Assembly: GCA_003223515.1 (NCBI GenBank)
Contig: QHVI01000056.1
Span: 1 to 58,741 of the forward strand
Source of the DNA: Candidatus Angelobacter sp. Gp1-AA117
GTDB lineage: Bacteria; Acidobacteriota; Terriglobia; Terriglobales; Acidobacteriaceae
DNA: 58,741 nucleotides
Reading direction: 5' to 3'
Of the stretch, positions 1 to 58,741 are shown one piece after another; within the stretch, counting starts at the first letter, position 1; every line of letters begins with the position of its first letter. The notes beneath the pieces were generated by a model. It ran no database searches. It was not told the origin of the DNA and saw only the letters and a program-made list of their open reading frames with translations. The position numbers and the translations under genes are program-made.

Positions 1-258
1 GATATCAGGATCAGTCTGCCCTGCGTGCTTCCTGAGAGGAGCAACAGTTTCGGGTACGATGCGATGTCCAAGCCAGACTGCGGTGCGGGCTCTTGCAGGC
101 GCCACAGAGATTCGGCTTTCGCCCACGCAGTCGCTCATACCTATTTTCATCTTTTCTGGGTGGGACTCAAGTCCCATGTCCGACTGCGGTAAAAGGTTTT
201 GGTTGTGGCTCGCCGCGCTGTGGTAATGAATGGAAGATGTTCAGATGGCTGAGTGCTC
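1..258. other. Edge region without a recognised gene
   Basis: No open frame here has a plausible ribosome binding site and a recognisable product. The stretch contains two similar short blocks (near 70-90 and 175-195) sharing GACTGCGGT. The first downstream gene points toward this edge, so this is probably the 3' flank of that gene. Confidence 0.5.
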
Positions 259-1026
259 CTAACTTACCGCCATCGATTTCTTAAGCAGCCCCTTCAACTC
301 CTGGGTATAGCTTCTCAGCAACACAAGAAGCTGTTCCGGCGTTAAGGGTGAAATTAATCCCTGATAAGGATTGGGCGGTTCAGGCTTGATGAAGGAGGCC
401 AGCCAGATCAATACGGCAATCAGATACGCCATAGCAGGCACATATTGCAACGCCATCAGCTTTGTTCCAAGGGCGGAACGAAGCATCACAGTCGTGAACA
501 TACCAAATGCCGCAATCGAGAAGCCCACGGAAATTCCAAAAGCATAGTTTTGCCACGGCAGCAGGTAAAGCCTGACCAGCAAAACAAATAATGCGAATAT
601 TCCTACCTGAAGACAACGAACCGCGATTTCACCAACGTAAATCGTGGCTAACCACCAAGGTGCCTGGACCGGAGGGTTGAAATAACCCTCCACGACGGCC
701 AGGATCAGCATCACAATGCCGACCCCGGGCAGCAGGAACCGGAACCACCGAAGAACGTAGAAATTTCGAAACACGCGGCGGAATGCCTCATCGATTGCGA
801 AGAAACCCAGAATGGAGTAGACCGCTTCCGCAGCCCAATATACATAGAAGTATGTCCATGGACGATTTCGAACAGCAAACTCGCCAATCCCTGCAACGAT
901 AGAGAACACCGTGTAAAAGAAAAACCATTTGAAACGTCCAAGCACACGCCTGCGAATGAGCGCAATCAGTAGCCACGCTTGCAGGAATGTCACCAGAATC
1001 AACAAAACTGTTCCTGTTAAGCTCAC
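259..1026 (-). CDS. Multi-pass membrane protein, function unknown
   Basis: A 255-residue protein with about six hydrophobic segments separated by short Arg-rich loops. The first segment begins at residue 3 and the last ends near residue 215. A cytoplasmic-looking tail with an amphipathic helix (YTQELKGLLKKS) follows. No catalytic motif is visible. Similar orphan membrane proteins are common in Acidobacteria, but I cannot attach a function. It stands alone, with its 3' end facing the window edge. The start codon is the first in-frame one. Confidence is good that it is a gene and low for any role. Confidence 0.75.
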   Translation of the reverse strand: MSLTGTVLLILVTFLQAWLLIALIRRRVLGRFKWFFFYTVFSIVAGIGEFAVRNRPWTYFYVYWAAEAVYSILGFFAIDEAFRRVFRNFYVLRWFRFLLPGVGIVMLILAVVEGYFNPPVQAPWWLATIYVGEIAVRCLQVGIFALFVLLVRLYLLPWQNYAFGISVGFSIAAFGMFTTVMLRSALGTKLMALQYVPAMAYLIAVLIWLASFIKPEPPNPYQGLISPLTPEQLLVLLRSYTQELKGLLKKSMAVS

Positions 1027-1248
1027 GTGAAGGCAAGATTAATTCAGGCGTGACGGCTATGCAATCAGCCAGTTGTCCCTATGAAAACGTTCCTGTGCCA
1101 CAATCATGGGTGGGCATCGGTATTGGACCGATTCCCTCTTTAAAAAAGAAACATATTGTGGCTGACTTCATCCGGTCGATTTGCTCGATTCCGTCAGGCG
1201 ATTACATAGGTATAAGCCTGTTCGCCAGAGTCGGGGCTAATCGCGCCC

Positions 1249-1446
1249 TCAGTTCGGCAAGACCTGTCCCGAAGCTAGAGGACATGTTAGGGGTGGGCAC
1301 ATGGGCATAGGGCCCCCACCATCGGTCTGCATGAGCATAGTATGGCCGCTCGTGCTCAGCGGGTTGGAAGTTGCCGGAACGGCGCGATCCTGACCCACCG
1401 GCGAAATGCAGGCCGCCAGCAGAAATAGAACCACGGCTTTATTCAT
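1249..1446 (-). CDS. Small secreted or lipoprotein-like peptide, 65 aa
   Basis: This short frame has a strong Shine-Dalgarno sequence (GAGGAGAG, six bases before ATG on the minus strand). Its N-terminus is typical of an export signal: MNK, a hydrophobic core VVLFLLAA, then CIS, where the Cys could be lipidated. The mature part is Pro/Gly/Met-rich with two Cys (MPMCPPLTC), which could bind metal or form a disulfide. No family is recognised. A palindrome at 1480-1497 (GGAAAGA-N4-TCTTTCC) lies in its leader or promoter. The gene call rests on the binding site and signal sequence, not on homology. Confidence 0.5.
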   Translation of the reverse strand: MNKAVVLFLLAACISPVGQDRAVPATSNPLSTSGHTMLMQTDGGGPMPMCPPLTCPLASGQVLPN

Positions 1447-1720
1447 GTAGTCTCTCCTCGAAGAAGGTTGAATGGGACCCGGAAAGAATACTCTTTCCCA
1501 TTTTGGAACTAAACCCCCTCATGACGGTTTTAACCGCCGAAACGCCTTCAAAACATAAAGTTTAGAGGCAATATATGGTCACGAAGGTAACTGCCCTGGG
1601 TGGACGACCGGCACAAATTTCCAGCCAGAACCTGTGTCCGATGCCCGAATTTGGCCCCGGATTCCCTCTCGTAATTTCATAGTAGCTGTACTACACCTAC
1701 TGGGGTGAACCCCGGTAAGG

Positions 1721-1742
1721 AGAGGAAAGAGTCCTCTTTTTT
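1721..1742 (+). terminator. Candidate Rho-independent terminator
   Basis: AGAGGA at 1721-1726 pairs with TCCTCT at 1732-1737 and is followed by five T. It would act on plus-strand transcripts, but no plus-strand gene is recognised upstream. It may therefore end a small RNA or be fortuitous. Confidence 0.35.
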
Positions 1743-1832
1743 GCAATACTCCAGCGCCGTAGGCGCGACACTGACACCTGACTCTCAAAGCCTCATTTTT
1801 CGTTCAGTGAACAGTATTGGAGCTAAACCCCC

Positions 1833-1854
1833 AGGCGCGGAGAAATCCGCGCCT
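1833..1854. other. Perfect 9-bp hairpin with GAAA tetraloop (plus-strand reading)
   Basis: AGGCGCGGA (1833-1841) pairs perfectly with TCCGCGCCT (1846-1854) around GAAA, a stable GNRA loop when read on the plus strand. It sits 16 bases past the stop of the minus-strand gene ending at 1870 and could protect that mRNA's 3' end. No T-run follows on the minus strand, so it is not a classical terminator. Confidence 0.45.
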
Positions 1855-1869
1855 GCATACTGCGGTTGA

Positions 1870-2649
1870 TTAAGGCACCAGGATCACGGCGCTCTCTTCA
1901 ACCTTGGGAGCCTCGATCTGGATGGGTTTATTCCAATCGAAATAGGTGGTGACCATGCCGCCACTGCCCATCACCACGGCTACGGGCAGGTGCTGGCTGG
2001 GATCGATACAGACGGTGTAGTGCAATCCGCTGGCGCCGTGGCCGTGGGCTGCGCCGCCCGGCAGCTTCACGCTCATGGTCCATTGGCGGCAGTTGCCGGA
2101 ATCGGTGCCGACAAATGCGCCTCGGGTGATCTCGCTGCTGCCTATCACCTTGGCCAGCACCGACGAAGGATCACGGCCTTCATTCATCACCGCCCAGGGA
2201 GCAGGCTCGCCGGGATTATCGCCACAGGGAGCCCAACCCTGCGCCGGGGTGTCCTGCACGCTCCAGGCGCCGTTCTCCTGCTCGGTATAGGCTTTGCCGC
2301 CGATGCGTACTGCGTGAAAGGCGCGGTCGCCGATAGTAGTGGTGAAGCGCTCACGGTCAGGACAGGAGACCTCAACTACAGTTTCCAGCGGATGGCCGGG
2401 ATGAAGCTGCAACAGGGTTTTCATGCGGAAGCTCTTCACATTTTTGCGGGCTTCGATGGTGCGCTGAATCTCGGTATTGCCGCTGGTGAACGGCGCGGTG
2501 ATCCCGGCAAAAATCTTTGCTCCCAGTGATGGCTCAGACATTTTTATGCTGCCCATCTGGGTTTGCGGTCCGGACGACATGCGTACAACCACGGCTATGA
2601 CGATTCCAATCACCAACGCCAGCAGGATTACGACGATAACTTTTTTCAT
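1870..2649 (-). CDS. Membrane-anchored periplasmic protein, function unknown
   Basis: A 259-residue protein with one N-terminal transmembrane helix (residues 4-24, KKVIVVILLALVIGIVIAVVV) and no obvious cleavage site, so probably a signal anchor with a periplasmic domain. The soluble part alternates polar and hydrophobic residues as in LolA/LppX-like beta folds (for example KNVKSFRMKTLLQLHPG and the repeated FTTTIGDRAFHAVRIGGKAYTE style). This resemblance is weak. It lies downstream of the 12-haem cytochrome gene on the same strand, separated by a repeat-rich 163-bp spacer, so co-transcription with the electron-transfer block is possible but not shown. Confidence 0.75.
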   Translation of the reverse strand: MKKVIVVILLALVIGIVIAVVVRMSSGPQTQMGSIKMSEPSLGAKIFAGITAPFTSGNTEIQRTIEARKNVKSFRMKTLLQLHPGHPLETVVEVSCPDRERFTTTIGDRAFHAVRIGGKAYTEQENGAWSVQDTPAQGWAPCGDNPGEPAPWAVMNEGRDPSSVLAKVIGSSEITRGAFVGTDSGNCRQWTMSVKLPGGAAHGHGASGLHYTVCIDPSQHLPVAVVMGSGGMVTTYFDWNKPIQIEAPKVEESAVILVP

Positions 2650-2684
2650 AATTGCCTTCTTTCTTTTACCACTCAGCCCAACAC

Positions 2685-2800
2685 AATTTGGTAAATGGGT
2701 AAATTTGTAAATTGGTAAATTTAAGAACTATAGGACAAGGTTCATTTACCCACTTACCAAATTATCCATTTACCCATTCCCGAATTACCCATTTCCGAAC
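2685..2800. repeat. GGTAAAT-type short tandem and inverted repeats
   Basis: About four degenerate copies of GGTAAATN(0-2) between 2690 and 2720 are mirrored by reverse-complement copies (ATTTACCC and similar) between 2744 and 2795. The two arms could fold into a long imperfect hairpin between two minus-strand genes. The pattern resembles the heptamer-type intergenic repeats seen elsewhere in this window. Confidence 0.7.
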
Positions 2801-2812
2801 ATTGGCGGCTCC

Positions 2813-4684
2813 TTAATAGCTCCGGTTATTGTGGTTTTCGCCGTGGCAGGTCAGGGAGCAGCTTCCGTGTCCGGGACTGGTTCGGATGAAGCTGAGAACC
2901 TTGTTGCTGTTCGGCGCAACAATACTGGTATCGAAGTTGATCAGCATGGATGACGACGACGCATGCGGATCATGGCAGGTGGAACAGGCGGTCCGCTGAT
3001 CCACGATGTGCAGCCGGTGATACCTGAAACTTCTATTGGCAATTACGCTGTTCTGCACGTCATGGCACTTATCGCACAGCGCGTAATTGGAAAGCGCATA
3101 AGAAATGCCCGAGCCACGTCCGGGTGTGCCGGTAGCTGTTTCCATCATATTGGCGCGTTCCAACAGGTGGGCAATGTTTGAACCATGCGCGCCAGAAGTT
3201 CCGGTGGAAGACCCGCCGAGGTTCCTGCCCGTATCGTTGTTATGGCAATCCATGCAGTAAATCTGGCTGCCGCCGGCCAATGGACGGTTGGGTAAGGGCG
3301 AGCCGCTGTTGCTCATCACGCTGGAGCGCAGGCTCGGCGCCTCGCCGGCGGACAAATTCCTGGGCCGCGTAACCGGATGATACGAAATTCCCTGCGTGAA
3401 CTCGGCGCGGGTGTTATAGGCGTTGAGGTTTCCGGCGTCATATTGCCGCTGAGGATTGCGCCCGTAGCCGATACCGGCAATGCTCTTGTCGAGGGATTGC
3501 GGTTTGTTGGCGCTGTCGCCATGGCACTTGAAGCAGATCTCATACTCGTTTGGGGACTGCGTGAGGAATGAATTGCTGCTCGACTGACCTTTCACTCCCA
3601 GCAGAGCGCCGCTGATCAGCGGAGGCAGCGCCGTGGTGCTGTTGGCCTGGTGTCCGTTGTGGCAATCGGCGCATTCAGCATGGCGCGCCTGGCCTACGCT
3701 GGTTTCCGGCAGGGTGTGCGCCGCTGAAGATGGAGATTCCGCGGCATCATGCGTGGAGGGCGTGAGCAGCACCGGATGCTTGTAGGTCTTGCTGAGGAAT
3801 TCAGCCTTGATATTGCGCGTGACCACCGAGCCATCGTGGCACTGGAAGCAGACATTCTCTTCCGTTTGTTTGATCAATCTCTGCCCGACCTGCGGCGCAT
3901 GCGGACGGTGACAGCTCTCACATCCATTGTTTCTCACCCCGATGTATCCGGTGTGCGCGCCCTGGGTGTGGGCGTAGCGCAAATTCTCTGAAGCATCAGG
4001 AGGCTGGTTGTGCGCCGAACCGGCCCACCCGGTCTTCTGATGGCAGGTGAGGCAGACTGCCGAGGCCTGATTGGATTTCACCAGGAACTTGCGCGTGGTC
4101 GGGTCCGCATCTTCTTTATGCGCATCATGGCAGCTTGTGCATTGCAGCTTGCCGCTGCGGTCCAGATGCACGGGATCGGATGGCGGCGGCGTAACCACCT
4201 CCCCGCCGATCTTTGGCGCAAAAGCAAAGGGATGGTCGTTGGCAAAGGTCTGGTCACCTGCCAGATTGGACGCTGAACCTGCAGGCAGGGTGTAGCCAGT
4301 GCCCTGTGCGAAGGCAACGCTCCCGTCATTCACGGTATCGCCCAGCGCGATGGTGCCATCATGGCAGCTCAGGCAGAGTTTGGAAACATCCTGCGGCTGG
4401 ATGGGAGTAATCGTGGATTGCAGCGTGCTGCTGTTGTAGACGGGAAAATCCTGCGTGGAAATCCGGTGGTTCCACAGGTAATTGCTGGAACCGGCATTAT
4501 GCGGCGTGTGGCAGAAGATGCAGGCGCTCTGGCCATTGGCGGAGCGAATCTGCGCGGCAGAGGCGGCGCGAAAATCGTGCTTGCTGTTGATGATGGAACT
4601 CTTGTTGCCATTCTGCGCAAAGAGCAGTTGCAGGATGCCAATAGCCAGCAGCAACGCGGCGATGAAGACGGCGCGCCGCATCAC
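2813..4684 (-). CDS. Dodecahaem c-type cytochrome
   Basis: A 623-residue exported protein: signal peptide at residues 1-23 ending LLFAQ. It has eleven CXXCH haem-attachment motifs and one CX3CH (CSLTCH) near the C-terminus, so probably twelve covalently bound haems. The first motif is CIFCH at residues 55-59. Several motifs continue as CHDG or CHDPH, typical of extracellular or outer-surface cytochromes. It should carry electrons across or outside the outer membrane together with the beta-barrel encoded two genes upstream. The start codon overlaps the stop of the upstream NHL gene (ATGA), and a GGAGG lies six bases before it, so translation is coupled. No lipobox is seen. Confidence 0.92.
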   Translation of the reverse strand: MMRRAVFIAALLLAIGILQLLFAQNGNKSSIINSKHDFRAASAAQIRSANGQSACIFCHTPHNAGSSNYLWNHRISTQDFPVYNSSTLQSTITPIQPQDVSKLCLSCHDGTIALGDTVNDGSVAFAQGTGYTLPAGSASNLAGDQTFANDHPFAFAPKIGGEVVTPPPSDPVHLDRSGKLQCTSCHDAHKEDADPTTRKFLVKSNQASAVCLTCHQKTGWAGSAHNQPPDASENLRYAHTQGAHTGYIGVRNNGCESCHRPHAPQVGQRLIKQTEENVCFQCHDGSVVTRNIKAEFLSKTYKHPVLLTPSTHDAAESPSSAAHTLPETSVGQARHAECADCHNGHQANSTTALPPLISGALLGVKGQSSSNSFLTQSPNEYEICFKCHGDSANKPQSLDKSIAGIGYGRNPQRQYDAGNLNAYNTRAEFTQGISYHPVTRPRNLSAGEAPSLRSSVMSNSGSPLPNRPLAGGSQIYCMDCHNNDTGRNLGGSSTGTSGAHGSNIAHLLERANMMETATGTPGRGSGISYALSNYALCDKCHDVQNSVIANRSFRYHRLHIVDQRTACSTCHDPHASSSSMLINFDTSIVAPNSNKVLSFIRTSPGHGSCSLTCHGENHNNRSY

Positions 4685-5727
4685 TGGCCTCCATTGAGCC
4701 GGAAGATTTCGACGCGGCCATTCTGGCTGTCGGCAACATAGATCTTTCCCTCTTTATCGAGAGTGATTCCCGCAGGAAGGAAGAACTCTCCGGGCGCGCT
4801 GCCGGTATTCCCGAAGGCGAACAACATCCGGCCCTGTGCGTCATAGGCCTGCACGCGATCTGATCTTCCATCCACCACCAGGATGTGACCCTGCATATCG
4901 ATGGCAATGCCTTTGGGCTTATCGAGTTGCCCCGGCATATCGCCAAGCTGGCCAAACGTGCCCAGGAATTTTCCGGACGCATCCAGATGCTGGATGCGGA
5001 AGTTCAGCGAATCGACGATCCACAAAGTACCATCGGGAGCGATGGTGATGTGCGTAGGGTAGTTGAATTCCGCCGGGCCTTCACCCGGCTTGCCGAAGCG
5101 GTCGAGCACCTTGCCGTCGGCGCTGAGTGCCACCACGCGCATGGCAACAGTGTCCACCACGTAGAGAATGTCATGCTGCTTATCGATGGCCAGTCCGGTG
5201 CAGCGCTTGAACAGGCTCTCGTTTCTGCCGACAGAGCCGAGCGTCCGCAGGAATTTTCCGTCTGGACGGAAAACGAAAATCAGGGAACGTCCGGAATCGG
5301 TAACGTAGATTTGCCCTTTGCTGTCAAGGGCAATGGCGATGGGAGAAAGAAAAGGATCGGACGACGGCGGATGCAGTTGCTTGTAGTGATGCCCGGCGCT
5401 ATCGAACATGTGCACCACCTGGCCTTTGGTATCGGCCACCAGCACGCGTCCGGAGGCATCTACGGCGACGCCATGCGGCAGCACCATGCGCCGCGTGTCG
5501 TCTTCCATGCCCAGCACCTTATTTACAAAACGCTTGAACCCTGAAGGACGCCCCTTCACATCCGCGGGAGTCTGCAACGAGCCAAGGTAGTCCACAGCAC
5601 CGAGCGAAAATGGCGCCACCGGCGTAACCGGCGTAGATGCCGAATAAGCTCTTCCGGCGATGGCCAGCAGCAAAGCGAAAACCACGATGCTCGCCACTGA
5701 CAGCACGACTTTCGACCTGACCCGCAT
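4681..5727 (-). CDS. NHL-repeat beta-propeller protein
   Basis: A 348-residue protein with an N-terminal membrane or signal segment (residues 8-29) followed by about six NHL blades. Each blade shows the pattern GIAID..G.I.VVD....RVQ.F...G (examples GVAVDASGRVLVADT, GIAIDMQGHILVVDG, GITLDKEGKIYVADS). A six-bladed extracytoplasmic propeller is expected. Such proteins often serve as scaffolds, and NHL genes recur in porin-cytochrome loci of Geobacter-like and acidobacterial genomes. It lies 14 bp after the porin gene and overlaps the 12-haem cytochrome start by 4 bp, which ties its job to the conduit. Confidence 0.88.
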   Translation of the reverse strand: MRVRSKVVLSVASIVVFALLLAIAGRAYSASTPVTPVAPFSLGAVDYLGSLQTPADVKGRPSGFKRFVNKVLGMEDDTRRMVLPHGVAVDASGRVLVADTKGQVVHMFDSAGHHYKQLHPPSSDPFLSPIAIALDSKGQIYVTDSGRSLIFVFRPDGKFLRTLGSVGRNESLFKRCTGLAIDKQHDILYVVDTVAMRVVALSADGKVLDRFGKPGEGPAEFNYPTHITIAPDGTLWIVDSLNFRIQHLDASGKFLGTFGQLGDMPGQLDKPKGIAIDMQGHILVVDGRSDRVQAYDAQGRMLFAFGNTGSAPGEFFLPAGITLDKEGKIYVADSQNGRVEIFRLNGGQ

Positions 5728-5741
5728 TCTTTTAACCTGCT

Positions 5742-7469
5742 TCAGAAAATCTTGAAATCCCGGCCAATTCGGAAGTACCAGAGTGCCAGACGAGTGCCAT
5801 TCGGGCCTGTGACAAGCGTCACATCCGTCAAATTTCTTGAATAGCCGCCTTCGAGCGAAAACTTGCCCAAACGGTAGCGCGCATCGGCTTCAAGGAAATT
5901 GAAGTTCTCGCGGGAGGAGGGTAGTTGCGTGTCTTCGATACGCCAGACGAAAGAGACATCCAGGCGGCGCCGCGGCCTGCCGGTGAGGCTGACGATCTGG
6001 CTGTGCGTGGTGCGGTCAAGAAGAGGAGTGGCCAGCAACTGGCCGATGGGAAGAGGAACTATAAGAAACTGCCGGTCAATCAAGCCCAGCGGGAACAGCG
6101 CGCCCGCGCCATCCATGAAGGAGTTGGTGTACGACGCTGTGACGAAGCGGTGCTCCGCCTGGAAGGTGTAATTCATCATCCTGGTGTGCGTGTCGCCGCT
6201 GATGTTGAGCAGTTCAAGATTGCTATAGTCGCCGCTGGCGCGCAGCCGCACTAATCGGAAGCGGTGTGTTTCCACTTCTGCTCCCACCCTCTTTTCGTGG
6301 GTGAATCCGCCGATCTGCTCCACCATGTTGAGCCGCGTGTTCTGGCCGCTGGCGGTGATGCGCGCGTAACGAACGTCGCCCCAGCCAACGCGGCCGCTGT
6401 AGCTGTTCGACCAGGAATTGGGCGAATGATCGAGGGTGGTGCCGGCAAGCTGAAACTGTCCTGAATAGGAGCCCATCAGGTCGAAGCTCCTCCAGTGGCG
6501 GTCTGCGGTGACGGTGGAGGTGGTGTCTGAAAATGAAGTGCGGCTCTCCAGAAGTCCTGGCACAGGGGAGGACTGCGTATTCCGAACTTCCTGATCCAGC
6601 CGCAGCCAGTTCCATGGATGATAATCAACCCGGCCGCTCAGGCTGTTGGAAGTGGTAGAGAGTAACGGAATAAACTGCAGTCCTCCGCCCCCGGGCACGA
6701 TGGCCTGGTTGAAGCCACCGCCTGTGAAGTCGAGTTTCTGGAAGCTGTAACCGGCGCTGGCGGTCACGCGCTCGGTCACCTGCATGTCAAAATTCGCGGT
6801 GTTATCGAATTCGCTGGTATCGCTGCTGCCATCGCCCGCCAGATGATCGCGCCGCCAGATGTTGCGGTTTTCGAACATCAGGCGCGCCTTGTTCTCGAGG
6901 AAATTGCGATTCAGATTGAAGCCTGCGGCGCGCGTGGTGTTTTCGAAGGTGTCGTCGAGGTTGAGCTGAGAAACGCCGGTGGAGTTCCCATTGCCTTTGG
7001 AAAAATTTCCTGACCATTGCCACTGTTTCCATGAATCGGAGACGCCCAGGTCGAATTCTCTTTCGCTGTAAGTACGGTCTGCGAATGATGTTGGAACATG
7101 CACAGTGCTGCCGTAGTCCTGAAACGAGAGGGTCACACGTGGCAGCCGGGGAAACATGTTGAAATCTCCGCGATCCGCAGAGTTGACGCCCTTCTGGTAT
7201 TCCATGGCAGCGTTGATGTGCAGAAATCTTGGATCGAGCAGAAATCCGTCGCTGTTGAGACGCAGGTCGCCCAGCGGAAAGAACTGGCCGGTTTGGGTGT
7301 CCTGGTTGGTAACGCTTTGCGAGGTATGGGTGAGATCAACTCCGGCAAAGCCGTTGGCACGCCAGCTTGGAATCTCATCTTCCGGCGACTGACCCGTTGC
7401 CTGCCCTGCGAGTACCACAACACTGAGCGCGATCAGAGCGAGCATCCGGATTGCCGCAGTTCTCTTCAT
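5742..7469 (-). CDS. Outer-membrane beta-barrel of a porin-cytochrome conduit
   Basis: A 575-residue protein with a cleavable signal peptide (to about residue 26, VVLAGQATGQ). The rest is a long run of alternating polar/aromatic strands, and the last residue is Phe in a terminal strand (WYFRIGRDFKIF), the classic beta-barrel signature. Length and position between two cytochrome genes match the barrel subunit of porin-cytochrome complexes (MtrB/OmbB-like in role, not clearly in sequence). It would form the sheath holding a haem wire through the outer membrane. The start codon directly follows seven T and a strong hairpin, and no Shine-Dalgarno sequence is visible (see the separate site entry). 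Confidence 0.8.
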   Translation of the reverse strand: MKRTAAIRMLALIALSVVVLAGQATGQSPEDEIPSWRANGFAGVDLTHTSQSVTNQDTQTGQFFPLGDLRLNSDGFLLDPRFLHINAAMEYQKGVNSADRGDFNMFPRLPRVTLSFQDYGSTVHVPTSFADRTYSEREFDLGVSDSWKQWQWSGNFSKGNGNSTGVSQLNLDDTFENTTRAAGFNLNRNFLENKARLMFENRNIWRRDHLAGDGSSDTSEFDNTANFDMQVTERVTASAGYSFQKLDFTGGGFNQAIVPGGGGLQFIPLLSTTSNSLSGRVDYHPWNWLRLDQEVRNTQSSPVPGLLESRTSFSDTTSTVTADRHWRSFDLMGSYSGQFQLAGTTLDHSPNSWSNSYSGRVGWGDVRYARITASGQNTRLNMVEQIGGFTHEKRVGAEVETHRFRLVRLRASGDYSNLELLNISGDTHTRMMNYTFQAEHRFVTASYTNSFMDGAGALFPLGLIDRQFLIVPLPIGQLLATPLLDRTTHSQIVSLTGRPRRRLDVSFVWRIEDTQLPSSRENFNFLEADARYRLGKFSLEGGYSRNLTDVTLVTGPNGTRLALWYFRIGRDFKIF

Positions 7470-7520
7470 AAAAAAATCCGGAGGGGAGACGTTGCTTTGC
7501 GAGGGCCCGGCCCCCCTCCG
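7470..7520 (-). promoter_or_regulatory. Terminator-like hairpin directly before the porin start codon
   Basis: On the minus strand CGGAGGGG (7520-7513) pairs with CCCCTCCG (7486-7479). GA and seven T follow, and then the ATG of the barrel gene. This is the shape of a Rho-independent terminator or attenuator placed inside the operon. It could set the ratio of upstream cytochrome to porin, or be opened by a trans factor. No Shine-Dalgarno sequence precedes the ATG. Confidence 0.6.
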
Positions 7521-7526
7521 TTCTGC

Positions 7527-8231
7527 TTATAAGTGGCAGTACACGCAGAAAGAACCAGTCGTGGTCTGTGCTGCGGTGCTCGGGAATGTACGGAAGAACA
7601 GATGGCCGCCGGAGCTTGGTCCCGCATGGGGATCATGGCAGGTGGCGCATTGCATTCTGCCGCTGAACAGCGGTACGTTGCCGCTGCCGTCGATCGAGTT
7701 GGTATCTGCTGCCGGTAAAATGCCGACGGCGGCCGCAGTGGTGGCATCCGGATAAACGAAGTTGATCGGGTGCTGTTTGGTCAGGTCTCTGGCAGTGTGA
7801 TCTTCCGCCATGAAGAGCGTGTCTTGCGGCAATGGCTGGAAGTTCTTGCCCGCTACGGATTCATACCAGGAGTTGACTGCCACCGTGCCGTCATGGCAGC
7901 TCAGGCAGAGATTGCTGACAGTCATCTGTCCGCCCAGATCGCTGGGCGTGGACCTCATACTGTCACTGGTGTAAACGCCATAGTTCGAGACGTTGGAGAG
8001 TTTGTGGTTCCACAGCAGGTAGCCGGGACCAGTTGGTGCGCTCCCGAATTTGTGAGCGACGTGACAGAAATTGCACAGGGTGTAGCTTGCGCCACCCGGT
8101 GAATACTCCCCCGTGGTTTTGAAATCATGGGGAGAATTAAAGACAGCCGACTTGGGGGCCCGCGCAGCCTGTGCGACCAATACGAAGCACAATGCGAGCA
8201 CCAGCGGACTAGCCCTTAGTAAGAATTTCAT
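7527..8231 (-). CDS. Tetrahaem c-type cytochrome
   Basis: A 234-residue exported protein: signal peptide at residues 1-22 ending AQAARA. It has four CXXCH motifs: CNFCH, CLSCH, CATCH and a terminal CVYCH followed by a single Leu, so the last haem is at the extreme C-terminus. The segments around motifs 1-3 (VFNSPHDFKTTG, WNHKLSN, CLSCHDGTVAV, CHDPHAG) parallel the first part of the dodecahaem protein encoded downstream, suggesting common descent. AAGGAGG precedes the ATG by five bases. It is probably the periplasmic or inner-barrel partner of the porin encoded next. Confidence 0.9.
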   Translation of the reverse strand: MKFLLRASPLVLALCFVLVAQAARAPKSAVFNSPHDFKTTGEYSPGGASYTLCNFCHVAHKFGSAPTGPGYLLWNHKLSNVSNYGVYTSDSMRSTPSDLGGQMTVSNLCLSCHDGTVAVNSWYESVAGKNFQPLPQDTLFMAEDHTARDLTKQHPINFVYPDATTAAAVGILPAADTNSIDGSGNVPLFSGRMQCATCHDPHAGPSSGGHLFFRTFPSTAAQTTTGSFCVYCHL

Positions 8232-8332
8232 AAGTCCTCCTTAATAATCACAATTACTTCTTATCCTTGGTTGTATGCCGTAGCCGGGGGCCACCGCACC
8301 TCTGTCCGGTTTGTTGCCCGGAGAGAACCAGT

Positions 8333-9394
8333 TCAATCACCTCCTCCCAGGAATTGAAATATCTGAACTCTATGGTTCAGTTGATCGCTGACATAAACCT
8401 TCTGGGCCTTATCTATGTAAATGCCCATGGGAAGGTTGAACGCCCCGGGGACGTTGCCGAACTGCCCAATCCACATCAGCAGGTCGCCCCTGGAGTTGAA
8501 AATCTGAAAGTTGTTAAAGGCTGCATCCACTACCCAGTAGTTGCCCTCTTTATCGATGGCAATGCCTTTAGGACGGATGAACTCGCCGGGCCGGTCGCCC
8601 TGATGTCCGAAACGTCGCAGGAATTTAAAATCCGAAGAGAATACCTGCACCGAGCAACTGCCGGTATCGGTTACCGCGAAGCTGCCGTCGGGCGCGACGG
8701 CAATGCCCACCGGGAAATTGAACAGGCCGTCTTTGTCGCCGCGCTTGCCGATGCGGTTTGTGATCTGCAGCGTGTCAAGGTTAAAGACCAGCACCTGATG
8801 CAGGTGAGAGTCCACCACATAAAGGCGGCGGCGGCCCTCATCCACCGCCATAAACGTGGGATTGTTCACGCCATCCTTTACACCCAGGCTCGCAGTCATG
8901 TGACCATCGCGGTCAAATTTGAAGATCATGTGCTGAAATGGGTCTGAGACGAAGATGTTGTCCCGCGAATCCACCACGACGCCGAGCGGCGTCTGGAGCA
9001 CGATTCCACGGTCGCCCTGGATGCGGCTGATTTTTTTCTGCGCCTGATCGATAACGAACACAGTGGAGCGCTGTGTAGAAGCGAAGATAACGCGCCCCTG
9101 CGAGTCCACGGCAACGCCCGTTGGCTTATCGAACAATTCCACTCTGTTCGGGTCGGAGTTACCCACCATCTTGTCTACCCAGGATTTTTTCTTGCGCGTC
9201 TCTATGTCGTAGTTGTTGCTCAATTCCTGAAGGTACTTGACCCGTGGCTTTTCCGGCGGCAGCGGCCAGATCAATTGCGCCTGGGCAGAGGCTTGTGCAG
9301 CCCGGTCTTTGTCAGCCGCTGCCGCCATGCAGGTTACCGCCAGTACCAGAAGGCTGATTTGCACGCTTCGCGTTGTGATTTTTCTTGAGCTCAT
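8333..9394 (-). CDS. NHL-repeat beta-propeller protein
   Basis: A 353-residue exported protein (signal to about residue 26, TCMAAAA). After a Pro-rich segment (IWPLPPEKPRVKYLQEL) come about six NHL blades with motifs such as GVAVDSQGRVIFAST, GVVVDSRDNIFVSD, GIAVAPDGSFAVTD, GIAIDKEGNYWVVD and GIYIDKAQKVYVSD. It is the second propeller of the conduit locus and differs from the first by the N-terminal linker. It starts 10 bp after the 7-haem cytochrome gene. A structural or docking role is inferred from context; propellers of this type have no catalytic motif to read. Confidence 0.88.
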   Translation of the reverse strand: MSSRKITTRSVQISLLVLAVTCMAAAADKDRAAQASAQAQLIWPLPPEKPRVKYLQELSNNYDIETRKKKSWVDKMVGNSDPNRVELFDKPTGVAVDSQGRVIFASTQRSTVFVIDQAQKKISRIQGDRGIVLQTPLGVVVDSRDNIFVSDPFQHMIFKFDRDGHMTASLGVKDGVNNPTFMAVDEGRRRLYVVDSHLHQVLVFNLDTLQITNRIGKRGDKDGLFNFPVGIAVAPDGSFAVTDTGSCSVQVFSSDFKFLRRFGHQGDRPGEFIRPKGIAIDKEGNYWVVDAAFNNFQIFNSRGDLLMWIGQFGNVPGAFNLPMGIYIDKAQKVYVSDQLNHRVQIFQFLGGGD

Positions 9395-9404
9395 CTCTTT
9401 ACCC

Positions 9405-10223
9405 TCACTTCGGGGTGCTCCCCTTCTGCATCTTCTGGGGCATGACGTTCGGCTGTTTTGCCCGTAATTGCTCTTCCTTCAGCCGCTTGGATTCGAGTTC
9501 ATCCGAGCGTTTCTGCGCCTCGGCCATGCGCATCTCGTCATTGGCCATGTGGCAGGAATCGCAGATGTCCATCTTCTTTTTGTTGATCTCAACGGTGCGC
9601 ACCAGCTTTTCGCGCGCTGAGGCATGGTTTTCATGACATGAGAGGCAGGAGATCTTCTGTCCGGGATGCAGCAGGTCAGGAGCATCTGCAACCTTGTGCA
9701 TGCCCATGGGGTGTCCCATCTTCAGTGTGGGATCAAGACCGATTTTGGGAACACTTTTGAAGTCCTCTTCTGTGAACTCATGGTCGGTTTTGAAGAGCTT
9801 CAGCGCGCCAGTAATGCTGCGATCCTGATGACATTCGAGGCATAGCGAATTGCCTTGCGCGCGCAGTTGGTTCTCATTTTCGCTGGTGTGCGGATCATGG
9901 CAGAGCACGCATTTACCCTGGTTATAAGGTCCGTGAAGTGTTGTTTCTTTGGATTTTTCGTGGCAGGTGAAACAAAGCTCTTCCGCAGGCGAGGTGAGGT
10001 TTACGAGAGTGGTATCTTTCTCGACTTTCACCTCATGGCAGGTGGTGCACCCCATGGAAATGGCGCTGTGTACATGCGTTCCCTTGCTCTTTTCTTCATG
10101 GCACTCCAGGCATTTGGCCGCGTCTACATTTTTCTCGAGTGGTACCGGGTGTTCGCCCGCGTTGAGCCTCATGGCAAAGGCGAACACCAAAACAAAAAGG
10201 AGCAGCTTGAAGTTGCTCTTCAT
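9405..10223 (-). CDS. Heptahaem c-type cytochrome (doubled-CXXCH style)
   Basis: The true start is MKSNFKLLL, because AAGGAGG lies nine bases before that ATG, whereas the upstream in-frame ATG (10250) has no binding site. The 272-residue product has a signal peptide (VLVFAFAMRLNAG) and seven CXXCH motifs (CLECH, CTTCH, CFTCH, CVLCH, CLECH, CLSCH, CDSCH), mostly in closely spaced pairs as in cytochrome c3/NrfH-type relay proteins. A charged C-terminal helix (ELESKRLKEEQLRAKQ) follows. It is the first gene of the conduit block, so probably the periplasmic electron carrier feeding it. Confidence 0.9.
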   Translation of the reverse strand: MKSNFKLLLFVLVFAFAMRLNAGEHPVPLEKNVDAAKCLECHEEKSKGTHVHSAISMGCTTCHEVKVEKDTTLVNLTSPAEELCFTCHEKSKETTLHGPYNQGKCVLCHDPHTSENENQLRAQGNSLCLECHQDRSITGALKLFKTDHEFTEEDFKSVPKIGLDPTLKMGHPMGMHKVADAPDLLHPGQKISCLSCHENHASAREKLVRTVEINKKKMDICDSCHMANDEMRMAEAQKRSDELESKRLKEEQLRAKQPNVMPQKMQKGSTPK

Positions 10224-10305
10224 CTGCGGCGGCCTCCTTCTTGCTTGCATCCTGAGTAGCAGGATGTATGAAGCGTCTACTTTAGGCCGGGGTCTACAAA
10301 AGTAA

Positions 10306-10321
10306 TGTGACGCCAGTCACA
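10306..10321. promoter_or_regulatory. CRP/FNR-family operator, perfect TGTGA-N6-TCACA
   Basis: TGTGA at 10306-10310, six bases, TCACA at 10317-10321: a perfect match to the half-site pair bound by CRP-type proteins. The site lies about 85 bp before the start codon of the heptahaem cytochrome gene. Confidence 0.65.
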
Positions 10322-10344
10322 TAAGTCACGTGACATGGAAGATG

Positions 10345-10360
10345 CGTGACGTAGATCACA
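10345..10360. promoter_or_regulatory. Second CRP/FNR-family operator, CGTGA-N6-TCACA
   Basis: GTGA at 10346-10349 and TCACA at 10356-10360 with the same six-base spacer. The centres of the two sites are 39 bp apart, which allows binding of two dimers near one promoter. Confidence 0.55.
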
Positions 10361-10463
10361 TCTCGACGGTTCAAGACAGAGGAACAGAATAAAAAAGAGG
10401 AAATATGAGCTGAAGCAATGAAGAGGAAGATGAAGACGGGAGCTTTTACACGCGGGCCGCGAC

Positions 10464-12080
10464 TTACTGCTGGGGTATGGTGGCGCCGGGCGGGATGGTC
10501 CAGACTTCAACGGTGTGGCTCTTCTTAGCGCCCGGTTTCGCGAGAATCCGGCGGCGGTCGATGCCTTTCGACTGCGTGAGATAAGTCATGGTGTTCTGGG
10601 CGCGCTCGGTGGCCAGCCTGGGAGCTTCATTCGCATCAGACCCACCGGATAGAAACAACATGCTGTTCGCGTCCTGCTGCATCCTCAACGCAATGTCATC
10701 AAGCATGGCCTTGGCGCGATTATCCACATAAGCGCTGTTGGGCTTGAACTCCAGTTCGTTCAGCTTGCTGGCTGCTGCCGGAGGCGCGGGTGGCGCCTCT
10801 ACGTTGACGGTGGACACAGCCGAAGCGCTCATGTCACGATCATCCAGCGCAGTGGCGCGGACATTCACCGGCCCCGGCCCGGTTTGCGATGTATCGAGAA
10901 CAGCGCGGTTGCCGGTGGTGGTGAGCTTGCCGCCATTGGAACTGAAGCGTACCGTTACCGGACGATTATCTGCACTGGCCACATCACAGGAGATGGTGGC
11001 GCGGTCTCCGGCGCGAACTGTGGCCGGAGAGGCGCTGCAGGTGATGGTAGGAGCGTTGGCTGCCTCTGGGTTGGCAGAAGCCGGGTTCGCTGTGTTCCCT
11101 GCCGGTTGTGATGGCGTAAGTGACGAAGACGGTCCTAGCGGCGGAGCATCGCTGGTATCCATGAGTTCGACTCCGTCACCCACGTGGATGTCTTCATAAG
11201 ACGTCAGAATCATGGCGGTGGCGCTGCGCGGATGAACGTGCAGCACGATCATGTCGCCCAGGGTCAGCCGGGGAAACTCGCGCTCCACGCCGCGCGGAGG
11301 CTTAGGCGGTTTGAGCTGTGTTTCGTCGTAAGTCACCGCCTTGGACGAAAGACCGTCGACGGGATCGTGATACTTGTAATCGTAGCTGCGGGTGGCGCGC
11401 AGGTAATCACCCACCTTCAGGCCTTTATCAGCGCCAATGTTGAGGTAAACCTTACGATTGCTGCTGAGGTATGAATCAAATTCGTTGGCCATGATGATGC
11501 GTCCGGTAGTCTTGCCGGTGGCCGCGACGTACCGGTCTACCTTCACATTACGGTAGGGAGGTTTTTCGCGCTCCACAAACGGAATAGCAAGATCGCCGAC
11601 GACAATGTCAGTACAGTTCAGTTCAGGCACAGCCACGGAGACATTTCTTTCCACGTGAACGATGCGAACAATGGCCACGTCAAAATAGGGCTGGCCCAGT
11701 TTGGCAACGTCTGATCTCTGCCCTTTGAACATTTCATAGTGGTTGGGATCACGAACGCGGCGCACGATCTGTATCCTCTCACCCTCTTTGAAGCCGGTGC
11801 CGTAGATGAACGCTGCATCACTGCCCCCGGCGTAGCGGGACTGATCGGGACTATTCTGGCCGCCCACGATGTAATGGTTTTCCGGAATGCGGTCAGTAGT
11901 GATGTAACCGGAGCAGTACACGTCAACATCGGTGGGGGAAGTAGTGATGGCTCTCTGGTTGTGTTGCACAATCTGTACGGAAACCGTAGGTTTGCCGGTC
12001 TGTGGTGCTGGCTGCTGTTGGGTTCCCTGTCCAAAGCTTAAGGCCGAAACCAGCAGCAACATCCATCCGATTTTATTCAT
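10464..12080 (-). CDS. Exported protein with C-terminal OmpA-like domain
   Basis: The start MNKIGWMLLL is chosen because GGGGAGGGG lies just before that ATG; an upstream frame extension lacks a binding site. The 538-residue product has a signal peptide (to SFGQG, about residue 18). A long N-terminal region of unknown fold follows, with several short barrel-like segments. Then come a Pro/Ala/Ser linker (about 320-350) and an Ig-like/invasin-style repeat with two Cys (ITCSASPATVRAGDRATISC). The C-terminal OmpA-type domain (about 425-525) has LNELEFKPNSAYVDNRAKAMLDDIA and LATERAQNTMTYLTQSKGID, normally a peptidoglycan anchor. It probably ties the envelope to the wall. It is upstream of and co-directional with the cytochrome block. 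Confidence 0.8.
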   Translation of the reverse strand: MNKIGWMLLLVSALSFGQGTQQQPAPQTGKPTVSVQIVQHNQRAITTSPTDVDVYCSGYITTDRIPENHYIVGGQNSPDQSRYAGGSDAAFIYGTGFKEGERIQIVRRVRDPNHYEMFKGQRSDVAKLGQPYFDVAIVRIVHVERNVSVAVPELNCTDIVVGDLAIPFVEREKPPYRNVKVDRYVAATGKTTGRIIMANEFDSYLSSNRKVYLNIGADKGLKVGDYLRATRSYDYKYHDPVDGLSSKAVTYDETQLKPPKPPRGVEREFPRLTLGDMIVLHVHPRSATAMILTSYEDIHVGDGVELMDTSDAPPLGPSSSLTPSQPAGNTANPASANPEAANAPTITCSASPATVRAGDRATISCDVASADNRPVTVRFSSNGGKLTTTGNRAVLDTSQTGPGPVNVRATALDDRDMSASAVSTVNVEAPPAPPAAASKLNELEFKPNSAYVDNRAKAMLDDIALRMQQDANSMLFLSGGSDANEAPRLATERAQNTMTYLTQSKGIDRRRILAKPGAKKSHTVEVWTIPPGATIPQQ

Positions 12081-12283
12081 GTTCCCCTCCCCAATGCGGC
12101 CCATGCAAATACGCAAACACGCGACAAACCGGCGTGTAAGGCCGTAAGTAGAGCATTTTAAGCCGGATACGGGCACTTATTAGTTACTCAAGAGATACAT
12201 GAACGGGTACAGAAGTACATCTCACCTTGCATTCTGTTCTTGCATCTGCAATTTTTGCTCCGTATGATGGCCATTTTTGCCTC

Positions 12284-13852
12284 ATGAGTCTGAACTTTAC
12301 ATATACACCACGCTTCCTTCCGGCGCGCCTGCCCAGGATATGTGTGGCTATTGTGGCCACCAACCCCGCTGATATGGTGGAAAAAGCGGACGCCATCGTA
12401 CGCGAAAACTCCTTTCTGGAGTTCAGGTTAGACTACCTGGCGAAGCCTGCGCTGGCTCTGCCCAGGATGAAGGAGTTTCGGGAATATCATGCTGAAGCCA
12501 TCATTGTGGCTACCTGCCGCCGGGCAGTCAATGGCGGCAAGTTCAAAGGCTCGGTGGCGGCCCAAGTCGATCTTTTAATCAAAGCCGGCAGCCAGGGATG
12601 CCATCTGGTGGATATTGAACTGGAAACCGCTGCCCAGCTTAAGCCTGCGGATTTTGCCAGGCTGCGCCGCTCAGCCAACCTGATCCTTTCCACCCATGAC
12701 TTCCGCGGCACCAAAAAGCTGGAAGAAACTTTCGCCAGGATGCAGCAGTACCCGGCAGATTTCTTCAAGGTGGTGAGCACCGCGAATTCGCTTTATGACA
12801 ATGTAGTGGTGATGAAGTTCCTGGAACAGCACAGCCATTCGCATTCCATGATCGGCATCTGCATGGGCGAACAGGGGATCATCAGCCGGGTGCTGGCGGT
12901 GCGTGCCGGCAGCCAGTTCACGTTTGCCGCGGCCAATCCCGGTGAAGAGACCGCGCCCGGACAGGTTGCCGCACGCACGCTGCGCGATACCTACCGCATT
13001 GAACAGGTGGACGCGGCAACGCGCGTCTATGGCGTGGCCGGTGATCCGATCTCTCACTCGCTCTCACCGCTCATGCTGAACGCGGCGTTCCGGCGAGAGA
13101 ACGTGAATGGCGTCTACCTGGCGCTGCACGCGAAATCGCTGGATGACCTGCTGGCCTGTATCCGCGATATTCCCATCCATGGGCTGAGCATCACCATGCC
13201 CTATAAAGAGGAGATTCTCAAGCACCTCGACAAGACCGACCCGCTCACGGCCAAGATCGGCGCATGCAATACGGTGGTGCGCTCCCAGGAAGGCAAGCTT
13301 TACGGCTTCAATACGGATGTGACCGGGGTGGTGCGTCCGCTGGAGCAGCGCCTCCATTTGCAGGGGACCAAAATTCTGGTACTGGGTGCAGGAGGAGCGG
13401 CCCGCGCAGCCGTCTTTGGACTGAAAGAGCGTGGCGCCGATGTTTACATCCTGAACCGCACGCCCAGCCCGGCCCAGACTTTGGCTAAGCAGGCGCGAGC
13501 CAAAGCCATCAACAAAATGCAGCTCAAGAAGATAGCCTTCGATGTGATCATCAATGCCACGCCCGCCGGAATGGAAGGCAACAAAGACCCGCTGCCGATT
13601 TCCGAACAGGAACTCAAAGCGAAATTCTTCTTTGAGATGGTCTACTCACCGGCAGAAACCAGGCTGGTGAAGATGGCCCGCGAACTGGGGATTCACGTGA
13701 TCCTGGGCGCAGAGATGTTCGTGCAGCAGGGTGCGCGCCAGTTCGAAATCTGGACCGGAAAGCCTGCACCGGTTCAGGAGATGCAGCGCGTGGTGGAATA
13801 TGCGCTGGCGCAACAGGCGGCCGCCAAGAACGGAAACAGGGGAGGAAAGTAA
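12284..13852 (+). CDS. aroDE: Fused 3-dehydroquinate dehydratase / shikimate dehydrogenase
   Basis: A 522-residue two-domain enzyme for steps three and four of the shikimate pathway. Residues about 15-230 are a type I dehydroquinase: EFRLDYL, ATCRR, DIEL, LSTHDF and the Schiff-base Lys in FFKVVSTA. Residues about 250-515 are shikimate dehydrogenase: GDPISHSLSPLMLNAAF, the catalytic Lys in TMPYKEE, GACNTVV, GFNTD and the NADP Rossmann loop VLGAGGAARAA. A TTG at 12227 would extend the frame by 19 residues, but the ATG at 12284 begins just before the conserved part. Neither start has a strong binding site. Such fusions occur in several bacterial phyla and plants. Confidence 0.93.
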   Translation: MSLNFTYTPRFLPARLPRICVAIVATNPADMVEKADAIVRENSFLEFRLDYLAKPALALPRMKEFREYHAEAIIVATCRRAVNGGKFKGSVAAQVDLLIKAGSQGCHLVDIELETAAQLKPADFARLRRSANLILSTHDFRGTKKLEETFARMQQYPADFFKVVSTANSLYDNVVVMKFLEQHSHSHSMIGICMGEQGIISRVLAVRAGSQFTFAAANPGEETAPGQVAARTLRDTYRIEQVDAATRVYGVAGDPISHSLSPLMLNAAFRRENVNGVYLALHAKSLDDLLACIRDIPIHGLSITMPYKEEILKHLDKTDPLTAKIGACNTVVRSQEGKLYGFNTDVTGVVRPLEQRLHLQGTKILVLGAGGAARAAVFGLKERGADVYILNRTPSPAQTLAKQARAKAINKMQLKKIAFDVIINATPAGMEGNKDPLPISEQELKAKFFFEMVYSPAETRLVKMARELGIHVILGAEMFVQQGARQFEIWTGKPAPVQEMQRVVEYALAQQAAAKNGNRGGK

Positions 13853-14016
13853 CCGTCGGCCCTACAAGACGATTTTAGGAGCTTGGATTTGATGGTGATT
13901 CAGGGCTGTCGCTCACTTGCCCTCTGGCCAATAAGAACTCTAAGCAGGTCAAGATTGTGGCCATCTCCTTCACGGACAAGCATTGACGTGCGATTGAAGG
14001 TGGTTAGAATCATTCC

Positions 14017-15129
14017 ATGATAACAAGGCTCTACGCCAATAACTTTCGCTGCTTGGTTGCCTTTGATACGCAATTTGATTCCTTTGGAGTGCTATGCGGT
14101 CCAAACGGAGCTGGCAAGAGCTCTGTTTTTGACGCTCTTGACCTGATCCGCAATCTCGCTACTGGAGTTGCTTACCTTGGCATTGAAGGCGAGCCGAATG
14201 TTCCAACCCTTGAGTTTACCAACTGGTTGGACAGTACAATCCAGGAATTCGAGTTGGGCATTACCTCTGAAGGACATTCCTTCGAATATCTTCTTCATAT
14301 TGAACAAGTCGCCCGCTATGAGAAACCCAGAATTGTACGAGAGCGAGCATCATGCGATGGACGGGGCCTCTTTGAGCGAGATATTAGAGGGGTGCGCTTT
14401 TCAAAAGCTGGTGACGCGCAAACAGGTTTTCCTCTTGATTGGCGACAAGCCGCGCTGGCATCTATCCAGCCGGCGGGAGACAGGCGCGAGATCACAACCC
14501 TTCAAAATGCACTCTCAAAACTTTTAATTCTGCGGCCCGACCCACGCAGCATGGAAAAGGAAAGCAAGAGCGAATCAAAACGCCCTGACCGCTATTTAAG
14601 CAATCTTAGTTCATGGTACCGCTCCCTTTCTCAAAATCAAGAATGGACCGACAGCCTGCGCGATTCTCTCCGGGAAGTTTGGCCTGATTTCAAGTCCTTC
14701 CGCTTGGAAGACGTCGGCTTAAACGCCAAAGCGTTGCAACTGCGGTTTGAGGGCTCAAATGGGCCTAAATCTGGAGTTCTGTTCTTTGACGCGCTTTCGG
14801 ACGGCGAAAAGACACTCGTTGCCCTCTATATGGTCCGCGCTGCCCTAGCCTCGGAGGCGGTGCAAACAATCTTGATTGATGAGCCCGATAATTACGTGGG
14901 GCTTCCCGAACTTCAGCCCTGGATATTGTCCATTAGAGAATTGCTTGATGAAAATCATCAGGCCATCGTCATTTCTCATCACCCTGAAATTCTGAGCAAT
15001 GCGGATGAAAATTTTGGACAGTACCTGTGGCGGGACAACCACACTTCTCCTACGCGTATTGGGCCGTTAAAGGTTCCCTTGGGGCTCACTGCTGGCGAGG
15101 CAATTGCCAGGGGGTGGGTCCGTGGCTAG
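14017..15129 (+). CDS. AAA ATPase of the OLD/RloA type (defence-like)
   Basis: A 370-residue ATPase with an SMC/RecF-like split ATP site: Walker A GPNGAGKSS (residues 28-36), ABC-type signature LSDGEKTLVAL (about 262-272), Walker B TILIDEPDN (about 283-291) and a switch His in VISHHPEIL. No nuclease domain is fused. The next gene overlaps by 8 bp and encodes a TOPRIM-like protein. Paired ATPase plus TOPRIM-type effector genes are the architecture of RloAB, AbiL, Gabija-like and PARIS anti-phage modules, so a defence role is inferred. Its codon use looks less GC-rich than aroDE next door, consistent with acquisition. Confidence 0.8.
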   Translation: MITRLYANNFRCLVAFDTQFDSFGVLCGPNGAGKSSVFDALDLIRNLATGVAYLGIEGEPNVPTLEFTNWLDSTIQEFELGITSEGHSFEYLLHIEQVARYEKPRIVRERASCDGRGLFERDIRGVRFSKAGDAQTGFPLDWRQAALASIQPAGDRREITTLQNALSKLLILRPDPRSMEKESKSESKRPDRYLSNLSSWYRSLSQNQEWTDSLRDSLREVWPDFKSFRLEDVGLNAKALQLRFEGSNGPKSGVLFFDALSDGEKTLVALYMVRAALASEAVQTILIDEPDNYVGLPELQPWILSIRELLDENHQAIVISHHPEILSNADENFGQYLWRDNHTSPTRIGPLKVPLGLTAGEAIARGWVRG

Positions 15130-15691
15130 CCGTACACAAATCGTGTGTCTTCACGAAGGCAAGCTGGGTCGCAGTATTGACCCGGTCTTTATCCGCACGC
15201 TTTTGAAGGAACTTGATCCTGTCTGGATACGTCCATGGAAAGGAAACAACATAATCCGTTCAGTGGATTGCGGGGGACGGAATAATCTCATTGCCAAAAT
15301 GCCTGAAGAGTTGCAAACCTGCATTGCAATGGGAGCAGATACGACTCTAATGGTATGGGCTGATCTTGACGATGATGTGGAGGATGGAAATGAATTACGG
15401 CAAACGTTCTACGAAAAGGCAAGACAAAATGGAATTGCAGACAATGAGTTCGACAGAGTGGTGTTTATATTTGCCAAGGACCGGCTCGAAAACTGGATTG
15501 AATTCCTGCTTACGGGATCAACTGATGAAGCCCATGAAGGCCCTCGGGTAAAGGATGGCAAATCCGTGGCAGCGGCCGCAAAAAGGCTGGCCCAGATATG
15601 CAAAGGACAACTACAAAGAGTTCAGCTCCCACCATCGCTGAATTGGTCATGCCAAAACTGGCGTCGTTTAGTCGAACGAATGAAAGCATGA
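15122..15691 (+). CDS. TOPRIM-like (DUF4276/RloB-like) effector partner
   Basis: A GTG at 15122, overlapping the ATPase stop (GTGGCTAG), is the best start, with a G-rich binding site in front. A TTG 18 bases upstream is an alternative. The 189-residue product has an early acidic motif in CLHEGK, a central Asp cluster VWADLDDD (about 85-92) and a later acidic/aromatic motif KDRLENWIEFLL. This is the E...DxD...E spacing of TOPRIM-type nucleases and of DUF4276 proteins. Overlap with the ATPase implies coupled translation and a complex. The exact family is uncertain; the pair strongly suggests a two-gene defence unit. Confidence 0.65.
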   Translation: MASRTQIVCLHEGKLGRSIDPVFIRTLLKELDPVWIRPWKGNNIIRSVDCGGRNNLIAKMPEELQTCIAMGADTTLMVWADLDDDVEDGNELRQTFYEKARQNGIADNEFDRVVFIFAKDRLENWIEFLLTGSTDEAHEGPRVKDGKSVAAAAKRLAQICKGQLQRVQLPPSLNWSCQNWRRLVERMKA

Positions 15692-15784
15692 TTGTCAATC
15701 AGTTAGTTACTACCCGCAGGCGAGTTCTGAGCGAAGCCGTGACAAACCTCTTGCAGTTTCCTTCGCTTCCTTCGCGGTGAATGA

Positions 15785-17101
15785 TTACCATCCTGCCGAT
15801 GTCGCAGGTTGCAAGCTGGTGGCGTTGTTCTGGTTCGAGCCATTGGATTTTTTGCGGCTCAATGCGTAACGGTAGACATCATCGTAAAGGTAGCCAATGG
15901 CAGCGGGGCTGCGTGTTTCGAAGACGTAGGTCCGTCCGGAAGAGGCGAGCGCGGAGCGGAAGTCAGGGTTGCGTCCCAGGAAAGCCATGCGATAACCCAA
16001 ATCCTTGACGTCACCTTCTTTGAACCACAGGCAGCCGCGTCCATCAGGGCTGCAATCGCGGTTACGGGCAACATCGGCGGCCAGAAGAGGTTTGCCCATC
16101 CGCAGGCTGTTCACACACACATCATTCGAGTGGCGGGCAAGCACCAGATCGGCGGGAAGCTCGGCTGTGGCGATCACTACATCTGCACCTTGCAGCGCGG
16201 CGGCGGCATCCGCTTCTTCCACCATGAACACCTTTGCGGAAATATCCAATCGCCCGGCGTGACCGCGGACGGACTCCGCGCCTGCACGCGATGCAGCCAC
16301 TAGCAAGGCACAGTTCTGGAGTTCTTTGGCCACAAAAGCGAATGATTCGAGTACAGAGATCACCGAATCAGGCACCATATCTTTTTCTGTGCTGGCAATG
16401 TCAGGCAGGAAATAGCAGATGGTGTCCGCGGAAATAGCAAAGCGTTCCTGAAGAAAACTGTTCTCGAAAAGCGGAGATTCAGATTCAAGATCAACTGGCT
16501 GCGGAATGAGAAAAATGCTTTCCGGTTGCGCTCCCCGTTCTTCTACGGCAGCTTTCATTCCGGAGGAGTGGACAATCAGCGCCTCAGCGCGGCTAAGAAT
16601 GAATTGCTCGGCCACGCGAAAAGAGCGTGCCATCCAACTGCCCTTTTCGCATTGCCCTGCAGAGATGGCCAGCTCTTCGATGCATGAGGTGGAGTCATAG
16701 ACCACGCAAGACAAATTGCGTACCCCGGCCATACCGGAGGCAAACGAGTGCGCGTGCACCACGTCGGCGCTGCTTTCCGGATCGCACTCCAGCAGCGATT
16801 TGCGCCAGTTGCGCACATCCTGCCAGGCGCGCAGGAGGGAAAGGCTGTGCGGCTGTTCGAGGTTTTTCTGCGCCCGGTAAAGCTCGGCTGATCCGGCGCC
16901 ATAGGGCGTAACGATATAAGGACGCATTCCCGCAGTGACCTGTCCTTCAACCACGGTCAGAACGTCATGCGCATACTCGCAGGCGTGAATGACTCGCCAG
17001 TTCCTTGGCTTGGCCTTCGGCACAGCGCTGGCGTCTATATTCGGACGGGAAGCAATATTCGCTGTTTTGTCTTTGATAACTGGAAGGCTGCCGGCACTCA
17101 T
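15785..17101 (-). CDS. GT4-type glycosyltransferase
   Basis: A 438-residue soluble protein read from the ATG at 17101, five bases after the stop of the diguanylate cyclase gene. An upstream extension would run into that gene. N-terminal half: HACEYAHDVLTVVEGQVTAGMRPYIVTPYG, like the acceptor domain of family-4 glycosyltransferases, with DVVHAHSFASG and LIVHSSGMKAAVEERG. C-terminal half: weaker UDP-sugar domain features (ADVVIATAELPADLVLARHSNDVCVNSLRMGKPLLAADVARN). The usual E-x7-E motif is not clear, so substrate and activity are uncertain. Operon placement after a GGDEF gene suggests surface polysaccharide synthesis tied to c-di-GMP. Confidence 0.75.
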   Translation of the reverse strand: MSAGSLPVIKDKTANIASRPNIDASAVPKAKPRNWRVIHACEYAHDVLTVVEGQVTAGMRPYIVTPYGAGSAELYRAQKNLEQPHSLSLLRAWQDVRNWRKSLLECDPESSADVVHAHSFASGMAGVRNLSCVVYDSTSCIEELAISAGQCEKGSWMARSFRVAEQFILSRAEALIVHSSGMKAAVEERGAQPESIFLIPQPVDLESESPLFENSFLQERFAISADTICYFLPDIASTEKDMVPDSVISVLESFAFVAKELQNCALLVAASRAGAESVRGHAGRLDISAKVFMVEEADAAAALQGADVVIATAELPADLVLARHSNDVCVNSLRMGKPLLAADVARNRDCSPDGRGCLWFKEGDVKDLGYRMAFLGRNPDFRSALASSGRTYVFETRSPAAIGYLYDDVYRYALSRKKSNGSNQNNATSLQPATSAGW

Positions 17102-17106
17102 GCGGA

Positions 17107-18231
17107 TTAGGAAACTTCCTTTTTCTGTGTTTTGGCCAGTTCGGAATAACAAAGCACCTGGTTTCGCCCACCATGCTTGGCAGAGTACAAGGCGGCATCG
17201 GCAAATTCGATCAGGTCGCGCTTAAACTGAGCGTCAGCATCGTAGACGGCAATACCTATGCTTATGGTGAGATGCTGAATGGCTTGGGGGGAGCCGGCAA
17301 AAAATTTGGCCTGCTCCACGGCTCTGCGGAGGCGCTGGGCCACGTAGCGTGCACCACTTTCGGTGGTTTCCGGCAGGATGATGACAAACTCCTCCCCGCC
17401 ATAGCGTGCCACCGTATCCACCTCGCGCATATCTTTCATCAGGATGGAGGCCACGTCGCGCAGCACCTGGTCGCCTACGTGGTGTCCAAAAGTATCATTG
17501 AGCTGCTTGAAGTGGTCAATATCAATCATCAACAGGGCAAATTTCTGGCGGCGGCGCTCAGCGCGCTTGAATTCCAGCTCCAGTTGCTGCTCGAAGTATC
17601 CCCGGGTCTTCAGACCCGTAAGGTAATCCGTAAAGGCGAAGCGCAGCAGGCCTTCATTGGCATATTCGCGGGTAAGCAGATTTTCCGCCACCAGAGACAT
17701 GATCCACAAAAGCTGCGCGTCTTCCCGCTTAAATGCCTCTGATTCGGTGCAGAAGAGCTGCATCGATCCCATCACGCGATTGCTCACAAACAGCGGCACA
17801 GTCAGGGCAGAGTTCGCCATCACGGCATCCATCAGCGCATCAGCCTGCAGGTTGTGGCCCCGGGTAACCAGCAGAGGACGGGAATACTTCGTCGCCCAGA
17901 AATTAAAGATGTTGCCGTGGGGCGCGCCGTTGATGCGGGCCATTTTCTCCTCAAACCCGCGCAGCACGCGTAGTTGCACCCCCTCCTGTCCTTCGTCCCA
18001 GAAGTAGATCAGCGCCTTCTCGAAGGAGGTAATTTCCGCGGCCATATCACACATCATGTTGAGAGTGGCATCAAGCTGCATCTGCAGCCCGGTAAGCATG
18101 CTCAGCCTCAGAACGACGTTGATCTCACCCCAGCGGTTTTGAATGGTTTCCCGGTTCAACTCTGAGAAGACCTCAACCACGAACCGTTCTGGTGGACAGG
18201 AGGCGGGTTGGGGAACTTCATGGGCCGACAT
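17107..18231 (-). CDS. GAF-GGDEF diguanylate cyclase
   Basis: A 374-residue cytoplasmic protein. Residues about 45-190 look like a GAF sensor domain. Residues about 205-365 form a GGDEF domain with the active-site motif GGEEF in ARYGGEEFVIILPET and an intact allosteric I-site RxxD (REVD) five residues upstream. It should make cyclic di-GMP from two GTP and be product-inhibited. DIDHFKQLNDTFGH is also typical. The downstream glycosyltransferase starts five bases after its stop, so both form an operon. Confidence 0.93.
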   Translation of the reverse strand: MSAHEVPQPASCPPERFVVEVFSELNRETIQNRWGEINVVLRLSMLTGLQMQLDATLNMMCDMAAEITSFEKALIYFWDEGQEGVQLRVLRGFEEKMARINGAPHGNIFNFWATKYSRPLLVTRGHNLQADALMDAVMANSALTVPLFVSNRVMGSMQLFCTESEAFKREDAQLLWIMSLVAENLLTREYANEGLLRFAFTDYLTGLKTRGYFEQQLELEFKRAERRRQKFALLMIDIDHFKQLNDTFGHHVGDQVLRDVASILMKDMREVDTVARYGGEEFVIILPETTESGARYVAQRLRRAVEQAKFFAGSPQAIQHLTISIGIAVYDADAQFKRDLIEFADAALYSAKHGGRNQVLCYSELAKTQKKEVS

Positions 18232-18770
18232 GGGGAGTTTCCTGGCTAATGAGGATTGAAAGACACGTACAGCCGCACAATTATTTCAGGATGTGAGATG
18301 CCGTTTTCAGGTCTCAGGAGTGCCTGAGGGTACAGTCCAAAAGGGCTACTTCTTTTTTCGCAATTGCCAGAATTTTTTTCGCAATTGCCAGAATTGCCGG
18401 GCAAAATCCCACGAAAAGAGAAGAATTTAAGGACTTCGATGCTTAATAATGAATCAGGCGTGTACGGGCCAAATATTCGGCATAGATGATGCAAACCACT
18501 CAAAAGTAAAGCCTAAGCAGAAAACCGGATGATGGTTATGGCAAGCGCGATTGCCCCGCCCATGATTGTTTAGAAATGGAATGAGAGAAGCTTAAAGATT
18601 CCTGCACAGAGCCTGTTGCATTTATTACCAACTCGGAATACGATGGAACTTACGCCGGAAAACCCGCCGGCTGATAGATGAGCAAAGGCTTTCTCGTCGA
18701 TTCCTTCGCAGTATTTAGCCCGTTCAAAATTGAAATAACCGGCCGCATGTTTCCAGACAGGAGAGGCACT
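18232..18770. other. Divergent intergenic region, 539 bp
   Basis: It lies between the divergently transcribed diguanylate cyclase and GvpL/F-like genes, so it must hold both promoters. The only distinct structure is a 21-bp exact tandem repeat at 18353-18394. A near-sigma-54 motif at 18536-18554 has the wrong spacing. Confidence 0.45.
18353..18394. repeat. Exact 21-bp tandem duplication
   Basis: Two identical adjacent units (18353-18373 and 18374-18394) contain TCGCAATTGCCAGAAT after a T-run. GCAATTGC is itself palindromic, so the pair could be two regulator sites upstream of the diguanylate cyclase gene. Confidence 0.75.
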
Positions 18771-19493
18771 ATGGCATGGTACGCATACTGCATTACTGAG
18801 CAGCAGGCTTTCCAAGGCAGTATTCGCGCTCGTCGTCCGTTTCCCGTTGAAGGATTGAAAGGCATTGGCGATGCCCAAACTTTCGGATATCCCAGCGGCG
18901 AATTTGCTGTGATTGTAAGCGAATATGTTCCAGTCGACGAGCTTGGACAGAAGGCTCTTCTGCAGCATGCGCATGTGGTGGGCGAATGCTTCAAACGCAC
19001 CACCGTGCTGCCGTTCAGGTTTGGCACGGTTTTCAATGATGATGAAGTGTTGCGCCGCGCCGTCCGGCTCAACCGCAAGGCCTTCACAGAAGGCGTCTCC
19101 AAGCTGAAAGGCAAGGCGGAGATGCACCTGAAGCTGCTGATCAAGGATGGTTCTCTGCGCGAGGCGCTGCAGGAGGTGGAGTTGCCGGCCACCGTGGGCA
19201 GTGAATACCTCACCAAGCTTCGCGAAAAAGCCTCCCGCCAGCGTGAGCGCCAGACCAAAGCCCGCGCCCTGTCAGTTCAAGTTCATAAAATCTTCGACCC
19301 TCTCGACCAGGACGTCTGCTGCCGCAAGGTAAATTCAGGCGGCATGCTCATCGATATCGCCCACCTCATCGAGCACAAGCAGGTGGAGAAATACCAGAAC
19401 CGCTATCAGACAGCTACCCGGCATCTGCCCGGTGTGGAAGTGGTGATGAGCGGACCATGGCCTCCCTACCATTTCATAACCGGGAAAAGGTAG
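18771..19493 (+). CDS. GvpL/GvpF-family protein, orphan
   Basis: A 240-residue protein beginning MAWYAYCITE, chosen because AGGAGAGG lies seven bases upstream. It follows the GvpL/F pattern: an N-terminal ferredoxin-like half, then ALLQHAHVVGECFKRTTVLPFRFGTVFNDDEVLRR, the signature HexVv....TVLPfrFGt of this family. The C-terminal half has GKAEMHLKLL and an RYLTKLREKASRQRERQ-type helix. In gas vesicles GvpF/L binds GvpA during assembly, but no GvpA, GvpN or other shell gene is present in this window. The function here is therefore open; orphan copies are known in soil bacteria. Confidence 0.85.
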   Translation: MAWYAYCITEQQAFQGSIRARRPFPVEGLKGIGDAQTFGYPSGEFAVIVSEYVPVDELGQKALLQHAHVVGECFKRTTVLPFRFGTVFNDDEVLRRAVRLNRKAFTEGVSKLKGKAEMHLKLLIKDGSLREALQEVELPATVGSEYLTKLREKASRQRERQTKARALSVQVHKIFDPLDQDVCCRKVNSGGMLIDIAHLIEHKQVEKYQNRYQTATRHLPGVEVVMSGPWPPYHFITGKR

Positions 19494-19517
19494 CAGGTTT
19501 ATAGAGAGAATCGTGTG

Positions 19518-19538
19518 GCACAGCCGCCCCGGCTGTGC
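19518..19538. repeat. REP-like palindrome, GCACAGCC-N5-GGCTGTGC
   Basis: Arms at 19518-19525 and 19531-19538 pair perfectly. It shares GTGGCACAGCC with the element at 22221-22244, so it is a dispersed family member. It could end or stabilise the GvpL/F transcript. Confidence 0.7.
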
Positions 19539-19616
19539 AGCAGCCTCTCTACTAATAGAAAATGTGAGCACACCGAAGCTGCTTTCTTGCCTATAGGAAT
19601 GTCCCTTCTCTTATCA

Positions 19617-19656
19617 GGTACTTATCAGGTACTTTCAGGTACTTATCAGGTACCTG
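19617..19656. repeat. CAGGTACTTAT tandem repeats
   Basis: Four copies of TCAGGTAC with TTAT or T spacers, the last forming CAGGTACCTG, a perfect palindrome. The related CCGGTGCCTGAAAATG occurs near 19729. The array could be a regulator-binding cluster or one of the short intergenic repeats of this genome. Confidence 0.65.
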
Positions 19657-19833
19657 AAAATGAGAAAAAAACCTCTTTATCCCGAAAAATCTTCAATGAA
19701 ACCGCCAAGGTATGTTGCTGCTGGCATCCCGGTGCCTGAAAATGGAATCGGAGTACAATTTAAGGGGGTATTTTCCCGAATCCGCGGGGAGATCGCCATT
19801 GCCCGCCCTGCTGTTGGAATCCCGGAGCCCGGA

Positions 19834-21306
19834 ATGAATTTAAAAAACCGCGTACTGATCGTGGATGATGACGTGGTGATGGCGAAGTATCTGGCTTCTC
19901 ATCTCTCCCGCCGTAATTTTGAAGTGAATCTTGCCTCCAGCGGACAGGAAGCTCTGCGAATTTTCCGCTCCTTCGATCCCGGCCTGGTGCTGCTGGATAT
20001 GTCAATAAACGGATTGGCGGGCGCCGAACTTCTGGAGCGGCTCAAACGGATCAAGCCTTCTGTTGCGGTGATTGTGCTCTCTGCCAACAAAGATCCGGAA
20101 ATCATCTTCAAGGCGTCCAAACTGGGCGCGGACGATTATCTGGCCAAGCCGGTTGATCCCAAAGAACTCGATATCCGCATCGTTAAGGTGCTCGACAGCC
20201 AGCGTTTGCACACTGAAGTCACTCAGCTTCGCGAGCAGGTGCGCCGCCAAAGCGACTTCACCATGCTCTTCGGCACCAGTCCCAAAATGATGGAAGTGAA
20301 GATGACCATCGAGCAGGTGGCGGACACCACAGCCACGGTGTTGATACGCGGCGAGAGCGGAACCGGCAAAGAAGTAGTGGCCCGCATGGTCTATTCAGAG
20401 TCGTCACGCTCTGACAAGCCTTTTGTCAAGGTGAACTGTGCAGCTATTCCCCATGAACTGCTGGAAAGCGAGCTTTTCGGCTATGAACCGGGCGCGTTCA
20501 CCGGCGCCACGCGGCAGAAGCTGGGCAAGTTCGAACAGGCCAACGGAGGCACCATCTTTCTTGATGAAATCAGCGAGATGCATCCGGCGCTGCAGGCCAA
20601 GCTGCTGCATGTCTTACAGGACCACGAGTTCTCACGGCTGGGCGGTAAGCGTGACATACAGGTGGATGTGCGGGTGCTTGCAGCTACCAACAAGTTTCTG
20701 GAGCGCGCCGTGGAAGAAGGCGTGTTTCGCGAAGATCTGTTCTACCGGTTGAACGTAGTCACCATTCATATTCCACCTCTACGTGAGCGCCGCGAAGAGA
20801 TTCCCGTCTTTCTTGAGTTTTTTCTTAACAAATACAGTGAGTACTACTCCAAGCATCCGCCCATGTTCAGCGAGTACGCGGTCACGCGCATGATGGATTA
20901 TGCGTGGCCGGGAAATATTCGCGAATTGGAGAACCTGGTTAAGCGCTACGTGATCGTGGGCAACGAAGCGCAGATCATCCGCGAACTCTCCACTCATAAA
21001 CCCATCGTCTCTTCTATGGCCGCACCATCTGTAGCGGCAAATACCGCTCCTGCGTCAACAGCTTCAGTATCTGCGATACAGCCGAGCGGGAACGGCACAG
21101 AATTCGAGATGCCCTCATTGCTGGAGATCGGACGCCGCGCAGCCATGCAGGCCGAACGCGAAGCCATCGAACGAGTGCTGGCCCAGACGCGCTGGAACCG
21201 CCGCCAGGCAGCCAAGATCCTCAAGATCAGCTACAAAGCCCTGCTCAATAAGTTGAAGGCCATGGAGGAGCAGGGCAAGGGGCATCCTAAGCATAGCCAC
21301 GCCTAA
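19834..21306 (+). CDS. Sigma-54-dependent response regulator (NtrC family)
   Basis: The start MNLKNRVLIVDDD is taken at the ATG preceded by GGAG, giving 490 residues. Receiver domain 1-120 with phospho-acceptor Asp55 (LVLLDMSI) and Lys in YLAKPVD. AAA+ domain about 145-380 with Walker A GESGTGKE, the sigma-54 contact loop GAFTGA (220-225) and Walker B FLDEISEM. C-terminal Fis-type helix-turn-helix about 440-485 (ERVLAQTRWNRRQAAKILKISYKALLNKLK). It should activate RpoN promoters after phosphorylation by a sensor kinase that is not encoded nearby. Confidence 0.95.
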   Translation: MNLKNRVLIVDDDVVMAKYLASHLSRRNFEVNLASSGQEALRIFRSFDPGLVLLDMSINGLAGAELLERLKRIKPSVAVIVLSANKDPEIIFKASKLGADDYLAKPVDPKELDIRIVKVLDSQRLHTEVTQLREQVRRQSDFTMLFGTSPKMMEVKMTIEQVADTTATVLIRGESGTGKEVVARMVYSESSRSDKPFVKVNCAAIPHELLESELFGYEPGAFTGATRQKLGKFEQANGGTIFLDEISEMHPALQAKLLHVLQDHEFSRLGGKRDIQVDVRVLAATNKFLERAVEEGVFREDLFYRLNVVTIHIPPLRERREEIPVFLEFFLNKYSEYYSKHPPMFSEYAVTRMMDYAWPGNIRELENLVKRYVIVGNEAQIIRELSTHKPIVSSMAAPSVAANTAPASTASVSAIQPSGNGTEFEMPSLLEIGRRAAMQAEREAIERVLAQTRWNRRQAAKILKISYKALLNKLKAMEEQGKGHPKHSHA

Positions 21307-21757
21307 AAGTGGAATCCAAGTACCATATTTTTCTCCCAAGTTCAAAGCTGGATTAGGCGGCAGACCTATCGAATCGTTACGCTTTTTCATTCCCAACTCA
21401 TTGAAAGAAATGTACTTAATCCAGAGCTTCTGACTTTCCACAGGGAGCAGGCGGAGCTTTGGCTTGAGAGTTGCTTTAGTAAAGGCAACTAAAAGAGGCC
21501 GTAAACTTGTAATGAATTTAACCCTCTTCCAATTTTGTCGATTTTACCAATCCGAGCGTCTTGGCGTTTGCCTCGACTTCATCTTGCATCGCCTTCCCTG
21601 AGATTTCCTTCCCCCCTTGCCTCTTTAAGAGCGGCTCTAACGAGCCGCTTTTTTATTTCTTTACTCAAAGATCAACGGGAATACCGGAGCTGCTGGTGGC
21701 GAATTTGCGGGACTACGCATCCAATCTGTACCTTCACTAATTTGACGGGCTAAAGAT
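21307..21757. other. 451-bp intergenic region, possible small RNA
   Basis: No supported protein gene. A hairpin at about 21467-21490 (AGTTGCTTTA-G-TAAAGGCAACT) and a strong terminator at 21631-21654 bracket a stretch that could be transcribed as a small RNA, or form a long 3' UTR of the regulator gene. Confidence 0.4.
21631..21654 (+). terminator. Rho-independent terminator
   Basis: GCGGCTC (21631-21637), loop TAAC, GAGCCGC (21642-21648), then six T. It is a textbook terminator on the plus strand, 325 bp after the sigma-54 regulator stop and about 100 bp before the DksA-type gene. Confidence 0.85.
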
Positions 21758-22159
21758 ATGGCGACTAAGATTGATGGTTTATCAAAGAACATGGATAAGA
21801 AGAAGCTCGAAGCATTCCGCAAAAAGCTGGAAGAACGCCAGCAGGCGCTGCGTAAAACGGTAAGCCGCACCGAAGAAGATGGTCGCACTGCCGACCAGGA
21901 CTCGGCCCAGGATATTGCCGACCGCGCAGCCAGTTCCTACACCAAAGAGTTTCTCTTTTCCGTGAGCAACAATGAGCGCCAGTTGCTGCAGATGGTGGAA
22001 ACCGCCCTCCAGCGCATTCGTGAAGGATCATTTGGCGAATGTGTGAATTGCGGCAGCGAGATCAATCCCAAACGCCTGGAAGCTGTTCCCTGGACCCGCT
22101 ACTGCATTGCGTGCCAGGAAAAACTCGAGCAGGGGCAGTTGCAGGAAGAGCGCGAATAG
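21758..22159 (+). CDS. DksA/TraR-family zinc-finger protein
   Basis: A 133-residue protein: N-terminal coiled-coil (residues about 12-85, MDKKKLEAFRKKLEERQQALRKTV and following). A C-terminal C4 zinc finger CVNCG...CIACQ has the CX2C-X17-CX2C spacing of DksA. DksA-type proteins enter the RNA polymerase secondary channel and modulate ribosomal and stress promoters. The acidic coiled-coil tip seen in true DksA (DxxDxA) appears as QDSAQDIADRA, a partial match. The start at 21758 has a weak binding site, and Met12 is an alternative. Confidence 0.85.
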   Translation: MATKIDGLSKNMDKKKLEAFRKKLEERQQALRKTVSRTEEDGRTADQDSAQDIADRAASSYTKEFLFSVSNNERQLLQMVETALQRIREGSFGECVNCGSEINPKRLEAVPWTRYCIACQEKLEQGQLQEERE

Positions 22160-22187
22160 CGATCCCTCTCTTAAATGAATATTACGA

Positions 22188-22211
22188 AGCGCAGCCGACC
22201 TCGGCTGCGCT
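22188..22211. repeat. REP-like palindrome, AGCGCAGCCGA-CC-TCGGCTGCGCT
   Basis: Perfect 11-bp arms at 22188-22198 and 22201-22211. It is 28 bp after the DksA-type stop, where it may act as a 3' stabiliser. It is related to the element inside the aminotransferase gene at 47380-47401. Confidence 0.75.
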
Positions 22212-22220
22212 GAAGATTTG

Positions 22221-22244
22221 TGGCACAGCCCGCCCCGGCTGTGC
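22221..22244. repeat. REP-like palindrome, GCACAGCC-N6-GGCTGTGC
   Basis: Arms 22223-22230 and 22237-22244. It lies directly after the previous palindrome and is nearly identical to the one at 19518-19538, including the flanking GTG. Confidence 0.7.
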
Positions 22245-22308
22245 GGATATCTCTCGGTCACTGCGCAAGCTGTGATCTCAGCCAGTCCAATCAATAAGAA
22301 ATTGTCGT

Positions 22309-22827
22309 CTATTGCTGGACAGTTTTCACTGGAGCGCGGCCCCCCACATCGGCTCCGCCCGCTACTCCTGCACCCGGGTGTGCGTTCGGATTGCGGGTGA
22401 TAGGCTCCGGTCGCGGAGCAGTTGCCGTGTTCGTACGTACGGGCACCGCTGCCGAGCGGCGGTGCCTGCGCCGGTCGCGGTCATGATCATGGCGAACAAC
22501 CACGGTGCGATGATCATCGCGATCATGGCGGCGATGGCTCACGTGCACATGATGTTCGCGATGCGAATGGCAGCCGACCTTCTTCGCCTGTCCCGGAGGC
22601 ACATCGCAATCGCCCCAGCCGACCTTCTTGCCATGTTCATCGTGATGGACACGAATATCGTGCCGGCGGTCATGGTCGCGCTCGTGATCATGGCGAACAT
22701 GCACCCGATGATCGCGGTCATGATCTCTGTCTCGATCATGCTTTTTATCGTCATGATCTTTGGCGAACAGCGTCCCGCTCAGCGCAACCGAAAGAACCAG
22801 CAAAAATGCCAGATGCAATCTGCTCAT
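22309..22827 (-). CDS. Exported His/Asp/Arg-rich protein
   Basis: A 172-residue protein from the ATG at 22827, with GAGG upstream; a GTG two codons earlier overlaps the binding site. Signal peptide MSRLHLAFLLVLSVALSGTLFA, then about 110 residues made largely of HDRDHDRDHRVHVRH-type repeats, rich in His, Asp and Arg. One island, KKVGWGDCDVPPGQAKKVGCHSH, contains two Cys. The C-terminus is Pro/Ala/Gly-rich. Such composition suggests binding of metal ions or polyanions in the envelope, but no family is certain. The repeat gives long open frames on the opposite strand, which are shadows. Confidence 0.7.
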   Translation of the reverse strand: MSRLHLAFLLVLSVALSGTLFAKDHDDKKHDRDRDHDRDHRVHVRHDHERDHDRRHDIRVHHDEHGKKVGWGDCDVPPGQAKKVGCHSHREHHVHVSHRRHDRDDHRTVVVRHDHDRDRRRHRRSAAVPVRTNTATAPRPEPITRNPNAHPGAGVAGGADVGGRAPVKTVQQ

Positions 22828-22950
22828 ATTCACCTCAAAAGAGTTATTAAGACGAAAGAGTTATAAGACGAAGTGGCGGAACAGAAATCCATTATGAGGC
22901 GAAACCGCGCATCCGCAGCGCACCGCAGTACATGTACTGCTGCGTTCCCT

Positions 22951-23100
22951 TCAGTAGCCCAGCAGAAGCAGGATGATCACAATCAACAGAATCAGTCCGA
23001 TTCCGCCGCTGGGATAGTATCCCCACTCGCGGCTATACGGCCAGCGCGGCTGCACGCCTAAAAGAAGTACCAGCAGGATAACCAGCAGGATGACTAGCAT
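22951..23100 (-). CDS. DUF3309-type mini membrane protein, 49 aa
   Basis: Starts at the ATG at 23100, with GGAGC eight bases upstream. Two hydrophobic helices (LVILLVILLVLLLG and GLILLIVIILLLLG) flank the conserved centre QPRWPYSREWGYYPSGG, which is the hallmark of the DUF3309 family (WPYS..WGYYPSG). Function unknown; these mini-proteins are widespread in soil bacteria and sit in the inner membrane. Confidence 0.85.
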   Translation of the reverse strand: MLVILLVILLVLLLGVQPRWPYSREWGYYPSGGIGLILLIVIILLLLGY

Positions 23101-23287
23101 GCATTTTGCTCCATTCAGAAACTCTGCCTGTAGGTTCGACGGCGCAGGCACAAACGAGGTTGTTCAGTCAGGAGGAACAAAGTAGATTTACTCATTCTTG
23201 AGCCCTGCGCCGACGGCTACTATTGTCTGCTGCCGGTACACAAATCCCGGAACAAGCGGGAAAAAGGCAAGCTGATAGGATTGAAGT

Positions 23288-24301
23288 ATGAAGCTGAAAG
23301 ACATTGCCAGCAGGATAGGAGCACGGTTGGAACCGCCGGATGCGGAGACGGAGATCACCGGAATCGCTGCCATTGAGAGTGCGGCGCCGGGAGAAATCGC
23401 CTTTATTGCTAATCCAAAATATGCGCCCTCCGCCAAAACCACGCAGGCATCTGCCCTGATCGTGGATGAAAGCTTCCCTGACCTGGATAAACCCACGCTG
23501 CGCACGAAAAATCCTCATTTTGCCTATGCGCAGACAGTCAGCCTGTTTCATCAGGCTCCGCGCTATGAAGTGGGAATTCATCCTACGGCGGTCGTTCATC
23601 CTGCGGCGCGAATCGGCAGGAATGCATCGATTGGAGCATATGTAACCATCGAAGCTGACGTAGAGATCGGAGACAACTGCACGCTGCTGCCGTACGTCTG
23701 CCTATATCGAGGGGTGAAGATCGGGAACAACTTCTTTGCTCATTCCCACGTGGCAGTGCGCGAGCGCTGCCAGATCGGCAACCATGTGCTGCTGCACAAT
23801 CACGTGGTAATCGGCTCAGATGGTTTTGGATTTGCCAAAGACGACGAGGGCCGCTGGCAGAAGATTCTGCAAACCGGCATTGTGGTGATTGAGGACGATG
23901 TCGAAGTGCAGGCCAATTCGTGTATCGACCGGGCGAGCATGGGAGAGACACGCATCGGACGCGGCACGAAGATCGACAACCTGGTGCAGGTGGCGCACAA
24001 CTGCGTTGTCGGCGAGAATGCCATGCTGTGCTCCCAGGTGGGAATTGCCGGATCGTCAGAGCTGGGGAAAGATGTAATCCTCGCAGGACAGGCCGGCGTG
24101 GCAGGACACTGCAAAGTGGGAGACAAGGTCGTCATCACCGCAAAGAGCGGTACGCATGGCGATATCCCTGCTGGTGCGATGGTCAGCGGCATCCCGGCGT
24201 TTGATAATAAGCAGTGGCTGCGCAGCGTGGCGATCTTCAACAAGCTGCCGGAGCTGGCCAAAAGTGTGCGCGCGGCAGCCAAATCCACAAGAAAAGATTA
24301 G
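23288..24301 (+). CDS. lpxD: UDP-3-O-acylglucosamine N-acyltransferase
   Basis: A 337-residue enzyme of lipid A synthesis: transfers an acyl chain from acyl-ACP to the glucosamine amine. The N-terminal domain (1-100) has the family pattern [21 protein letters not shown]. The rest is a left-handed beta-helix of hexapeptide repeats ([33 protein letters not shown], and so on). The catalytic His lies in [15 protein letters not shown]. The C-terminus ends with a short helix. It is monocistronic here, without the usual fabZ/lpxA neighbours, as often seen for extra lpxD copies. It indicates a Gram-negative envelope. Confidence 0.95.
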
Positions 24302-24350
24302 TCGGAGTGCGAGGATTTAAAACACATTGCCTTATGTTCTTTAATTCAGT

Positions 24351-25133
24351 ATGAGTGACCGCCGCATGGAAACAGGCAAAGCCGAAGCCAAAAAGCCGAT
24401 TCGGGTACTGCTGCTGGACGACCGCCAGGACAACCTGATCCTGAGGGCGGCGATTCTTCGCAGCCATGGCTACGAAGCGGTAACTTCCTCGTCAGTGGAA
24501 GAAGCGGAAGCCCATCTCAGCAATATCGATATCGCGGTGCTCGATTACCACCTGGGCGCAGGCAAGTTCGGGACGGAGGTGGCGCAGTCGCTGCGCGACA
24601 AGCGTCCCGAGGTGCCGATCATCATTCTTTCAGCTACCCTGGAGAGAAAATTCGGCGGCGTGGAAGACATGCACCTGCTCAAGGGCTACAGCTCAGTGGA
24701 TGATCTGCTGGCGGCGCTGCATTCGTTCGAGGCCAAGCGCCGGGGCAAGCCGGTGGTGGTGGATGCGCGCGGATTCTTCTACTCGCGTATTGCCATGGCC
24801 ATGGGTGAAGACGTGGTCATGGAGATTCTGGATCGTGACGGCAACTGGCTGTATGTGAATGAGTTTTTTGCCCGGCTGTATGAGAGAAAACGGGGCTGGT
24901 TCCCCGGCAAGAATCTCTTTCAGGAATTTCCGGAACTGGGCGAGGAGTGGAAAGAGATCATTCGCACCGTGGCCGACACACGCGAAACCTATGTAGACCG
25001 CAGCTTCCGCGGCCTGCCGCACCTGCCGACCAGGACCGACCGCTGGAACTGGAATATCCTGGTCTTTCCTCTCAAACTGCATGATAACCGCAATGGCGTG
25101 GTGCTCACCGCGCGGGTCATCGAGAAAAGATGA
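24351..25133 (+). CDS. Response-regulator receiver protein with C-terminal PAS domain
   Basis: A 260-residue protein. Receiver domain about 17-130 with acceptor Asp in IAVLDYHLGAG and a DDR acidic pocket (LLLDDRQD), although the usual Lys region is degenerate (MHLLKGYSS). Residues about 145-255 resemble a PAS domain (EILDRDGNWLYVNEFFARLYERKRGWFPGKNLFQEFPEL). No output enzyme or DNA-binding domain is present, so it may act as an adaptor. Its stop overlaps the next start (ATGA). The start could also be the ATG at 24366. Confidence 0.8.
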   Translation: MSDRRMETGKAEAKKPIRVLLLDDRQDNLILRAAILRSHGYEAVTSSSVEEAEAHLSNIDIAVLDYHLGAGKFGTEVAQSLRDKRPEVPIIILSATLERKFGGVEDMHLLKGYSSVDDLLAALHSFEAKRRGKPVVVDARGFFYSRIAMAMGEDVVMEILDRDGNWLYVNEFFARLYERKRGWFPGKNLFQEFPELGEEWKEIIRTVADTRETYVDRSFRGLPHLPTRTDRWNWNILVFPLKLHDNRNGVVLTARVIEKR

Positions 25134-25474
25134 AGATTGCGCGCTGGCTGCTGATTGTTTTCATCCTCACCGGATGCCGGTCGCATGTCATCAAGGTCAC
25201 TGTGATCAACGGCAGCTCAGAAAAGATTTCCAATGTGGTGATTGATTATCCGGGAGCGACATTCGGGATTTCATCGCTGGCCCCAGGCAAGAACTTTCAG
25301 TACAACATTAAACCCAATGACGCGGGGGCGCTGAAGATCCAGTTCGCCAATGCCCATGGAAGCGACCGCACTTCTACCGGCCCCGTGGTGCATAGGAACG
25401 ATGAAGGTTCGGTGGAGATCAGGCTGACGCAGGATGGAGCCACGAGCGTGGCCAAAATTGTTGCGGCCCAGTGA
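25130..25474 (+). CDS. Small lipoprotein, function unknown
   Basis: A 114-residue protein with a clear lipobox: MKIARWLLIVFILTGC, Cys16 becoming the lipidated N-terminus. The mature part (VIKVTVINGSSEKISNVVIDYPGATFGISSLAPGKNFQYNIKP) looks like one beta-sandwich domain. It overlaps the REC-PAS gene by 4 bp and so is translated with it. Confidence 0.8.
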   Translation: MKIARWLLIVFILTGCRSHVIKVTVINGSSEKISNVVIDYPGATFGISSLAPGKNFQYNIKPNDAGALKIQFANAHGSDRTSTGPVVHRNDEGSVEIRLTQDGATSVAKIVAAQ

Positions 25475-25589
25475 AACACCTGCCATGAAAATAACGAGGC
25501 GCGGAGAAACACAGAGAAAATGGGCTCGTATCCATGCAAATGAAAACGAATTTACTCAAAAAACATAAAGTCTGAGCTTTCTTGTCCTA

Positions 25590-26345
25590 TCATTTCTCCG
25601 TGCTGCCAGTGTCTCTGTGCCTCCGGGGCAGATGTTGTCTTTCTTCCGGCAGAGCACTCTCAATGGCAGCCGCTACCGTTTCTGTTAGTTCTTCGCGGGT
25701 CGAAAACTTTTTGGGATCAATGGGCGGATGAAAGACAACGGTCGCTGTCCCACCTTTGGCAGCCCAGGCCCCTTTCGGCATCATCTCAAAGGTCTCCAGC
25801 ATGGTTACCGGAACAATGGGAAAGCCTGTCTCTAAAGCCAGGTGGAATGGGCCTTTCTTAAAGGGCAGCAGGCGTCCGTCGGGTGAGCGCGTACCTTCCG
25901 GATAGACGGTCATGTTGATACCATGCTGCATGACTTCGCTGGCTTTCCTGATGCTTTGAATGGCGGCTTCCCGGTTGTGGCGTTCTACGGGGACGATCTC
26001 GCCCATATCGAGCGCCCGCGCCAGCACGGGAATACGCCAGATCTCCTTCTTTGCCAGTACCGAGGTGCGCCGGGGAATCAACGGCACCAGAATCGGAGCA
26101 TCAAGATTGGAGACGTGGTTGGACATGAAGATGTACGTCCCTGCGGGATCGAGTTTGTCCAGTCCCACCGTGCGAACCTTTGTTCCTGTGAACCAGACAG
26201 TGGCGCGGGTGATCTTCATGCCCACCCAGTAAAGAAAATCGATTTTGCCGCTGATAAAAGTCCAGGGAAAGGCAATCAGGGCGGCCAGTGGAATAATAAC
26301 CGCCATAAACAGGACTGCCAGAGTGGTCCGCAGCGCACCGATCAT
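25590..26345 (-). CDS. plsC: 1-acyl-sn-glycerol-3-phosphate acyltransferase
   Basis: A 251-residue membrane-associated acyltransferase that makes phosphatidic acid. N-terminal transmembrane helix (TLAVLFMAVIIPLAALIAF), catalytic HX4D in SNHVSNLDAPIL (about residue 77) and the glycerol-phosphate motif VYPEGTRSPDGRLLPFKKG (about 148-166). Its ATG overlaps the mpl stop by 4 bp. The last dozen residues (RRHRDTGSTEK) are encoded by a GGCACAGAGACAC-type intergenic repeat, so the C-terminus may have been extended by repeat DNA. Confidence 0.92.
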   Translation of the reverse strand: MIGALRTTLAVLFMAVIIPLAALIAFPWTFISGKIDFLYWVGMKITRATVWFTGTKVRTVGLDKLDPAGTYIFMSNHVSNLDAPILVPLIPRRTSVLAKKEIWRIPVLARALDMGEIVPVERHNREAAIQSIRKASEVMQHGINMTVYPEGTRSPDGRLLPFKKGPFHLALETGFPIVPVTMLETFEMMPKGAWAAKGGTATVVFHPPIDPKKFSTREELTETVAAAIESALPEERQHLPRRHRDTGSTEK

Positions 26346-27766
26346 ACAGGAGGCGATCCCCGCAACTGCTCCAGTTTGCGCGGCAGCTTTTCGTAGATGC
26401 CGCCAAAGCCGCCGTTGGAAAGAATGGCGACCACATCACCGCTGCGCAACTCAGGCGCAACCGTTTCTACGATGGCATCGGCATCTTTCAATTCGCGTGC
26501 AGGTTTGCCCCCGGCAGTAAGTCCGGAAATTACAGCCTGGGTGGTAAGCCGCTCGTGTTCGGGAATTCTTTCCGGCTGATAAATCGTCGTGATGATGACC
26601 TGGTCGGCAATGGAGAGGCTCTGAACCAGTTCTTTTTCGAAAACTTTCCGGCGCAGCGTGTTGGAGCGAGGTTCAAAAATCGCCCAAAGGCGCGATTGAG
26701 GATAACGCGTACGCAGGGCTTGCAGGGTTTCTGCGATAGCGGTCGGATGGTGCGCGAAATCATCGATGATGGTGATGCCATTCACCTGTGCTTTTACTTC
26801 CAGGCGGCGCTTCACGCTTTTGAAGATTTGCAGCGCTGCGGTAATGGCCTGCGGCTCAATGCCATAATGGGCGGCCAGCGCTGCAGCCGCGGTGGCATTC
26901 AGCACGTTGTATTCACCGGCAAGGGAAAATTCGAAATCTGCCCAGTGCCGGCCTTCGCGCAGCACGGACCAGGAGGTACGCTCCGGCTCATATTTCACGT
27001 TTGTAACCTGCCAGTGCGAATCATCTTTCATTCCGTAACGCTCGAGCGGGCAGAACGCGCCGGAAACACATTGATCGACATTGACGCTGGCATCATACGC
27101 AATGATTTTGCCTTTGCGTGGCACCAGGTTCACCAGGCGCTTGAAGGCGATCTTGACTGCATCCAGATCTTTGTAAATGTCGGCATGGTCGAATTCTACT
27201 GAAGTGAGAATGATCGACTGGGGGAAGTAGTGCAGGAACTTGGGACCTTTGTCGAAAAAGGCTGTATCGTATTCGTCGCCTTCGATGATGAAATGTTTGC
27301 CCTGCTTCAGCGCGAAGCTGCTGCCGAAATTCTCGGCAATTCCGCCCACCAGGAACGACGGATCTTTGCCAGCCGACTGGAAGATCCAGGCCAGCATCGA
27401 GGTAGTCGTGGTTTTTCCATGCGTGCCTGCAACCACGATTGGCTCGCGGATTCGGAGAAAATGTTCATAAAGAACATCGGGCAGCGAGCGAAAGGGAATG
27501 CGCTCGTCGAGGACATATTCGAGTTCGGGATTGCCGCGTGAGATGGCATTGCCGACAACGACTACATCGGGACGGGGCTTAAGGTTCGCTTCTGCATAAG
27601 GTTGGGCTACGGGAATATTGATGGAAGCCAGGAAGTCAGACATGGGTGGATAGGCGGCCGCGTCGGAACCGGTGACTTTGAATCCGCGCTGCTTCAGCAG
27701 GCCCGCCAGTGAAGCCATGGCTGTGCCGCAGATGCCGATGAGATGAATGTGCTGCTGTTCGCTCAC
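26342..27766 (-). CDS. mpl: UDP-N-acetylmuramate:L-alanyl-gamma-D-glutamyl-meso-diaminopimelate ligase
   Basis: A 474-residue Mur-ligase-family enzyme that recycles the wall tripeptide by joining it to UDP-MurNAc. N-terminal Rossmann GICGTAMASLAGLLKQRGFKVTGSD, ATP loop AGTHGKTTTTSMLAW (about 112-126), VGGIAENFGSSF and FIIEGDEYDTAFFDKGPKFLHY, which is characteristic of Mpl rather than MurC. Also DDFAHHPTAI and FEPRSNTLRR. It is followed by plsC with ATGA overlap and preceded, 80 bp upstream, by an LD-carboxypeptidase gene. Confidence 0.95.
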   Translation of the reverse strand: MSEQQHIHLIGICGTAMASLAGLLKQRGFKVTGSDAAAYPPMSDFLASINIPVAQPYAEANLKPRPDVVVVGNAISRGNPELEYVLDERIPFRSLPDVLYEHFLRIREPIVVAGTHGKTTTTSMLAWIFQSAGKDPSFLVGGIAENFGSSFALKQGKHFIIEGDEYDTAFFDKGPKFLHYFPQSIILTSVEFDHADIYKDLDAVKIAFKRLVNLVPRKGKIIAYDASVNVDQCVSGAFCPLERYGMKDDSHWQVTNVKYEPERTSWSVLREGRHWADFEFSLAGEYNVLNATAAAALAAHYGIEPQAITAALQIFKSVKRRLEVKAQVNGITIIDDFAHHPTAIAETLQALRTRYPQSRLWAIFEPRSNTLRRKVFEKELVQSLSIADQVIITTIYQPERIPEHERLTTQAVISGLTAGGKPARELKDADAIVETVAPELRSGDVVAILSNGGFGGIYEKLPRKLEQLRGSPPV

Positions 27767-27846
27767 GATTTAAGAATAGCATTCAGCAATCAGCCCTGAA
27801 TCTCTCGTGTGGATTAACCGCAAAGCACGCAAAGAGCGCAACGGGA

Positions 27847-28773
27847 TCAAATAGTTGCAGATTCTAGGATGGTTAGCTCTGCGATATCGCCGCTGGCTTT
27901 CAATTCTGCTTGCACGCCGAGTGGCAAAGTGATGTTGCTGCCCGAGACGTGGCCGGATTTCAATCCGTAAACAATCGGCAGGTCGTAGCGTTCCAGCACG
28001 CGCAGGATGATCTGCTGCAACGTGTAATCCTGTCCGCCAGGCTGGATGCAATCGAGCATCTCACCGAAGATGATGCCGCGTACCCGGTCGAGTTTTCCTG
28101 CCAGACGCAACTGCATCAGCATGCGGTCGATCTGGTAAGGCTTGGCCGCAATGTCTTCGAGGAAGAGCAGAGTGTCGGTCGTCTGTATTTCAAAGGGCGT
28201 GCCCAAAGAAGCTACCAGCATCGAGAGGCAGCCGCCATAAAGGCACCCTTGTGCAGAACCCTCCCTAAGCACTTCTACGCCTGTCGCCGGAATGCTCCAC
28301 GCTGCGGCTGCGCTGATGGCACTGCTCCAACTGGAAAGCTCCACGCCTTCGGGCGAGGCAAAATCCTTGGTGATCATCGGGCCATGAAAAGTTATCAGGC
28401 CAGTGCGGTCCGTGATCGCGGTCAGCAGCGAGGTATTGTCGCTGTAGCCCATAATGATCTTGGGGTGCTGCCGGATGCGTTCAAAATCCAGCCATTCCAG
28501 AAGATAGTTGCTGCCGTAACCTCCACGCGCGCAGAGGAGGGCGGCAATATCGTCGCGCTCCAGCATATCGTCAAATTCCCGCAGTCGGCGCTCCAGCGGG
28601 CCGGCAAAGTAGAGATCGGTGCTGAGAATGTCCGCCGAATAGACGGGTTCGTAGCCCATGGCACGGAGGCGGGCTGCCCCGGTCTCCAGAAGCTCGCGCT
28701 TGATGTTGCTGGCGGGCGCGATAATTCCGATCTTGTCACCAGGACGAAGCGCGCGAGCTTTGATGGTACTCAC
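27847..28773 (-). CDS. ldcA: LD-carboxypeptidase (S66 family)
   Basis: Start chosen at the GTG (28773) one base after the dapF stop; this gives 308 residues, the usual family size, and removes an unconserved extension. S66 features: IGIIAPAS, LLCARGGYGSNYLLEWLD with the nucleophile Ser region in the following IMGYSDNT, TFHGPM, LYGGCLSMLVASLGTPFE, LFLEDIAAKPYQIDRMLMQLR and the late His in GLKSGHVSG. It removes the terminal D-Ala from cytoplasmic murein tetrapeptides, giving the tripeptide used by Mpl. No signal peptide, as expected. Confidence 0.9.
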   Translation of the reverse strand: MSTIKARALRPGDKIGIIAPASNIKRELLETGAARLRAMGYEPVYSADILSTDLYFAGPLERRLREFDDMLERDDIAALLCARGGYGSNYLLEWLDFERIRQHPKIIMGYSDNTSLLTAITDRTGLITFHGPMITKDFASPEGVELSSWSSAISAAAAWSIPATGVEVLREGSAQGCLYGGCLSMLVASLGTPFEIQTTDTLLFLEDIAAKPYQIDRMLMQLRLAGKLDRVRGIIFGEMLDCIQPGGQDYTLQQIILRVLERYDLPIVYGLKSGHVSGSNITLPLGVQAELKASGDIAELTILESATI

Positions 28774-28774
28774 G

Positions 28775-29557
28775 TTAGTAGAAAAACTCTCCCTGGCAGA
28801 TGAGCCGGGCAGGGCCACGCAGGAAGACGCTCTGTCCTTGCCAACGCACCATCTGCGTGCCTCCGGGAGCATGCACGTTGAGCGGAGAGTGGGCGCGCCC
28901 GGAGGAAATCGCTGCTACAGCACAGGCGCATGAGCCGGTGCCTGAAGATTGCGTCTCGCCTGCGCCGCGCTCGTAGAAGCGTACTTCGATATCGTAGCGG
29001 CCGGTCACCCGTACAAATTCCACGTTTACGCCATGAGGAAAACGGGGATCACGTCCGATTTCCGCGCCCTCCGATGGCCAGCGCGGCGCAAATTCATTTA
29101 CGAAAATCACGTAGTGAGGATTGCCCATGGAAACGGGCGTCCCCTCCAGCTCGCCAAAGCTCATGTTCATGGAGAAAGGCAGATCCACCTGTGGCGCGCC
29201 CATCTCGGTCTCGAATTCAAAGGATTCTCCGGTTTGTGAAACCAATTCGCAGGTCTTGATGCCTGCGCCCGTGCGCACGGTAATCTTGCCGGTTTTTCCC
29301 TGGTTTGCAAGATAAGCGGCAACGCAGCGCGTGCCATTGCCTGAGATTTCAGCCTCACTGCCATCGGCATTAATCAGGCGGGCATAGATGTTTGCCTCTG
29401 CATCAGGAAAGAGCCATTCCACTCCGTCAGCACCAACTCCGTTGTGGCGGTCGCACAGGCTCCGGCTCAATTCGCTGATGCCGGCCTCTGCGTGGCTTCC
29501 ATTAATAACCAAAAAATCATTGCCGCAAGCGGAAGCCTTGGTGAAGGCGATGTTCAT
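28775..29557 (-). CDS. dapF: Diaminopimelate epimerase
   Basis: A 260-residue two-domain enzyme converting LL- to meso-diaminopimelate. N-terminal FTKASACGNDFLVI; first catalytic Cys in SGNGTRCVAAYL; second in SSGTGSCACAVAA after YERGAGET. The second motif is a slight variant of the usual ERGxGxTxACG. Its ATG overlaps the stop of the MgtC-like gene and its stop is one base from the ldcA start, so all three are co-translated. Confidence 0.95.
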   Translation of the reverse strand: MNIAFTKASACGNDFLVINGSHAEAGISELSRSLCDRHNGVGADGVEWLFPDAEANIYARLINADGSEAEISGNGTRCVAAYLANQGKTGKITVRTGAGIKTCELVSQTGESFEFETEMGAPQVDLPFSMNMSFGELEGTPVSMGNPHYVIFVNEFAPRWPSEGAEIGRDPRFPHGVNVEFVRVTGRYDIEVRFYERGAGETQSSGTGSCACAVAAISSGRAHSPLNVHAPGGTQMVRWQGQSVFLRGPARLICQGEFFY

Positions 29558-30267
29558 TCGTGTTCGCGCTCAAAACCCTTCTCGGTTTGAAAGGAACTTA
29601 GGTCCTCTGATTTCCGCAGGCGGGCCGCCAGCGTCTTCTGTTCCTGGTGAGTACCGTCGATGCTGAAGATCAATTTTTTCTTGCCGTTCGTCCGAACAAC
29701 GCGCATTCCCCGCATGGTGGCTTCGCAATCCTCCAGGCAGGTATTCAACTCGGCTACCAGATCGTCGGAAGACTTTTCACTCACTACCGTGTAGTTCATA
29801 ATCATGGGCTTCAGGTTAAGCCAGCGCTCCATCGAGCCCAGAATCAGAAGAGCGAGCAGAATCAGCAAAGTGGCAAAAATCGCCGGCAGGTAAAGGCCTC
29901 CGCCACAGGCCATGCCGATGGATGCCACAACGAAGATCGTGGCAGCGGTGGTCAGGCCGGAAACACCGCTTTTAGAATGCAGAATGGATCCAGCTCCAAT
30001 AAAGCCGATGCCAGGAATGATCTGCGCGGCAATCCGGGTATGATCGCCGGTGAATTTCCCGGCCAGATCTTCTGAAAGAATAGTGAACAGGGCGGCGCCG
30101 AAGCAGATAAACATATTGGTGCGCAGCCCGGCAGGACGGCGCTTCAACTCCCGCTCCAGGCCGATGATGCCGCCCAGGAAAGCAGCCAGCACCAGCCGCG
30201 GAACGGTTCGTGAAAGCAAGTCCGCAAGAGAAACCTGCGGCAAGAGCATTGAAAATGCGTGTTCCAT
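29554..30267 (-). CDS. MgtC/SapB-family membrane protein
   Basis: Taken from the ATG at 30267 (237 residues); a GTG nine codons upstream is an alternative. N-terminal MgtC domain with four to five helices and the signature GLERELKRRPAGLRTNMFICFGAALFTI, then IIPGIGFIGAGSIL and GLTTAATIFVVASIGMACG. The C-terminal soluble part (about 155-237) is an ACT-like domain. MgtC proteins help growth at low Mg and inhibit ATP synthase in some pathogens; the role in this species is unknown. ATGA overlap with dapF. Confidence 0.88.
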   Translation of the reverse strand: MEHAFSMLLPQVSLADLLSRTVPRLVLAAFLGGIIGLERELKRRPAGLRTNMFICFGAALFTILSEDLAGKFTGDHTRIAAQIIPGIGFIGAGSILHSKSGVSGLTTAATIFVVASIGMACGGGLYLPAIFATLLILLALLILGSMERWLNLKPMIMNYTVVSEKSSDDLVAELNTCLEDCEATMRGMRVVRTNGKKKLIFSIDGTHQEQKTLAARLRKSEDLSSFQTEKGFEREHE

Positions 30268-30298
30268 GAATAAGCTTGGCCCCGATTGTAGCACTGTA

Positions 30299-31879
30299 TC
30301 AGCGCACCGAATGGTAGATGAAAGCCTTAGGCTGGGTAGGGGTCTCTATTATGGCAACAAGCTGCAGGCCTTTGGGGAACAGGCGCACGGCGCGGTAAAC
30401 ATCATCTCCTTCGAAGGCGATAATGTAATCGGCGGCGACCGCGGGATGGCTCAGTGCTATATCCCACTCGGGATGATTTGACTCCCGCAGCACTCGAACA
30501 AAATGAATGCCGGCCTGTTGCAGCGCTCCCGGAAACCAGCCGGCGGACATCATGAGGGTGCTGTTCGGAGGAAGATGACTCAATTCCATCGCCAGCCTTT
30601 CCGTAAGCGCCGACCGCGCTCGGCCATTGACCTGGGCTTCACGCAAACAAATCGGCGCATGATTCCACACGGAGATGTAGCTGACGATTACGAGTACTAT
30701 GGCCAGTGCAGCGCTGATATGGCGCGGAACAAGGTTCTGCAGAAGCTGGTAGCCAAGCGCAACGAAGACAGCGATGGCGGGCAGCAGTTCCAGACCGTAG
30801 CGCACGTTGTAATAGCTATACGGCCACCATTGAGGAAAGTAGATAGGAGCACCCTGCCAGGCGACACTCAGAATATAAAACGGCAGTGGAACCCACAGCA
30901 GCAGCCAGGGTGAGTATCGGCGGGCAAAGTATAGAAGCGCCAGCAGGGCAACTGTGGCAACTGTGAAAAGGATGTATTCGGAGGCTCCTTCGCCCATGTT
31001 CAAACGTATGGCTTTGAGCACATACAAGGTGGCTGTTCGCGGATCATTCTGGCCCGGATAAGTCGGCATGCCCACCATGCGTTTTGCGATGGCGCGGGCG
31101 GAATATGGCCCGGTCGCGAATGCCATCGCATCATAGAACGCGCCATGATTGTAGGCGAGCCATAGCCCGGCAGTAGCGCCGCACAGCAGTACGAGGCTGA
31201 TGAAGCCACGCCAGACTGCGGCGTCTTTTGGCTGCTGCTTCCAGATCACAAACAGTGCAGTCAATATCACGGCAACTGCAAGAAACCATCCGTCATAGCG
31301 CACCAGCATGGAGGCTGCGAGCATGAGAGCGCAGCGCTCCAGCAATCTGCGCGCTCGTTGCGGGTCCGTGTTTACCTGTTGAACGAATTCTGAAAAGTAG
31401 ATCACCGCCCAAATAAACAGAGCCAGATACAACGACTCAGTCATGGCTGTGGCCTGCATGTAAATCAGGTTGGGATTGAGCATATAGATCAGGGTGGCGA
31501 TCCATGCGGCAGTACGGGAAGCCAGGGCGCGCACAAGACGAAAAATACCCAGGGTTCCTGCAACGTAGGCAATCATCGACGGGATGGCGGCGCCCAATCC
31601 GGTTTGCCACAACCAGTCCTTCACAACAAAAGGCATGTCGATGATGTGCGGCAGAGGCAGCCAAACGGTGCCGAGCTCAAGAAATCCAGGCGTGCGCGAA
31701 TCAAAGACGCGGCGGGCAATGTTCATGTGAGCAACAGCATCGCCGTAGAGCATAAGCGCGTTGTGATGGTAAAAAAAGAGGAGAGAGCAGAGGGAGATCA
31801 GGGCAGCGACAAAACTAAGAAATAGGTAATCACACCTGATTTTGGAAGGGGCAGGCAAATTGGTGTTTTTTCCTGCCAT
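30299..31879 (-). CDS. GT39/ArnT-like membrane glycosyltransferase
   Basis: A 526-residue polytopic protein with about eleven transmembrane helices. The first periplasmic loop contains LMLYGDAVAHMNIARRVFDSRTPGFLELGTVWLPLPH, where the Asp (GDAVAH) is in the place of the catalytic DE/D of PMT-type transferases. The C-terminal part is a soluble loop (LSHLPPNSTLMMSAGWFPGALQQAG). It should move a sugar from a polyprenyl-phosphate carrier to an unknown acceptor on the periplasmic side. It is upstream of the dapF group on the same strand. Confidence 0.82.
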   Translation of the reverse strand: MAGKNTNLPAPSKIRCDYLFLSFVAALISLCSLLFFYHHNALMLYGDAVAHMNIARRVFDSRTPGFLELGTVWLPLPHIIDMPFVVKDWLWQTGLGAAIPSMIAYVAGTLGIFRLVRALASRTAAWIATLIYMLNPNLIYMQATAMTESLYLALFIWAVIYFSEFVQQVNTDPQRARRLLERCALMLAASMLVRYDGWFLAVAVILTALFVIWKQQPKDAAVWRGFISLVLLCGATAGLWLAYNHGAFYDAMAFATGPYSARAIAKRMVGMPTYPGQNDPRTATLYVLKAIRLNMGEGASEYILFTVATVALLALLYFARRYSPWLLLWVPLPFYILSVAWQGAPIYFPQWWPYSYYNVRYGLELLPAIAVFVALGYQLLQNLVPRHISAALAIVLVIVSYISVWNHAPICLREAQVNGRARSALTERLAMELSHLPPNSTLMMSAGWFPGALQQAGIHFVRVLRESNHPEWDIALSHPAVAADYIIAFEGDDVYRAVRLFPKGLQLVAIIETPTQPKAFIYHSVR

Positions 31880-32173
31880 TCAAAGAGCAGTTTGTCTGGT
31901 TGACGGATTATTGTAGCGCATCCATGGATATCGGATATCGTTGAGGTCTCACCCCGGGAACCGGATGGTCGCCGCGGTCAAACCTGCCATTGCCATTCAC
32001 GCCTTCAAACACGCGCCCAACAATGATCTGCCTTATTTGCGGTTTGTTTTCTCCGGAAATCGAAGCCGGGAAACCTCACGCCCTCAGTGCCGCCTGGCAA
32101 TTTGCGCGGGGAATGTGAAATCGGCATAATGCTTCGCACAGCTTCTCTGCCCAGAGATGCAGGAGGTTTTTCG

Positions 32174-33199
32174 ATGCGGTACGCTGGTCTTACGCTATTC
32201 ATCCTTTCCATGGCAATGCTGTTGCCGGCCCAGGACACCCAGGATGGTCCAAAAAATGAAAAGGCGAGGAAGACTTATCAGGAAGGCCTGACCTATGCCA
32301 GGCAGCACAGAATTGAGCAAGCGCTCGATGACTTCAAGAAAGCCGATAAGCAGGATGATAATCACTGCCTCGCCTGTCAGAAGCTGATGGTGCAGTACGC
32401 GACCGACCTGCGTGACTGGAAAACGGCCGAAGCCGCAGCTAGAGAATGGGCGGGACAGGCGCAAGGCAACAAAGATACGGCGATTGCGCATTATGAACTA
32501 GGCATGGTGCTGCTGCGCCAGGCAGTGCAAAAGCAAAAAACCGAAATGTTTCAGCGCTCTCACGATGAATTCAGCCAGGCCCTATCGGCTGTGGCCAATT
32601 TTCCGCAGGCGGTCTTCGCTGATGGGCAGGCGCTGGCGTTCCTGAAGCAGGACGATGCAGCCAAAGCCCAGTTTGAAAAATTCGTGAAGATGAAGCCCGA
32701 AGGGGACGTGGACCGTCAGCGGGCGATGCGTTATCTCAGCCAGTCGGAACTGGCGCGGGCACGAATGGCTCCGCCGTTTGCCGTGACTACACTCGACGGC
32801 CAGCGTGTTTCCCTGGATGACCTGAAAGGCAAGGTGGTACTGCTGGATTTCTGGGCGACCTGGTGTGGCCCGTGCCGCGAGGCCCTGCCACACATGAAAT
32901 CCATCGCCAAGAAGTTTCAGGGACAGCCGTTTGTCGTTTTAAGCGTAAGCCTCGACCAGAGTGAAGATACATGGAAAGAGTTTATCGCTAAAAACGAGAT
33001 GACATGGCTGCATTACCGCGACGGAGGATTTGAGGGGCGGCTCTCAAAGCTGTTCGGAGTAGAAGCGATCCCGCAAACTTTCACGATTGACGCCGACGGC
33101 GTGCTCCAGGATGAGCACATCGGCGATGCTTCCATGGAAGGCAAGTTGAAAAAACTGATTGCAAGGGCACAGGAGTTGAAAGCAGCTTCTAGCTTTTAG
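32174..33199 (+). CDS. TPR-thioredoxin (TlpA-like) exported protein
   Basis: Start MRYAGLTLFILSMAMLLPAQD is supported by AGGAGG eight bases upstream; the longer frame is not. Signal peptide at 1-17. Residues about 25-190 form TPR-like helices with a CLAC pair. Residues about 205-335 are a TlpA/ResA thioredoxin domain with FWATWCGPCREALPHMK (CGPC near residue 230), the cis-Pro in EAIPQTFTID and Asp/Glu surroundings typical of reducing thioredoxins. It may reduce cytochrome apoprotein Cys in the periplasm, a plausible need in a cytochrome-rich cell, but not shown. Confidence 0.9.
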   Translation: MRYAGLTLFILSMAMLLPAQDTQDGPKNEKARKTYQEGLTYARQHRIEQALDDFKKADKQDDNHCLACQKLMVQYATDLRDWKTAEAAAREWAGQAQGNKDTAIAHYELGMVLLRQAVQKQKTEMFQRSHDEFSQALSAVANFPQAVFADGQALAFLKQDDAAKAQFEKFVKMKPEGDVDRQRAMRYLSQSELARARMAPPFAVTTLDGQRVSLDDLKGKVVLLDFWATWCGPCREALPHMKSIAKKFQGQPFVVLSVSLDQSEDTWKEFIAKNEMTWLHYRDGGFEGRLSKLFGVEAIPQTFTIDADGVLQDEHIGDASMEGKLKKLIARAQELKAASSF

Positions 33200-33235
33200 C
33201 TAAGAGCTGGTAGCTAGGAGCCAGGAGCTGGTTTT
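33183..33235. repeat. AGCTA-type dispersed repeat
   Basis: Degenerate copies of TAGCT/GAGCTGG (CTTCTAGCTTTTAGCTAAG, then AGCCAGGAGCTGG). The same pattern recurs at 43326-43420, 46455-46480 and 46640-46676. Here AGGAGCTGG also supplies the Shine-Dalgarno sequence of the next gene. Confidence 0.65.
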
Positions 33236-33844
33236 ATGGGAACACAAGACAAGCGAATCGATGCGTATATTGCCAAGTCGGCGGAGTTTGCCCGGCCCAT
33301 CCTGACCTACCTGCGCGAGGTCGTGCATGAGGGGTGTCCGGAGGTGCAGGAGACAATCAAGTGGGGCTTCCCCAATTTTGATTACAAGGGAATCATGTGC
33401 GGGCTGGCCGCCTTCAAGCAGCATTGTGCCTTCGGGTTCTGGAAGGGCAATCTGATCTTCGATGCGAAGGAAAATAAGTCGGAAGATGCAATGGGACAAT
33501 TCGGGCGCATCACGTCACTGAAAGGTCTGCCTTCGAAGAAAGTGCTGATCGGCTACGTAAAGAGAGCCAGACAGCTCAACGATGATGGCATAAAAGTTGC
33601 CAGGAAGGTAACACCGCCGAGCGAGCGAAAAGAACTTAAAGTGCCGGACTACTTCATGGCGGCCATCCGCAAGAACAAGAAGGCGCTGGCCACGTTCGAG
33701 GGATTCCCTTACAGCAAGAAGAAAGATTATGTGGAATGGGTGACCGAGGCAAAGACAGAGGAGACACGCGAGAAGCGGATACAGACATCGGTAGAGTGGA
33801 TGGCGGAGGGCAAGGGGAGGAATTGGAAGTATGAAAAGAAGTAG
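33236..33844 (+). CDS. DUF1801 / YdeI-type protein
   Basis: A 202-residue cytoplasmic protein. N-terminal DUF1801 domain (residues about 10-110: CPEVQETIKWGFPNFDYKGIMCGLAAFKQHCAFGFWKG). C-terminal YdeI/OmpD-associated segment (VPDYFMAAIRKNKKALATFEGFPYSKKKDYVEWVTEAKTEETREKRI). Both occur together in many soil bacteria, and the biochemical role is unknown. The downstream insertion element begins 11 bp after its stop. Confidence 0.88.
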   Translation: MGTQDKRIDAYIAKSAEFARPILTYLREVVHEGCPEVQETIKWGFPNFDYKGIMCGLAAFKQHCAFGFWKGNLIFDAKENKSEDAMGQFGRITSLKGLPSKKVLIGYVKRARQLNDDGIKVARKVTPPSERKELKVPDYFMAAIRKNKKALATFEGFPYSKKKDYVEWVTEAKTEETREKRIQTSVEWMAEGKGRNWKYEKK

Positions 33845-33854
33845 TTAGTAGTTA

Positions 33855-33879
33855 GGGCAATAATATACTTGACACACCC
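33855..33879. repeat. Left terminal inverted repeat of the IS1595-type element
   Basis: 25 bp, identical to the reverse complement of 36512-36536. The match stops exactly at the outer G. Confidence 0.9.
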
Positions 33880-33941
33880 ACATGTCAAGCGCATGATGGG
33901 GGTGAAATTTGAGTTTTGAAATTCTCACCCTCTGGGAGATC

Positions 33942-34763
33942 ATGAGTAAATTTTGCGTTTGGCATCTGGTAAAGCTACTACAGCATATCCACGAGCATAG
34001 GGAAGCTATTCAAAAACTTGCCACTGATCCAGATCATAGAGACGAGAGAATGCCGGAAGAGATTGCGGAGCACCATTTAAGCGGCATTATGAGGACTGCA
34101 CATGAAATCTCTCAAGAGATTCGTTTGCAGTCCACAAATGACCTTGTGTGGGAAGGTGGCGGCACGTTCTGGATGAAGTACAAAGTTGGAATAACTTGGC
34201 AAGAGGCATATTACGAGCTTGACGTGTTACGACGAGCAATAGAAGCGGATTTACAGTGGAAGACATTTGCTTTCGTTCCCCCCCAGAATGCCGAGCTATT
34301 GGATCAAATGGCGCACCACTGGAATGACATTTGGAAAGTGATCCCAGATGCCAAACCGGATTGCGAAGAGGCCCTGCATTGTTACGCTCTGGAAAGAAAT
34401 ACGGCAGCAGTGTTCCATTCCATGAGAGCAGCAGAACATGGTTTACGCAAACTCTCAAAGCGTCTTCGGGTAAAAGTGTTCGATAAAGGGAAGCAGCATC
34501 CCGTTGAACTGGCAACGTGGAATAAAGTCATAACTGAGATTAACAACAAAATAGCAGCAATTCGTCTGTTACCTATGAGTCAGAAACGGCAGCAGCAATT
34601 AGAGTTATATTCGGACGCAGGGCAGCATTGTCTGTTTATGAAGGATATTTGGAGGAATGATATATCTCATGCCAAAAAGCCACACAAAGCCACAGAGGCG
34701 CTGGCGGCAGTGGAGCGGGTAAAGGACTTTCTGCAATTTCTCGCTAAGCATCTGCGAAATTAG
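33942..34763 (+). CDS. HEPN-like protein carried by the insertion element
   Basis: A 273-residue helical protein read from the ATG at 33942, with GGGAG four bases upstream; a TTG 33 bases earlier is an alternative. The C-terminal third resembles a HEPN domain: MRAAEHGLRKLSKRLRVK, then IWRNDISHAKKPHKATEA, where R-NDIS-H is an RX4H motif as in HEPN RNases. The N-terminal two thirds are predicted helical and unrecognised. As the first passenger gene inside the element it may be a toxin, a defence effector or an accessory factor. HEPN-type assignment is tentative. Confidence 0.6.
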   Translation: MSKFCVWHLVKLLQHIHEHREAIQKLATDPDHRDERMPEEIAEHHLSGIMRTAHEISQEIRLQSTNDLVWEGGGTFWMKYKVGITWQEAYYELDVLRRAIEADLQWKTFAFVPPQNAELLDQMAHHWNDIWKVIPDAKPDCEEALHCYALERNTAAVFHSMRAAEHGLRKLSKRLRVKVFDKGKQHPVELATWNKVITEINNKIAAIRLLPMSQKRQQQLELYSDAGQHCLFMKDIWRNDISHAKKPHKATEALAAVERVKDFLQFLAKHLRN

Positions 34764-34833
34764 TTCGCTGGAACCCTGCGGAAATCCGGCGGAATCTCAG
34801 CAGGGTTGGATTTTCCAGCGAAACTAGGGTTAG

Positions 34834-35067
34834 TTAAATTTGGCGCGCATTTTCCCAAAATGATCTTGGTTTTTCAATTTCGCGGCTGCTGAGTTTTGCA
34901 ATGATGTGGACGTTCATCACGGCACACGTTTCAGAGAGTCTGACGTCATGCTCATGGACATAATCCCCTGTTACGATGCCCTGACCGTGCAAAGCTTTGA
35001 GCGATTCCACGATCTGCACAAAGCTGCTGTTGAGTTGCGAGAGTGCTTGGTAAATTTCCGGCTTCAT
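34834..35067 (-). CDS. Small passenger protein, 77 aa, function unknown
   Basis: Starts MKPEIYQALSQLNSSFVQIVESLKALHGQG at the ATG (35067) preceded by GGAG/AAGG; the upstream frame extension crosses the operator and is not credible. The protein is mostly helical with a His-rich middle (DYVHEHDVRLSETCAVMNVHIIAKL). It is transcribed away from the 57-aa gene at 35146, with a 26-bp palindrome between them, which suggests a regulated pair. Confidence 0.55.
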   Translation of the reverse strand: MKPEIYQALSQLNSSFVQIVESLKALHGQGIVTGDYVHEHDVRLSETCAVMNVHIIAKLSSREIEKPRSFWENARQI

Positions 35068-35081
35068 CCTTGCATCTCCGT

Positions 35082-35107
35082 TGGTACGAATAGTACTAAT
35101 AGTACCA
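35082..35107. promoter_or_regulatory. 26-bp palindromic operator with three GTAC boxes
   Basis: TGGTAC (35082-35087), central GTAC (35093-35096) and GTACCA (35102-35107) are spaced nine bases apart. The arms match at 11 of 13 positions. It sits between two divergent small genes, one of which looks like a ribbon-helix-helix protein. Confidence 0.65.
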
Positions 35108-35145
35108 TTGGAGATTCCTGCTGGCCACTGTAAACATAGAGCGAT

Positions 35146-35319
35146 ATGGCAGCAGGGAAACGCACTGTTCAAGTCAACGTGAAAATGTCCGCTGAGGACT
35201 TCGCTCTATTGCAGAAAGCAGCTAATGTGCTGTGGCCGGGAGCCGTGCTTACGAATTCCGGCATCGTGCTTGGACTTGCAAAATTGGGAGCAAGTCAGGC
35301 GTCAAAAAAGAAGAGCTAA
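35146..35319 (+). CDS. Ribbon-helix-helix-like small protein, 57 aa
   Basis: MAAGKRTVQVNVKMSAEDFA..., 57 residues. The early beta-strand (RTVQVNVKM) followed by two short helices (SAEDFALLQKAANVLW and TNSGIVLGLAKLGASQA) is the plan of RHH/CopG-Arc DNA-binding proteins. It starts 38 bp after the palindrome at 35082-35107 and is thus a likely autoregulator. Other small helical folds cannot be excluded. Confidence 0.55.
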   Translation: MAAGKRTVQVNVKMSAEDFALLQKAANVLWPGAVLTNSGIVLGLAKLGASQASKKKS

Positions 35320-35324
35320 AATTT

Positions 35325-35504
35325 ATGAAGTCTGACACGTCACCAGAATTCGAGAGATTCAAAAACTTTGTGCGTGGAATCATCAACGTACCAGGAGCAG
35401 AGGTTAAACGGGAAATCGAAGCGGAGAAAGAAGCGAAAGAACGAAAGAAAAAACGGGCTAAGACTTCGCCCGTTTCCCGCGTTTCAAACGACCGTGAACG
35501 TTAG
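35325..35504 (+). CDS. Small highly charged passenger protein, 59 aa
   Basis: Starts MKSDTSPEFERFKNFVRGIINVPGAEVKREI, five bases after the RHH-like stop, so the two are likely one transcript. The FxxLxxxI-sVPxxEVKxxI core is seen in many small bacterial proteins of unknown role. The C-terminal half is a Lys/Glu/Arg helix. Its stop overlaps the convergent transposase stop (TTAG read on both strands). Confidence 0.5.
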   Translation: MKSDTSPEFERFKNFVRGIINVPGAEVKREIEAEKEAKERKKKRAKTSPVSRVSNDRER

Positions 35505-36484
35505 AAGGATTGCGCTTGCCTCGCATCTGTTTTGCCAGTGAGTTCCTTATAAGTGAGGCGCTTTCCGGCTATCTGAGAAGCGCAGAGCATGAAGCGGTCT
35601 GAATCGTTCAACGGGTTATCTTTGGTTGCGCGATTCTCATAACGGAATACCTGTTCATCCAAGTAGCGGAACAGGTGGAAAGGTTCAACGGAAACATAGG
35701 TTCCACCTAGCATGCGCTTCAACAGTGACCAGAAGTTTTCCATGCCGTTAGTATGCACACGGCCATCAACGTACTTGATTGCGTGGTCAATCGCCTGATG
35801 ATCGAAGTCAGCATCCAATCCGGTATAACCCCACAGCTCATCAGTGTAGAGAGAGGAACCTGCCTCGACATGCTTCTTAACGATGGGCTGCAAGGTTTCT
35901 TTCTTCCGGTCAGTGATGACCTGAGTGTGAATCCTTCCGCCACGTTCCAACATTCCCATTACGATTACTTTGTCCTGAATGTTGTGGCCCTGTCCGGTAA
36001 TACGGCGTTCTTTCACGCTCTTGTGCATGTTCCGTGCTTTGCCACCAATGAAAGTTTCATCGGCTTCCACTTCGCCACCATTGCCACCCAATTTCAGAAA
36101 AGAGCCGCGACTCATAGCCTTGCGAATTCTGTGCAGCATGAACCAAGCGGATTTCTGAGTTACGCCGATAGCGCGGTGAATCTCGTAAGAGCTAACACCG
36201 TTCTTGCAGCAGCAAATCATCCACATGGCCATAATCCATTTTTCGAGAGGCAAGGGCGAGTCCTCGAAAATGGTTCCAACCTTGATGCTGAATTGCCGAT
36301 GGTCATGCTTTGTTTTGCATTTCCAGATACGGCGAGTAGAGATGTAGGACACATCTTTGCTGCCGCAGGTTGGACAAATAACGCCATCCGGCCAACGCAA
36401 CTCGACAAAGAATTGAATGCAGGCATCAGGATTGGAGAAGTACTGGATTGCCTGCTGCAAGGTTTTTGGGGTTTTCTGTTCCAT
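35501..36484 (-). CDS. IS1595-family (ISXO2-like) transposase
   Basis: A 327-residue protein from the ATG at 36484, 28 bp inside the right inverted repeat; the longer frame crosses the element end and part of metH. N-terminal zinc ribbon CPTCGSKDVSYISTRRIWKC...H, then helices including LPLEKWIMAMWMICCCKNGVSSYEIHRAIGVTQKSAWFMLHRI. The catalytic ISXO2 domain has the acidic residues in GGEVEADETFIGGK and YTDELWGY and the late NGMENFWSLLKRMLGGTY. Intact, so the element may still be mobile. Confidence 0.95.
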   Translation of the reverse strand: MEQKTPKTLQQAIQYFSNPDACIQFFVELRWPDGVICPTCGSKDVSYISTRRIWKCKTKHDHRQFSIKVGTIFEDSPLPLEKWIMAMWMICCCKNGVSSYEIHRAIGVTQKSAWFMLHRIRKAMSRGSFLKLGGNGGEVEADETFIGGKARNMHKSVKERRITGQGHNIQDKVIVMGMLERGGRIHTQVITDRKKETLQPIVKKHVEAGSSLYTDELWGYTGLDADFDHQAIDHAIKYVDGRVHTNGMENFWSLLKRMLGGTYVSVEPFHLFRYLDEQVFRYENRATKDNPLNDSDRFMLCASQIAGKRLTYKELTGKTDARQAQSF

Positions 36485-36511
36485 GACAAAACCAGAATAG
36501 CCCAAGATTGC

Positions 36512-36536
36512 GGGTGTGTCAAGTATATTATTGCCC
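36512..36536. repeat. Right terminal inverted repeat of the IS1595-type element
   Basis: Perfect 25-bp partner of 33855-33879. It lies 16 bp beyond the metH stop codon (36553), so the insertion just spared metH. Confidence 0.9.
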
Positions 36537-36552
36537 AAAATACTAAATACTG

Positions 36553-39500
36553 TCATACCACAAAATATTTCGCCTGCGGATGGTGCACCACAATGGCAGA
36601 AGTGGATTGCTCGGGTTCCATGTGGAAGCCGGTGGTGAGATGCACGCCGATGGTTTCTTCCGGTTTGAGCACCGCGAAAAGTTTCGTCTGGTCTTCGAGG
36701 TTGGGGCACGCCGGGTACCCGAAGGAATAGCGCGAGCCGCGGTACTTCTGGTGAAAAAGATCAGAGATGGCCGGAGCGTCATCGCCGGCTATGCCCAGTT
36801 CTTCACGGATGAGTTTGTGCATGAGTTCGGCCAGGGCTTCGGCGGTTTCTACGCTCAGGCCATGCACATATAAGTAGCGGGTGAATTCGCCGTCGTCGAA
36901 GAGCTTCTTGGTGACCTCTGATGCATGATGTCCTATGGTGACAACGGAGAGGCCGATCACATCCAGCCTGCCGGATGGGCTTTCTTCACGGGGCAGGAAG
37001 AAATCTGCAATAGACAGTTTGCGTCCTTCACGCTGGCGCGGGAAGGTGAAGCGCTGAATCTCCCGGCGCGATTCGGGCGAATCATACACGATGACATCAT
37101 TGCCTTCACCCTGACAGGGAAAATAGCCGTAGACGACCTTGGGCTCGAACCAGCCGCCGGCAATGGCTTCTTTTTCGAGATCGTGCAGGATGGGCTTGTA
37201 CTTCTCTTCCACTAAACGCGCGTAATCGGTCTGCGAGGCGGTCTTGAGCTGCCACTGGTTCTTGAAGAGCGCGGTGAGATTGATATACTTAAAGACTTCC
37301 TCAAGATCAAAGTCGCGACGCACGCGCACGCCGTAGAAGGGCGGCACGGGAATATTGGGTGCGGGCTGCACCACAGCGGAGCGTTCGGTGCTGATGGAGG
37401 CTTCGCCTCCGGCCGCAGCTATGGCTTTGGCAAATTTTTTCACCTGGCTGCCTTCGGCGAGGCGCTTTTCACGCGCACCATTACGCGAGGTGAGATCGTC
37501 CATGAGGTGGAGGCCGGCAAAGGCATCGTCTGCATAGAAAACGGCATTGGAGTATTCGCGGCGCAGATCGTCTTCAACATATTTGCGGGTGAGGGCGGCG
37601 CCGCCGCAAATCACCGGGTATTCGAGCTTCTGCGCCTGAAGGTCCTGAATGACATACTTCATCTCCAGCGTGGACTTGACCAACAGTCCGCTGAGGCCGA
37701 TAACATCTGCCTTGTGTTCGCGGGCGGCAGCGATGATGGTGTCCGACGGCTGCTTGATGCCGAGATTTACGACCTTGTAGCCGTTGTTGCTGAGGATGAT
37801 GTCGACCAGGTTCTTGCCGATATCGTGGACGTCACCCTTCACGGTGGCGAGGACGATCGTTCCCTTCTGCGAACCTCCGGACTTTTCCATCTTAGGCTCA
37901 AGATAGGCGACGGCCTGCTTCATCACTCCGGCCGAGTCGAGCACCGAAGGCAGTTGCATCTTGCGCGCACCAAAGAGTTCGCCGACGGTCTTCATGCCAT
38001 CGAGCAGCACGGTATTGATCACGTCGAGCGGTGAATAACGAGTGAGCGCGTCTTCGAGAATCTGTTCGAGCGTCTGGCGGCGCGCGCCTTCGCCGAGTGA
38101 TTTTTCTCCGTTGATGATGCAGCGCTTGAGCTTTTCTTCTACGGAGAGCGACTCGACGGGCGCGGCTTCAGCCTGGGGCTGCTTATCCACGCCGGAGAAG
38201 TGCGCCATATATTTCTGGAGCGGGTCGCCATTCGAGGTATCGCGATAGATGAGCTTGCGCGCCAGCTCCACCTCAATCTCAGGAATTTTGTAGAGCGGGT
38301 AGATCTTGGCGTAATTCACGATGGCCATATCGAGGCCATGGTCTACCGCCTCTTTCATGAAGACGCTGTTAAGCACGCGCCGGGCGTAGGTGTTCAGCCC
38401 GAAAGAAATATTGCTGACGCCCAGGATGGTTTTGACCTCAGGCAATTCCTGCTTGATCTTGCGGAGGGCATTGAGCGTCTCGATGCCGGCGGTGCGGTAC
38501 TCTTCCTGTCCGGTAGAGATGGGCAGGGTAAGCGCATCAAAGATCAAATCGCTCGGGCGGATGCCGTACTTTTCCGTAGCCAGTTCATAGATGCGTTTGG
38601 CAATGGCGGTTTTCTTTTCGGCGGTCAGCGCCATGCCTTCTTCATCGATGGTGAGCGCGATCACGGCAGCACCGTAGCGCTTGGCCATAGGCAGAACTTT
38701 GGAGGTGCGCTTCTCACCATCTTCCAGATTGATAGAGTTGATGATGGCCTTGCCGGGAATGCGCTTGAGCGCCTCTTCGATCACATCGGCCTCGGTGGAA
38801 TCGACAAGAACGGGTGCAGGCACACGGGTGGCGACTTTATCGAGAATGGAGCTGATATAGCCCTTCTCGTCTTCGCCGACGATGGCGCAGCAGAGGTCAA
38901 GCATGTGCGAGCCTTCATTGACCAGGCGTCTGGCGAGGGCAACGATGTCGTCATATTTTCCGGCGCGCACCATATTGCGGAAGTGCTCGACACGCGTGGT
39001 GGTGTTCATCTCCTCGGCAACGATCAGCGGCTTGGGATCGAGATCGAGTGGAACCATGCTGTAGGCGCTGGCCGCTGCCGGAGTGACGGTGACTTCCCTC
39101 TTTGCGGGTTGGAGATTGCCGCAGATTTCAGCGATCTTCTTGATATGCGCGGGAGTGGTGCCGCAGCATCCGCCCACTACGTGGACGCCGTACTCGGTGA
39201 TGAATTTCTTGTGGTACTCGGCGAGTTCCTCAGGCGTGAGGGCATAATGCGCATGTCCGCCGACGTTCTGCGGCAGCCCGGCGTTAGGCAGCACGGAGAT
39301 TTCCTTGGGCGCGTTGTGAGCGAGGTAACGCACCGCATCATTCATCTCTTTCGGGCCAGTGGCGCAGTTGAGGCCGATAATCTCGCAGTCGTAAGGTTCG
39401 AGCGCAGTTTCGGCAGCGCCGATCTCGGTGCCCAGCAGCATGGTGCCGGTGGCTTCGAGGGTAACCTGCGTCTGGACAGGCAGGCGTTTTCCAGCCTGCT

Positions 39501-40029
39501 TCATAGCGTCAAAGACGGCGGCCAGCGCAATCTTGGTTTGCAGAATGTCTTGCGAAGTCTCGATGAGCAGCACGTCGCAGCCGCCCTCGATCAGGCCCAA
39601 TGCCTGGTCAAGATAGGACTTCCACATAGCGTCAAAGCCAATGTGGCCGAGCGATGGCAGCTTGGTGGTGGGACCGATAGAGCCGGCGACGAAGCGCGGC
39701 TTATCAGAGGTGGAGAAATCGGCGGCTACTTCGCGGGCGATCTCTGCGGCTCGCTGGTTGATCTCGTGGACTTTATCCTGGAGGTCGAATTCGCCCAGGA
39801 CGATGCTGGTGCCGCCGAAGGTATTGGTTTCCACAACATCGGCACCCGCCTTGAAATAAGAGGCGTGAATGTCTTTGATGATGTCCGGCCGGCTGAGAAC
39901 CAGCACTTCAGAACAGTTCTCTTTGCCCCAAAAATCGTCGAGCGTGGGTTGGCGCTCCTGAATCTGGGTGCCCATGGCGCCGTCGTAAATAACGACACGT
40001 TCGCGAACGGTTTCGAGAAAGGATTTCAT
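36553..40029 (-). CDS. metH: Cobalamin-dependent methionine synthase
   Basis: A 1,158-residue four-module enzyme. (1) Homocysteine domain, residues 1-310, with zinc ligands in LNCATGP and GGCCGTTP. (2) Folate domain, about 325-600 (VAEEMNTTTRVEHFRNMVRAGKYDDI, LVDSTEADVIEEALK, INSINLEDGE). (3) Cobalamin domain, about 660-860, with cap helices and the base-off motif DVHDIGKNLV, then LSGLLVKSTLEMKY. (4) Reactivation (AdoMet) domain, about 900-1158, with RYSFGYPACPNLEDQ and GFHMEPEQSTSA. Shorter than the E. coli enzyme but complete. No riboswitch was recognised upstream. Confidence 0.97.
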   Translation of the reverse strand: MKSFLETVRERVVIYDGAMGTQIQERQPTLDDFWGKENCSEVLVLSRPDIIKDIHASYFKAGADVVETNTFGGTSIVLGEFDLQDKVHEINQRAAEIAREVAADFSTSDKPRFVAGSIGPTTKLPSLGHIGFDAMWKSYLDQALGLIEGGCDVLLIETSQDILQTKIALAAVFDAMKQAGKRLPVQTQVTLEATGTMLLGTEIGAAETALEPYDCEIIGLNCATGPKEMNDAVRYLAHNAPKEISVLPNAGLPQNVGGHAHYALTPEELAEYHKKFITEYGVHVVGGCCGTTPAHIKKIAEICGNLQPAKREVTVTPAAASAYSMVPLDLDPKPLIVAEEMNTTTRVEHFRNMVRAGKYDDIVALARRLVNEGSHMLDLCCAIVGEDEKGYISSILDKVATRVPAPVLVDSTEADVIEEALKRIPGKAIINSINLEDGEKRTSKVLPMAKRYGAAVIALTIDEEGMALTAEKKTAIAKRIYELATEKYGIRPSDLIFDALTLPISTGQEEYRTAGIETLNALRKIKQELPEVKTILGVSNISFGLNTYARRVLNSVFMKEAVDHGLDMAIVNYAKIYPLYKIPEIEVELARKLIYRDTSNGDPLQKYMAHFSGVDKQPQAEAAPVESLSVEEKLKRCIINGEKSLGEGARRQTLEQILEDALTRYSPLDVINTVLLDGMKTVGELFGARKMQLPSVLDSAGVMKQAVAYLEPKMEKSGGSQKGTIVLATVKGDVHDIGKNLVDIILSNNGYKVVNLGIKQPSDTIIAAAREHKADVIGLSGLLVKSTLEMKYVIQDLQAQKLEYPVICGGAALTRKYVEDDLRREYSNAVFYADDAFAGLHLMDDLTSRNGAREKRLAEGSQVKKFAKAIAAAGGEASISTERSAVVQPAPNIPVPPFYGVRVRRDFDLEEVFKYINLTALFKNQWQLKTASQTDYARLVEEKYKPILHDLEKEAIAGGWFEPKVVYGYFPCQGEGNDVIVYDSPESRREIQRFTFPRQREGRKLSIADFFLPREESPSGRLDVIGLSVVTIGHHASEVTKKLFDDGEFTRYLYVHGLSVETAEALAELMHKLIREELGIAGDDAPAISDLFHQKYRGSRYSFGYPACPNLEDQTKLFAVLKPEETIGVHLTTGFHMEPEQSTSAIVVHHPQAKYFVV

Positions 40030-40255
40030 TCGGTTGAGTCGAGACCCACAGTTCAGCGGGTTCCCGCTGCATAGTCATTATTTTAACCGCAAAGGACGCA
40101 GCGCAGCATAGCGCAATCAAAATCTGACCACAAAGGACACGGGGGGGCACAAAGGTCACCGAGGAAAGCTCTTGGAAATTGGAAGTAAGCCGCGAATGAC
40201 GCGATTGGCGTTAATTATTATTGTGTTGTCATGCGCTGTGTACTACCATTAGGCC

Positions 40256-40444
40256 ATGGCCAAGGCAAAGAAATTCGAATTCGAGAATCCGTTGCCTGCG
40301 GCGGATGATGAAGATGAGCAAACCCTTGCTGCCATTGATGAAGGTATCAAAGACGCTGATGCTGGCCGAGTAGTCTCGGCTGAGAAAGTTCGCAAGCTCT
40401 TGCCACAGTGGATTACAGAATCATCTACACGCAAAAGGCGCTAA
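40256..40444 (+). CDS. ParD-like antitoxin, 62 aa
   Basis: A 62-residue acidic/basic small protein (MAKAKKFEFENPLPAADDEDEQTLAAIDEGIKDADAGRVVSAEKVRKLLPQW). The DEGI.DA.AGR.VS.E.VR..L pattern is that of antitoxins paired with ParE/RelE toxins. The toxin gene begins inside it, a 37-bp overlap, the common order antitoxin then toxin. The pair is probably autoregulated. Confidence 0.8.
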   Translation: MAKAKKFEFENPLPAADDEDEQTLAAIDEGIKDADAGRVVSAEKVRKLLPQWITESSTRKRR

Positions 40445-40710
40445 ACAATCTCGCTGAGATCATCGGGTACATCGCCGAGGACAGTCCGGATACAGCGTCC
40501 CGATTCGGTTCCGCATTGATCGAACACGTCGAATTGCTCAGCCGTTTTCCCCGCATGGGCGGAGTAGTCAGAAAACGTACTCACGTCCGGAAGCTCGTTC
40601 ATACCCCGATTCTGATTTATTACCGAATCGACGAAAATAAGCAAGCTCTTCAGATTCTTCATTTCAGATATGGGATGCGTAAACCGCCAGATTCCGAGCT
40701 CCGGGCTTGA
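40408..40710 (+). CDS. ParE/RelE-type toxin
   Basis: A 100-residue protein with a GTG start inside the antitoxin gene. MDYRIIYTQKALNNLAEIIGYIAEDSPDTASRFGSALIEHVELLSRFPRMGGVV, ending in LIYYRIDENKQALQILHFRYGMRKP, is the ParE toxin pattern: N-terminal beta-strand, two helices, then a sheet with an Arg/His-rich end. Chromosomal ParE proteins poison DNA gyrase; RelE relatives cut mRNA. Which applies cannot be read here. Confidence 0.85.
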   Translation: MDYRIIYTQKALNNLAEIIGYIAEDSPDTASRFGSALIEHVELLSRFPRMGGVVRKRTHVRKLVHTPILIYYRIDENKQALQILHFRYGMRKPPDSELRA

Positions 40711-40801
40711 ATGCAGTGAAGTAATGCCCTGTTGGTGACGATTCGGGGTACAATCCGTCTACTCAGGAAATCCAGGAGACAATCCGCTGAATGGGAGAAT
40801 T

Positions 40802-42331
40802 ATGGCGCGGAGTGCTTTCAAGCTACAGGTCATTGTTGCGGCGGCGCTGCTGGCGTCGTGCGCTTTTAGCCAGCAGGTGCAACAGCAGCAGGAAGTTTCG
40901 GCAAGGACAACGTCGAGCCCCAAGGCAGACGCCAACGGGGTAAAGGTGTCAAAGGAAGACACGCAGCTTGCTACCCAGATGCTGGAGATTTCTGAAAGCA
41001 CGGCGCGGGGCTTTGAATCGCCCATGCGGGCCTACAGCCTGCTGCAGATCGCGCAAGTGCATGTGACGCTGGATAAGAAGAAAGCCATCGAGATGCTGAA
41101 GGATGCGTTTACCGCATCGCTGGGAATCCGGGACGACAACTTCACCAAGCAGAATATCCAGGAGGATATCTTCCGGACGCTGCTGCCGCTGTCACAGGCA
41201 GACGTAGAAGAGTTCCTGCCACAGGCTGAACCCCGGCCGCGCAAGCAGGCTTCTGAGCAGATCATTTCCCGCTATATCGAGAGCAAGAATTTTGAGTCGG
41301 CCATTGACCTGGTGAACCAGATTACCCGTTTCGATGAGTTTCCTTATGGCACCGGGGGCAAGTTGATGATGGTGATGCCCGAGGAGATGAGCGGGGAGAG
41401 GATGTCATTGTTTGCGCAGGCGGTGAACAGCTACAAGAATCATGAGCATAAAGGCGTCCACGTAGGCAGTGACACGCTTACGTATATGGCGGCTTCTTTT
41501 GGCTCAAAGATGCCGCCCAAAATGGTGATGCAGGCGGTGGATGAAATCCTGAGCCAGGCCAAGAAGAACACCGAGAACGCCACCAACGCCGCTTCCATCA
41601 CCATCAGCGGAGAGGGCGGAACAACCAGCTTCGGTTCCGAATATGAATACCAGCTTTTTGCGCTGCTGCCGCTGATCGAGAAGCTGGATGAAGGCCGAGC
41701 CAGGCAACTGCTGGAGGAAAATCAGTCGTTAAAAGCCAAGCTGACACAGTACTCAAGCGGCCTGCAATCGATCGATCCTGGAATGGCCGATCCCAAGGCG
41801 AAGAACCACGGCATGAGCACCAGCGTCCACGGCGGAGGAGGCGGCGGAAATGTTGAATGGATGCAGGAAGCCATGCGCCAGGCGGAGAAAATCGTAAGTG
41901 ATGCAGGCCAGAATCCTACACAGGCGATTGCCCAGGCAGCGGCCCTGCCGGCATCTATAGGGAACATGCGGCTGTGTCCACGCGCGCAGGCCCTGGATGG
42001 CATTGCACAGCAGGTGTGGAAAGACAGTCCGAGCGCGGCCAAGCAGGCACTGGACGAGTTGCGCAAGTTGCTTCCCGATCTGCCGCTGCAACTTAGCGCT
42101 CTGAAAGCCTGGTGGCCCTCAGTGGATGCTTACCGCCGGTTCATCGAAGTCGAAACCAGAATCTCGGAGCGCAAGGCCATCAAGATCCTTACCGAGATCA
42201 AAGACCCGGAAATCCGCACCGTAGAATCGATCATGGTTTCACGGTCGATGCTGGGCATGCCGGTGAAGCGCGTCATGATCGTAGAGCGAAGCAAGAGCGG
42301 CAATTCCATGTCAGTACATGCGGAAGACTGA
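40802..42331 (+). CDS. Exported lipoprotein, function unknown
   Basis: A 509-residue protein. N-terminus MARSAFKLQVIVAAALLASCAFSQQ contains a lipobox-like LLASC, so lipidation at Cys20 is possible. The mature protein is helical with repeated sets resembling TPR-like arrays (AYSLLQIAQVHVTLDKKKAIEMLKDAF), an EYQLFALLPLIEKLDEGRARQLLEEN motif and a Gly-rich loop (VHGGGGGGN). Similar proteins recur in Acidobacteria; no function is recognised. It stands alone. Confidence 0.8.
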   Translation: MARSAFKLQVIVAAALLASCAFSQQVQQQQEVSARTTSSPKADANGVKVSKEDTQLATQMLEISESTARGFESPMRAYSLLQIAQVHVTLDKKKAIEMLKDAFTASLGIRDDNFTKQNIQEDIFRTLLPLSQADVEEFLPQAEPRPRKQASEQIISRYIESKNFESAIDLVNQITRFDEFPYGTGGKLMMVMPEEMSGERMSLFAQAVNSYKNHEHKGVHVGSDTLTYMAASFGSKMPPKMVMQAVDEILSQAKKNTENATNAASITISGEGGTTSFGSEYEYQLFALLPLIEKLDEGRARQLLEENQSLKAKLTQYSSGLQSIDPGMADPKAKNHGMSTSVHGGGGGGNVEWMQEAMRQAEKIVSDAGQNPTQAIAQAAALPASIGNMRLCPRAQALDGIAQQVWKDSPSAAKQALDELRKLLPDLPLQLSALKAWWPSVDAYRRFIEVETRISERKAIKILTEIKDPEIRTVESIMVSRSMLGMPVKRVMIVERSKSGNSMSVHAED

Positions 42332-42480
42332 GGAAGAATGGGTCAATGAATTCAACCTCTGCGGCCTCGGCGGTTGAGTCAAATGCTTCCGAAAACGAGC
42401 TTTGGCGTCCCCAATCCTGCTCTCGGTATTTGAATTAAGTCCGAAGCGGGTGTTACGATTCCTGTTTTGGAGGACTTGCG

Positions 42481-42789
42481 ATGTCTGATAGAGAAAATAG
42501 CAGTAGCCTGATGTGGTTTTTGGCAGGACTTGGTTTTGGAGCGCTGCTGGGCGTCCTTTATGCTCCGCGCTCCGGCCGCGAAACGCGCGAAGCAATCCGC
42601 AGCACTGCTTCTGAAGGGAAGGATTACATCAAGAACCGCGGCCGGGAGGCGCGTGACGCTGTGGGCCAGTGGGTAGAGCGCGGCAAGGAAGTGGTTAACC
42701 GGCAAAGGGATAACATCAGCAGTGCCATCGACGAAGGGGTAAAGGCCTTTCGCGAGACTACTGAAGGCCAGAAGGGCCCTCGCTCTTAA
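42481..42789 (+). CDS. YtxH-domain protein
   Basis: A 102-residue protein: one transmembrane helix (LMWFLAGLGFGALLGVLYAP), followed by the YtxH signature YAPRSGRETREAIRSTASEGKDYIK and an amphipathic helix. Often stress-related and membrane-associated; exact role unknown. Same operon as the next gene (18-bp gap). Confidence 0.88.
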   Translation: MSDRENSSSLMWFLAGLGFGALLGVLYAPRSGRETREAIRSTASEGKDYIKNRGREARDAVGQWVERGKEVVNRQRDNISSAIDEGVKAFRETTEGQKGPRS

Positions 42790-42807
42790 TTCATTCCTGG
42801 AGACCAG

Positions 42808-43326
42808 GTGAACGACACTTTGATGCTGATATTTGTGGCTTGTACTACAGTAGCCATTGTTTTCCAGGCGGGGCTTCTCTTCGCTCTGTATAAGGCGGTG
42901 AAGAGAAGCTCTGAACGGATGGAGAAGGTTGCCAACCGTCTGGAGCAGCAGGCCACGCCGGTACTCGCCGTTGCACGCTCCATTCTGGACGACGTGCAAC
43001 CCAAGATCAGCGAGATTACCAGCAACCTGGCACAAACTACGGCCACTATCCGAGCCCATGCGACAGAAGTGGTGGAGACCAGTGGAGAAATTCTCAACCG
43101 GGCGCGCATGCAGGCAGCCCGCCTGGACGAGATGATCAGCAGCACAGCCAATAAAGTGGAAGAGACCACCGATTTCCTGCAGCATTCTGTGGTGAACCCG
43201 GTGCGCCGGGTCCATGCGGTCTTTCATGCAGTGAATGCCAGCCTGGGATTTCTGCGGCGCGTACGCGAAGAGAAGAAGCACGGCAATGCCGCAGCGGCGC
43301 AGGGAGAAGAGGAGATGTTCATCTGA
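42808..43326 (+). CDS. DUF948-like membrane coiled-coil protein
   Basis: A 172-residue protein with GTG start after GGAGACC. N-terminal helix (LMLIFVACTTVAIVFQAGLLFALY), then a long heptad-type helix (residues about 35-130) with the pattern seen in DUF948 and YtxH-linked proteins (SILDDVQPKISEITSNLAQTTATIRAHATEVVETSGEIL). Paired with YtxH, as in many bacteria. Confidence 0.78.
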   Translation: MNDTLMLIFVACTTVAIVFQAGLLFALYKAVKRSSERMEKVANRLEQQATPVLAVARSILDDVQPKISEITSNLAQTTATIRAHATEVVETSGEILNRARMQAARLDEMISSTANKVEETTDFLQHSVVNPVRRVHAVFHAVNASLGFLRRVREEKKHGNAAAAQGEEEMFI

Positions 43327-43420
43327 AGCTAGCCACTAGCTGCTGGCTGAATGACATCACTCGTCAGGATAAAGCGTCACAAAAAAAGTCTAAGAGCCAG
43401 AAGCTAAAAGCCAAGAGCCC
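43326..43420. repeat. AGCTA-type dispersed repeat
   Basis: Copies such as AAGCTAGCCACTAGCTGCTGG (near 43325) and GAGCCAGAAGCTAAAAGCC (near 43391) in the convergent gap. Same family as at 33183 and 46455. Confidence 0.55.
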
Positions 43421-43422
43421 CT

Positions 43423-44340
43423 TTACTGCCTGATGCGTGGGTTGGCTAATGAGTAAAAAAGATCGGTAAGGAAGTTGACGGCGACGTAGGTCAATCCAAT
43501 GACCAGGATGCAGCCCTGCACCAGGTAATAGTCGCGATTGCCGATGGACTGAACGGTGAGGCGTCCGATGCCAGGCCAGGAGAAGATTGTTTCGGTCACA
43601 ATGGCGCCGGCCAGCAGCGCACCAAATTGAAGTCCAACCACCGTCAGAACCGGAACCAGCGCGTTTCGCAACGCGTGCTTGTACACCACCACGTTTTCCG
43701 AAAGACCTTTGGCACGGGCAGTGCGAATGTAGTCCTGGCTGAGTTCTTCAAGCATGGCAGTGCGCACCATGCGGGTGAGGATTGCGGCCAGTGCTCCGCC
43801 CAGAGTGATGGCGGGAAGAACAAGATGAGCCACTGTGCCGGAACCGGAGACCGGCAGCATGGCGAGATGAATCGCGAAAAACAGAATCAGAATGGGGCCG
43901 AGAGCGAAGTTGGGAAATGACAATCCCAGAAGGCTGACGAAGCTCAGCAGGCGGTCATCCCAGCGGTTACGCCTGCGGGCAGAGCGCACGCCTGCCGGAA
44001 TGGAGATGAGCAGCGCCACAATCATGGCTGCAACCGTGAGTTGCAGAGTCCATGGATACCGCTGGGAGATGATCTGGGTGACGGGTTGGTCAAAGCGCAG
44101 CGAGCGTCCAAGGTCGCCATGGAGAACGCCTTTCCAGTAATTCAGATACTGGCGGCCGATGGGCACATCAAGGCCATAGGCGCGGCGGGCGGCTTCGATG
44201 TCTCCGGCGGAAGCACCCTCGCCGAGCATCTGCTGGATGGGATCACCAGGAACGAGATGGATGAGCAGGAAGACCACCGATACCACGAGCCACAGCACGG
44301 GAACCATGTAGAGGACGCGGGTGGTCACATAGCGGAGCAT
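43423..44340 (-). CDS. ABC transporter permease, DppB/OppB family
   Basis: A 305-residue membrane protein with six helices. N-terminus TRVLYMVPVLWLVVSVVFLLIHLVPGDP is diagnostic of oligopeptide/dipeptide permeases of the B type. The ATPase-coupling loop EELSQDYIRTARAKGLSENVVVYKHALRNALVPVLTVVG (EAA motif) is intact. The partner permease, ATPase and binding-protein genes are not adjacent, so the system is split or this copy is orphaned. Confidence 0.92.
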   Translation of the reverse strand: MLRYVTTRVLYMVPVLWLVVSVVFLLIHLVPGDPIQQMLGEGASAGDIEAARRAYGLDVPIGRQYLNYWKGVLHGDLGRSLRFDQPVTQIISQRYPWTLQLTVAAMIVALLISIPAGVRSARRRNRWDDRLLSFVSLLGLSFPNFALGPILILFFAIHLAMLPVSGSGTVAHLVLPAITLGGALAAILTRMVRTAMLEELSQDYIRTARAKGLSENVVVYKHALRNALVPVLTVVGLQFGALLAGAIVTETIFSWPGIGRLTVQSIGNRDYYLVQGCILVIGLTYVAVNFLTDLFYSLANPRIRQ

Positions 44341-44427
44341 CAGCAGTTAGACATTAGCAATTCATCATGTCCGGCGCAATTTTTTCCCATCACTATCGGT
44401 ATTCTCGCTTGAATCGAGTTGTATTGC

Positions 44428-44874
44428 TCATGCATGCTCGGTTTCGAGTTTAGTGATTTTTTCGACGCGGCGCTCGTGGCGTCCGCCGGCAAAAGATGTA
44501 GCGAGCCATTTATCGACGATCCTGACGGCTTCATCTTCCTGCAGGATGCGTGAGCCCAGAGCGAGCACGTTGGCGTTGTTATGCTCGCGGCTCATTTGCG
44601 CCTCATATTCGCTGCTGACATTGGCAGCGCGGATGCCATCGATTTTGTTAGCTGAAATAGCCATGCCGATTCCGCTGCCGCAGACCAGGATTCCAAGATC
44701 GGCGCGGCGGTCGCTTACGTCATGCGCGACTTTGGCGGCAAAGTCAGGATAGTCCACCGATTCGTTTGAGCTGGTGCCCTCATCCTGAATGGCGATCTGC
44801 TGCTGCTGGAGGTGCTGCTTGATCTTTTCTTTCAATTCATATCCGGCGTGGTCTGCGCCCAGGGCAATCTTCAT
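44428..44874 (-). CDS. rpiB: Ribose-5-phosphate isomerase B
   Basis: A 148-residue enzyme of the non-oxidative pentose phosphate pathway. The start MKIALGADHAGYELKEKIKQHL matches the conserved N-terminus. The catalytic Cys lies in LVCGSGIGMAISANKIDGIRAA, and the later HNNANVLALGSR motif is complete. A longer upstream frame is not conserved. A terminator of the preceding gene lies in front. Confidence 0.95.
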   Translation of the reverse strand: MKIALGADHAGYELKEKIKQHLQQQQIAIQDEGTSSNESVDYPDFAAKVAHDVSDRRADLGILVCGSGIGMAISANKIDGIRAANVSSEYEAQMSREHNNANVLALGSRILQEDEAVRIVDKWLATSFAGGRHERRVEKITKLETEHA

Positions 44875-44904
44875 AAAGGCATTGTACGGAACCAGCAGCA
44901 AATG

Positions 44905-44927
44905 AAAAAGGCCGGACGGACCGGCCT
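44905..44927 (-). terminator. Rho-independent terminator after the SmbP-like gene
   Basis: On the minus strand AGGCCGG, loop TCCGT, CCGGCCT, then five T. The 7-bp GC stem (44909-44927) lies 27 bp past the stop at 44954. Confidence 0.88.
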
Positions 44928-44953
44928 GGCCTGGCTCTGACGGCAAAGAGCGA

Positions 44954-45256
44954 TTACTTGTGTTCGTGCTTGTCTTCGTTCTTGTCGCCCGCCTTCATGC
45001 CTGCTTCCACGTGCTTGATGGCTTCGCGAGTGGCGGCAAGAGCCTTGGCGCGGTGTCCGCCTTTGTCATGCTTGGCCTGCTGAAGATGCTGCTCCGCCTG
45101 CTTCAGGGCATCAAGGGCAGCCTGCATGTGGGGCTGATCTTCGTCTTCAGCCACTACGGGTGTGGTGGTATTGGTGTTTGATTTGGCAAAGCCTGCGGGC
45201 AGGGCAAACATCCCCAGAACCACCGCCATAGCCATAAATTTCAGGAAACTCTTCAT
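44954..45256 (-). CDS. SmbP-like exported His-rich helical protein
   Basis: Start MKSFLKFMAMAVVLGMFALPAGFA, preceded by GGAGGAG. After signal removal about 75 residues remain, with a helix-turn-helix pattern HMQAALDALKQAEQHLQQAKHDKGGHRAKALAATREAIKHVEAGM and a terminal DKNEDKHEHK. The spacing of His and Ala/Leu matches the small metal-binding protein SmbP family (copper binding in Nitrosomonas). Probably a periplasmic metal buffer. Terminated by the hairpin at 44909-44927. Confidence 0.75.
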   Translation of the reverse strand: MKSFLKFMAMAVVLGMFALPAGFAKSNTNTTTPVVAEDEDQPHMQAALDALKQAEQHLQQAKHDKGGHRAKALAATREAIKHVEAGMKAGDKNEDKHEHK

Positions 45257-45439
45257 ATCGTGACTCCTCCCTTTCAGATTCACTGATGCAGAAGATCATC
45301 AAACCATGCAGCTTATCCTGTCAAGTTGTACCCCAGTAGATACAACACTAAAGACATAGGGCTATTGCCTCACTTGTTCCCAGCGCGGATTTCATCAGAT
45401 AATCACGCCAGCAGCCGTCCTGACTAAATTGAGGTAATC

Positions 45440-46252
45440 ATGGCCACCCCCACAACCGGAGAACCCCAGGCTTCTTCAACCATGCCCGGGTACAAATTCA
45501 TTCAGTTTGAAATCACCAGTTGCGTTGCCCGGCTCACGCTGAATCACGCACCTCACAACGTGCTCACCGTCCCCATGATGAAGGAGATGGCCGAGTCAAT
45601 CGAGAGCCTGAACGGGCGCGCCGATGTGAAGGCCATTCTGCTGCAATCTTCCCAATCCGCATTTTCCGCAGGTATTTCGCTTGAAGATTCGCGGCCGGAC
45701 CGCGTATTTCAGACGTTAGACGCCTTCACCCGCGTATTTCAGGCGATGGTGGATATTTCGAAACCGGTAATCGTGGTTGTGAATGGACCGGCGATCGGCG
45801 CAGGATCTGAACTGGTGGGCTTTGCCGATGTGGTGATTGCAACCCCCAAAGCCAAATTTGCACAACCGGAAGTTAAGCTGGGTGTATTTCCGCCGTTTGC
45901 CGCCGTGATGCTGCCGCAGTTGATTGGCCCCAAGAAGACCTATGAACTGATTCTGACGGGCGAGGCGCTTTCTGCGGAAGAGGCGCTACGCTTCGGCTTC
46001 GTCAACAAAGTAGTGCCTGAAGCTGAACTGACGACGCATGTAGAGTCGCTGGTCACCAGGATTTCTGAGTTCAGCGGCCCGGTATTGGAAGTAGCCAAGC
46101 GCGTGATCGGCAACTCGATGGGCCTGCCATTGAAAGAAGCCATGAAGAAGTCGCAGGACCTCTATCTCAATGAATTGATGAATCTGGAAGACGTCCAGGA
46201 AGGTCTGCGCGCCGTGATCGAGAAGCGCAAGCCGGTGTGGAAGAACAAGTAA
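45440..46252 (+). CDS. Enoyl-CoA hydratase family, cyclohexadiene-carbonyl-CoA hydratase-like
   Basis: A 270-residue crotonase-fold protein. Oxyanion-hole segments are SAFSAGISLED and GPAIGAGSELVGFADVVIATPKAKFAQPEVKLGVFPPFAAV. The LGVFPP.AAVMLP stretch and the shape after it resemble Dch hydratases of anaerobic aromatic breakdown more than fatty-acid enzymes; this is a similarity by eye. The Glu positions GSEL and QPEV are kept. No other aromatic pathway genes are nearby, so the substrate is unsure. Confidence 0.82.
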   Translation: MATPTTGEPQASSTMPGYKFIQFEITSCVARLTLNHAPHNVLTVPMMKEMAESIESLNGRADVKAILLQSSQSAFSAGISLEDSRPDRVFQTLDAFTRVFQAMVDISKPVIVVVNGPAIGAGSELVGFADVVIATPKAKFAQPEVKLGVFPPFAAVMLPQLIGPKKTYELILTGEALSAEEALRFGFVNKVVPEAELTTHVESLVTRISEFSGPVLEVAKRVIGNSMGLPLKEAMKKSQDLYLNELMNLEDVQEGLRAVIEKRKPVWKNK

Positions 46253-46454
46253 GCAGTCGGCACATAGCAATTGGCTTTTGGGCAAAGCCGAGCGCAGGGA
46301 AACTGGCCACAAGGCATGCGGGAAAGGACACTTCTACGTGCCAATTGTTCATTACCAGTTCAGCGGCTTGTAGCCAGGTTCAAAGATGTCCCGATCATTA
46401 TCATGCTTTCCATATTTCCCGTTTTATATTGGAAAGATTTTTGCTGGACTGACG

Positions 46455-46480
46455 ATAGCTAGCAGCCAGGAGCTGGAAGC
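46455..46480. repeat. AGCTA-type dispersed repeat
   Basis: ATAGCTAGCAGCCAGGAGCTGG lies directly before the next small gene and supplies AGGAGCTGG as a Shine-Dalgarno-like sequence, as at 33235. Confidence 0.6.
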
Positions 46481-46485
46481 TACTT

Positions 46486-46632
46486 ATGGAACGCAAATTT
46501 TTCTGGATGATCTTTATCGGGCTGAGTCTGCTGGCGGACTTTCTTTTGCCGCTGGTCTGGGGATTAGTGGCCAGCTTGCCCATCGCTGTCCTGAGCTGGT
46601 GGATTGCCTACCGGAGCGGCTGGTTTGAATAG
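46486..46632 (+). CDS. 48-aa membrane mini-protein
   Basis: Too short for standard ORF thresholds. MERKFFWMIFIGLSLLADF..., two hydrophobic helices (WMIFIGLSLLADFLLPLVWG and VASLPIAVLSWWIAY) and the tail RSGWFE. Closely similar mini-proteins ending in a WWIAYRS.WF motif are common in Acidobacteria. Function unknown. An SD-like AGGAGCTGG precedes it. Confidence 0.7.
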   Translation: MERKFFWMIFIGLSLLADFLLPLVWGLVASLPIAVLSWWIAYRSGWFE

Positions 46633-46639
46633 GGCAAAT

Positions 46640-46676
46640 AGCAATTTAGCTCTGGCCCTTGGCTTTTAGCTTTCGC
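46640..46676. repeat. AGCTA-type dispersed repeat
   Basis: AGCAATTTAGCTCTGGCCC and TTGGCTTTTAGCTTTCGCTC continue the same degenerate motif between two convergent genes. Confidence 0.5.
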
Positions 46677-46705
46677 TCAATCAAGTGAACACAAATTGCC
46701 AACTG

Positions 46706-47113
46706 CTATTTGCGATCTTTCAATCTCACCACAAATTTCAATCCTGACCAGATGTCGTCAATGGCGCAGATTTTGATGTCTACAAGGCCATGGCGCAAGC
46801 CGATGTCACGCACAACATTTTCATTCAGATCCGTCTTGATTTTGGAAGCGCCTTTGGGCCAGGAAATCCAGAGGGAGCCTTCCTGCTCCAGGTTTTTCTT
46901 CAGCTTCGGAAAGGTAGACTCCAGTTCAGCTTTGCCTTTGGTGAAGAACTGGATGAAGCCGCAGGGGCCTTTAAGCACCTTCAGGAGAGTTGCGTCTTCA
47001 GGCAGCGATCCCAATGTTTTGCGGTAATCTGAAGGCGGATTGCCAAGATAGACTTTGTGCCCCGGCTTGATGCCCAGCTTTTCGACAAGAGATCGTTTTG
47101 AGTATCCGGCCAT
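46706..47113 (-). CDS. DUF3052-type protein
   Basis: A 135-residue cytoplasmic protein, KLGIKPGHKVYLGNPPSDYRKTLGSLPEDATLLKVLKGPCGFIQFFTKGKAEL, then WISWPKGASKIKTDLNENVVRDIGLRHGLVDIKICAIDDIWSGLKFVVR. This is the family pattern of DUF3052: a Rossmann-like small domain with no assigned activity. Convergent with the mini-protein gene. Confidence 0.88.
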   Translation of the reverse strand: MAGYSKRSLVEKLGIKPGHKVYLGNPPSDYRKTLGSLPEDATLLKVLKGPCGFIQFFTKGKAELESTFPKLKKNLEQEGSLWISWPKGASKIKTDLNENVVRDIGLRHGLVDIKICAIDDIWSGLKFVVRLKDRK

Positions 47114-47156
47114 GTTGGTGAGCAGTATATAGCAAGCCTATTTACCGCAAATGACT

Positions 47157-48338
47157 CTAAGGGCGCGAAGGTGACAAGATCTTATCGAGAGCCCTTTCTA
47201 ACTGATTTAAGGCGTCCTTCACTGCTTCGGTTGCGATACCTACACCCATGCGGAAACGGCTGGGCGTTTCGAAAAATCTGCCGGGAACCACGCTGGTATC
47301 GAAATCGTTGCGCAGCATGGTGCAGAATTCTTCTGTAGTGCTGGTGCTCGTCTTGCCTTCTGCCGGGAGAGAGTTTTCCGCGCAGCCGAGGGCGGCTGCG
47401 CTCCACGAAGATTTTTCAGTACGCAGGCGGGGAAAGACGATGGTTCCGTATTCCGGCCAGAAGTAATCGAGATCGTTGCGCGAATCCAGAAAGTTCTTGA
47501 GCAATGCACGGTTGGTATCGAGCAGGGCTTTCATATGCGCGGAAATCTGATCGAGTTTAGAGAAAGCGATCACGCTCAACAGTTCAGCCGGATGAGCAAA
47601 GGTGGCGCCGTGCAGATCGTTGATATGCCACATGCGCTCAGCTATGTCAGAAGGGGCAAGAAGCCATCCACAGCGCAGGCCACTCAATCCATAGGCTTTG
47701 GTGAGGCTGTTGGTAATGATGAAGCGCTCGGGATCGAGATGGAAGGCAGTCTGTGGCTCCTGCTCAAAGAGCATTTCGCGATAGACCTCATCTACCACGA
47801 TGTAAGTATTTGTCTTGCGCGCCAGCGTGGCAACTTCTCCCAGCACTGGGTTTGGAATGAAGGCGCCGCTGGGATTGTGAAGGTTACAAATGACCAGGGC
47901 GCGAGTTCGTGGAGTGAGTTGGCGCTCAAGATCGGCCAGATCAAGAGCAAAGTTCATTTCTGCGGGACGGGCGAAGCGGCGGACCGTCAATCCTAAATAT
48001 TGCGCTACATCGAGAATCGGGCCATAGGAAGGCTGCTCGATCAGAACCTCGTCGCCGGGTTCAGTAATCGCGGCCAAAGCAAGGTAGTTGGCGAGCGATG
48101 TTCCTACGGCGCTGACCACGGATTCCTGGGGCACGCGGTAGCGGTCGGCAATGGCCTTCAGCAGAGGATCGTAGCCATAGATGCTGGGGCCGTTGATTTC
48201 GAGTTCCTCGATTTTCACGCCGAGCTCTGCCAGGGGCAGGCTGATCATGCCGCTGGTGGCCAGGTTGTACTTAGCGGCTAATTGGAGCTTGGCCCACTCC
48301 ATATACGGGGAACGCGCGGTGCTGCGGGAAACGTTCAT
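47157..48338 (-). CDS. PLP-dependent aminotransferase (class I/II) with an inserted segment
   Basis: A 393-residue fold-type I aminotransferase. NPSG in CNLHNPSGAF, PLP-lysine in ITNSLTKAYGLSGLRCGW (about 225) and the C-terminal PGRFFE...FRMGVG. The ATG overlaps the stop of the permease gene (ATGA). Between RLRTEKSS and TEEFCTMLRNDFDTSVVPGRFFE lies an extra stretch of about 25 residues encoded partly by a REP-like palindrome (47380-47401). Relatives normally go straight from the 'GT.VFPR' strand to 'FC..LR..fdv.vvPG'. The amino acid substrate is not readable. Confidence 0.88.
   Translation of the reverse strand: MNVSRSTARSPYMEWAKLQLAAKYNLATSGMISLPLAELGVKIEELEINGPSIYGYDPLLKAIADRYRVPQESVVSAVGTSLANYLALAAITEPGDEVLIEQPSYGPILDVAQYLGLTVRRFARPAEMNFALDLADLERQLTPRTRALVICNLHNPSGAFIPNPVLGEVATLARKTNTYIVVDEVYREMLFEQEPQTAFHLDPERFIITNSLTKAYGLSGLRCGWLLAPSDIAERMWHINDLHGATFAHPAELLSVIAFSKLDQISAHMKALLDTNRALLKNFLDSRNDLDYFWPEYGTIVFPRLRTEKSSWSAAALGCAENSLPAEGKTSTSTTEEFCTMLRNDFDTSVVPGRFFETPSRFRMGVGIATEAVKDALNQLERALDKILSPSRP
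47380..47401. repeat. REP-like palindrome inside the aminotransferase gene
   Basis: GCGCAGCCG (47380-47388), AGGG, CGGCTGCGC (47393-47401): perfect 9-bp arms. It is related to the palindrome at 22188-22211 and lies in frame inside coding sequence. Confidence 0.75.
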
Positions 48339-49711
48339 GCTCGTGAGATCCACCTCCAAATGTAGTACACAGGCACGCCGGTGGCGAGAATGGCCAGGCC
48401 GATCAAGGTATTTTTGGGAAACTGATAAATGGTATTGATGACCACGGCGGCGCAGGCGGTGCAGAAAAGCGCGGTAGTAATAGGGTGTCCGGGCATGCGG
48501 GTGCGCGGAGTGCCCAGGCCGCGATGGCGAAGCACAAAGAGGCAGCTCGCAGAAAGGCCGAAAAAGATCCAGTCCATGGAGGTGACGTAGTTGAGGATGT
48601 GTTCGAAGCTGCCGGAGAGCAGGATGACGATGGTCCATAGGCTCTGCACGGTGATGGCAACTACGGGAACGCGGGTGCGTGGGTGCAGCCAAGCAAGCTG
48701 GCGGAAGAAGACTCCGTCGTCAGCCATGGCGAAATAGACCCGGGGCGCGGTGAGCACACTCTGGCTCAGAAATCCCAAGGTAGAAATGGCGATACCCAGG
48801 GCGATCATAATGGCGCCACGATTGCCCATGGCAGCGCGCATGACGGCTGATGCGGGAGTATGCGTTTGCGCAAGACCGGTTGCTCCCAAGGCGCGAAGGC
48901 AGATGAAGTTCACCGAGGTGTAAAGCAGGGCTACACCCATGACGCCAAGAATCAGGGCCCGCGGCAGATCACGTCGCGGTTCTTTCAATTCTCCGGCAAC
49001 GAAACAGGCGGTTTGCCATCCACCATAAGCGAAGAGTACAGGCACCATGGCAGCCCCAAAAGATGAAAGCAAGCCGAATGAAAGAGGCTGGTCTGCTACG
49101 GGCCGGAACGAGAGATGCGGGGCATGCACCAGCAGTGCTCCAGCAATCACCAGCAGCGCGATAGCCAGAATCTTCAGCAGCATGAGCGCGCTCTGCACGT
49201 TGCTGCCGCTCTTCACGCCCAGACAATTAGCAATCGTAAGGAGAGTCAGCGTGAGGATAGCGACGAGCCATTCTGGAACCGGCCATCCGGTGAGTTCGAG
49301 GAAATAGCGGGAGAAGGTGACGGTGACGGCCGCCATGCCTCCCGTCTGGATCACCAGCAGCAGCACCCATCCATAGAGGAAGGCCACAAGCGGGTGATAA
49401 GCCTCGCGGAGGTAGGCGTATTGTCCTCCGACTTGAGGGAGACGATCAGCCAGTTCAGCCCAGATGAATGCCCCGGTAAGGGCGATGACTCCTCCGGCAA
49501 CCCATGCACCCAGAATCAGCGCGGGCGTGTGTACCTGCTGGGCGACAACATAGGGATTTATAAAGATACCAGCGCCGACAGTGCCGCCCATGACCAGCAT
49601 GGTGGCGTCAAAGAGGCCGAGGCGCCGGGCCAGGGGCGAGCTTTGCTCCGGTTGTGCCTGAGGAGAATTCAAAACAGTTTCCGCATAGTTCCGGCACCAA
49701 TATAATCGCAA
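48335..49711 (-). CDS. APC-family amino acid permease
   Basis: About 445-458 residues with twelve helices. N-terminal GLFDATMLVMGGTVGAGIFINPYVVAQ is the APC substrate-binding signature; later VAGELKEPRRDLPRALILGVMGVALLYTSVNFICLRALG. No ATG is available: the frame opens with TTG at 49711 and another TTG at 49672 (LNSPQ) is also possible. Coupled by ATGA overlap to the aminotransferase, so import and transamination of one amino acid are probably linked. Confidence 0.88.
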   Translation of the reverse strand: MRLYWCRNYAETVLNSPQAQPEQSSPLARRLGLFDATMLVMGGTVGAGIFINPYVVAQQVHTPALILGAWVAGGVIALTGAFIWAELADRLPQVGGQYAYLREAYHPLVAFLYGWVLLLVIQTGGMAAVTVTFSRYFLELTGWPVPEWLVAILTLTLLTIANCLGVKSGSNVQSALMLLKILAIALLVIAGALLVHAPHLSFRPVADQPLSFGLLSSFGAAMVPVLFAYGGWQTACFVAGELKEPRRDLPRALILGVMGVALLYTSVNFICLRALGATGLAQTHTPASAVMRAAMGNRGAIMIALGIAISTLGFLSQSVLTAPRVYFAMADDGVFFRQLAWLHPRTRVPVVAITVQSLWTIVILLSGSFEHILNYVTSMDWIFFGLSASCLFVLRHRGLGTPRTRMPGHPITTALFCTACAAVVINTIYQFPKNTLIGLAILATGVPVYYIWRWISRA

Positions 49712-49737
49712 TTTTGATTTAGCCGAAGGAGAGCAAT

Positions 49738-50748
49738 ATTAACATCCTGATTATTGGCGGTACCCGGAACCTGGGTTTATCCATCGTCGAACTGCTGCAC
49801 GAGCGCGGGCACAAGATCACGATCTTCAATCGCGGCCTCACGCGGGCGAAGCTGCCTGCGGGCGTAGAGCGCATCTATGGCGACCGCAGCCAGAAGCAAG
49901 ACATGGAGCAGGCGCTTGGCTCGCGCACCTTTGAAGCGGTGATCGATACCACCCTTTACACCGGAACAGAAGCGCTTGCCGCAGTCGACGTGCTCAAAAA
50001 CAGGACTGGGCATTTCCTCTTTATCAGCACCGGACAGGTGTACCTGGTGCGCAAGAAGATAAAGCGGCCCTTCCGTGAAGAGGATTATGAGGGTGAACTG
50101 ATCAAGGCGCCTCCGATCAAACGCGAATCTGATTATGAGAACTGGCTCTACGGGATGAACAAACGGGAAGCCGAGGATCACCTGTTCCAGGCATGGAAGG
50201 ATTTCAGATTCCCGGTGACATCGCTGCGCGCCCCCATGATCCATGGAGAGCGCGACCATTACCATCGCCTGCTGAACTATGTAAGAAGGCTGCAGGATGG
50301 CGGCCTGTTCGTGATTCCGGTTGAGCCTACTCCGCTGGTGCGGCATGTTTATGTGGAAGACGTAGCCAGCGCGGTGGTCTGCCTGGCTGAATCGGGCCAA
50401 GGCAAGGGACGCGCTTACAATCTTTCACAGGATGAAACCATCTCAGCCGAATACATGATCCGCATGATGGCTGACATGCTGAAGTCAGAGTTTGGAATGA
50501 TTGCCGTTCCACGCGTCAGGCTGGAGAAAGCCGGTTTGCTGCCGGCATGCTCTCCGTTTCATGGAAAATGGATGTCAGAGCTGGATAATATCCGCAGCAA
50601 GAAAGAACTGGGCTTAATCTATACGCCACTGGAGGCATACCTGGAGAAGATCGTGCGGTATTACGTCAGCCATCCGGAATTGCAGCCTGAAGGGTTTGAA
50701 GAAGCGCGGGAGAAAGAAAAGGAGATGGCGCAGAATGCCTTTGACTGA
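49738..50748 (+). CDS. NAD-dependent epimerase/dehydratase with an apparent ATT start codon
   Basis: The Rossmann motif INILIIGGTRNLGLSIVELLHERGH begins directly after AAGGAGAG, yet no ATG, GTG or TTG lies between the preceding stop (49720-49722) and that motif. The likely start is ATT at 49738, five bases after the binding site. An internal ATG at 49903 would delete the NAD-binding loop. The full protein has 336 residues with GDRS, YGMNKREAED (the YxxxK catalytic pair) and TSLRAPMIHGERD. It resembles NAD-sugar epimerases or isoflavone-reductase-like enzymes. Substrate unknown. Confidence 0.82.
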   Translation: MNILIIGGTRNLGLSIVELLHERGHKITIFNRGLTRAKLPAGVERIYGDRSQKQDMEQALGSRTFEAVIDTTLYTGTEALAAVDVLKNRTGHFLFISTGQVYLVRKKIKRPFREEDYEGELIKAPPIKRESDYENWLYGMNKREAEDHLFQAWKDFRFPVTSLRAPMIHGERDHYHRLLNYVRRLQDGGLFVIPVEPTPLVRHVYVEDVASAVVCLAESGQGKGRAYNLSQDETISAEYMIRMMADMLKSEFGMIAVPRVRLEKAGLLPACSPFHGKWMSELDNIRSKKELGLIYTPLEAYLEKIVRYYVSHPELQPEGFEEAREKEKEMAQNAFD

Positions 50749-50869
50749 TTTCCGGAGATGAATTCACCAGCGAACCATCGTTTTCACTTGTTGAGGATGG
50801 TTGCGGGGCTTATATTGGCGGAAGCATTCAGGCATTTTGAAATCGAAACACTCCACTTAAGGATGACGC

Positions 50870-51250
50870 ATGAAATTTCTTTCAAGCTGGGAAGGAAATG
50901 CTTATTTCCTCCTTCGTATTGTTTTCGGATTTTTGTATACATGCCACGGACTGCAGAAGTTATTTCTTCCAGGCCTCCTGCATGGAGAGAAGGTCCCTGC
51001 CGGATTCAATATCTTCTTTATCGGTGCGGTAATCGAATTAGTGGCAGGCGTGCTTATATTTTTTGGGTTTTTCACGCGTTGTGCCGCCTTTGTCGCCAGT
51101 GGCGAAATGGCCGTCGCTTACTTCAAAGTACATGCCCCACATGGCTTCTTTCCCATTGTGAACCACGGCGAACTGGCAGTGATCTACTGCTTTGTTGCGC
51201 TCTACATCGCGTGCCGTGGGGCAGGACGGCTTGGCATCGACAAATCCTGA
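50870..51250 (+). CDS. DoxX-family membrane protein
   Basis: A 126-residue four-helix protein. YFLLRIVFGFLYTCHGLQKLF (HG.QKLF motif) and GAVIELVAGVLIFFGFFTR.AAFVASGEMAVAYFKVHAP are typical of DoxX proteins, which are linked to respiratory quinone or sulphur metabolism. AAGGATGA precedes the ATG. Confidence 0.9.
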   Translation: MKFLSSWEGNAYFLLRIVFGFLYTCHGLQKLFLPGLLHGEKVPAGFNIFFIGAVIELVAGVLIFFGFFTRCAAFVASGEMAVAYFKVHAPHGFFPIVNHGELAVIYCFVALYIACRGAGRLGIDKS

Positions 51251-51256
51251 GCTTCC

Positions 51257-52254
51257 ATGCCGCGAAAGAACAGGCTGGAATGCCGTGTCACATGGCAGCA
51301 GGTGGCGGCATTCCGGCTGCATCGCCATTCTCTGCTTCAACGGAACAATCCTGATTTAGTCACCATCTGCCGGAACGTCTGTGGTATTCAGGCGCAACTG
51401 ATGGCCTCCGCCGAGATTGCCTGTGGTGTGCGCAGTGCGAAATCTCATGTTCAGGATCTCCATTCTGCATTATGGAAGCAGCGCACCCTAGTGAAGACCA
51501 CCGCCATGCGGCAGACGCTGCATCTGCTGCCCACAGACGATTTCTATATCTATAAAGCCGCAATCCAGCGCAGCCGCATGGCCGCACTGATGCGCGTGAT
51601 GGCCAGAATCGAAGTCAACCGGCGGCAGATAGACGTGATGAACCAGGCGGTCATGGATGCGCTCAGCGCGGGGCCTCTGACTAAGAATGAATTGATCGAA
51701 CGCATCAGGCACACCATTACTGGAGGACTGAAGACCTGGATGGAGCTTTCCTGGAGCGTGTTTCGGCCGGCGGTGGTTGAAGGGCTGATCTGTTACGGGC
51801 CTGACCGCGGACGGGAGGGAACATTCGTGCGGGTCGATCAGTGGTTGCCGAAGCAGAAGCAGATCGACGAAAAGGAGGCCCAGCAGAAATTATTCCGTTG
51901 CTGCCTGAAGATCTGAGAACATTGCAGAAAAGCCAGCTCGATGCTCCTGTGGTCCGCCTGCTCCCGCATTTCGATCCTTACATGCTGGCCCATGCCGATA
52001 AAGCCCACCTGGTGGAGGCGCGCTATTACAAACGCGTCTACCGCAACCAGGGATGGCTTTCTCCGGTGATACTGTTGAATGGAAGAGTTGCAGGAGTGTG
52101 GGCCTATACGCGGCGAGGAAAGGCACTGGCGCTGAACGTGGAACCTTTTGAAAAGCTGCCCAGGAAGGTGCGTTCCATGCTGGAGCAGGAAGCGGAGATC
52201 ATTGCGCGGTTTATGGGACTGAGCGTGTCTGAGATCCACTACAAAACTGCTTGA
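51257..52254 (+). pseudogene. Disrupted winged-helix DNA-binding domain gene (HTH_42-like)
   Basis: Two fragments of one family lie in different frames. 51257-51916 encodes the N-terminal part (RVTWQQVAAFRLHRHSLL..., CGIQAQLMASAEIACGVRS, RQTLHLLPTDDFYIY) and stops after KLFRCCLKI. The second frame, ending at 52254, carries the C-terminal part (LPEDLRTLQKSQLDAPVVRLLPHFDPYMLAHADK...LNGRVAGVWAYTRRGK). Expected middle sequence (about 50 residues around a YGPAT..DF.WW motif) is missing at about 51870-51915, so the gene has an internal deletion with frameshift. Some intact relatives act in DNA interstrand-crosslink repair. Confidence 0.72.
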
Positions 52255-52359
52255 GGTTGTGAGACGTGCTTCGTACGTCGCTACAGCTAGCACTTTCACT
52301 ATTGGCTGTAACTTTGCGGAATTTTATAAAATGGATATTTTCGAGGAGAAGGGTCACTG

Positions 52360-52950
52360 ATGAAATCCATTGGGAAGATCAGCCTATTGCTTGTTGGACT
52401 TATATTCGCAGGATGCAGCAGTAAACCAACGGAAAATCCTGGCTCCGGCGTCACCGTGGGGCCGAACAGCGCTGCAACACCGGCCGTTAACGCAAGCACT
52501 GAAGACAATTCCTTCAATGCCTGCTCGCTGTTGAGCGCGGCGGACGCGGAGCAGATCATGGGCGCTCCCATGCATTTATCGGCGATCAAGACGCAGCCCA
52601 CCACCTGCCGCTACGATGAGGTCACACCCAAACCAAACGCGCTTGGCCCGGCAATCCTGTCGCTGACCGTGGTGCAAAGCAAATCGGCTGAAGACGAAAA
52701 CAGGGCTTGGGCAAGCATCAAAGAAACACGGCACCTGCAGGCGGGAGAGAAGAACGTACAGCCCATCAGCGGAATCGGTGAAGAGGCTTATTTCACCGGC
52801 AACACGCAGAAAGGCAAAGTGGGAATAGCCGCCGTGGTGGCGCGCAAAAGGAAATTACACTTCGCGCTCGATTCGCAGGTGCTGGAGTACAGGGCGTCGC
52901 CGGACGTGATGAAGAGTATTGCGAAGAGGATTGCGGATGGACTCAAATGA
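52360..52950 (+). CDS. Lipoprotein, DUF3558-like
   Basis: A 196-residue lipoprotein: MKSIGKISLLLVGLIFAGC gives lipidated Cys19, followed by a Ser/Pro/Asn-rich linker. The folded part begins NACSLLSAADAEQIMGAPMHL, the 'CSLLT..D...ilG.p' pattern of DUF3558-type or small secreted Cys proteins, with a second Cys in TTCRYDE. Function unknown. Its 3' end overlaps the convergent GNAT gene and the GATCGGG repeat. Confidence 0.8.
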   Translation: MKSIGKISLLLVGLIFAGCSSKPTENPGSGVTVGPNSAATPAVNASTEDNSFNACSLLSAADAEQIMGAPMHLSAIKTQPTTCRYDEVTPKPNALGPAILSLTVVQSKSAEDENRAWASIKETRHLQAGEKNVQPISGIGEEAYFTGNTQKGKVGIAAVVARKRKLHFALDSQVLEYRASPDVMKSIAKRIADGLK

Positions 52951-53455
52951 TCGGGAGATCGGGGGATCTGATGATCGGGTCATCGGGAATTCCATTGCTG
53001 GTGGCCATCTGGAAGTACATGGCATCCTCGCCAGTCTTTACAAAGCCCAGCCGTTCGTAGAGATGAATGGCTGGGTTGGTGCGCAGAACCTGCAGGCGAA
53101 CAATTTTCCCCGCTTGAGTTGATTTCTCTACCAGATCGCCCACAAGTTTTGCACCGATCCCATGGTTCCGAAGTTCCGGCAGTAGGGCTATCTCAATGAG
53201 GTGCGAGCTTTCCGGTTCAGTCATCACCATGATTCGGCCCGCCGGCTGACCGTCGAGAAGAATGATCTGGTGATCGGCGTTTGGGTAAGCCTGATCGTAC
53301 CAGCGTTTTTGCGCGTTGAACTGCATGCGCAGAAAGACTTCCTGCTGTGTAGTGTCCCAGCCAAACGGAGCAATCTCGTGCAGGCGCGTGCTGGCGTAGA
53401 GTTTAAAGATGAAATCCTGATCGTCTGGAGAGTAAGGACGAAGCTCTATTTTCAT
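52943..53455 (-). CDS. GNAT-family acetyltransferase
   Basis: A 170-residue acetyl-CoA-dependent transferase. Motif A is IEIALLPELRNHGIGAKLVGDLVEKSTQAGKIVRLQVLRTNPAIHLYERLGFV, with the acetyl-CoA loop RNHGIG and the terminal LYERLGF. The last residues (DDPIIRSPDLPII) are encoded by the GATCGGG repeat, so the C-terminus has likely been extended by repeat growth. The target is unknown. Confidence 0.88.
   Translation of the reverse strand: MKIELRPYSPDDQDFIFKLYASTRLHEIAPFGWDTTQQEVFLRMQFNAQKRWYDQAYPNADHQIILLDGQPAGRIMVMTEPESSHLIEIALLPELRNHGIGAKLVGDLVEKSTQAGKIVRLQVLRTNPAIHLYERLGFVKTGEDAMYFQMATSNGIPDDPIIRSPDLPII
52948..52992. repeat. GATCGGG octamer repeat across two gene ends
   Basis: GATCGGGA, GATCGGGG, GATC-TGAT, GATCGGGT and CATCGGGA in a row. 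The array overlaps the 3' ends of two convergent genes and encodes part of the GNAT tail. Confidence 0.7.
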
Positions 53456-53552
53456 GGGTTGGCTCTGATTGTAAGCGATAGGCGGATTACGCCAAGACCA
53501 GGGCCGCAGCCAGGGTCCTGATAGAATAATATTCAGACCACATCAACGGCGC

Positions 53553-53642
53553 GGAGAGGTGCGTGAGTGGTTGAAACGAGCCGCCTCGAAAGCGGCCATA
53601 CCTGAAAGGGTATCGGGGGTTCAAATCCCTCCCTCTCCGCCA
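53553..53642 (+). tRNA. tRNA-Ser (anticodon CGA)
   Basis: Acceptor GGAGAGG (53553-53559) pairs with CCTCTCC (53632-53638), then G73 and an encoded CCA. The anticodon stem GCCGC/GCGGC encloses CTCGAAA, giving anticodon CGA (53587-53589) that reads UCG. A long variable arm (ATACCTGAAAGGGTAT) and the T loop GGTTCAAATCC confirm a class II Ser tRNA. The 90-nt length is normal. Confidence 0.97.
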
Positions 53643-53811
53643 GATGATTTCTCCATTTGATTCATTGGGTTGCCTCCATACCCTCCCATCGTTTTGATCA
53701 CGATTCACAGCCTAAGCCGGTCATTTTTGATGCTTAGGTTCCAGGTCGAAAATTCGTGCCGACGGTCGTTTCTGGATAGATTCTGAGGGGCTGATATCAT
53801 AGTGAAGCGTG

Positions 53812-53843
53812 AAAAAGGACCGGCATTCCATCACCGGCCCTTT
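53812..53843 (-). terminator. Rho-independent terminator after the haloperoxidase gene
   Basis: On the minus strand AAAGG/GCCGG pairs with CCGG/TCCTTT around a 10-nt loop with one mismatch, then TTTTTC. It lies 24 bp beyond the stop at 53867. Confidence 0.8.
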
Positions 53844-53866
53844 GTTGTTGAACAGAATTGTTTTGG

Positions 53867-55678
53867 TTACTGATTTCCGCCGATCACAACCGTGGTTCCG
53901 TCGAACTTCGTGAGCGTCCATCCGCTGAAGGCTTCCGGATATGTAGCGGCGTGGTCCTGCAACACACTGATGGCGACGTTTTCACCTATCGTCATGCCCA
54001 GCATATTGCCGCCCACCCGGCTGTGAATTCCAGACCAATTGCGGCCTTCGGCGACATTGGCAGCCAGTTTGTTCAGTTCACCAAGGACAGTAAGATTTGT
54101 ATCCGTGGTGTTGACCAGCGACAGACCGTCTGTGGACGGCTGTACCGGCTGCACTGGCCAGGGTTTGGGATCGCTGGGTGTACCTACAGCGAACACAGCT
54201 TTGAGCATGGTCACGCATGCGCCGGCGCTGAACGCGTGGCCTGAAGGCGTATCCGGGTGAGAAGGCGATCCGCCGTTCAACTCCTGAGGATGCAGGAAGC
54301 TACCGGTGACGCCCATGCCGCGTTTTACGTTGAGTTGCCGGTTGCGCTCAAAGATCAGCGGCAGCACCGCAGAGTTGAGCAGATCAGAATGGATGTTGGG
54401 GTTGAGGGAGAAGCGATTGGTTAGCACGCCATCGACAAGATTGCCGAACTGCTCCGGCCTGATTTTGCGATGGACATACCACTTTCCATAAAACGCATGG
54501 GCTTCTGCTTTATGCACGTTGCCAAGCAGTCCTTCCATCCAGGCGGTGCTGAAGGTGCTGAAGCCGTTGATTCTGGGATCACTGGTATAGGGACTTGCAG
54601 CGTCCAGTCCTACCCCTAAGCCTGACAGGATGATGGCAGCGCGGAAATAAAGCGAGTAGATAGTGTCTGATGCTGCGAGGTTGCCCAAATCGCGACCGTT
54701 GCGCACAAAGCGCGGCACAGGATCAAAGACGTTGGGCGATACAGCGGGATTTCCTCTCTCAACGATGAGGTACTCATTGAGGTTGGTCATGTAATCCACG
54801 CCTGTACCTGGACCGGTGAGCACCTGCCCCGTATTCGGATCGGCAACCTGTGCCCGAGTGCGGATTTTCGGAACAAAGGTTACGCCATCGAGCTGATGCG
54901 TTTGATAGAGGACTTGCGAAAGATAAGGACCATCGGCAGCGCCAACGAATGGATAACGGAAGAGATTCTGTGCCGTGACAGGTTTTATGCCGCTAAAGCC
55001 GGACATCCTGTTCATGTCGTCCACTGCCTGCCCGATCAATGGGTTCGATGCATAATCACTGAAAGGTACATCGCGCAGGTATTCCCAGTAGAGTTCCGCC
55101 TGTTCTGCTGCTCCGCCCGCGCTGTTAATCGAACCCGGAATGAAATTTGTCTTCATGACGGGAGAGTCAGAGCCTTCAATCTGAAACACCAGCGGGCTCA
55201 AAGGGCCAGCCAGTTTTCCCGGCCCGCCTGCGGGGACCGCATGAAAAGCGTCCTGGCTACCAGCTTCAAGTGCCGCCAGGAGCTTGCGGTAATCGTTGGG
55301 GTTTACCAGGCCATTCGCATCCAGCGGAAAGGTCTTGCTGAAATTACCTTCGAAATGCGAACCCACGTACGTTTCCTCGTCTCCATTAGTGGGATGAGGA
55401 AAATCATGGATCACAGCCTGCCTTTGCGCCTTGGCTGCATCCTTGCGGATCTGTTCAAGCTGGTTTCCTCTCTGAACTGGTCCGGCTTCTGCAGGACCGA
55501 TTTCGGCGGCTTCGGCTGTTTGCACCAGAGCGCCAGGAACGATGGCGCCTGCAGTGAGCGCTACAGCGCCGAAACCTGCGGTCTTCAGGAATCCACGTCT
55601 GCTCGCCGGGAGAACTTCTTTGGTTGCCGGATTACCGTTTATCTCAGAAGAGTTTGCGGTAAATGTCTTATCCTTCAT
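53867..55678 (-). CDS. Tat-exported vanadium-haloperoxidase-like PAP2 protein
   Basis: Start MKDKTFTANS... chosen because GGAGG lies eight bases before it. The 603-residue protein opens with a twin-Arg signal (SRRGFLKTAGFGAVALTAGAIVPG), so it is exported folded with its cofactor. Vanadate/phosphate-site motifs: KWYVHRKIRPE (about residue 399), PDTPSGHA (about 478) and SGIHSRVGGN with the metal-binding His (about 552). These match bacterial vanadium-dependent haloperoxidases of the acid-phosphatase superfamily. Whether it oxidises halide or hydrolyses phosphate is open. Monocistronic with its own terminator. Confidence 0.88.
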   Translation of the reverse strand: MKDKTFTANSSEINGNPATKEVLPASRRGFLKTAGFGAVALTAGAIVPGALVQTAEAAEIGPAEAGPVQRGNQLEQIRKDAAKAQRQAVIHDFPHPTNGDEETYVGSHFEGNFSKTFPLDANGLVNPNDYRKLLAALEAGSQDAFHAVPAGGPGKLAGPLSPLVFQIEGSDSPVMKTNFIPGSINSAGGAAEQAELYWEYLRDVPFSDYASNPLIGQAVDDMNRMSGFSGIKPVTAQNLFRYPFVGAADGPYLSQVLYQTHQLDGVTFVPKIRTRAQVADPNTGQVLTGPGTGVDYMTNLNEYLIVERGNPAVSPNVFDPVPRFVRNGRDLGNLAASDTIYSLYFRAAIILSGLGVGLDAASPYTSDPRINGFSTFSTAWMEGLLGNVHKAEAHAFYGKWYVHRKIRPEQFGNLVDGVLTNRFSLNPNIHSDLLNSAVLPLIFERNRQLNVKRGMGVTGSFLHPQELNGGSPSHPDTPSGHAFSAGACVTMLKAVFAVGTPSDPKPWPVQPVQPSTDGLSLVNTTDTNLTVLGELNKLAANVAEGRNWSGIHSRVGGNMLGMTIGENVAISVLQDHAATYPEAFSGWTLTKFDGTTVVIGGNQ

Positions 55679-56224
55679 CAGGACTGCCTCCATACTGTTG
55701 TTGGTGAGTGAAGGTTTGGAACCAGGCTGGCTCATCATCCCCAGACAAGGCGCTTACGAAGCCAAAAAGTGCTGTTGGCTCCGCGATGAGGTAAAAGTCT
55801 CTGAAACGCTTCGCGTTACGAAACCATTCCAATCACATGTCGTAAGACAACACTTCACCTTGGGCGCATACAATCGTTGCTGCGCAACACCGGGACAGTT
55901 TTTCAATGTGGGACGCTAATGAGAAACGGTGAGAAGAATCAAATGGCAGATGTTACAGGCTTACACTCATCAGCGTCTGCTTGCTAACTATTTCGTAGTA
56001 GCTGGATTAAAACAGTAGTTGGAGAGAAATGCTACCGCTTTTAACTGGCGATTTATTAATTTTCTATTAAATTAGTCAGAGGAGTAATCCAGAAATGACG
56101 AAAGATAAGCATTCATTCAACATGAAACACAAGACGCGACAGCGATGATCCAAGAGTGCTGCCCTGTCACTTTCAATTTGAGAGCATTCAGCGCAGCCAT
56201 AAAATGATGTTATCGCGATCGGCA
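55679..56224. other. 546-bp intergenic region, no clear gene
   Basis: It is AT-rich around 56040-56075. A 17-codon frame from 56095 (MTKDKHSFNMKHK...) has GGAG upstream but no other support. The upstream promoter of the haloperoxidase is expected in the left part. No known RNA is recognised. Confidence 0.4.
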
Positions 56225-57352
56225 TCAGCCGGCTTTTTGTGTCTCCCATGACATGAAGGGTGAAGCTGCGACCGCTGCGGCTACATCAAGAGGTTCCTGA
56301 TTTTCTTTGAGGCTTCGGTAATATTTGATGTATTCAGAAAATGCTGGAAACAGACCTTCGCGCTTTTCCAGCGGCTGGGTAGAACCTTCGGGTGCGGTAA
56401 TGAAAGCGCAGAATTTCTCCAGCGTCCGGGCTTGCGGATTGAACTGATCGAGCCACAGGAACTGTCCCTGCTCGTTGATCTCAAGAAACCACCATTGGCC
56501 ATCATGATCCACGGCGAAGTCAACCGAGCCAAAGCAGATGTTTGCCCTGCGGGCAAATTCCAGTATTCCTTTCTCAACATCGGGCGGAGTTGGAACGATC
56601 TCCAACTGGATATTGCCCAAACCCGCATCCTGCCTCCAATCCAGCGCCTTCTTGGCATTGAGCAGGGCAAATGAATAGATGCGGCTGCCCATGAGCACCA
56701 TGCGAATGTCGAACTGCTTGTCTACCATCTGCTGATAAATGGCGGGCGCATAGGTAAGGACCTCGTCCGTTGGCAGGCGCTCTGGCGTTAATTCGAATGT
56801 CTCCGTCACAGATACGCCACCTTCGTTCTCGCGCTGCCAGACGTGCGGAGTGAAACCTTTGCCTATCGTCCTGTCCGGACTGCCGGCCATGAATCCGCGA
56901 ATACGGCTGGGCGAATTGGACATCAGAGTGCCCGGGATACGCAAACCGCAGGCCTGCGCCAGTTGCAGTTGCACTGCCTTGTTGTGAATGAAACGCGCCC
57001 CTGAAAACCTGTTGATGCACCAGACGGGGAGGGTTTCCAGCGTGTAGGCAATGGAATGATAGAAGGAGCGATACTCCACCTCGGCAAATTTTTTATCAGC
57101 TTCTACTACGCTGGGATGATGCGTGGGATGGCCCGGCCGGCGAATCCAGATTGCATCGCCCGGTTCTACGGTGAACGATCCCAGTTCCACCTTCATCTGT
57201 TTCGTCTGTGTATCCCAGAGAAGAGAAGACTGCTGCTGCTCAGCCCACGAAAGTCCGTCCCAGCAAGCCACCTCAAATCCAGCTTGCTCCAATGCCCATT
57301 TGACCGGCCACGTATGGTTTTCTTTTGGATGCGCAAAAATGACCACCTTCAT
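56225..57352 (-). CDS. ATP-grasp peptide ligase, graspetide-type (MdnC/MvdD-like)
   Basis: Start MKVVIFAHPKENH supported by AGGAGG five bases upstream. The 375-residue protein has an N-terminal pre-ATP-grasp domain (1-115) with WIRRPGHPTHH, INRFSGARFIHNKAVQLQLAQACGLRIPGTLMSNSP, and an ATP-grasp core with the phosphate and Mg sites in GSVDFAVDHDGQWWFLEINEQGQFLWLDQ. The E-I-N-E-QGQFLW motif is that of the ligases that form ester or amide rings in microviridin-type graspetides. It is the last gene of a small operon whose first two genes encode related leader peptides. An extended N-terminus (MVRQEDT) is also possible but lacks a binding site. Confidence 0.85.
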   Translation of the reverse strand: MKVVIFAHPKENHTWPVKWALEQAGFEVACWDGLSWAEQQQSSLLWDTQTKQMKVELGSFTVEPGDAIWIRRPGHPTHHPSVVEADKKFAEVEYRSFYHSIAYTLETLPVWCINRFSGARFIHNKAVQLQLAQACGLRIPGTLMSNSPSRIRGFMAGSPDRTIGKGFTPHVWQRENEGGVSVTETFELTPERLPTDEVLTYAPAIYQQMVDKQFDIRMVLMGSRIYSFALLNAKKALDWRQDAGLGNIQLEIVPTPPDVEKGILEFARRANICFGSVDFAVDHDGQWWFLEINEQGQFLWLDQFNPQARTLEKFCAFITAPEGSTQPLEKREGLFPAFSEYIKYYRSLKENQEPLDVAAAVAASPFMSWETQKAG

Positions 57353-57407
57353 TGTGTCCTCCTGGCGAACCATGCCCGCTCAGCGGTTCAGTGACGTGCA
57401 GCGATTG

Positions 57408-57436
57408 CAGGGACCGCCGGACAGACGGCGGCCCTG
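57408..57436 (-). promoter_or_regulatory. Hairpin between precursor gene and ligase gene
   Basis: CAGGGCCGCCG pairs with CGGCGGTCCCTG (minus-strand reading; one bulged base) around a 6-nt loop, 10 bp after the precursor stop. It lacks a long T-run, so it may act as a processing or stability element that keeps precursor mRNA more abundant than ligase mRNA. Confidence 0.55.
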
Positions 57437-57446
57437 CCAGTGTTCA

Positions 57447-57605
57447 TTAGTCATCATCACCGTCGGAGGCGAGGGTGCAGAAGGTGGTGGTCACGTCATT
57501 GTGCGGATTTGTGAAAAATCCACCGGTAATAGCCTCAAGCTCCTGCTGCGTCAAATCGCGAGCGAGTTGACGGCAGAGCACTCGATTGTCCTGTTTCTTC
57601 GGCAT
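57447..57605 (-). CDS. Graspetide-like precursor peptide 1, 52 aa
   Basis: Strong binding site AAGGAG, six bases before ATG. The 52 residues split into a leader (MPKKQDNRVLCRQLARDL..., with LTQQELEAITGG) and a core after Gly-Gly, beginning FFTNPHNDVTTTFC and ending in SDGDDD. Core Thr residues (VTTTF.T) and terminal Asp residues are the ring partners expected of graspetides, where Thr/Ser/Lys side chains join Asp/Glu. It lies 94 bp upstream of the ATP-grasp gene. The GG suggests leader removal by a C39-type protease encoded elsewhere. Confidence 0.82.
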   Translation of the reverse strand: MPKKQDNRVLCRQLARDLTQQELEAITGGFFTNPHNDVTTTFCTLASDGDDD

Positions 57606-57677
57606 AAGTTCTCCTTTTGAATTGTTCAGTTCGTATTGTGGTTGAGTGGGTGTTGCACTTTACGATCGATCCATTCA

Positions 57678-57827
57678 TTAAGCAGGATCGCAGCCAAAAT
57701 CGACAATGGGACCGTTCTTGTGCAGCGAGGTACCAAAACATCCGGTGCCTTGCGCACCTCCAACCTTGCTCACTTCTTCAGGTGTCAACTCGCGGGCACC
57801 TGCACGGCTCAGTACTCGATTGTGCAT
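57678..57827 (-). CDS. Graspetide-like precursor peptide 2, 49 aa
   Basis: AGGAG five bases before ATG. Leader MHNRVLSRAGARELTPEEV...VGG is clearly related to precursor 1 (both NRVL.R...AR.LT..E...GG). The core begins AQGTGCFGTSLHKNG and ends GCDPA: it has two Cys, one Lys, three Asp/acidic-type positions and few Thr. It may be processed by the same ligase at different residues, or be a second kind of peptide sharing the leader. Too short for standard gene finders. Confidence 0.78.
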   Translation of the reverse strand: MHNRVLSRAGARELTPEEVSKVGGAQGTGCFGTSLHKNGPIVDFGCDPA

Positions 57828-58101
57828 GTTGCTCCTGGTTTGTTTTAACTTATGAATGAAGGAAGATCAGGATTGCTTTGTAACCATCCTGAGTTGCTGG
57901 TGAAAGATATAAGGCTGTTACAGCGCCGGTGATGGGTTGCCGATTCCTTCGCCGTATCGCTGAACGACGTACGGTGCAGCTTGCAGAAGAAACCGATACA
58001 GCCAATAGAAGTCCAGCTTAAAAAAAATTGTTCTCTGGTTCAATACTCTGACAGCAATTTCTCTGAATTTCTTTAGTACATCGTCCCCAACGCTGCTGAT
58101 C
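57828..58101. other. Promoter region of the peptide operon and gene remnant
   Basis: This 274-bp gap should hold the promoter of the two-precursor operon; no -10/-35 pair is convincing. A minus-strand frame through 57918-58100 (reading FFKLDFYWLYRFLLQAAPYVVQRYG) has no start of its own and may be a decayed gene end. Confidence 0.4.
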
Positions 58102-58530
58102 TTACATCTCTTCACTAAGTATCTTGTGGCGGTCCACAAAGTCATACGAGGCCAGAGCATTCAAACCAGCCACCGATCTGCGGACCGCAAGCTGCAGGTC
58201 AGACTGCGGGCTGTCACAGGGCGGCCCCTGGCTCGCGCCTTGCCCATTCTTCTCCACGCGCATGGTCACATAGCTTTTGCGAGTGAGGCCATAAAGAAGC
58301 TCGTAGTAGGCGTCGCCGGGCTTAAGGTCGGCGAGGGAGTAGCAACCCAGCCCGCCAATCAGCAGAACGGCAGGAAAGTGTCCCTGAGTTTTCGGCTTGG
58401 TTACGATAACTCGGTAAGAGGCTCCGTCGATGGTTACGGAGCGATACAGCACCTCTGCGCCAGGGGCGGGTTCTTCGGCGAACAGCGTGGAACAAAATAG
58501 CGATACCAGGATCAACAGCAGCGGCTTCAT
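58102..58530 (-). pseudogene. Truncated alpha/beta hydrolase, N-terminal fragment
   Basis: 142 residues with a signal peptide (MKPLLLILVSLFCSTLFAEE) and the N-terminal half of an alpha/beta-hydrolase fold: YRVIVTKPKTQGHFPAVLLIGGLGCYSLADLKPGDAYYELLYGLTRKSYVTMRVEKNGQGASQGPPCDSPQ. Relatives continue past the conserved 'YDFVD' to the nucleophile elbow, but this reading stops right after SYDFVDRHKILSEEM, before any GxSxG. It is therefore a broken gene, unless the stop is a sequencing error. Confidence 0.68.
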
Positions 58531-58604
58531 CAGTTAAGGGTAACAAACGAAGTACGCCGGTAGAGTAGGAGAGAGGGCAACACAGTAGTGCGACCCACTC
58601 TCCC

Positions 58605-58650
58605 CTCGTCGAACCCGACGTGCAGATTTCCCGCATCGGGCTCTCCTGAA
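58605..58650 (-). other. Possible group II intron RNA remnant
   Basis: On the minus strand GAGCCCGATGCGGGAAATC and TGCACGTCGGGTTCGACGAG fold as a double hairpin (58612-58618 with 58636-58642, inner TGCGG/CTGCA). This wording is typical of conserved RNA segments of bacterial group II introns near their reverse-transcriptase gene. No such gene is in the window, so only an edge or remnant can be claimed. Confidence 0.4.
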
Positions 58651-58741
58651 AACTTCTTGTCATTGGCGTGCACAGGCAGTTGCGCGGTGTTGAATCCTAC
58701 AACTCCACTAATCCCATTTTCTGGAATTGCTGGTAGTAGGT

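Follow-up and report, generated by a model that had tools for sequence, protein, structure and literature searches.

A probable graspetide cassette with two precursor peptides in Candidatus Angelobacter, and its acidobacterial relatives

The cassette and its surroundings

The DNA analyzed here (58,741 nucleotides of contig QHVI01000056.1 from Candidatus Angelobacter sp. Gp1-AA117; hereafter, the window) carries on its minus strand a compact cassette in which two short precursor genes, w2 and then w1, are followed by the gene of an ATP-grasp ligase (Table 1). The genes are separated by 72 bases (w2/w1) and 94 bases (w1/ligase). An earlier, sequence-only reading had proposed two short genes with strong ribosome binding sites and a ligase with the motif EINEQGQFLW, and we found both open reading frames behind Shine-Dalgarno sequences and the motif in the minus-strand ligase gene. 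It had further described related leaders ending in Gly-Gly and a Thr-rich core with an Asp tail; the leaders are indeed related, the Gly-Gly end fails for w2, whose leader runs to GGA under the double-glycine rule, and the core description fits w1 only, the core of w2 being different. The ligase most likely starts at 57352 and not at 57373, because AGGAGG lies 5 nt upstream and because of the alignment with relatives.

Table 1. Features of the cassette and the basis of each assignment
Feature	Position	Strand	Basis
Precursor peptide w2, 49 aa	57678..57827	-	ORF; precursor-family HMM 2.6e-15 (w2 is one of the eleven seeds)
w2 leader MHNRVLSRAGARELTPEEVSKVGGA	57753-57827	-	
w2 predicted core QGTGCFGTSLHKNGPIVDFGCDPA	57681-57752	-	
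w2 ribosome-binding site AGGAG	57832..57836	-	sequence
Precursor peptide w1, 52 aa	57447..57605	-	ORF; precursor-family HMM 1.7e-16 (w1 is one of the eleven seeds)
w1 leader MPKKQDNRVLCRQLARDLTQQELEAITGG	57519-57605	-	
w1 predicted core FFTNPHNDVTTTFCTLASDGDDD	57450-57518	-	
w1 ribosome-binding site AAGGAG	57611..57616	-	sequence
Graspetide ATP-grasp ligase, 375 aa (382 aa if read from 57373)	56225..57352	-	NCBIfam, PDB relatives, tree
Ligase ribosome-binding site AGGAGG	57358..57363	-	sequence

Inside the cassette, we recognized no transporter, protease, or regulator. A promoter scan resembled shuffled sequence (1 match against a mean of 2.2), and a terminator scan stayed within the shuffle range (5 against a mean of 3.8, standard deviation 2.2). 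The two flanking genes were considered as cluster members and excluded because neither has a tblastn match in the five loci compared (L015, L016, L018, L019, and L140; L, G, and C numbers are our handles for loci, genomes, and contigs). The downstream gene (53867-55738, minus strand) encodes a 623-aa protein with a twin-arginine signal by TIGR01409 and a PSGH motif, which we take to resemble that of a vanadium haloperoxidase/PAP2 enzyme; Pfam gave no support for such an assignment. The upstream 142-aa ORF (58102-58530, minus strand) resembles part of an esterase (EstD model positions 146 to 205 of 421; 18.3 bits, far below the cut-off) and may be a truncated gene adjoining the cassette.

Is the cassette more than a chance arrangement, and is it still in use? 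Across window positions 44001 to 58741, only the cassette itself (56225-57821) shows DNA similarity to the next relative, L016. Against L016, dN/dS is 0.078 and 0.062 for w1 (which has two near-identical copies there), 0.265 for w2 (with a homologous core), and 0.098 for the ligase, at dS values of 0.9 to 1.7. By these comparisons, the cassette is more than chance and all three genes are under purifying selection. The cassette has no transporter and w1 has an odd number of cysteines, as might be expected of a decaying copy that has fallen out of use. We consider decay extremely improbable, given the low dN/dS of precursors and ligase at this divergence and the retention of the w1 core in the two further copies in L016.

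The ligase and its relatives

As the sequence-only reading had suggested as a check, the window ligase was compared with profile models, and it came out on the graspetide side. It scores 157.8 bits with TIGR04187, 136.5 with MvdD, 109 with MvdC, and 63.2 with the grasp-with-spasm model, against 13.8 bits with RimK (cut-off, 143.4), and hence does not belong to the RimK type. At the same time, it lies below the curated cut-off of all four graspetide models and fails the equivalog tests for MvdC and MvdD (cut-offs of 425 and 475 bits, respectively); a Pfam search returned no family over cut-off. All 27 aligned ligases, the window ligase included, match the four graspetide models at an E-value of ≤0.001. 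The nearest solved structures to the family profile are CdnC (PDB accession number 7mgv; 5.2e-32) and the ATP-grasp ligase 5ig9 (8.7e-31), which we take to be MdnC. Residues K165, R217, R240, D278, E291, and N293, presumably active-site or catalytic residues of the ATP-grasp fold, are invariant in the 27 sequences.

The ATP-grasp superfamily includes enzymes that add free amino acids or small molecules to peptides, such as RimK, which adds Glu, and PGM1 in the pheganomycin pathway. A ligase of this kind would elongate the peptides rather than close rings, and weak RimK matches do occur in 18 of the 27 aligned ligases (best, 1.1e-8), far behind the graspetide models. However, the difference between the RimK and graspetide scores of the window ligase argues against elongation, and conserved Thr/Ser donors and Asp/Glu acceptors flanking a variable loop (see below) would be pointless for the addition of a tail. 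We therefore regard elongation as quite improbable.

Ligase relatives were found at an E-value of ≤1e-10 in 7 of the 61 genomes searched. The genus holds 13 ligases in six of its nine genomes; three of them are in the window's own genome, one in the window and two on contig C194. A phylum sample of 396 genomes contained 13 with a match at 1e-15; 11 of these lie outside the genus, with identities of 23 to 34%. A scan of named genome contigs with two conserved peptide patterns returned 77 loci; Acidobacteriaceae/Terriglobia MAGs were closest, followed by a large Legionella-type set and then by actinobacteria and others.

For the tree, we used 99 of the 117 ligase hits, leaving out 5 of fewer than 180 residues, 6 duplicates, and 7 of fewer than 225 residues. 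The 16 close acidobacterial ligases form a clade (100/98), which four more acidobacterial rows extend to a group of 20 (100/100), and these 20 lie inside a 70-row clade (100/99) that also holds the Legionella type. On long branches, two rows from Pseudoxanthomonas (L081) attach weakly to the acidobacterial 20 (89/82), and one acidobacterial row, L028, is placed on the Legionella side. The suggestion that the cassette may represent a new subgroup gains support from both results, the scores far under the cut-offs of all named models and the separate clade of close acidobacterial ligases. A polyphosphate kinase 2 gene lies directly downstream of the ligase in L018 (10416-11309; PF03976, 8.7e-72), and an ORF in the same place in L017 (8285-9178) begins alike.

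Precursor family, core pattern, and paired cysteines

The precursors have a constant leader, RVLxRxGARELTxxE..V.GG, ahead of varied cores. A profile HMM built from eleven seed peptides and iterated a second time found 83 precursor matches in eight of the nine genomes of the genus, with 34 in G004 and 25 in G006, and matched 3 of 297 genomes of the phylum sample. In 15 acidobacterial sources, which had been fetched by their ligases, a precursor adjoins the ligase in every case. From these sources, 72 frames were kept with the leader pattern itself as the filter, so that the double-glycine leader ending seen in 65 of the 72, w1 and w2 included, is partly so by construction. In double-glycine leaders cut by C39 peptidases, the rule is L at position -12, E at -8, a hydrophobic residue at -4, G or A at -2, and G, A, or S at -1. 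In 13 chosen alignment rows, R-V-L-x-R and A-R are invariant and thus conserved beyond this rule. A search for similar leaders in relatives, another check named by the sequence-only reading, accordingly found a conserved leader shared by acidobacterial precursors. In the Legionella-type and neighbouring loci (L052-L093, L095, L105, and L116), 39 of 45 carry related leaders, with one to three precursors each. Reading the 72 frames by eye, we saw no PFFARFL-type leader (Phhx(1,2)h) and no TxKYPSD core, and the family does not fall in microviridin group 1.

Precursors occur both in arrays and apart from ligases. L017 has 12 and L018 has 14 frames before one ligase. Ligase-distant precursors are found in the window's own genome (two, on C185 and C139) and in G003, G004, G005, and G006, with no ligase within the stretches fetched. 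The combination of dispersed precursors with few ligases is a prochlorosin-like layout. A w2-type core stands alone in G003 (L140) with no ligase nearby, which makes the modification of w2 by the window ligase less sure. Some frames (L017 11870-12133 and L023 3345-3722) look broken, with the leader start missing or with the core out of frame with its leader. Such frames beside intact relatives are a sign of array turnover. The lone precursor of G007 (L022 10816-11097, on contig C6) has a leader ending in TGD, not GG; departures from the double-glycine rule are seen in a few leaders of other genomes as well.

Could the small genes encode ordinary class II bacteriocins of the double-glycine kind, left untouched by the ligase? 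Family models do not name the precursors, and their best matches are weak ones to double-glycine bacteriocin leaders (TIGR03949, 0.0012; PF10439, 0.039); moreover, some precursors have no ligase nearby. Against this stand the adjoining ligase in 15 of 15 sources, all of them fetched by their ligases, and the leader conservation beyond the C39 rule in the 13 chosen rows. We regard unmodified bacteriocins as very improbable.

The cores provide the donor and acceptor residues that such a ligase would join. Having read the cores, we wrote the pattern [TS]x[TS]xx[TS] - loop - [DN]x[DE]. With the type B loci set aside, it fits 35 of 47 distinct cores; in 300 trials, shuffled cores fitted on average 1.04 times and at most 4 times. 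The loop between the two arms spans 3 to 9 residues, except in four members in which an internal D-P-D/E cut the pattern match short. The w1 core, TTTFCT-LAS-DGD-DD, fits the family form TxTxCT-loop-DGD, and w1 is thus a short-loop member of the family rather than an isolated oddity. Twelve of the 47 cores fall outside the pattern, among them that of w2 (GTSLHKNGPIVDxxCDP). The 14 type B cores (L021 and L025) share a penultimate Asp and contain no cysteine; the ligases that accompany them form one clade (100/100). Seven of the 72 frames, which the leader pattern does not fit, were omitted from the core and cysteine counts (one in L022, two pieces in L023, and one each in L024, L025, L046, and L049). 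Cores of the Legionella-type and neighbouring loci often end in D...D..DW.

An ATP-grasp ligase of the MvdC/MvdD/SAV_5884 kind is thus encoded beside a leader and a core with Ser/Thr/Lys donors and Asp/Glu acceptors. The graspetide layout proposed from sequence alone holds up: neither a RimK-like ligase nor small-gene relatives devoid of leader and core conservation was found, because the ligase groups with graspetide ligases and the relatives keep the leader and patterned cores. Judged from its sequence, assignment of the cassette to the graspetide type is well supported.

The cysteines of the cores come in pairs. Among the 61 distinct cores, 18 have no cysteine, 3 have one, 37 have two, and 3 have four; the three odd cores are w1 and its two L016 copies, the single cysteine of w1 breaking the pairing. 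After clustering at 65%, 33 of 34 cores have an even count (shuffle mean, 17.8; none of 20,000 shuffles reached 33), as do 21 of the 22 clustered cores that bear cysteine. Because the shuffles ignore the relatedness of paralogs, the argument for pairing rests on paired losses, a held-out set, and a control. Both cysteines are lost together in L020_9565 compared with its array neighbor L020_9199, and also in L018_6725, while the second cysteine has moved in L023 and L024. In the held-out cores, which come mostly from the dispersed set and were cut by hand (L144, whose sequence is identical to that of L139, was left out, as was a second, weak frame of L134), the count is even in 16 of 16 cores and 10 of 10 families (P = 0.0031); two L132 frames in this set are not true orphans, since the contig ends 16 bases after the second. 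In the control, the Legionella-type and neighbouring loci (including a few non-Legionella loci, with core limits set by a loose pattern), cysteine occurs in 12 of 54 cores, and its number is even in only 5 of the 12. Of the omitted frames, those of L022 and L024 would hold two core cysteines, the L025 piece one, and that of L046 none; in L023 and L049, the frames are broken or reach N.

Of the 37 two-cysteine cores, 29 have their first cysteine within the donor arm and the other beyond the acceptor pair; the C194 core MRTLTACTFDEQFGKDGDIGEC is a two-cysteine member of the family. We predict that the paired cysteines form a disulfide between the arms, besides the ester rings, with w1-type cores as the exception. 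A dispersed precursor family (L137, L141, L143, and L145) has a four-cysteine core resembling GACxxDPVTCxVxSGDCSDVPPxCLGQ; it is kept in G004, G003, G006, and G005, and the fetched stretches hold no ligase.

Export, proposed pathway, and relation to known systems

The window's own genome has a single full C39 peptidase-ABC transporter, on C194 (779 residues, 1.0e-35), and a second, short C39 match on C113 (190 residues). The C194 transporter opens a second graspetide cluster, in the order transporter, precursor, ligase, four precursors, ligase. Because the sole full C39 exporter of the genome lies in this cluster, the window peptides are most likely exported in trans by the C194 transporter. 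Ligase or precursors occur in seven genomes of the genus. Six of these gave one or two C39 matches at an E-value of ≤1e-10 (with a second match in G004 and G005), and in each of the six at least one match sits in a graspetide cluster. The seventh, G007, which carries a ligase and the precursor with the TGD leader, has no C39 transporter at this threshold. As a control, 30 further genomes from the genus and the family were searched; five of them have a C39 match, none better than 4.9e-22. Leaders following the double-glycine rule and a C39 ABC transporter in the genome (absent from G007) place the precursors among the double-glycine (C39) peptides. Directly after the second graspetide cluster (L015 11487-14641; G000:C194) lie genes for a BlaI/MecI-type repressor and for a protein with weak similarity to BlaR1; they may form a regulator that responds to stress or to peptides.

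We propose, with high confidence, that the window holds a minimal graspetide cassette of an acidobacterial family in which the ligase closes rings in the precursors, the products leave through a C39 exporter, and most members form a disulfide. The ligase would recognize the constant leader part RVLxRxGARELTxxE of w1 and w2 and use ATP to phosphorylate Asp/Glu residues in the acceptor arm at the C terminus (DGD; in relatives, also the Glu of GEC). Thr/Ser residues of the N-terminal donor arm (TxTxCT) would then attack, probably giving two to three nested macrolactones, and the rings would hold the two arms together as a hairpin around a variable loop. Once modified, the peptide would be cut after GG or GA and exported by a C39-peptidase ABC transporter, for the window peptides presumably that of C194 acting in trans. 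Outside the cytoplasm, the two cysteines of most members, typically one per arm, may oxidize to a disulfide. The secreted product may serve in competition or protease inhibition.

We also considered a wider, combinatorial system, to which we give about even chances. Here, one to four leader-guided ligases per genome would act in cis and in trans on a stable set of up to 34 precursors dispersed over the genome, to give double-stapled products that combine ester rings made by the enzyme with a disulfide formed after export and that share one C39 exporter, and the lone cysteine of w1 would form a covalent dimer or pair with another thiol.

The same chemistry could serve another role, with the peptides acting as protease inhibitors, as do microviridin and plesiocin, or as signals rather than as antagonists. 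Microviridins and plesiocin are potent serine protease inhibitors according to the part of PMC13097080 available to us. Moreover, the cores are conserved, not hypervariable, between the L017 and L018 arrays (dN/dS of 0.089 for cores and 0.115 for leaders; 9 of the 12 L017 genes have a usable partner). However, C39 export and many stable cores per genome fit antagonism or a chemical repertoire at least equally well, and we regard an inhibitor or signal role as a real possibility with somewhat less than even chances.

Among the closest known systems is Gra-7 of Legionella pneumophila, a group 8 graspetide with two precursors (Gra-7A/B) per ATP-grasp ligase, each dehydrated threefold in E. coli; in the text available, cutting by the C39-type LahT150 worked for precursor A and failed for B (PMC9576775). 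The window cassette resembles it in having two precursors and one ATP-grasp ligase. Legionella-type ligases, to which that of Gra-7 may belong, share the 70-row clade with the acidobacterial ones, at about 29 to 33% identity in the Legionella rows of our alignment, and go with a related RVL...A...GG leader, whereas Legionella-type and neighbouring cores differ in their frequent D...D..DW end and in their cysteines (42 of 54 without any, the rest unpaired). Microviridin and chryseoviridin ligases (5ig9; CdnC, 7mgv) are homologous to the window ligase family, but their PFFARFL leader and TxKYPSD core have no counterpart in the 72 frames, and the window cassette has one ligase. A hairpin of donor and acceptor arms around a length-tolerant loop, as we propose here, is described for fuscimiditide and the graspimiditides of group 13 in the available parts of PMC12291112 and PMC13001092; our family differs from these in its leader and paired cysteines, and no methyltransferase was seen among the few neighbors scanned unsystematically.

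Among the graspetide surveys, PMC8939145, as far as its text was accessible, lists 174 precursor families, finds that roughly every second precursor has the Phhx(1,2)h leader motif, and places C39 transporters first among the associated genes; neither "acidobacter" nor "legionell" occurs in its main text. The available part of PMC13097080 adds 19 groups to 24, four of the new groups with a neighboring protease or C39 exporter, and these 19 may contain the acidobacterial family unnamed; its introduction has no disulfide among secondary graspetide modifications. A few acidobacterial clusters of group 13 are reported in PMC13001092, the one open-licence paper found to mention graspetides together with Acidobacteria, and PMC11118758 describes Acidobacteriota as RiPP rich in ocean metagenomes, with graspetides unnamed in the text available. 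In the open-licence literature, taken without supplementary files and partly in excerpt, we found no description of acidobacterial or disulfide graspetides with this leader or core. If true, a cystine-plus-ester peptide would carry a modification unnamed among the secondary ones in the introduction of PMC13097080.

Our analysis adds to the sequence-only reading the precursor arrays, dispersed copies, constant leader, paired cysteines, and a single exporter that probably serves several clusters. Soils are rich in acidobacteria, few of whose natural products have been characterized. Relatives of the window cassette carry up to a dozen or more precursor genes per ligase, and most of the predicted products look disulfide-ready. 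In prochlorosins, which are lanthipeptides, few enzymes serve tens of precursors that share one leader and are arrayed as well as scattered over the genome; the layout is similar and works alike, but enzyme and chemistry are different, and the acidobacterial peptides are not members of that class. With 61 distinct cores behind one kind of leader, the acidobacterial family would be the graspetide counterpart of the prochlorosins, and the division of labor between leader and core thus becomes directly testable.
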